Under the pieces are notes generated by a model. The model saw only the letters and a list, made by a program, of their open reading frames with translations, did not search any database and was not told where the DNA came from. From assembly GCA_022539475.1 (NCBI GenBank), contig VCMS01000133.1:1-26943 (forward strand): a stretch of DNA of 26,943 nucleotides, given 5' to 3'. This DNA is from Gracilaria domingensis. Its lineage: Eukaryota; Rhodophyta; Florideophyceae; Gracilariales; Gracilariaceae. Positions 1 through 26,943 of this stretch are shown in pieces. The first letter of the stretch is position 1. Every line of letters starts with the position of its first letter. Made by a program: the position numbers and the translations under genes.

Positions 1-401
1 TACGGTCGCTCTGGACGATCAAGAACGCATGCGGTAGCCTTTAAATGGCACTTACGCTGGCACCCCGGCTTCGGCAGCTCTGCGCGCACTGCCCACGTTT
101 CGTCCGTGTCCTGTCCGTGGCCGCTCGCACACTGATTGTACGCTTTAGAGTCGTGGATTCGCGCAATGATGACTCACGCGAGCAATGGTCGCGTTCTCTA
201 ATCATGCTTTTCAAATGCTTTGCATAGTAGTCAAGAGTACACTAATTCACTTCCATGTACAGCCTACTCCCGCAATACACGTGGACAGCGACGCCAACGT
301 ACCAGCGGCCGGGTGTAGCGAAATCACTGCGGGGCGGCGTGTTTTGGGAGGTCCCGGGAAGGCGCCGGAATGTGTCCAGAACGTGCCCGCGGGCGGGGGG
401 G

Positions 402-439
402 GTCGGTCGTGTTAGGGTAGGTACCCTAACACGACCGAC
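402..439. repeat. Perfect 18-bp hairpin with TTAGGGTA core
   Basis: Arms 402-419 and 422-439 are perfect reverse complements around a GG spacer. The arm ends in GTTAGGGTA. Flanking G and C runs extend the possible stem with mismatches. A near copy of the hairpin lies at 514-547. Confidence 0.85.
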
Positions 440-513
440 TCCCCCCCGCCCGGGGCACGTTTTGGGCGATTTTTTGAAAAATGTGCGATTTTATGCCCGC
501 GGGCGGGGGGATC

Positions 514-547
514 CGGTCGTGTTAGGGTACCTACCCTAACACGACCG
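514..547. repeat. Second TTAGGGTA hairpin, 16-bp arms
   Basis: Arms 514-529 and 532-547 are perfect reverse complements around a CC spacer. The sequence is the same family as the 402-439 hairpin. A single TTAGGG per arm resembles a telomere repeat unit but is not tandem. Confidence 0.85.
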
Positions 548-859
548 ACCCCCCCCGTCCGCGGGCACGTTCTGGCCACATTCCGGCACCTTCCGGAGAC
601 CTCCCAAAACACTCCTCCCGGCACTTCCGGCAGTGATTTCGCTGCACACGCCGTGCACATATATCAAACTAGAGAAAACTAGCGCTTCACACCCACTTGA
701 TCCGCGACTTTTAGCACAATACGGGACCGTTGCAATAGCTCCAAATCGCGGCGTGGCCGACACGCGACGCTATCGCACCGAGCGGACACGGACACGGACG
801 AGACTGGCAGTGCGCTGGGAGGAGCTGCCGAAAGCGGGGGTGCCCAGCATAAGTCGCCA

Positions 860-865
860 TTTAAA
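860..865 (+). promoter_or_regulatory. TATA-like box TTTAAA
   Basis: TTTAAA lies in the right arm of the outer inverted repeat, 30 nt before the ATG at 895 and upstream of the methyltransferase-SET gene. The left arm carries the mirror copy at 40-45, pointing left. The whole palindrome could therefore act as a two-way promoter. The spacing is consistent with this, but there is no direct evidence of transcription. Confidence 0.4.
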
Positions 866-894
866 GGCTCGCCTCCGTTGTTTGCGCTGAAGCG

Positions 895-1047
895 ATGGAT
901 TCCACCGATGTTGGAGAGGAGATACATCCTATCGACATGAGTGCTCCGCCTCCGGCGTTCCATGCATATGTCAGACTTTTCTTGTTCTTCGCGATGCTTT
1001 GGCAAACAGCGATGGAGGCCCTGATCGCCACGGGACGTGGGGTTTAG
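895..1047 (+). other. Short ORF (50 codons), possible 5' exon or uORF of the methyltransferase gene
   Basis: An ATG-started frame begins MDSTDVGEEIHPIDMS, runs 50 codons and ends at TAG 1045-1047. It lies just downstream of a TATA-like box and just before the open frame of the methyltransferase gene, which has no ATG of its own until 1103. An intron could join the two, for example ending at TTTAG 1047, but no convincing donor with the right phase was found. It may equally be an upstream ORF or chance. Confidence 0.3.
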
Positions 1048-1102
1048 AGGGTTAATAGAGTTCTGCGCCGAGAACTATAAGGATATTCCGGAGGCAAGGA
1101 AG

Positions 1103-4028
1103 ATGTTTGAGGAGGCCACTAACTCCAAGAACCTGCAGAAATTGACACTGCAACAGCTGCGAAAGATTGTTGTCAATAACAAACCTGTGGAACAACGATA
1201 TCTTGTAACGAAGCTTCTTGACAAGAAGGACGGGGATGAGGACCAGAGACTGCGCGATTTTTTCCTTCTCTCTATGGATATGGGTATATACCTACCGGTG
1301 CGATGCCTGGTTGGTTATTTCATGACCAGGAGAAAGCAGGTTCTGAAGACGACAGTGTTCATCCCACCAACAGCTGTGAACCCATTTGAGGTCGTTTTAT
1401 ACTTATCATACCTCGGCCACATAATGGGAGAGAACGACAACATCCGAATGATGAAGAAGAAACAACCGAAAAGGAAACGAAAAGTGAACCATGCACCATC
1501 TGTGTACATACCCACTTTTACGTCGTTCTCCAAAGACAACTGTGATCGACTGGGATTCGCTATCAGTGAGGTCGTATGGGCATGGAGTTGTTTTGCGGCT
1601 CATCTTGGATACACGAACGTTCAGCATACGGTGAAACCATACATTTACATGAATATGCAGACGTTGAAGTATACGGCGCTAGAGACACGGGAGACTGGTT
1701 ATGCCCCGCCGAGCCAGAGTACTCGATTCAACACACAGGATGTGCCACAGAGCAGTACTAGTGGATCGGTGGAGACCTTGAGTGATGAATGCGATACAAA
1801 CCTGCGAATACTGGCTAAGGAGTTTTGACAGACCTCGAAACCATATGCACCCACGATAGCCTCTATAGCTTACGGATTGATCAGATGAGGAACTGGATAG
1901 AGTTTTCGGAGATACGGATGGATACCGTATCTAGCTCTGACTCCGGTGAGTTGCCTGCTCGATTTCAGAAGTTTTCGGAGTTGCTATGGAAACCGATACA
2001 GGATATGCGTCATGCGGCAGGGTTCCATGTCGGCATTCACGCGAAACCTGATATTGAACTGACGAAAACCCCTAAAACTTCCGGTAATGCCGAACCTTCT
2101 TCGACCAAGTCTGCCCCACCCCCACCTCGTCGAGAGTATATGAACCTCGTGAGCTCCGATAGCGACGAGTTCGAGAAGCCGGTGAATCTTGCGGAGCATG
2201 AATCTCGGGTTGCCGGTTACAACATCCAAAAGACTGGTATTGAGCCGCCCATGAAGGGGATATCCAGTCTCCTTCGAATGAATATGGACAAGGTGTGGAA
2301 GGGGATGAGAAAGTCACACTTTGTAGCGTACAACTGTGACATGAAGGACCTGAGGCACACACACGAAACGTTTGTGAATCAGAGTGAGATTTTATGGGGT
2401 GAGGCACAGCTTGTCCTAACAGACCCTCCCTTTAACACTCGAAGGAAGAGGAACAAACGGAATAGTGCTCACGATGTCTTCAGTGAGGATGACATGATCC
2501 GTACGGCTGACTTAATAAGTTCCGCGCTTCGGTCAGGTGGGCACTTCATTATATTCTGTGCCTTGGCACAGTTTCATGTTTGGCACAGGATACTTTCGGA
2601 AACGGCGAGTACGAAAGATGAATCTGGAAGCGAAGGTAAGCCAGAACTCATGCCTTCGTTTAAAGTGGATGGGAATCCACTGGTGTTCATCCGGGATCGA
2701 AGTAATGTTGGAGGGAATCCACGGAAGTTTGGGATACAGCCCGTAACGGAGTACGCCGTTCATGGGGTGAAGCGTGGATTGCGACCATCGGAGGAAGCCA
2801 GTCTTACTCCATTTGAGGAGAACAATTTCATTCCTTCTACTTTCCCGGCTAACAGGAATGTAATTGACCGGGTGCCAAAACCGAGAGCGGGGGAGTGGTT
2901 GACATGGAAGGTACATCAGCCAGATAGTTCAGTACCAGGTGGCAGTACATAAGACCGGAGCAGAAGTCGAGGGAGTTGATGAAGGAGTTGATATGTCGCT
3001 TCACAAGACCGGGTGATCTTGTCATGGACATGTTCGCGGGAACTTTCTCTACGGGTATGGCGTGCCTATCGCTGACAAAGCATAGGAAGTTCTTGGGGTG
3101 CGAGAAGAATAGGCCATGTTTCAGCCATGCGAAGCACCATCTAACGACTCTTATAGCCGAAGTTATTCGCGGGGGGAAGAATGACATCCTGGTTGAACAG
3201 AAGGTGGTGGATGCGGCTTCAACGACTTATGAACGGGTTCCACATCGGGACCGAGGTCGGCTTGAATGGGAGGCTCCATTTGGTTACCCCCAGTACCAAG
3301 TGATGCCTGGACATATTACTCAATTCCTAGGAAGATACTGGAAGGACTGGGACTTTGTCGACAAGTGTGGACAGCATACTGTAGATCTTTGGGAGGAGAA
3401 GTACCGAGGAGCTCTGAATTTAATGGATATGCATATGCTGTTGACTGTTGAAGCCAATCGCTATCGCTTACATATAGCATCTTCTAAGATTCGACATCCC
3501 CGTGCTGGTATGGGGGTGTTCACGGAACATAAGATATTGGCTGGGGAAACTATCTGTCATTTTTATGGAACTTTGGTATACACGGATCTGACGAACCAGA
3601 AGGAAAGACACTTAACGTATGGAAGTGGCTGTCTCGGAGCAACTCCAGTGCGGTACAAGTTGTTTTCTATGATGGTCACTGTGACTGGTACGGAGTTTCT
3701 GCACCTGAGGAACAGACCAGGACAGGCTCAGGATAGAAAGGAGAGCGAAGTTTACATTGTCCCGGCGCCTTTTTGTATCGGGGGCTACATTAACGACGCC
3801 GGATATCATGCCGGGGATCCCGATTTATCGGAGCACCGGTCAAACAGGACTCGAAGTGCCAATGTGCAGGTGGTGGAAGCGAAGTCCGTGATACAGTTTA
3901 AGTCAGACCTTTCTAACTATGCTCTACTTCGTTGTAGAGCAGTAAGAGATATTGAGAGGGGCGAAGAGTTGTATTTCAACTACGGAGAGCAGTACGCCTG
4001 GGACTGGGCTCTGACATTGGAGCAATAG
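1103..4028 (+). CDS. Fusion protein: beta-class DNA N-methyltransferase (DPPF) plus SET-domain methyltransferase
   Basis: Three open blocks join in frame through two short introns (exons to 1781, 1832-2910, 2946-4028), giving about 946 aa from the first ATG. The frame stays open back to 1025, so the true start may be in an upstream exon. The first roughly 225 aa are unrecognised and hold a basic stretch (KKKQPKRKRK) that may be a nuclear signal. Next comes LVLTDPPFNT, methyltransferase motif IV (about 2412), followed after the second intron by DLVMDMFAGTFSTG, the AdoMet-binding motif I (about 3015). The order IV then I is that of beta-class N6-adenine/N4-cytosine enzymes. The C-terminal third is a SET domain: GMGVF near 3510, YIND near 3785, GEELYFNYGEQYAW near 3962. 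The expected role is to methylate DNA and a histone or other lysine. Target and activity are inferred. The next gene follows on the same strand after 178 nt. Confidence 0.8.
1782..1831 (+). other. Putative 50-nt intron 1 of the methyltransferase-SET gene
   Basis: The upstream frame stops at TGA 1826-1828, and the downstream frame opens only after TAA 1816-1818. Removing GTGATG...TTTTGACAG (50 nt) joins them in frame in phase 1. A CTAAG lies about 14 nt before the acceptor as a possible branch site. A frameshift is the alternative. Confidence 0.55.
2911..2945 (+). other. Putative 35-nt intron 2 of the methyltransferase-SET gene
   Basis: GTACAT...GGCAG, phase 0, joins ...EWLTWK to YIRPEQKSRELM. 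That join restores the family pattern of a Lys/Glu-rich stretch before methyltransferase motif I. Without it a stop at TAA 2950-2952 separates motif IV from motif I. At 35 nt it is very short, which fits the other putative introns here. Confidence 0.55.
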
Positions 4029-4206
4029 ATGAGTTCAGTACCGAATAGAAAGTAAATATGCTTGTGAGTGTTGCAGCTGCCTGCAATACGCGTTGTTGTA
4101 CATGTACACTGGAGCTCTTCATCTGTAACGGCGATATTTGCGACCCATTGGGAACCTCAAATTCCTAAAAAGCAGGAACTGCGGAGTCTCCCGGAATATC
4201 TGAACC

Positions 4207-6673
4207 ATGCAACCCCCCCCCCTCATCCCTTCCCCCCCAACAATTTCGTTTCATTACCCCGTTTATCTCCACAACATCGGTATAACGCCGAGAAAGCGAA
4301 ATAGTACGCAGCCGAACAAGAGTGGACAGAAGAAGAGAAGAGCATCAGATGATACGAATCAGGCTACAAGCACCGCACTTCCTAAACGGAAATCGTCCTC
4401 GACGAAGGAGAGAGTCAGTGGGCGTCCTTCTACAGTACTCTCTCGCCCATCTCGCAGCGGAGCGTCTTCCGGGATTGCGTCAAGAATTCGTGGATCAGCG
4501 AACGATGTCGTGCCGTCAACTGCCGATAATGCAAATCGTGCATCTGTCTCTGCTTCTCAAGAAGATGAGGTAACTCGGCCCAGCGGGTCAGGACAGGAGG
4601 GCATGACAACTGGAACTGAAGAGGTTCGTATGACACCAAAACCTTCATGTCCCCGGCCGATATCGAAGACCGGAGCTACTGGGGCGCGGGTTACGGCGCC
4701 CAGTGGATCTGAACAACAAGGAACAATGACGAGAAGTCGTGAGAGCCCTAGTATATTAAGATCGTCACGTCCATCCCTGTCTTCTAGAACTGGGGCCGCT
4801 ATGAATCGTATCATGCCTCGCAATGGGTGCGGACAAGGGAGAACGACAATAAGAAATCGAGAGACAACTGATAGACGAGTTACTCTTCGACCTTCCCCTC
4901 TTTCCAGAACGGGGGCCGTTGCAGCTCGTACGAGGCCCAATTCATCTGATATACCATGCCATGGAGGAGGACAGACACGGAAGTTGGAGCTCGGAGCCGT
5001 GCCAAGGGTGGACACAGAACGCCTGCAGCCTCTCGTGTCTAAGGCTATAGCACATGAGGATAGTTCCGATAACGAAATAACACCGAATCCTGCGGCATTA
5101 CTGGGGCCTGTCGCCGAAGAGGCTAGAGAAATACCGGAAGATATCCACACTGGTGTGAAATCAACCTCTATGAACAGACGTGATCTTTTAATTGAACTGA
5201 ATTGCTTGAAAGAAAAGGTTAAGACGCTACAAGAGGACTTGATGGTTCGGGGAATTCTAGTGAAGGTCGCCCAAGAGCAGAGTACGGCTTTGAAAAAGAG
5301 GCTTGAGGAGAAGGATCTAGTCATTGAAGGGCTAAGAGGGGCACTGAAACAGGAGGGAGATAGGAGTACACGTGCTGGTGAACCTGGGCAGACAGGTCGA
5401 AAGAAGCATAAAATTGAGGTGTGCGACGAGTTTCGAGGGGTTGCTCGAGCAGTGTATCACAAGATGCTGACGTGGGCAAGGCGAGAAACAAGTGAGCTAT
5501 GGCTCAAAGGTGAGTCGCTCACCCGAAATTGGGGTATCCCGTGCCGAGAAGGTGGAAGACGCAACTGAGAGTGGGGAAGGGCTTATTGAGCCGGAGGAAG
5601 GTGGTTCATACATGGTTCCTAAAAACCCCGTGGAGCTCTTGGGCAGTTTTGGCATGTTCACACCGTCGATAGAGGGGGGGCAAGATGCTTGGCTGAAGAA
5701 AATGGTTGAAAGCGAGTTGAAGGAGTTGAGCTGGGAAGGTATTAGAAAAGCATCTCTTACCGACAGGTGTATACTGGAACTTTGTGCAGATATGTGCCTT
5801 AGGCAGAGAATGCGGCAGACCATGAGTGACGTCGTGGGCGTTCGTAAGAGAAATACGAGGGATAAACTATTTCTGCTCCTGGGGTACGATCTGATTTGGA
5901 GAAGAACAAAGCTGGTAGAAGAGAATGCTGACGAACTCACAATGCAGTTGAAGGAAGCGCAGGAGAACATACTGCGTGTTGACGAAAATGGTGTACCGAA
6001 CACTTCATGGTGGAGAAGAGCCCCATTTGTTCGTCTAAAGTACTCCAATGCGGACAATGTCGAGGATATGCCGACGGAAGATCAAGACTTGTTCTTCCGA
6101 AGCCGTGTCGGGGTACAAGTACTGAAGGAGTTTATTGGGTATGATGTGGAAGACAAGGATACGGGCACCTTTTTAGATGGCACAATACTGTTGCTCGCAC
6201 GTTTGGACGCTTGGGTGTTGACGGTTGTGAGCCTTCTAAGTACGGATGTGTCAAGGGGTGGCCAGAGACAGAAACTGTTTACAAAGAAGTTTGCCGAATT
6301 GTTACCTCTGTGTTTAAAGAATGTTCTGGGGGATGTTAGGCAACGTGTCTTGAGGACCAATTCCAGCGAGTTTCATAATTTTGGAACGACAACGGAAGAT
6401 TGGACTAAGTTTCTTGGTAATGACATGAGAGAGGCTACATTTGGATATCGAATGCCGTCGAACGGAAGACTTTACCTCACTGTGAAAGAACAATTTTTTA
6501 TTGACAGTGTGAGCCGAAGATTGGGGTCTATTAGCGATTGTTTCGTTGGTGAATGCGAGGAAGGGGATATGGAGTTCAAGGAAATGGACATGAACGATTT
6601 CGGAAGTAACACAGGATCACAAGAAAAGGCACCACAAGGTGAACATGTAGAAGATGGAGCCCTTAATGTTTAA
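4207..6673 (+). CDS. Unrecognised protein: repetitive Ser/Arg/Thr-rich region, coiled coil, helical C-terminal domain
   Basis: An ATG at 4207 opens exon 4207-5509, which joins exon 5559-6673 in frame (about 805 aa) through a 49-nt intron with a textbook donor, GTGAGT. Residues about 15-330 are basic, Ser/Thr/Pro/Gly-rich and probably disordered. They contain an imperfect repeat of about 40 aa whose landmark SRTGA or SKTGA recurs near residues 153, 193 and 231. Residues about 325-390 look like a coiled coil (LNCLKEKVKTLQEDL, LKKRLEEKDLVIEGL). The second exon is a mixed helical domain with many W, L, E and K residues and an acidic tail. I recognise no family. Its position between the methyltransferase-SET gene and the transposase suggests a component of the same mobile element, perhaps a DNA-binding or assembly factor. 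That role is inference only. The stop codon overlaps the transposase stop on the other strand. Confidence 0.7.
5510..5558 (+). other. Putative 49-nt intron with GTGAGT donor
   Basis: GTGAGTCGCTCAC...GGTGGAAG, phase 1. The upstream frame would otherwise end at TGA 5566-5568, and the downstream frame has no usable ATG nearby. The donor matches the general eukaryotic consensus, and this is one of the two best-supported introns in the window. Confidence 0.7.
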
Positions 6674-9600
6674 GGCTGTACAAGATCAACGTGCTCAGTT
6701 GGTCCTTCATCTGAATCATGATAGAATCGATTGATGTAGAATCGGTGTTGGAACCATTGAAGTGGAGGACAAAAAGGTGGAGCAGGGTAGTTTGATCGAA
6801 CAACATGGACAGTTCCCTGTAGTGCAGAAGCCGGAACCATCCCGTACCAAGGAGTTAACTCTACGATAGTCTCCGCTTTGGAATGACAAGGGAACGGAAG
6901 AGTGTGGTTCTTTTCATCGTTTGTAGCCCACCGTAAAGATATGCATTTCAATATGTGGTCGATGTTTGTTGCGGGGGGTAAAACCTCGAAATACCGGACG
7001 AATGCCACCTCTGGTGCGGTAAGTGCAGAATCAAGGAGAGATATTCGAATCAGAGCGACTACCTGGGCAACCCAAGTCTCTGAATCTTCTCCGCTTACCA
7101 ATACAGTGGAAAACTTTGGCTTTTTACTGGGACCAAATGCTGGAGAAGCGAAGACACGTTGGATGATGGGGTATTCGGGTCGTCCCAGCTTAAGTGCCTT
7201 AGAAGACGAATCGAAGTGTTCAAGAGTCGGAACGAAACCGCCTTTCACGAGGGCCGAATTCACCAGAGTTATCCTTGTCTTTTCTGGGAAGTATGTAATA
7301 GAGTGCTCATCCAGTGTTTCTTTCACGAGACTGAGGAAAGGAGGAAGGGCCTGTTTTCCAATTTGGTCAAGGATCGACCTCGTGTCCGTACTTGAGAAAA
7401 TCTCTCTAACAACAGTCCATGTTTTTGAACTGGACATACTTGAAACATAATGTTGAAGAGCTCGTAAAGTGAAAGAACGCCTCTCATTGCAAATCGAGGA
7501 AGCTGTTTGGAAGTCCCTGGTAAACCTGGATTACGCTGGTAAGGAGTATTGCCATTCCATTGCTTTCTAACATGTGCGTGCTCAATGGAGCGAATAGTCT
7601 CCTCCACAGCCGTTGCTGTTCTTCTGGACGTCTTTTTGTAGTGTCTCTTAAATAGCAGGTGTGCATGTTCGTATATGCCTTCGTCGTAGTACTTGATACT
7701 TCCCAAACGGCGAATATCGTCCACGAGATGATCGAGAAGATGAAACTTCAGAGTTCCCAGTCTGGAGGGATGAAAATCCGCCAGAGTCTTTGTTGCGAAA
7801 CGATTGAAGGCTTCAATCTCCCAACTAAGACACAGGAGAGAGCTTTCAGTCCAATACGGGCCACGATTGTATCTGAATAAGGTCGAAAGCAAGTCCGAGT
7901 ACTGAGAGAAAACGGTTGTGATTGGGGCAACGTCCTGTTCTCCACAGCATATGTCAAAGAATGCTCCTATGAAGGGCAAGACGATGTCAAGTGCTTTGTA
8001 GTTTTTGGCCTCCAGCATTCCACGGAGACCGTCTTTCGTGAAGATACCATTCAAAGATTTGCCTTTCTCCTGCGTGGAGAAATCGATATGTAAACCTTTG
8101 GCAGGAGAATCGCGTTCTATGGCAGCTAGAATTGCGTTTGCATGGTTGAGAAGTTGGGTGCGTATCGTTCGAAATGAACGCGATGCAGATGTTCCTATTG
8201 TGGTGCACAGGGTGTCTGACTGCAGTCTCTCGATTGTGGCCGTTTTTATCAGCTTTGAGATGCCGAGATGCAAGTTGTGTAATGGTTCGAATGAGAACAG
8301 ACTGTATGGAGACAATCCCGGGATCATTCCAAGGCTTACGGAAGTTTCGAGGAACGAAGGAATGAGAGATATGGAATTTGAACGCATCAGAGTATCCGCT
8401 TGAGATCTCCCCTCCCTCGCACGACGTGGACGTCTTTCCGCCTCGTCTTTTTGTGCATGTTGCAAGATAGCTGTGTATGTCTTTCGGATGCTTTTCGTGT
8501 GCTTTTGAGAACGTCCGTTGAATGAGGGGGGAATAAGACTGCATAAAGATGAGCGAGGGGCTTTGCATCTTTGACACGGGCTTTCCGTTTTGGTCCCATG
8601 AAGAATGGACAGAATGTCCTTAGCCTCAGGAATATCCGCACAATAACTTGCAAGCAGAGGATGGCACACTCGACTTAGTTTGTCTTCGCCGATGAACTGA
8701 AAACCTTTCTGCGTGAGATTTAGAATGGGCTCCAGGACTTGACGAAGAGATTCTTGAAGGATTTGCATCCTGGACTTGCGTAGAGACTTGCTAGAAACGA
8801 ATGGCATTGCGTCTGCTTCAGATGCGGAAACCTCGATCAGTGTGGTAGGGAAGTATGCCACTACTGTGAGGTCATCACGGATGCACTTACGGCCTAGCTC
8901 GTCGGAGAAGTTGAGAAATATGAGGTGAAGAGGATAGGCGGTAACCGATGTTTGCTTTAGAGTTGTTGAAGACTTATCGGTGTATACCTGCAGAAGACCT
9001 ACGAAAAATTCATTGTAACTTATTTCTTGGGAGTACCACACTATCCTACTTTTCAAAAGAGCTCATGACCATTTCCTTAAGTTTTGAGGTGGCGTCTCTT
9101 GCGAGAGAGCCGGACATGGAGTGAGATATTTTCGTGGAGTGGGTCTGAGGTATAGGGTAGAAGAATGTGTTTTCGTTGTTAGCCAACTGGAGCTGTTTCA
9201 CAAGTGTCTGAACGGGGTCTCTCGTGTAGAGGGTGGCGCTGAACTTACATCCTTCTGGCGAGACAGTTCTGCGATTGAAACCGTCCTTTGAGGCGTATCG
9301 TTCGAAAATGGCGTTCTTCAGTTCTGTACAGCGCTTGGAACTTGTAATGGTCTCGTTGAATCGCTTTTGCGAGAATCGCGGGTCCCGAAGTAGCCCAATT
9401 AGCTCGTCTGCCTCACGATGACCAAGGTTGGAAGCTACTGAAGCCAGACAAACCGTGAGATAATCCATATGCAAATCACCGAGGGCCTCCTCAGAAGGCA
9501 CTGGGCGGGAACTGCTTCCGTGTTCTCTCTCTAATGACGCGGGACCCGGGGAAGGAGAAACACAATGCGAAGTGTCCGGAATGGAAGGGGCGCACGGAGT

Positions 9601-9945
9601 GGGGTCGACAATGTCCTCGGACACCGGAGGCTCGGGAAGGCGACAAGGGGCAGTGACCGTTTCGGAAGATGCGGCCGCGCGCGCGGAAAGCTTGAGACGC
9701 TTGCTTCTCCGAATGGGCCGCCTATTGTCGTCTTCCAGCGCTGCTTTCAGACGAAACGGGCAATGGTTGACATGCTGTTGAAGAGATAAGACTCCTCGGC
9801 GAGTAACGAAGGGGCACCCATGCTTCTTATGTGTACAGTAGTAGACCATGGGAAGAAGAAATGAACGAGAAACGACGACAAAGACTGCAAGGGAAGGTTG
9901 TAAGAAGGGAGAATGAGGTCGAGCGACAGTCAAGATCGACGTCAT
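6670..9945 (-). CDS. Plavaka/CMC-like DDE transposase with N-terminal zinc finger
   Basis: Three overlapping minus-strand blocks form one gene: 9050-9945, 7440-9018 and about 7401 (or 7350) down to 6670, roughly 1,050-1,070 aa. Start is ATG 9945, but the ATG at 9849 sits closer to the zinc finger and may be the real one. Near the N-terminus is CTHKKHGC...HVNHC, a C2HC-type finger. The RDPV block and YTDKSS (first catalytic Asp, about 8980) follow, then AYPLHLIFLN, YFPTT, ADIPEA (second candidate Asp), the CQRC zinc pair and FEPLHNLHLG. YEHAHLLFKRHYKKTSRR (candidate Glu) comes next, and the C-terminal module ends ...FYINRFYHDSDE. This order matches Plavaka-type transposases of the CACTA/CMC group. 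The expected function is to cut and move the surrounding element. The reading frame needs one intron (GTATGT donor) and one intron or frameshift, so activity is uncertain. Confidence 0.8.
7351..7439 (-). other. Putative intron 2 of the transposase (GTATGT donor)
   Basis: On the minus strand CAA is followed by GTATGT at 7439. Two acceptors keep the frame: an 89-nt intron ending AAAACAG (7351), with TTGAC as possible branch site, or a 38-nt intron ending TTAGAGAG (7402). The 89-nt form has the better acceptor. The upstream frame runs on to a stop at 7323 without matching the family. Confidence 0.6.
9019..9049 (-). other. Putative 31-nt intron 1 or frameshift in the transposase
   Basis: The N-terminal frame stops at TAG 9046-9048 and the catalytic frame (+1) continues. 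Removing GTAGGA...AATAAG (31 nt) joins them in frame. A slip in the TTTTGAAAAG run just upstream would also do it. The protein on both sides fits the family, so the two halves belong together, but the mechanism is open. Confidence 0.35.
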
Positions 9946-10242
9946 GCTGAGAACGGAGAATATATTTTGAGTTTAAATCACGTGCTTTCGTTCAAAAAGG
10001 AACGTAGGTACACGTCGACCTCAACACAAGGGTGTACTTCTCGTATTATCAACCACTGGTTATAAACCTGTGGTTTCGCAACGTTGTAGGCTGTACACTT
10101 GTCCAATCTCGCACAGAAAAATAAATCTCTTCCCTCCGCAGCCGCCGCCGCCCGTCCGACGTCCGACCTTCTGTTACCGTCGTGATCCGTGCCATCCTCG
10201 CGTTCTACTCCGCTCCGTCCTACTTTTTTCCGCCCTCGCACT
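9946..10242. other. Non-coding stretch upstream of the transposase
   Basis: No convincing gene was seen on either strand. It should contain the transposase promoter. There is no clear TATA box, though TATATTTTGAG occurs around 9960-9970 on the plus strand, close to the start codon. A pyrimidine-rich stretch with CCGCCGCCGCC lies at 10,135-10,165. Confidence 0.4.
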
Positions 10243-10257
10243 CGCTACGAAGTAGCG
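10243..10257. repeat. Small hairpin CGCTAC-GAA-GTAGCG
   Basis: Perfect 6-bp arms with a 3-nt loop. It is the first of a run of hairpins reaching to about 10,900. Confidence 0.6.
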
Positions 10258-10261
10258 TGCT

Positions 10262-10342
10262 GAGAAAGAGAATGAAGTACGCTTCATCTCTGCTTAATGG
10301 ATTCCATTAAGCGGACATGAAGCGTACCTCATTCTCTTTCTC
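10262..10342. repeat. Long hairpin H1, 26-bp arms with one mismatch
   Basis: Arms 10262-10287 and 10317-10342 are reverse complements except for one position. Between them is a second perfect stem, GCTTAATGG (10292-10300) pairing with CCATTAAGC (10304-10312). The whole 81 nt can fold into one almost continuous stem. Confidence 0.85.
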
Positions 10343-10679
10343 CGCCCTCGTCGGACGCCTCCATAAAGCGGACAGCATCCATATCTCACGGATGTATTCC
10401 GTGCAGTCTTTCCGTTCAGTCTTTTCGTACGTGCTTCCATATCCTTCTACGTATCTTTGTTCTAAACTAACCAATCCTCACCACGTCTCTTCGCGCTCTG
10501 CGACATGTAAGCGGCAGGAAAAAGGCTTTGGGTTACTTTTGCGAGTTACTAGGTCCCTCGACTTTTCTAGCGCAACGTTTCTGTTTTGTTTTATCAATGG
10601 TACGTTCCATCGCATTTCAAATGTATCCAACGGAGCATTGACTAACTTATGGATACTTTCTGCTTGCGTATACAGGTAA
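10317..10679 (+). other. Doubtful ORF of 120 codons
   Basis: An ATG-started frame in a region otherwise full of hairpins. It begins inside the right arm of hairpin H1. The product is rich in Ser, Phe and Arg, shows no motif or domain I recognise and has no neighbour arrangement that supports it. Probably not a gene. Confidence 0.15.
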
Positions 10680-10721
10680 ATGCCTTTTGATGCGGACGTA
10701 GCTCACGAGTTGCAGGTGCAG

Positions 10722-10773
10722 GTTCCTCAAGTAGGGAACCATGCATCTGGGCATGGTTCCCTACATGAGGAAC
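10722..10773. repeat. Long hairpin H2, 23-bp arms with one mismatch
   Basis: Arms 10722-10744 and 10751-10773 differ at one position and close on the loop ATCTGG. The single mismatch sits inside an otherwise perfect stem, as in H1. Confidence 0.85.
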
Positions 10774-10774
10774 G

Positions 10775-10807
10775 GAGAGGATGAGGCGCTTCGCGCCTCA
10801 TCCTCTC
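10775..10807. repeat. Perfect hairpin H3, 15-bp arms, TTC loop
   Basis: GAGAGGATGAGGCGC (10775-10789) pairs perfectly with 10793-10807. It follows H2 after one base. There is no T-run after it, so it does not look like a simple terminator. Confidence 0.85.
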
Positions 10808-10839
10808 GGAGTACGTATTTGTTCTACCGATACAGCACT

Positions 10840-10900
10840 ATGGTGGAGGTGCAGTCTGCGGCATCTGCCGCAGATTGCGCCTACACCCGCTCCATCATGG
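10840..10900. repeat. Hairpin H4, two-part stem
   Basis: Inner arms 10851-10861 and 10868-10878 (GCAGTCTGCGG against CCGCAGATTGC) close on CATCTG. An outer stem, TATGGTGGAG against CTCCATCAT, extends it with an internal loop. Confidence 0.7.
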
Positions 10901-11286
10901 AGAAATGGTACATGTAATATAGCGAAGTAGTGGTTAGCAAAAGCGGTCGATGGAAGAATAGATACGAATAAAACGGTATGATTTCATAATGGACATCATC
11001 TGTACTAGCACTAGTATTCCATGCGTTGCAGGGTATCATTCCGCAGAAGGTATCGTGTAATGTGCACCTTAATGGAAACTGAACCTAGACTTCGCGATAT
11101 ATGGTTCAGGTAGCCCTCGACTAAAGAACTAGCATGAGTGGAAAACCCACCAGTATTTACTGCACAGCGATTCTGGACGACCCAAGCAATTATCTCCAAA
11201 TTTTGAAATAATTGATCTCGATGTTTTTTCAAAAAATTTACTGGACGACCCTTGCCAATTTCTGGACGACCCTCGCCAAAAACTAG
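10901..11286. other. Non-coding stretch at the junction between region A and the first retroelement
   Basis: No gene seen. CTGGACGACCC occurs three times, at 11173, 11241 and 11262, in an AT-rich setting just before the retroelement pol frame opens at 11287. It is probably the breakpoint region of the truncated element. No long terminal repeat was recognised. Confidence 0.4.
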
Positions 11287-12300
11287 CATCTGCAAGAGAC
11301 AGACGTCCAATCTCCGTACGAGAAGTATCAGCTCGCACTTGCGAATGGTGTTGTTCAGATCTCTGATGAACTGCCCTTTCGAGTCATAGTTGCAAACTCC
11401 GGAAAGAAGGCTCAGTATCTTATGAAGAATCAGGTTATCGGCACTGTGCTCCCGCAACCTACCGCCCTTATCCCTACAAAGGTATCTGCTGCCAAAGTTC
11501 TCGGTTTCCTCGAGTCCGCAAATGCAGTTACATTATCTAAGGAGGAGGAGGAGGATGTCCTCTTATCGATTTCTCCAGTGGAGCTTAATAACCCGAAAGA
11601 TTTGGAAAAGAAGGTCGTTTCTACGAGTTTTGACACACTCTATCCTCTCAAGGAATTAGAACAGTTAGACCTCGGTCATGTACTGGATTCACATCGTGAG
11701 ACGTTACGCGAGATATTGCGTGAGTTCACACCAGTGTGCGATGGATCTCTCGGAGAGGTTTCTGCTACGGAACACTGGATTGGTCTGTTACCAGACACGA
11801 AGCCAATCGTTCAACACCCATATAGGGCAGGTTCGAAGGCACGGGAGGAAGAACAGTTCCAAGTGAATAAAATGCTCCGCGCATGCGTGATTGAACCCGC
11901 TCAGTCATCGTGGGAATCTCAAGTTGTACTGGCTCCAAAACCCGATGGGTCCTGGGGTTTTTGTACTGACTATCGCCGCCTTAAAGATTTCACCGTCAAA
12001 TACGTATGCCGTATACCTCGTATGGATGAGTATATTGATTCGCTTGGAGATGCGACTGGTTTCTGCACATTGGATGAGACCTGGGGATACTGGCAAGTAC
12101 CCGTTCGACCAGAACATCGTGATAGCACCGGTTTTATCTGCTATTTGGGGTTATACTGTTTTGAGCGTATGCCGCTCTGGCTAACGTATGACCCTGCTAC
12201 GCTTCAACGTGCGCGGAACATTCTACTCGCTCGCTTTAAATGGCGGAGATGTATCGTCTATTTGGACGACATCATAGTCTTCTCCAACAAATTTGGATGA
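11287..12300 (+). pseudogene. pol: Reverse transcriptase, N-terminal and palm part (element 1)
   Basis: Open from 11287 to TGA 12298-12300. It begins with the linker that precedes RT (LANGVVQISDELPF, similar to LMANGIVDNIPTKPF in element 2), then RT motifs: VIEPAQSSWESQVVLAPKPDGSWGF with the primer-grip side, CTDYRRL, a first catalytic Asp in CTLDETWGYWQV and YLDDI with the two further Asp. The usual MPFGL-NAPATFQR block is degraded to MPLWLTYDPATLQR. The frame is lost right after YLDDIIVFS. Confidence 0.8.
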
Positions 12301-12664
12301 TCACCTCGAACACGTTCGGGAGATCATGACCAGGCTTCGTGATCCAGGAATAACCCTCAAGTTGAGGAAACGTGAGTTCTTCACTGACTTAGTCAAGTAT
12401 CTTGAACACGTTATCCGCCCGGGACGGCTACTCATCGAGAAAGCTCGTGTGAAGTCACTCAAGGATGCTAAACACCCCAGAACTCAGACTGAGCTACGCT
12501 CCTTCCTAGGGCTATGCAAGGTCTATCGACGGTTTATCCCGGGCTTCGCGAAGATTGCGGGACTTCTCAACGACCTTCTTAGGAAGGGACAACCACCAAC
12601 ACTGGAACCCCTTGCTCCCGCGCAAGCCGAAGCATTCGACTCTCTCAAAGAGGCAGTTACCTGA
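12293..12664 (+). pseudogene. pol: RT thumb and connection (element 1), frameshifted
   Basis: Continues RT in another frame: DHLEHVREIMTRL, LKLRKREFF, then TELRSFLGLCKVYRRFIPGFAKIAGLL, the conserved block between RT and RNase H. It ends at an in-frame TGA (12662-12664). The same frame continues beyond it with PILSLPKNGLLFTVDTNAS, the first RNase H Asp, before the frame shifts again. Confidence 0.75.
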
Positions 12665-13109
12665 GCACCAATCTTATCATTGCCGAAGAATGGATTACTA
12701 TTCACCGTAGATACGAATGCGAGTGCCCACCAAAACCACACCCGATGGAGAACGCAAACCAATTGGTTATTGGTCTAGGACACTCAACGTTCATGCACGG
12801 AACTATTCTGTATCAGAGAAGGAATGTCTTGCCATGGTATGCGCTCTTCAGACACTACGTCCATATCTTATGGGTGTGAATTTTACAGTCAACACGGATC
12901 ATTCCGCGTTGCGTTGGGTGATGTCTATCACTGAATCTTCCGGTGGATCAATGCGCTGGCGACTTCGGCTAGCCGAATTCGATTATGGCGTCATTTACAA
13001 AAAGGGAATTTTGAATACCCTAGCGTACGCCCTCTCCCGTCTAAGAACGGATGGTGAAGCACTTCCGTCGACGACGACGATGAGGAATTCCCTGTTTCTT
13101 ACCCCATGA
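12665..13109 (+). pseudogene. pol: RNase H domain (element 1), frameshifted
   Basis: The VDTNAS Asp motif lies in one frame (about 12,708), and the rest in a second frame from about 12,717: IGYWSRTLN, YSVSEKECLAMVCAL with the catalytic Glu, and TDHSALRWVM with a further Asp. The end of the domain is changed, with LAYALSR where VADALSR is usual. The frame change between 12,720 and 12,750 makes it non-functional. Confidence 0.75.
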
Positions 13110-14205
13110 GAATGATGAGGACTACGAGTTTATCTCGGATGATATATGCGATGATGTACTCGTTGCAAACGGTATCGATCCTGATCTGGGCGCATTTGCC
13201 TCTATCACTCCTGAGGAGTTAGTTTGTGAACAGCACGGAGACCCGTTTTGTACGAAGAGGCGCGCCCAGCTAAATGGAGATGCGAATATCCTCTTTGAAG
13301 TTAACTCACAAGTTTACTTGGTTAAGCTGGTGCGATCTAACCCACAAATTTTGGTTCCCCATTCTCTTCAATCAAGAGTTTTGCATCTTTCGCACTACTC
13401 GAAGATTGCTGCTCACCCTAGTGCCAGGAAGCTTTACACGACACTTCGTCCGGAGTTCTACTTGCCCGTCTTAGCGCTTGATTGTTATTCTACCGTCAAC
13501 ACGTCTACGAACTGTGCTCGAGAACGAGTGAAACTTCGTCGCCATGCGAAAAAGCTTAGTCTGTTTCCCGCACGAGCGCCTCCTGAATTTGTTGCCATCG
13601 ATATACTCGGCGAGTTCTTCCGGACTTCCCGTGGAAACCGCTATTTGCTTGTCCTTACGGATAGGTTTTCTAAACTCGTCCGGACCGTTCCGTTCAAGAA
13701 TGGAGCACGAACTGTGGCGGAAGCTTTCGCTAAGCATTGGGCTTTCGTCTACGTTCCACCGGTCAATCGTCTCTCGGATAATGGCCGGCAATTTGTTGCG
13801 CGCTTCTTCCAGGATGTCTGTCGGTTACTCGATGTGAAGAATTTGTTCACAACGACGTACCATTCCCAATGCAATGGGCAGGTGGAACGGTTCAACCGTA
13901 CGTTGTGGTCCCTATTGCGTGCGTATACTGTCGATCACCCCAAGAGATGGGACTTGTACACGGATACCGTACCTTACGGGTATAATACGCAGGTACACAA
14001 AGTAACTAGCCTCTCACCATTTGAGCTGGTACTCTCGCGTCCTCCACCGCCGGTGGAAGTCGAACCGCAGCCCACGCCGGACAGGTACCCATCTACGGTC
14101 GATCATTATCTCCATTGGAAAACGTGGTTCACTACAATGGTATTTTTTGGGAAATCTTCGATGGCGAAGGCACAACTCGCATACAAGCCAAAGTTCAGTG
14201 CCTGA
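13096..14205 (+). pseudogene. pol: Integrase (element 1)
   Basis: An acidic spacer leads to the zinc-binding region (VLHLSHYSKIAAH) with the two His. Of the usual Cys pair the first is replaced by Ser (STNCARE). The DDE core keeps all three acids: VAIDILG (about 13,600), LSDNGRQF (about 13,777) and GQVERFN (about 13,880). It ends at TGA 14203-14205, just before the GPY/F module, which continues in the frame used from 14227. The substituted Cys and the stop point to decay. Confidence 0.8.
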
Positions 14206-14226
14206 ATCCGTCGGCAACTACCATCC

Positions 14227-15996
14227 TTGGAGAAGGGACAATTCGCCTTTGTAAGGAAAGAATATTATAATCCTGAGAAGGAGAAACGTCACAAAATATC
14301 TCTAATTGTGAATGGACCCCACAAGAACGTCTCTGTAGCGCCAGACACAGTTGTACCAGAAGTTAGTGATCAACATGAGCGGTTCTTCCGCGATCGCGTG
14401 TTACAAAGTACCACCCCTGTTATGGAGGTTGTCGCCCCCCGTACTCTCTCGAAAGACCGTCCATCTACAGCGCACTCGCCAGAGGCTGAAGCCCCTCACG
14501 CTCGTGGTGTTCCACACTTCTCGAGAGAGCTCTCAGACCTTCCGATGTTATCGTCGCACATTCCCGAGTCTTCGGACTCCCACCGTTTAATTCATTCTCG
14601 CTTTATTGCGAAGGTTACACCGCCTACTGACGTGCTTTCTAATCCCGTCGCTTCACCTAAGAAGGGGGAGGAGAATGCCGGCCTTGGCGCGAAGGATGTA
14701 ATTCCGGTGTCGCAACCGTCGTCAAACGCACACGGCACACGGAGTAATGAAGTGGAATTGCCTTCGGGCTCCGTTCAGAACGGCTACGTTCAGGGTACAC
14801 CGATTGCCGTGTCAGCAGATCCCCAATCGTGTGCTGATGTCGCGAAGACCGCCCACCCCTTTGCAGAGGACAGCAGTGGCGTCAGAGCTCGTACTCACAC
14901 GTCCTTGGATAAGGTTCCGCCTCAGCAAACTGGTATTACTCACTCTACTAGGGAAGTATCGCCGGAAAACTCCGTTCAATTGCGTGAAACGCAGGAGTCG
15001 TCAGACCATTGCTCTCGCGAAGCTCCCTCGGCACAGCCGGCAAAGAACTTGTACAACCTGCCGCCTCGGCTGAGTAATGAAACAGGGCACCTGGTAACGC
15101 AATCTGAAAGCGCACCGGATGCTCCGTCGTCCTCTACCGTCGTTGAAGTTCGCAATACCCCGCGCAGTGTTGTTCGAGGGAACCCAGTCACGGTAGATAC
15201 CGGTACAGTTAGCACTCCTTTACAGGACGGTGCGGCACACATTGAAGTGAAATTTTCTCACCCCGAGAACGGTTGAGTTGGTATCGATACTGGCCCGCTT
15301 GCGGGAAGTTCACTCTTGACCCGTCGCAATGACGTAAGCCGCCACGACAGGCCCTCAAGATCATCTGGAGAGGCAGATCCGAGCCGCATGGAGGGGACTT
15401 CAAACACTACTCTTGAAGGAGAGCCGCTGCGCAAGGTGGCACTTAGCGCACAATGCACAGCACTCAGTGGGCCAGCTCGACTGTCAGACAGTGTTACCCC
15501 GACCAACAGTCGTGTCCAATCACGTGAACCGGCACGCGCCGTGGCAACCGATCCGCCTCCCCAACCGACTTTGTCGTCAGGAAGAGCGCGAGCTCGTTCT
15601 CGCGTACTCGCGGATTCCGCCCAACGTACTGAGACACGCAGCTTAACTCCCGCTAGTCCGACTCAGAAGAGTGTGGCTAAACCGCTGAAGGCGTTGGAAT
15701 CTCCCGAGAAGCTCGCGGAAGCGCCTGACACCCCGCTACACTCCAGTGAGGAGCAGGCTAAGAACGACGACACAGTTCGGGAAGTAAATACGAAAGAGTT
15801 CGTGGATGGACCAAATCGTGGGACATAGGCACACCCGAGAGGAGAAAGTCTCTACCGCGTTCGCCGGTACATCTGGCCGCCGTCTAGAGACACGGAAGAG
15901 GCGGTCGAACACCTCCCCCGATCTCAAATCGTGCGCTATCATCGCCGTATCAAAACGGGTTTGCCACGCAACATCGACATGTCTTTTGCATGGTAA
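14227..15996 (+). pseudogene. pol: Integrase GPY/F module, long disordered linker and chromodomain (element 1)
   Basis: The frame first encodes the GPY/F-like module (GQFAFVRKEYY, RHKISLIVNGPHK). It then stays open for about 500 codons of Ser/Pro/Thr/Glu-rich sequence with no domain, interrupted only by TGA 15274-15276 and TAG 15826-15828. It ends in a chromodomain: LYRVRRYIWPPSRDTEEAVEHLP...QIVRYHRRI (about 15,850-15,960), stop at 15,994-15,996. The chromodomain N-terminal part (DQIVGH) is in another frame, so a pair of compensating slips lies near 15,810-15,830. A chromodomain is expected to guide integration to modified histones. The linker is far longer than in element 2, where it is about 100 aa. 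Confidence 0.7.
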
Positions 15997-16006
15997 CGTA
16001 CACGTC

Positions 16007-16023
16007 GATGGAAGGATGGGAAG
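16007..16023 (+). other. Candidate polypurine tract of element 1
   Basis: GATGGAAGGATGGGAAG lies 10 nt after the chromodomain stop, where the primer for plus-strand DNA synthesis is expected. It contains two T residues, and no TG-started LTR was confirmed downstream. Confidence 0.3.
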
Positions 16024-16899
16024 CTCCCGCCGATGAGCAGCGTCACACTAGCGAGGGGCGACCGCTCTAAAGCGGAACTCTACTTTGTACGGCATCAGCA
16101 TCTTTTAGAGGGATCGAGATGAACACTCGAGAAGAGGAATGAATACGTCGAACGAGAGAAGGGAACTCTCCGTAGAGACAGACGCTCTGGTGAGTGTGAA
16201 GAACCTTCCTCGGCTCGCAGGCGAGGAGACTCGATGTATCGCTGGAAGCGAGGGAGGATTGTGCGCAGGAGCTGTGTGAACACGAGAAGTCGGTATCGTC
16301 CCGCTCATCGCGGTGGGTATTTTATACTCTCGCGGAGCGAGGTTAAGGACAGCTCCAGAGGTGAGTTTGCACCTTAGAGGGGAATACGTAGTGCAACGCG
16401 TTTCGCGGAACTTTGTCCGTTATGCGATTCATACTAATCGCTCCGGTACGAAGGTGAAGTACAGCTCTTTATGAGTTGCACGTGGATTTGCCAATTACTT
16501 GGGAATGGTCACAATAGGAATTGGTCACGGTCGTGTACACAGCCTTTGCTGCATTCTTCACACACGTGTAGTGCCTACTACACCCATTCGTAGGGAAACT
16601 TAGTATTATCTCTAGTATTCTAGATAGTTAGGATATTTTACTAATTTTCACCCTGAGAGTGGGGGTCGGCCAATCTACTTAGGTGGGTGAGCTCGACCCG
16701 CACTGGGCAAGTAAACGCACTTAACAAGTGTCGGCTCTGACTCAGGAACCCCTGGTGCGTGATAGCCTCCTCGCGGAGAGTCACTACCTGGTGATGGACT
16801 AGTTATCTGTGGTATAACCGATCGGTGCGAGCTGCTAGTGGGGAGCCCTGCGTGGGCTCGACACGGCGGAGGAGTGAAACGCGTGACACCTAATAGGTC
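16024..16899. other. Non-coding stretch between the two retroelements
   Basis: No gene seen. If the tract at 16,007-16,023 is the polypurine tract, the first part should be the 3' LTR of element 1. No second copy is in the window to prove it. The part 16,600-16,680 is AT-rich with CTAGTATTCTAGATAG. CCANNTGG sites are absent here and start at 16,932. Confidence 0.35.
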
Positions 16900-17104
16900 G
16901 GCAGCACCCGCCGTTGCCTATAGTGCGCGGTGACCAAGTGGTAAATACGCCTGCACTGGTGTGCGGCAGGCACGTATAACCCTCGAGGTCAGCAAAACTA
17001 TTAGAGGACTACTAGACTTACCAATTGGTGACTGTAGAACCGAACTGGTGTCAAATTAGCCTAGTTGGTGCTTGACTTTACCATTTGGTGTGGGAGGTTG
17101 GCGT

Positions 17105-17127
17105 CTCGGGGGTTTAGTACCCCCGAG
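17105..17127. repeat. Hairpin CTCGGGGGT-TTAGT-ACCCCCGAG
   Basis: Perfect 9-bp arms with a 5-nt loop, in the non-coding leader of region C. Its role is unknown. Confidence 0.6.
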
Positions 17128-18637
17128 CGCCCCTCCGGCTCTCACGGGCCTAGTGCCACGTGGGCCACCGGGAGGTGCATTTGTGGTGCACCACCCCGGC
17201 CACATATCTACACTACCTAGTAATTATTAATTCTAAATTATCGAGAATAGACTAATTAGTCCTGTCCAATCCTGCGCTTGCGCGTCCCACGTGGTACAGT
17301 AGACACACGTGCCCGGGAGAGCGTGACGTCACCACTTGGTCTTGTAGAGCCCCCGTTGATCTGGCCGAGCTATACTACAGACCCCCCTCCTACCGACAGG
17401 CACGCCCCGTGGCTGCGAAGGTCCTACGGCGTTTGCCGCCTTTTCACCAAACGGTCGTCGGCGCGCATCGCCTGGCGCACGGCGCGTCTCGCGATGACGC
17501 GAAGATGGCGCGGTGCACGGCGCGGCTCGCCACATGCACTGCAGCGCCATTACCCACGCCGCCGTACCCCCCTGTGGTAGGTGCGATCGTACCTTACGTC
17601 CCTCGTGGTATTGGAACGCGAAACCGCGAACCGCGACCATTCAGGTTGATCTTGTCGCGCGCCTGGTACCACGTGGTTGTCTTCGCCTCTTTGGTCCCTC
17701 CCGGAGGAGTCCGTCACTCCATCTTCCCCTGTCCGTCCTCCCCCTGGGCGGGTTAGTCCCGGCTTACCAGTTGGTTTCGAGCCTCCCTTCGGTGGGGTTC
17801 GCAGTTGTCAACCGATCGGCACACCGCCCCCTCGTGGTGTCGCTCCTATCCTCTGTTGGCCACTTGGTCTTGTGCCGTACTGAGGTGAAACCTCGTTGGT
17901 TCCGACACGTACTGTCTCTCCGCTTGAGTGAGGGCGCCACTGGGGTGTCGTTGCCTTGGGCGGCCGCGTCGAGGAGACTCCTGCCCGTGGCTCTTCAGAC
18001 TTCGTGACCGTACCGGTGCTGACGCCGCTTCTACCTAGTGGTCTGCCTCATCGGGGTGTTCAGGCGTGCTTCAGGTCCAGCCGAGGGGTTTACCCGACTG
18101 CGTGGCGTTCAGCGCCCCTCCACCTGGTTCCTCGCGGTCTCCTTCCGTCCCTTAGGTTCCCTCTGGGGTGGTTGTACCCTCCCTGGTTCACGGAACCCGT
18201 CCAGCCGGCGCACAACCCTGGTCATTTTCACGGTGTGTCAGCTCGCTCGAGCGGCGTGCCCGTTCTCTGTGACCCCTCAGGTTTCATCTAGTCATCCAAT
18301 TGGTGGTGTTCCCCCTCTCGGTTGGTATCCTCCGTGGCACGCTCTCGCTCCAACTCGCGCCTTTAATACCTCATGGGTGATCAACCCGCTTCCCCAACGG
18401 GGTGGTCGATGACGTTCGAACGCCGTCAAGACGGTGCCGAGGAGGGCATCGCGCGCGCCCTTCCCGTTGTGGTGGACCCCGGGGTGAGACGGCGCCGTTT
18501 CAATCGAATTACCACGTGGTTGACTCTTCGCAGCCCTGTCTGCCGTCCCAGACCGGTACACCTGTGTCCTTTCCATCGGGCGCCGAGGCTCCCGTGGAGG
18601 CCAACCACTTGTTATTGGAGGAGCCGCACTTCGACCC
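17128..18637. other. Non-coding GC-rich leader upstream of the plus-strand gene
   Basis: Several overlapping frames are open here by GC bias, but none has a recognisable motif or a supported start. The stretch is dense in CCANNTGG, including four copies of the E-box-like CCACGTGG (17,156; 17,288; 17,669; 18,511). It may be an LTR or the regulatory region of the gene at 18,723. Confidence 0.4.
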
Positions 18638-18643
18638 TATAAA
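18638..18643 (+). promoter_or_regulatory. TATA box TATAAA of the plus-strand gene
   Basis: TATAAAGG lies 85 nt before the first ATG of the long plus-strand ORF, a normal spacing for a TATA box plus short leader. A CCACGTGG site is about 120 nt further upstream. Confidence 0.55.
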
Positions 18644-18722
18644 GGGATATTCGGCTTCTGAAGTCTCCCACTCGGCGGAGGTCAACCGTTCGGTTCGCGA
18701 AACTGTTGCCTCCCGGTCGAGG

Positions 18723-21098
18723 ATGTCTGGCAAGACCCCTGGGGTAGCGCGCGGCCGCGGAGGTGGCATCTTCAAGCCTAACACGCCGTCGAGTACGCGT
18801 TCTCGTCAAGACCCTTACGGTCGCGGTGGGTATGATCCCTACGCAGCCGCCGCGGGTCCGAGCAATGTTAACCCTCTTGCGGTGGCCGGTACGGTGGAGG
18901 CTCAACAGCTGAATCCTCATGACCTTAATAGGACTCACGGGCAGCCGCATGCCCACTATGGTGCACGCTTTGCCGATATCTCCGCCGAATTGGTCGCTCT
19001 GGGGAACTGGCCTTTCCACATCAGTTCCTCACTCTGTCCCTTGCGGTTCCGCCACATGGGTCTCACGCAGTATACCGCAATTGCCCGTTGGGATTGTCGC
19101 CGGTTGAAGGCGGTGCCTATGGCACCTCCTCCACCACGCAAGGGCGAGAAGCAGAGCCGGTTCGGTCGACAACAGTGTTTCCATGCGCGGCAGCGACACA
19201 CGAAGTTTCTATACTACATCCCCGTGGCCGTACCGTCGGATCTCCCCTTCATCCGCTGCGATGGGGAGGTCCACTACTTCCGCCGTTTGGTAGATATCCT
19301 TCACCGCTTGGACGAACCTGCTACGCACATCGAGGTCGATCTGGAGTACGTCGCGTTTGAGCGCCCTTTAGATACCAATTATTGGACTGACCGTGGGAGG
19401 TGGGCGACCGATGCGATGGCTGAGAGCCGTGTTCGTCACCGTAACAACCGTACGCGGACCATGTTCCTGTTCCACAACGTTGAGTATTGGTCGCAGAGCG
19501 ACCACAACCGCCGGACATGGTATGTCAATCGACCCTCTTGGTGGGACCACTATGAAGTATGTCAGTGGCTGGAAGTGCCGACCCCGCCGGTCCTTGCGTA
19601 CTTTGGTAGTTGCATCTCCCTCGAGAGGAACAACGCATATGCCGTTTGGTCGGTCGCGCGCAGCGAGTGGGCCGTCATGGTGGCTATCCTCGCCCTTCAG
19701 GCTTCCGTGGAAGGTGTGACTTGGGACACGCGCTGCCCTGACAAGTCTGTCGGGATCAGCGGAACTCAACCAGTTGGTCGTATCTTCAATATTCCCAACG
19801 ATGTGGTCGGCGACATTCGTGCCATGGGGCTCTCCAACATCGTGGAGGGCACCAAATATACTGCGCAGCAGTTGGATGGCTACCTCACTGCGGTAAGTAA
19901 CCACAATTGGGGGCCTGAACAGGGTTGGGATGTCTACGACCCGGAGGTTCATAGCATCGTGCCTCTCCAACAGCAGCACATGGCTGGCGAAGACCCATTT
20001 GGTAATGACGATACCGTGATGGTGGCTGCCGAGAACTATGAGTCTCCCGCATTGCCTCCGTCGGCACCTGTACAGGCTACTCCTCCGACCAGCGTGGCTG
20101 CGCCTGTTCCAAGTGGTCTGGCTAACCCTCAGGCGGCTGCTCACCCTCCCGGACGGGCTGCCCAGGGGCCTCTTCGGGTTGGTTTCCAGTCGCTTCCGGT
20201 GAATCCGGTGCCCCCTGGTGGTGATAGTAGCGCGATACGGAGCGCTCTGGCTCGTCTCAACCACGCCTCGATGGTGCACTTCAACCGTCCTGGTCCAAAT
20301 GACATCCTCACCGCTGTGGATACTCTTACCAACTTGCTCCCCGTGGTTGCTCACCACGAGCGGCGCACTTCTGAGCTGCGACAGTTCCGCGACTACTTCC
20401 AGCGCAATCTCTACCGTGAGGTGACAGCCTATGTTGGTCAGTTGAGCAACCTTGTGGAAGGCCACGCGCCGTTACATCGACCCCCTGTGGAAAGTTTCAA
20501 CCCGTACGCTCCTGCGTCACAGCAACCTGCGACCCCAATGGTAGGCTTTGGTGGCCTTGGTACGTATCAACTCCCTGGTGGACCTCCTGGTGGTGATCCT
20601 GCGGCACCTTTCCATACTCCGCTTGGTCCTCACAACGTTCCTCTTCCTCCAGCAAGTACTGGGACAGGAGCACCAAGTGGTTTCTCAACTGGTTTCCGTT
20701 CGGCTCCGCTTCCGCCGACGTCCGGTGCTCCTAGGCCGCCTACTGGTCTGACCCCCGGTGCAGGGCCGTCTAGTGGTCTTGCTCCTCCGACCTCTGGTGG
20801 CATCCCTCCGTCTAGCCTACCGCCTTCCTTCCATCCACCCACTGGTCCTGCGAATACCGTGCCGGTAGTCAGCCGCGGTACCCCTGCGGGACCTGCTGGT
20901 ACTTTTGCTCCCTTACCAAGTGGTGGTGCGCCACCGAGCGCGGCTAGCGGCGGGGGCGGAAGCTCCGCCGGACCTATGTCGGTGTCCTCTGGTCGTGGAG
21001 GTTCCGCTTCATCTCGCGGGACCTCCCGTGGACGTGGTCGCGGTCGTGGAACCAGTCGTGGACGCGGACGTGGCCGTGGGTCCTCCAAGGCCTCCTAA
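18723..21098 (+). CDS. Unrecognised RG-tailed protein encoded opposite to pol of element 2
   Basis: The frame is open from before 18,402, but the first ATG is 18,723 (A at -3), giving about 791 aa. The N-terminus has a short RG motif (VARGRGGGIF). Residues about 70-430 look globular, rich in W, Y, H and R (RFRHMGLTQYTAIARWDCRR, NRRTWYVNRPSWWDHYEVC), with no family I recognise. Residues about 455-560 are partly ordered, followed by Pro/Gly/Ser-rich repeats (PSG, PTG) and a strongly basic tail of SRGRGRGRG units, typical of RNA or DNA binding. There is no CCHC knuckle and no major homology region, so it is not an obvious gag. It is the only long unbroken frame in region C, and it has its own TATA box and AATAAA. 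The unbroken frame suggests selection. It could be an accessory or anti-silencing DNA-binding protein, or a divergent nucleocapsid protein; this is inference. Confidence 0.7.
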   Translation: MSGKTPGVARGRGGGIFKPNTPSSTRSRQDPYGRGGYDPYAAAAGPSNVNPLAVAGTVEAQQLNPHDLNRTHGQPHAHYGARFADISAELVALGNWPFHISSSLCPLRFRHMGLTQYTAIARWDCRRLKAVPMAPPPPRKGEKQSRFGRQQCFHARQRHTKFLYYIPVAVPSDLPFIRCDGEVHYFRRLVDILHRLDEPATHIEVDLEYVAFERPLDTNYWTDRGRWATDAMAESRVRHRNNRTRTMFLFHNVEYWSQSDHNRRTWYVNRPSWWDHYEVCQWLEVPTPPVLAYFGSCISLERNNAYAVWSVARSEWAVMVAILALQASVEGVTWDTRCPDKSVGISGTQPVGRIFNIPNDVVGDIRAMGLSNIVEGTKYTAQQLDGYLTAVSNHNWGPEQGWDVYDPEVHSIVPLQQQHMAGEDPFGNDDTVMVAAENYESPALPPSAPVQATPPTSVAAPVPSGLANPQAAAHPPGRAAQGPLRVGFQSLPVNPVPPGGDSSAIRSALARLNHASMVHFNRPGPNDILTAVDTLTNLLPVVAHHERRTSELRQFRDYFQRNLYREVTAYVGQLSNLVEGHAPLHRPPVESFNPYAPASQQPATPMVGFGGLGTYQLPGGPPGGDPAAPFHTPLGPHNVPLPPASTGTGAPSGFSTGFRSAPLPPTSGAPRPPTGLTPGAGPSSGLAPPTSGGIPPSSLPPSFHPPTGPANTVPVVSRGTPAGPAGTFAPLPSGGAPPSAASGGGGSSAGPMSVSSGRGGSASSRGTSRGRGRGRGTSRGRGRGRGSSKAS

Positions 21099-21136
21099 GT
21101 CACCTCGTGGTTCCCTCTCGTGGATTCTTCTCGACT

Positions 21137-21142
21137 AATAAA
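21137..21142 (+). terminator. Polyadenylation signal AATAAA of the plus-strand gene
   Basis: AATAAA lies 38 nt after the stop codon and is followed by the GT-rich GTGTCTTGCATTGTG. With the upstream TATA box it outlines a complete transcription unit running towards the 3' end of pol. Confidence 0.55.
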
Positions 21143-21236
21143 GTGTCTTGCATTGTGATCTCTGATCTTCTTTTGTTTTCCTGTTAGGTTAGTTAGTTAG
21201 CTTTTTGTGTAGCGTGGCGTTCAACGGCTTCGATAA

Positions 21237-21253
21237 CCCCCCCCTTCCTTAGC
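21237..21253 (-). other. Polypurine tract after pol of element 2
   Basis: On the minus strand it reads GCTAAGGAAGGGGGGGG, overlapping the stop of the chromodomain frame (21,249). This is the usual place for the plus-strand DNA primer. An identical 17-nt copy lies inside pol at 24,648-24,664. If it is the true tract, the 3' LTR begins near 21,236 and the plus-strand gene would lie within or beyond that LTR. Confidence 0.55.
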
Positions 21254-21560
21254 GACGCGTACCACGCGAAGCAATACCAGTTGGTGGGGGCGTTTGCCCT
21301 TGTTTGCGCCAGTATCGGATGATGAAGTTGTTAGGGATATGACCAGGTGGTTCCATAGAGTCGTGCTCGGGCGACCATCCATACCATCTTACCCGGTAGC
21401 GCATACCCTTTGTGGTGTGTTCGTGACCTACAATGGTGTCAATAGCGCACTCCTGAGTGTCTACTTGAGGGTGTGACTCTTCCATTTGGTCATGGGGTGC
21501 GTGGCTCCCCGTGGGTGGTGTGACCCGTTGGTCTTGCCGAGGCTCGATCTCCTGTGCCAC
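21249..21560 (-). pseudogene. pol: Chromodomain end of pol (element 2)
   Basis: Encodes IDTIVGHEHTTKGMRYRVRWYGWSPEHD, then HIPNNFIIRYWRKQG, a chromodomain with the Tyr/Trp residues of the methyl-lysine cage region. It overlaps the integrase frame by 100 nt in another frame, so one indel lies between 21,461 and 21,560. The expected role is to direct integration to marked chromatin. Confidence 0.75.
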
Positions 21561-23164
21561 TTGGGTCGTGGGTCAGCCGTTACGGCTCTGGTGGAAGGTT
21601 GACCGCTCGGCTGACTCATCATAGGAGGAGGTATGGGAGACGTTTGCTCCCTCTCCGCTTCCTGCTGCGTTGGCTCACCTATTGGTTGTGCATTCGCTGT
21701 CGTCGGTTGTGCGGCCTTGACAATCCTGTCGATGGAGACCGTGTTCTCCAAACCTTCCATTATGACCGTAGCGGTATGCTCGTCGGAGCGAATCACCTTG
21801 TATGGTCCCGTGGACTTGGGTAGTAGTTTAGAATTGATATCCTCCTCAAGGCGGATGTCCTCTTCCATCTCCGCTGGGGTTGGTCGCTTACCTTTTGGTG
21901 GCACGTCAAGGAAGACCATGTCTCCTGCTACCACTTTGGTCACTTTGCTCACCGTTCGGTCATAGTCCGCTTTATACAGTTCTTGGGCTGCTGTCATCTT
22001 AACTTTGGCAGCAGCCAAAGCGGCGCGTAACTTCTGGAGTATGTTTCTCTTGACCTTCGCCGGTGTGAGTGTCCCGGCCGCTTCCGAGCGGTCAGGTCCG
22101 GGCTGGACGATAATACCATGTGGTGTTCGCGAAAGTACCAGGTCGAATGGGGTTGTTTGAGTGACCCTGTGGACCTGGAGGTTGTACGCATATGTCAATG
22201 GTTGGACATACTCCGACCATGTGGTTTGGTGCTCTTCGACATAGTGCCGTAGGCGTGCCACTAGGGTCTTATTGAAGCGTTCCACTTGGCCGTTTGTTTG
22301 CGGATGATAGGCCGTAGTAAAGTAGTGCTTGACCCCTAGCATTGTACAAACCGCCTCGAAGAACTTAGAAGCTAGGTTCGAACCGTTATCGGTCAGTAGG
22401 TACATGGGAGCACCGTACGGGTAGACCCAATTCTCCAGGAAGGCTGTCGCTAGTGTCGTTGCCGTTTGGTTCTTCAGAGGTATGGCTCTGGTGAGCTTTG
22501 TGAACCTGTCGGTTATGACTACTACAAAGCGATAACCCTCTGAGGTCTTGGGCAGGGGCCCCAGTATGTCGATTGCTACGAATTCCAGGGGCCCCGCCGC
22601 CGGGAATAGCTTTAGGTACTTCCTGTGCTTCGCCACACCACCTCGGGTCTTAATGCACGAATTGCATTGCGCCACATAGGTATATACATCGTTAGCCATA
22701 TGCGGCCAGTAGAATTGCCTCCGAAGGGTATAGTACAACCGCGTGGCTCCAGGGTGCCCCGAAAGCCGTGGATTGTGTGACAGATATAACACCCTTTGTC
22801 TTAATGACTCAGGTACGACCTTCTGGAGAGCTCCGTCTAAAGGTGAGCGTCTGATGAGGTACCCATTGTGGTCGACGTCGAAATGAGAATCCTTCCTTCC
22901 AAGTACGTCAGCGAGCGTTTTGCACAACCTATCGGTCGATTGTTCGCGTAAGAATTCCTCACGGGTGATTGGAGCGTGTTCCCCTTCCTCCACAGGGAGG
23001 AGGGTCTCCACTACCACTTGGTACGTACTGTCATCATGCCAGTATCCCTTCAGAACTTCATTGACCTCGTGGTTAGCTGGTTCTATAGTAAAGCATGGGA
23101 TGTCGTCGTCCACTGGGTCAGTGTCCAATCCTTCGGTATTCAACCGGGACAATGCATCCGCCAC
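21461..23164 (-). CDS. pol: Integrase (element 2)
   Basis: Contains the HHCC zinc-binding domain (HLSHNPRLSGH, CNSCIK) and a full DDE core: VAIDILG (about 22,570), LTDNGSNL (about 22,390) and GQVERFN (about 22,280). A GPY/F module with STGPYKVIRS and a linker follow. The frame starts with MADALSRL, the last piece of RNase H. All catalytic residues are present and there is no internal stop in about 567 codons, so this part is intact. It catalyses insertion of the DNA copy. Confidence 0.85.
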   Translation of the reverse strand: MADALSRLNTEGLDTDPVDDDIPCFTIEPANHEVNEVLKGYWHDDSTYQVVVETLLPVEEGEHAPITREEFLREQSTDRLCKTLADVLGRKDSHFDVDHNGYLIRRSPLDGALQKVVPESLRQRVLYLSHNPRLSGHPGATRLYYTLRRQFYWPHMANDVYTYVAQCNSCIKTRGGVAKHRKYLKLFPAAGPLEFVAIDILGPLPKTSEGYRFVVVITDRFTKLTRAIPLKNQTATTLATAFLENWVYPYGAPMYLLTDNGSNLASKFFEAVCTMLGVKHYFTTAYHPQTNGQVERFNKTLVARLRHYVEEHQTTWSEYVQPLTYAYNLQVHRVTQTTPFDLVLSRTPHGIIVQPGPDRSEAAGTLTPAKVKRNILQKLRAALAAAKVKMTAAQELYKADYDRTVSKVTKVVAGDMVFLDVPPKGKRPTPAEMEEDIRLEEDINSKLLPKSTGPYKVIRSDEHTATVIMEGLENTVSIDRIVKAAQPTTANAQPIGEPTQQEAEREQTSPIPPPMMSQPSGQPSTRAVTADPRPKWHRRSSLGKTNGSHHPRGATHPMTKWKSHTLK

Positions 23165-23832
23165 TCGGTGCTTGACCCGGGGCGGTACTGCACATCGTAC
23201 TCAAACTCCGAGAGTCTCAGACGCCATCGGGCCAGACGACCCGATGCGTCCGCCAAGCCTAATATCCACCTCAAGGAGTCGTGATCCGTTCGGAGCGTGA
23301 AGCGCACACCATATAGGTAAGGACGTAGCATGAGCATGCTCCAAACAACCGCTAGGCATTCCTTCTCCGTTACGGTGTAGTTCTGCTCCGCTTGGTTAAG
23401 AGCTCTACTCCAATACCCAATTGGTGCGAGCTTGCCGTCCTCCTGTTCCTGCATTAGGCAGCAACCTATTTGGGCGTCCGACGCATCCGTGTCCAGTGTA
23501 TACGGGAGTCCCGTTTTGGGCAATGCCAGTACCGGTGGGGAGAGAAGCGCTGCTTTCAATGTATAGAACGCCTCTACCTCGTCCTCTTCCAGGTGGTGAA
23601 AGTGTGTGGGCTGCCCCTTCTGCAACCTCCGGTTCAGGGGTGCGGCTATCTTTGCAAAACCCTTGATGAACCGCCGGTAGACGTTGCATAGACCTATAAA
23701 GGATCGTATGTCCGTCTGCGACGTAGGGAGCTTCGCTTCCTGTACCGCTCGGATATTCCGTTTGGTCACTTCGAGTTTCCCGGGCTTATTGTATGCCCTA
23801 GGTACTCTACCTCTTGGTTGAAGAACATACAC
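23140..23832 (-). CDS. pol: RT connection and RNase H (element 2)
   Basis: The block TDIRSFIGLCNVYRRFIKGFAKI leads into RNase H: LDTDASDAQIGCC, YTVTEKECLAVVW and TDHDSLRWIL, with Asp, Glu and Asp present. The frame is lost in a C/G run (CCCCGGG, near 23,175), just before VADALSR. One extra G there would restore it. Confidence 0.8.
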   Translation of the reverse strand: MYVLQPRGRVPRAYNKPGKLEVTKRNIRAVQEAKLPTSQTDIRSFIGLCNVYRRFIKGFAKIAAPLNRRLQKGQPTHFHHLEEDEVEAFYTLKAALLSPPVLALPKTGLPYTLDTDASDAQIGCCLMQEQEDGKLAPIGYWSRALNQAEQNYTVTEKECLAVVWSMLMLRPYLYGVRFTLRTDHDSLRWILGLADASGRLARWRLRLSEFEYDVQYRPGSSTEWRMHCPG

Positions 23833-24179
23833 TTTCGTAGTTTGAGGGTCACGCCTGCCTCTTGTAGCAACTGCAGTACCACTTGGACGTGCGAGAAGTG
23901 CTCCTCTATGGACCTCGAGTAGATGACTACGTCATCTATGTATACCAATGCGGTTGTCCACTTCACTTTAGACAGTATGATGTCTAACGCCCTTTGGAAG
24001 GTAGCGGGGGCGTTTCTTAAACCAAACGGCATGCGTAAGAAGCGATACAGGCCTGCGTGGCATGTAAACGCAGTCTTATCACGGTCACCCTCTGGTATTT
24101 CGATCTGCCAATACCCGCAGTTCGCGTCCAGTGTGGTAAAGATGTTCGCATCTCCTAGGGAGTCGATGCATTCATCCAT
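23766..24179 (-). CDS. pol: Reverse transcriptase palm (element 2)
   Basis: Well-conserved RT core: TLDANCGYWQI with the first Asp, MPFGLRNAPATFQR and YIDDVVIYS with the catalytic pair, then VTLKLRKCMFF and VEYLGHTISPG. It is preceded and followed by one-base slips (near 24,185 in CCATCCGAGG and near 23,780 in AGCCCGGGAAA). Element 2 RT is closer to the family pattern than that of element 1. Confidence 0.85.
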   Translation of the reverse strand: MDECIDSLGDANIFTTLDANCGYWQIEIPEGDRDKTAFTCHAGLYRFLRMPFGLRNAPATFQRALDIILSKVKWTTALVYIDDVVIYSRSIEEHFSHVQVVLQLLQEAGVTLKLRKCMFFNQEVEYLGHTISPGNSK

Positions 24180-24754
24180 CCTCGGATGGGGTACGAGTCC
24201 CTTACCGTTACGGCATTAAGTTTTCTGTAGTCAATACAGAACCTCATACGGGTCTCTCCTCGTTTTTGGACTAGCACTACAGGGCTAGCCCATTCCGAGT
24301 TTGCCGGTTCTATAACCCCCTCGCGGAGCATCCGCTCTACCTCCTCCAGCTCTACCTCACGAGCCTTTTGTCCCGCGCGGTATGGCTGTTGGTGGATGGG
24401 ACGGGAGTCCGGTTTGAGGTCAATCCTGTGCTGGGTGGCCTTAATGGCTCCCAGCTTACCCGACCACATGGTACTGAATGGCTCCAGGAGTCCAAGGATC
24501 CGAGCTCTGAGCTCTTCCCCTTCAAGTCCTATATTCACCTCCGTCTTCCAATTGGTCACTGGGTCGAGCTCCAGTTTCTGGTCTTCTCGCTCAGCTAGTC
24601 GCTGCACCATATGGTCTGTTCGCGACGAATTCACCGAATTGACACTGCCCCCCCCTTCCTTAGCATCCACGACCTCGTGGGACCATTGTGGTATAATCGT
24701 AAAGATCGTACGGGGAGCCGGTAAGGCAAGACCAATTACGGTGTGTTTTGGCAA
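24155..24754 (-). CDS. pol: Protease-RT linker and RT N-terminal part (element 2)
   Basis: From PKHTVIGLALPAPRTI through an acidic linker to the RT fingers: IDLKPDSRPIHQQPYRAG, EGVIEPANSEWASPVVLVQK, RFCIDYRKLNAVT. The internal polypurine copy (24,648-24,664) encodes KEGGG in the linker. It overlaps the protease frame by 95 nt. One A fewer in the AAAA run near 24,750 would join them. Confidence 0.8.
   Translation of the reverse strand: MPKHTVIGLALPAPRTIFTIIPQWSHEVVDAKEGGGSVNSVNSSRTDHMVQRLAEREDQKLELDPVTNWKTEVNIGLEGEELRARILGLLEPFSTMWSGKLGAIKATQHRIDLKPDSRPIHQQPYRAGQKAREVELEEVERMLREGVIEPANSEWASPVVLVQKRGETRMRFCIDYRKLNAVTVRDSYPIRGWMNASTP
24648..24664 (-). other. Internal copy of the 17-nt polypurine tract (possible central tract)
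   Basis: GCTAAGGAAGGGGGGGG on the minus strand is identical over 17 nt to the tract at 21,237-21,253, while the flanking bases differ. It lies in pol between protease and RT. Some retroelements use a second internal tract to start plus-strand synthesis; whether this one does is unknown. Confidence 0.5.
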
Positions 24755-25500
24755 CTTGAACCGGGCGGTTGCTGAAGTTACTGAGGTAGACCTGAAACGG
24801 TTTTGTCGGTATGTTGTCGACTATACCATTCGCCATTAAGGTCATGTGTCGTTCGGCCAACCGTGAATGGTTCTGAATGGATAACAGGCCAGGTTGTTGG
24901 CATGTGACCTTCACTACCAAGTGGTTCATAGGCGGTATTGTTACCGCCTTTGCCAATCGCACCTTGTTGGAGAGTGTGTTTTCCGGGACCGGTTGGTGTT
25001 GAGTGCGGTTCTCTTTCGTAGAGGCACCCTTGTGGTTACCAATAATGGCGATCCGGGGGCCATTATGGAACAGAACTGTCTTAGAACGTGGAAAAATTGC
25101 CCTGACATACTGGTCTATAAAAGTTGTGCCGAGGATACAGTCTGTTGCCAGTTGGTTAACGACTATGAAGCGAACTCGGACCCTCATGGTGTCAATCAAT
25201 ACCATTATGGTAAGCGCTCCCATGACGGTTAGTGGTCTGTTGTTGGCGTCAACCAGTGGGTTAGTTAATGTACATGGCTGAAGCTTATTAAGTTGTCTGT
25301 TAGTTAATAGTTTGGCATTCACCAGATTAGGTCCTGCCCCGGTGTCCAGGACAGTGACGCATGGTACCAAGTGGTTAGAAGTAAACCCGAGGGTGACGTT
25401 TACCTTATAGTTACTATGCTTGAGAAAGCATATCGGTTCGGTGCCGTCCATGAGGCTCTCCTCCCCTGTAACCAATGGGTAATTGTCCATACTTGCACCA
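24660..25500 (-). CDS. pol: Aspartic protease (element 2)
   Basis: The protease active site VTVLDTGAGPNLV is at about 25,340, followed by PLTVMGALTI, VNQLATDCILGTTFI (the hydrophobic I/L-L-G end of the fold) and a long spacer to RT. The same frame is open further upstream to 25,892, but the sequence there does not look like protease. The gag-pol frame change is probably between 25,414 and 25,500, where another frame ends. It cuts the Gag-Pol polyprotein. Confidence 0.75.
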
Positions 25501-26205
25501 CTTGGTTCTGGAAGGCCTTCCGTCTTCGGACAGTTGGGGAAGGCCTCTATCCCAACTGTTCGGCGTTTTCCGCCTGCGGGGCGGGATCCGTTTGGTCCTG
25601 CTCCGTGACGAGGTGTACCTGATGAGGTGTGGCTGCATTGGGTCGCGCATTTGCGTGTCCCGTGCCTGCGCTCCGTGCCGGGGGCCCCAAATATATCCTG
25701 GTGGTTCTGCTGGCGAGCAGTCAGGAGAGCGTTCCTGTTCTGCGGAGCCACACTTGGCACGCTGTTGCCAAGTGGTGGGGCGACAAACAGAACCAACAGA
25801 GGAGATTGCCGGTTGTGGGGTCCCGCGCGATGGGGGACGGCCTCCAGTAGGTACTGCACTCCGTTGCTGCGGGGATGGTCCTTGTTCACCATATTGCTTG
25901 AATGGTACCGCTAGGACCGGGCTGACCGGTACGGATACCTGTGATGGTGGAGCTGAGGTTTGTCTTGAGGGTGGCTCGCTGGATAGCGAGCTGGACCAAG
26001 AGGTATTACCGTGCGATCGAGTTGTCGGTTGCGCATGCACCAAGTGGACTGGGTGACCCTGGGAGGCGTATTGTGTGGACGCCTCCTCCGTAGTGGTCTC
26101 CTCTTCCTCTACGTCAAACACTGACCGCCTGGTCTTTCCTTTCTCCTTCGATGGTTTGCCGAGTGGTGCGGAGTCCTTCCTGGCCCCTGACCGAACGGGT
26201 GTCAC
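25414..26205 (-). pseudogene. gag: Gag C-terminal / gag-pol spacer (element 2)
   Basis: About 260 codons of Pro/Ser/Arg-rich sequence (SKEKGKTRRSV, EEEETTTEEAS, PPSQVSVPVSPVLAVPF), continuous in sense with the gag frame to its right through a one-base slip near 26,200 (GDTRSV against TPVRSG). No CCHC zinc knuckle was found in any frame; scattered Cys residues near 25,740 do not fit one. The 3' part overlaps another open frame, so the exact reading is uncertain. Confidence 0.5.
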
Positions 26206-26681
26206 CTAGTCCCTGTGCATGGCGGGCTAGTGCGTTGTAGTCGACCGTGCGGTTGGTAGCTAGGTAGTTACGAACCTGTGATCGGATAGACTTCGCCACG
26301 TTGTCGGCGTACATCGATTTCAACCTTTTGTAGCTAAAGACCTTCCACAGCGGAGGGCCTAATGCGCATAAGGAGCGATTCGAATTCCCAATTCGGTTGT
26401 CCGCCTGCTGGCGCGTACGCTAAAGCACCTCTGCGTACGCCTCCTGGATTTATCCTCAGTCGGTCGCGTAGTTTCCAGCTAGCGAAGTTAACCAACCTGT
26501 GGTATGTTGTCAACATTTCCGTTTGCGTTCTTCGTCCACGCCATGGTGTTCCTCTGGAGGCGGCTGTGGAAGCCACGCTCCAGCCTGACCAGTTAGTAGA
26601 ATTGAAAACAGCCACATGGCTGCTGCTCTGGAAAACGCCATTCTGATCACAAGCGATCTTGAACCCTTTGAGAATAATCAA
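26114..26681 (-). pseudogene. gag: Gag remnant (element 2), frameshifted
   Basis: The clearest part is LWKVFSYKRLKSMYADNVAKSI, then NYLATNRTVDYNALARHAQGLG (26,190-26,355), which resembles the end of a Gypsy capsid domain. Further right, 26,334-26,681, frames are open but mixed (QSSSHVAVF in one, MAFSRAAAMWLF in another), so at least one indel lies between. No gag start codon is certain. Confidence 0.5.
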
Positions 26682-26943
26682 TGATCGCCAATAGGCGTCA
26701 TCCCCGCGTTAAAGCGAGTTTCACCCAGGTTGGAAACGAAAGCTTCGCCTATGATGCTGCGTTATCTTCTGACTACCGCTTTGGTATATCAGCCTGTCTG
26801 TTCTCTAACCTATAGGTACGATAGTCAACCCGCCTTTGTGCAATTAAGATCATTAGGCGCGTAAGCACCTCTAGGTCAGTCTCCTCGTCGCGAAGTTGAG
26901 TCCCGAATCGTTATTACCTTTGGTCTTACCCTTGCGGGGATTC
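26682..26943. other. Right edge, no gene resolved
   Basis: Every minus-strand frame contains stops. It may hold a decayed gag N-terminus or the leader of element 2. No primer-binding site or LTR end was recognised before the window ends. Confidence 0.35.

Follow-up and report, generated by a model that had tools for sequence, protein, structure and literature searches.

A two-fold symmetric dyad in two spacings is dispersed over a Ty3-type retroelement clade of Gracilaria domingensis and may act as a self-identifying DNA code

A Ty3-type LTR retroelement of Gracilaria domingensis is studded along its length, genes included, with the symmetric dyads ACC-N4-GGT and ACC-N5-GGT (N4 and N5 sites), and the dyad recurs, in part at matching positions, in a sister family whose copy read lacks the element's antisense gene. 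We tentatively propose, with chances somewhat short of even, that the clade writes a self-identifying dyad code over its whole length, reading frames included, that this code is read by a dimer and predates the split of the two families (A and B), and that it is kept by selection on the number and partly the position of sites, whatever extra gene an element carries. The window, i.e. the whole stretch of DNA that was analysed, comprises positions 1-26,943 of contig VCMS01000133.1. The element was first taken as 16,900-26,943, the span of the original prediction; its start is now corrected to 16,808 (the TG of the LTR), and it continues beyond 26,943 into an assembly gap (26,944-28,607), with 10.1 kb of the element inside the window. 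Its parts are as follows.

16808..26943, no strand: whole element part in the window; 52 ACC-N4-GGT, 29 ACC-N5-GGT
16808..17379, minus strand: LTR (3' LTR in the pol sense), 572 bp, TG...CA, from copy boundaries and a second LTR in the C213 copy; 6 CCANNTGG, 6 N4, 3 N5
17380..18722, no strand: non-coding spacer that separates the LTR from the antisense gene; 6 CCANNTGG, 7 N4, 5 N5
18723..21098, plus strand: antisense gene, 791 aa, oriented towards pol; Pro/Gly-rich, C-terminus RGG-type, no family assigned
21099..21460, no strand: convergent spacer (362 bp); 2 CCANNTGG, 3 N4, 2 N6
21461..23164, minus strand: integrase reading frame (H2C2, rve); 6 CCANNTGG, 11 N4, 3 N5, 6 N6
23140..23832, minus strand: RNase H reading frame
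24155..24754, minus strand: reverse-transcriptase frame fragment, frame interrupted, no Pfam match in the window copy
24660..26205, minus strand: two overlapping ORFs for protease / end of gag, without Pfam match in the window copy; 10 N4 and 4 N5 in 24,755-26,205

Other copies complete the picture of the element. The C213 copy has RVT_1, an open gag frame of 755 aa and, by inspection, LTR ends TG..CA with a 5-bp target duplication, and the Ty3-type (Metaviridae) domain order of RT, RNase H and integrase is present in copy L039. As to the chromodomain that marks chromoviruses, matches to PF00385 in L039 and in family B stayed below the curated cut-off (E 7e-4 and 6e-4), and none was found in the integrase frame of the window copy. 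A second, different Ty3 element occupies 9,950-16,807 of the window.

The original prediction had counted about 38 sites of CCANNTGG in 10 kb and 4 elsewhere, and a program found 39 in 16,900-26,943 and 4 in 1-16,900; for the full ACCANNTGGT, put at about 20, it found 20 and 1. In 100 dinucleotide shuffles of the whole window, 7.1 CCANNTGG (sd 2.6, largest 17) and 0.39 ACCANNTGGT were expected, compared to 43 and 21 observed. The excess depends on spacing: in 16,900-26,943, ACCA-Nk-TGGT occurs 20 times at k=2 and at most 3 times at each of 24 other spacings (0-24), and CCA-Nk-TGG 39 times at k=2 and 1-10 times at others. While this excess is real, the motif as first described was only part of a wider dyad, ACC-N4/N5-GGT. 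The broader ACC-Nk-GGT, which contains CCANNTGG, is found in the element 52 times at N4, 29 times at N5 and 18 times at N6, compared to 1-9 copies at spacings 0-3 and 7-15 and a mean of 6.3 (range 1-12) over spacings 0-44 without 4-6; the window outside the element has 4 N4 and 2 N5 sites. When half-sites of 3-4 bases were scanned at spacings 0-19, ACC-N4/N5-GGT scored highest in the element, and neither 1-9,950 nor the second Ty3 element had anything comparable.

The N5 sites, with one more base between the half-sites, form a second class. A clear excess of N6 is limited to the pol frames of family A, plus the 2 copies in the convergent spacer (4 N6 versus 33 N4 in five non-coding parts pooled). 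The constrained part of the dyad is CC..GG with the outer A..T; the preferred letter after ACC is A (or G), and the inner A..T is present in 20 and absent from 32 of the 52 N4 sites. Dyads occur at ∼8 sites per kb, i.e. one per ∼125 letters, genes included, with the highest density in the LTR (15.7 N4-6 per kb); the intervals between them are irregular (cv 0.94), and the pol sites fall in all three frames. The words AAC-N5-GGT and ACC-N5-GTT were by reasoning read as shadows of N4 sites beside A or T and were not kept as separate words. Family A also has a scattered excess of ACT-N5-AGT (8 sites in the window copy, 8 in copy d39, 0 in B). One-mismatch N4 dyads numbered 23 in the window copy versus 43 expected (p 6e-4); given 28 versus 38 in d39, 31 versus 34 in d37 and 15 versus 20.5 in B, this depletion is not relied on.

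Could codon use, base composition or repeats alone produce the dyads? We regard this as hardly credible. In 2000 codon-preserving shuffles of five window reading frames (which overlap slightly, so that one N5 site is counted twice), the observed 22 CCANNTGG compared to 6.9 expected (largest 15), the 30 N4 sites to 7.4 (largest 17) and the 19 N5 sites to 5.6 (largest 15), while the N8 control gave 0 versus 4.2. The original claim that protein coding alone is insufficient is thus supported. Some single frames were without significant excess in such shuffles: the RNase H and RT fragments for N4, and the integrase (3 versus 1.4) and the pol frame of copy d38 (2 versus 1.4) for N5. PSG/PVG-type codons do contribute in the antisense gene, where 5 of 6 CCANNTGG lie in one phase. 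Nevertheless, the spacing control, the codon-preserving shuffles and the dinucleotide shuffles all speak against an artefact, as do the dyads in non-coding DNA and in the sister family; no tandem repeats were found in 16,808-26,943 (locus L040 has two short two-copy ones). Sites had been predicted in coding and non-coding DNA alike, and LTR, spacers and reading frames all carry the excess. For the element as a whole, the shuffles refute a codon or composition artefact.

The enrichment extends to the family: all 30 family A loci L005-L034 have 16-34 CCANNTGG (L005 is the window itself and L006 a nearly identical duplicate of it; the elements are partial, and some loci include flank). The flanks of 12 copies (15.8 kb) hold 2 N4 and 5 N5 sites, which is chance level. 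We compared the sites with their neighbouring bases in three diverged copies. Against the most diverged one (20%), 8 of 120 core bases differed, compared to 26.3 expected from control bases with the same letter, gene and codon position; the difference rates were 0.067 in the core, 0.225 in the middle NN and 0.222 in the flanks. Core conservation was weaker against the two others (d38, p 0.014; d39, p 0.115). The half-sites thus appear to be held while middle bases and flanks drift, clearly so against one of three diverged copies and weakly or not significantly against the others. Beyond ∼17,480, the spacer next to the LTR is nearly without BLAST matches in copies d37-d39, the exception being a 56-bp piece in d38, and the spacers of these copies carry dyads of their own (1-3 N4 and 1-3 N5).

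Family B, from the same genome, is 59% identical to family A in integrase; the evidence comes from one copy read, of 4.5 kb. This copy has 28 N4 and 31 N5 sites, a density above that of family A, and its 2.2-kb non-coding tail has 15 N4, 18 N5 and 1 N6, with ∼0.6 expected of each. In the integrase alignment of A and B, in which 58% of aligned coding bases agree, all six core bases are kept in B at 6 of 13 family A N4/N5 sites versus 5 of 46 control dyads (p 0.009); 8 of 20 N4-N6 sites start at the same place in both families, and most are not shared. One scan of viral contigs revealed no relatives of the B integrase.

We then asked what might read the dyads. In the original prediction the 791-aa antisense protein was a candidate recogniser, as in VANC systems. 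On this reading it would bind the dyads and free its own family from silencing, and family B would either have lost the gene and use the protein in trans or keep the gene only in other copies. The gene looks to be under purifying selection, judging from dN/dS values of 0.10 and 0.11 against two diverged copies (0.10-0.15 across three comparisons, and 0.43-0.44 in two comparisons between closer copies). In addition, 46 of 61 genomic matches among those listed, pieces included, are without internal stop, and excerpts of a study of plant Retand elements describe antisense ORFs in the same place that are predicted to bind DNA (PMC11963269). In contrast, the family B copy has a higher dyad density and no trace of the gene: its pol-LTR tail has no antisense frame of at least 120 aa, and tblastn of the 791-aa protein gave no match better than E 0.75. 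Since dyads are present and the gene absent in this copy, the antisense protein seems not to be needed as recogniser, and its candidacy as sole reader is weakened. Pfam and PDB searches found no DNA-binding domain in it: Pfam gave nothing up to E 5, and the two weak PDB matches each cover a short stretch, one C-terminal and one Pro-rich. A PHROG family or a homolog among the proteins searched was not found either, and a fold prediction of the first 454 residues was useless (mean pLDDT 30). Overall, we consider a VANC-like role of this protein unlikely.

The other recogniser suggested was a host bHLH-type factor with a CANNTG core, which fits poorly, as the enriched unit is ACC-N4/N5-GGT: CA-N2-TG occurs 64 times versus 32-48 at the other 15 spacings of 0-15, ACC-N4-GGT 52 times versus about 6. 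Moreover, the constraint lies on CC..GG with the outer A..T, the inner A..T is found in fewer than half of the N4 sites, and an N5 class exists. More generally, a host transcription factor or architectural protein could be recruited for expression, like Su(Hw) at gypsy, with no role in self-recognition. A dyad common to two families in the same host and densest in the LTR would suit this reading, which we nevertheless think somewhat unlikely, as the sites extend beyond LTR and leader into gag, pol and the antisense gene. Genome-wide, ACC-Nk-GGT occurs 21,944 times at N4, 22,778 at N5 and 17,811 at N8. Because family A copies alone would give about the observed N4 excess (by our own estimate, with copy number uncertain), the genome apparently has no further large group of N4 host sites. 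The N5 number is not explained by family A, but a high count (21,629) was obtained for the reversed pattern as well.

Alternatively, the words may act in RNA, where they would fold the genomic RNA into small stem-loops; Gag might bind these as dispersed packaging signals, or a different RNA-binding protein might recognise them. Dispersed packaging stem-loops have been proposed for RNA viruses, as stated in excerpts of PMC6281560, the spacings of 4 and 5 suit loop sizes, and symmetric replacements at the inner core position of family A are in excess (18 versus 6.2 at N4, 16 versus 6.2 at N5). Yet G-U pairs show no consistent excess at this position (N4: T-G 2 versus 3.5, G-T 4 versus 2.0; N5: T-G 0 versus 3.5, G-T 0 versus 2.0), other Watson-Crick pairs at the middle core position number 5 versus 5.9 (T-A alone 4 versus 1.2), and in family B symmetric replacements at the inner position (3 and 0 versus 2.7) are not above control. 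At N4, pairing of the preferred inner A..T would reduce the loop to 2 bases; GGT-N4-ACC, with a comparable stem, occurs once; and non-coding parts have few N6 sites, although a loop of 6 bases should serve equally. With the evidence mostly against stem-loops, we judge them quite improbable.

The reading we prefer, with a probability of about 0.5, is that the dyads are sites for a dimeric double-strand DNA-binding protein, encoded by the host or by gag-pol, that recognises the clade. Of the self-recognition or factor recruitment first suggested, the enrichment, the spread and the core conservation fit, whereas the 791-aa protein as necessary reader and the bHLH core do not. In the proposed mechanism, the DNA of a Ty3-type clade studded with both dyads would be bound by a dimeric, sequence-specific protein, and selection would keep the number of sites, as each copy would gain from being bound along its length. 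The protein would be available to both families, perhaps as a host factor or a gag-pol product, and the gain might be that closely spaced bound dimers shield the integrated copy from silencing or control its chromatin in another way; such an anti-silencing purpose is suggested by analogy. Against this explanation stand the weaker conservation against d38 and d39, the single frames without significant excess and the many integrase sites that A and B do not share. In addition, independent half-site contacts would not predict the Watson-Crick-symmetric replacements at the inner position of family A (18 versus ∼6 at N4), an excess that is absent in family B, and transcription factors do not usually have binding sites throughout gene bodies.

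Two families of the same host share a simple, symmetric and spacing-specific word that also occurs within coding sequence. These properties permit a direct search for the reader protein with a single oligonucleotide, and they offer a way to examine how elements in such a host evade or direct silencing. If the dyads are indeed docking sites, such marking of its own DNA would be unusual for a retroelement. The sister-family copy, with the motif and no gene, also cautions against assigning dispersed motifs to the nearest extra gene.

To our knowledge, mobile elements that label their own DNA with a short word scattered along it are few, and we know of no whole-body DNA recognition code described for a retroelement. 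The papillomavirus E2 site, ACC-N6-GGT, is a dyad read by a dimer; it has the same half-sites at spacing 6, in contrast to 4 and 5 in the algal element, and the elements have no relationship. In gypsy, the Su(Hw) sites form a single non-palindromic cluster in the leader, whereas the algal sites extend across the whole element; both are retroelements with many sites for one DNA-binding protein, a putative one in the alga. Excerpts of the literature describe the Su(Hw) sites as part of an insulator in gypsy of Drosophila (PMC2374998). In a search on four motif strings, a papillomavirus paper, excerpts of which contain ACCNNNNGGT (PMC6473165), was the only match among those listed to hold one, and the titles and abstract starts listed in the literature searches as a whole include no dispersed dyad of this kind in a retroelement. 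Retand-type plant Ty3 elements resemble the algal element in having antisense ORFs between pol and the 3' LTR; according to excerpts of PMC11963269, which mention no dispersed dyad, these mostly have a TRP28 domain (PF04195), which is absent from the 791-aa protein at E up to 5 in Pfam. The closest analogue appears to be VANC/VANDAL of Arabidopsis, in which a short motif is likewise in excess in one mobile-element family: excerpts of two reports describe the VANC21 motif YAGTATTAY as non-coding, in tandem repeats and bound by the element's own VANC (PMC5735166, PMC10398659). VANDAL is a DNA transposon with a non-palindromic motif, whereas the algal element is an LTR retroelement with a dyad in two spacings, with sites in coding and non-coding DNA alike, no tandem repeats in its window part and, in the family B copy read, no extra gene. 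Sequence-specific self-recognition is demonstrated for VANC/VANDAL and presumed for the algal element.

The palindrome-rich part of the window belongs to family A, a Ty3-type LTR retroelement family, and the window copy is laid out as follows:

16,808 to window end: most of the retroelement, pol on the minus strand
18,723-21,098, plus strand: antisense gene (791 aa)
21,461-26,205, minus strand: gag and pol frames, interrupted in this copy

The boundary at 16,808 was set through comparison of copies, and the copy on contig C213 shows the second LTR (TG..CA ends, 98.6% LTR identity, 5-bp target duplication). As the window stops where an assembly gap begins (26,944-28,607), the other end of the element must be inside that gap. 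When we searched the genome (77.9 Mb, 680 contigs), a 4.6-kb piece of the element gave at least 38 DNA matches and the antisense gene at least 61 protein matches, pieces counted, 46 of the 61 without an internal stop. An open 1552-aa frame runs across the integrase in several of the other copies listed. Among the best 120 of 285 integrase matches, the nearest named relatives are red algal, with identities of up to 60% (Agarophyton chilense) and up to 57% (Chondrus crispus), which makes a red algal host probable.

Over 7.6 kb, of which 1.4 kb lie beyond the element, L006 (contig C363) and the window are 99.9% identical, and L006 is probably an allelic or duplicated contig and no independent insertion. 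In L013 (C549), a piece from 7208 that is 90% like window 26,531-26,943 lies ∼1 kb past the 3' LTR, as if two tandem elements had one LTR in common. In the family A copies L029 (C262) and L030 (C275), the flank matches window 785-1444 at 96% identity, which would reflect either a repeat common to these places or nested insertion. An open 325-aa frame adjoining the C213 copy (L036 318-1295, minus strand) resembles, by eye, a tyrosine recombinase. Elsewhere in the window, two consecutive plus-strand ORFs occupy 1825-4028; the first is without a Pfam match, and in the second a match to the end of the DNA methylase family N6_N4_Mtase (PF01555, E 3.5e-8) precedes a SET domain (PF00856, E 8.5e-9). 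A few kb away is a Plavaka-type transposase (7323-9056, minus strand; PF18759, E 1.3e-16), and a methylase-SET fusion so close to a transposase gene seems unusual.

The original prediction, that the palindrome CCANNTGG and its full form ACCANNTGGT are concentrated here, was borne out by counting: 16,900-26,943 holds 39 and 20 sites, respectively, and the rest of the window 4 and 1. The best control for this excess is spacing. ACCA and TGGT pair up at distance 2 in 20 places, and none of the 24 other distances in 0-24 has more than 3 such pairs. A scan of symmetric words revealed a broader unit, ACC-Nk-GGT, present in the element 52 times at k = 4 (N4), 29 times at N5 and 18 times at N6, compared to 1-9 times at spacings 0-3 and 7-15 (mean 6.3 over 0-44 except 4-6); outside the element there are 4, 2 and 0. 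Within the N4 class, CCANNTGG is the optimal variant; N4 sites favour A beside the core (57 of 104 half-sites), and positions outside ACC..GGT are almost flat in base preference. The clear N6 excess is limited to family A pol frames, plus two sites in the convergent spacer, and we count N4 and N5 as genuine dyad classes and N6 as a possible one. Tandem Repeats Finder reported zero repeats in 16,808-26,943.

Density of N4-6 dyads (sites per kb)
LTR: 15.7
Convergent spacer: 13.8
Protease/gag: 13.1
Integrase: 11.7
LTR-gene spacer: 9.7
Antisense gene: 8.0
RT-RNase H: 6.3
26,206 to end: 5.4
Outside the element: 0.4

The dyad is absent from the other, less related Ty3 element of the window (9,950-16,807; N4 1, N5 2). 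Pieces of its pol lie on the plus strand (ORFs 11422-12300 and 13318-14205), and its DNA is 58% alike to the family B integrase over 695 bp. Genome-wide, ACCANNTGGT occurs 4,164 times versus 1,620 for the reversed pattern, and ACC-N4-GGT 21,944 times versus 17,811 for N8. By our estimates, 70-80 copies with some 50-60 excess N4 sites each would supply the entire genomic N4 excess. The N5 count (22,778) is above what family A explains, and its reversed control is likewise high (21,629).

Could coding or composition generate the dyads? In 2000 shuffles of synonymous codons inside each of five window reading frames, the summed counts exceeded every shuffle for CCANNTGG (22 versus 6.9 expected, largest 15), N4 (30 versus 7.4, largest 17), N5 (19 versus 5.6, largest 15) and N6 (15 versus 4.1, largest 11), one N5 and one N6 site being counted twice through slight frame overlap; N8 gave 0 versus 4.2 (largest 10). 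In single frames, the RNase H and RT fragments, with 1 and 2 sites, showed no significant N4 excess, and the same holds for N5 in the integrase (3 versus 1.4) and in the pol frame of the diverged copy L038 (2 versus 1.4). Against dinucleotide shuffles of non-coding DNA, N4 reached 6 versus 0.3 in the LTR and 7 versus 0.64 in the LTR-gene spacer, and pol sites occur in all three frames. The dyad excess is due to neither coding nor composition. The anticipated peptide bias does contribute within the antisense gene, since five of its six CCANNTGG sites lie in one frame.

We then aligned the window with the diverged family A copies L037, L038 and L039 (∼6.2 kb, 20 window sites, 120 core places) and drew expectations from bases matched on letter, gene and codon position (5000 draws). 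In L037 the core differs at 8 of 120 places versus 26.3 expected and 12 of 20 sites are intact versus 4.3 expected, neither value being reached in any draw; middle bases and flanks differ at rates of 0.225 and 0.222. The younger comparisons, which have less power, gave 7 versus 14.4 differences (p 0.014) and 14 versus 9.8 intact sites (p 0.03) in L038, and 10 versus 14.5 (p 0.115) and 12 versus 9.7 (p 0.18) in L039, where middle bases (0.075) are no more changed than the core (0.083). Core bases are thus strongly conserved against L037, the oldest comparison, and only weakly so against L038 and L039. The spacer 5' of the antisense gene (window 17480-18544) has almost no BLAST match to L037-L039, while gene and LTR do match; each of their spacers there holds a few dyads of its own.

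An Agarophyton protein query led to at least six loci of this genome that carry a related integrase distinct from the one in the window (71-73% identity over the query's first part). We read this sister family B from one copy, L040, whose integrase is 59% identical to that of the window and is followed by a tail and then the LTR; at least three further places hold tails 81-83% identical to its own.

Dyads in L040
Integrase frame: N4 11, N5 8
2.2-kb tail without long reading frame: N4 15, N5 18, N6 1
LTR: N4 2, N5 5
Beyond LTR: N4 0, N5 1

A spacing-specific dyad that does not come from coding is in excess in two related families. From A to B, all six core bases are kept at 6 of 13 aligned N4/N5 sites, and control dyads reach 5 of 46 (p 0.009); from B to A the figures are 6 of 18 and 5 of 62 (p 0.013). 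The core is conserved in the oldest comparisons. The remaining sites are placed differently, with 20 (A) and 23 (B) N4-6 sites per integrase frame.

The 791-aa protein had been proposed as the recogniser. Its gene is conserved (dN/dS versus the window 0.10 in L038 and 0.11 in L039; 0.15, 0.43 and 0.44 between closer pairs) and the protein had no relatives in the sets searched. Yet the pattern also exists in L040, from which the gene is absent: no antisense frame in the tail reaches 120 aa, and the copy's best tblastn match to the protein was no better than E 0.75. The antisense protein thus seems dispensable for the dyad pattern.

Finally, we asked whether the dyads are read as DNA or as RNA stems. 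Stems would tolerate other Watson-Crick and G-U pairs, and symmetric replacements are indeed in excess at the inner core position of family A (18 versus 6.2 in control spacings at N4, 16 versus 6.2 at N5), but not in family B (3 versus 2.7 and 0 versus 2.7). At the middle position, other Watson-Crick pairs number 5 versus 5.9 (T-A alone 4 versus 1.2), at the outer position a change on one side alone is tolerated, and G-U pairings are not consistently enriched (inner T-G 2 versus 3.5, G-T 4 versus 2.0). The fourth base of family A N4 sites is complementary across the dyad in 34 of 58 (∼23 expected by our arithmetic from the margins; the family A sequence analysed here takes in 1 kb of the C213 copy, which brings the N4 sites to 58), which in RNA would demand a 2-base loop. 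RNA stems are the less likely reading, and recognition of double-stranded DNA by a dimer is the more probable one.

A dimeric protein may bind the dyads; Gag, the products of Pol and a host factor would be candidate readers common to both families. The spread of sites over the whole length would fit chromatin control of the integrated copy. The VANC/VANDAL system (PMC5735166, PMC10398659) offers a model of how such chromatin control could work, but its motifs are non-coding and arranged as tandem repeats, a layout from which this element differs, and we do not class the element as a VANC system.
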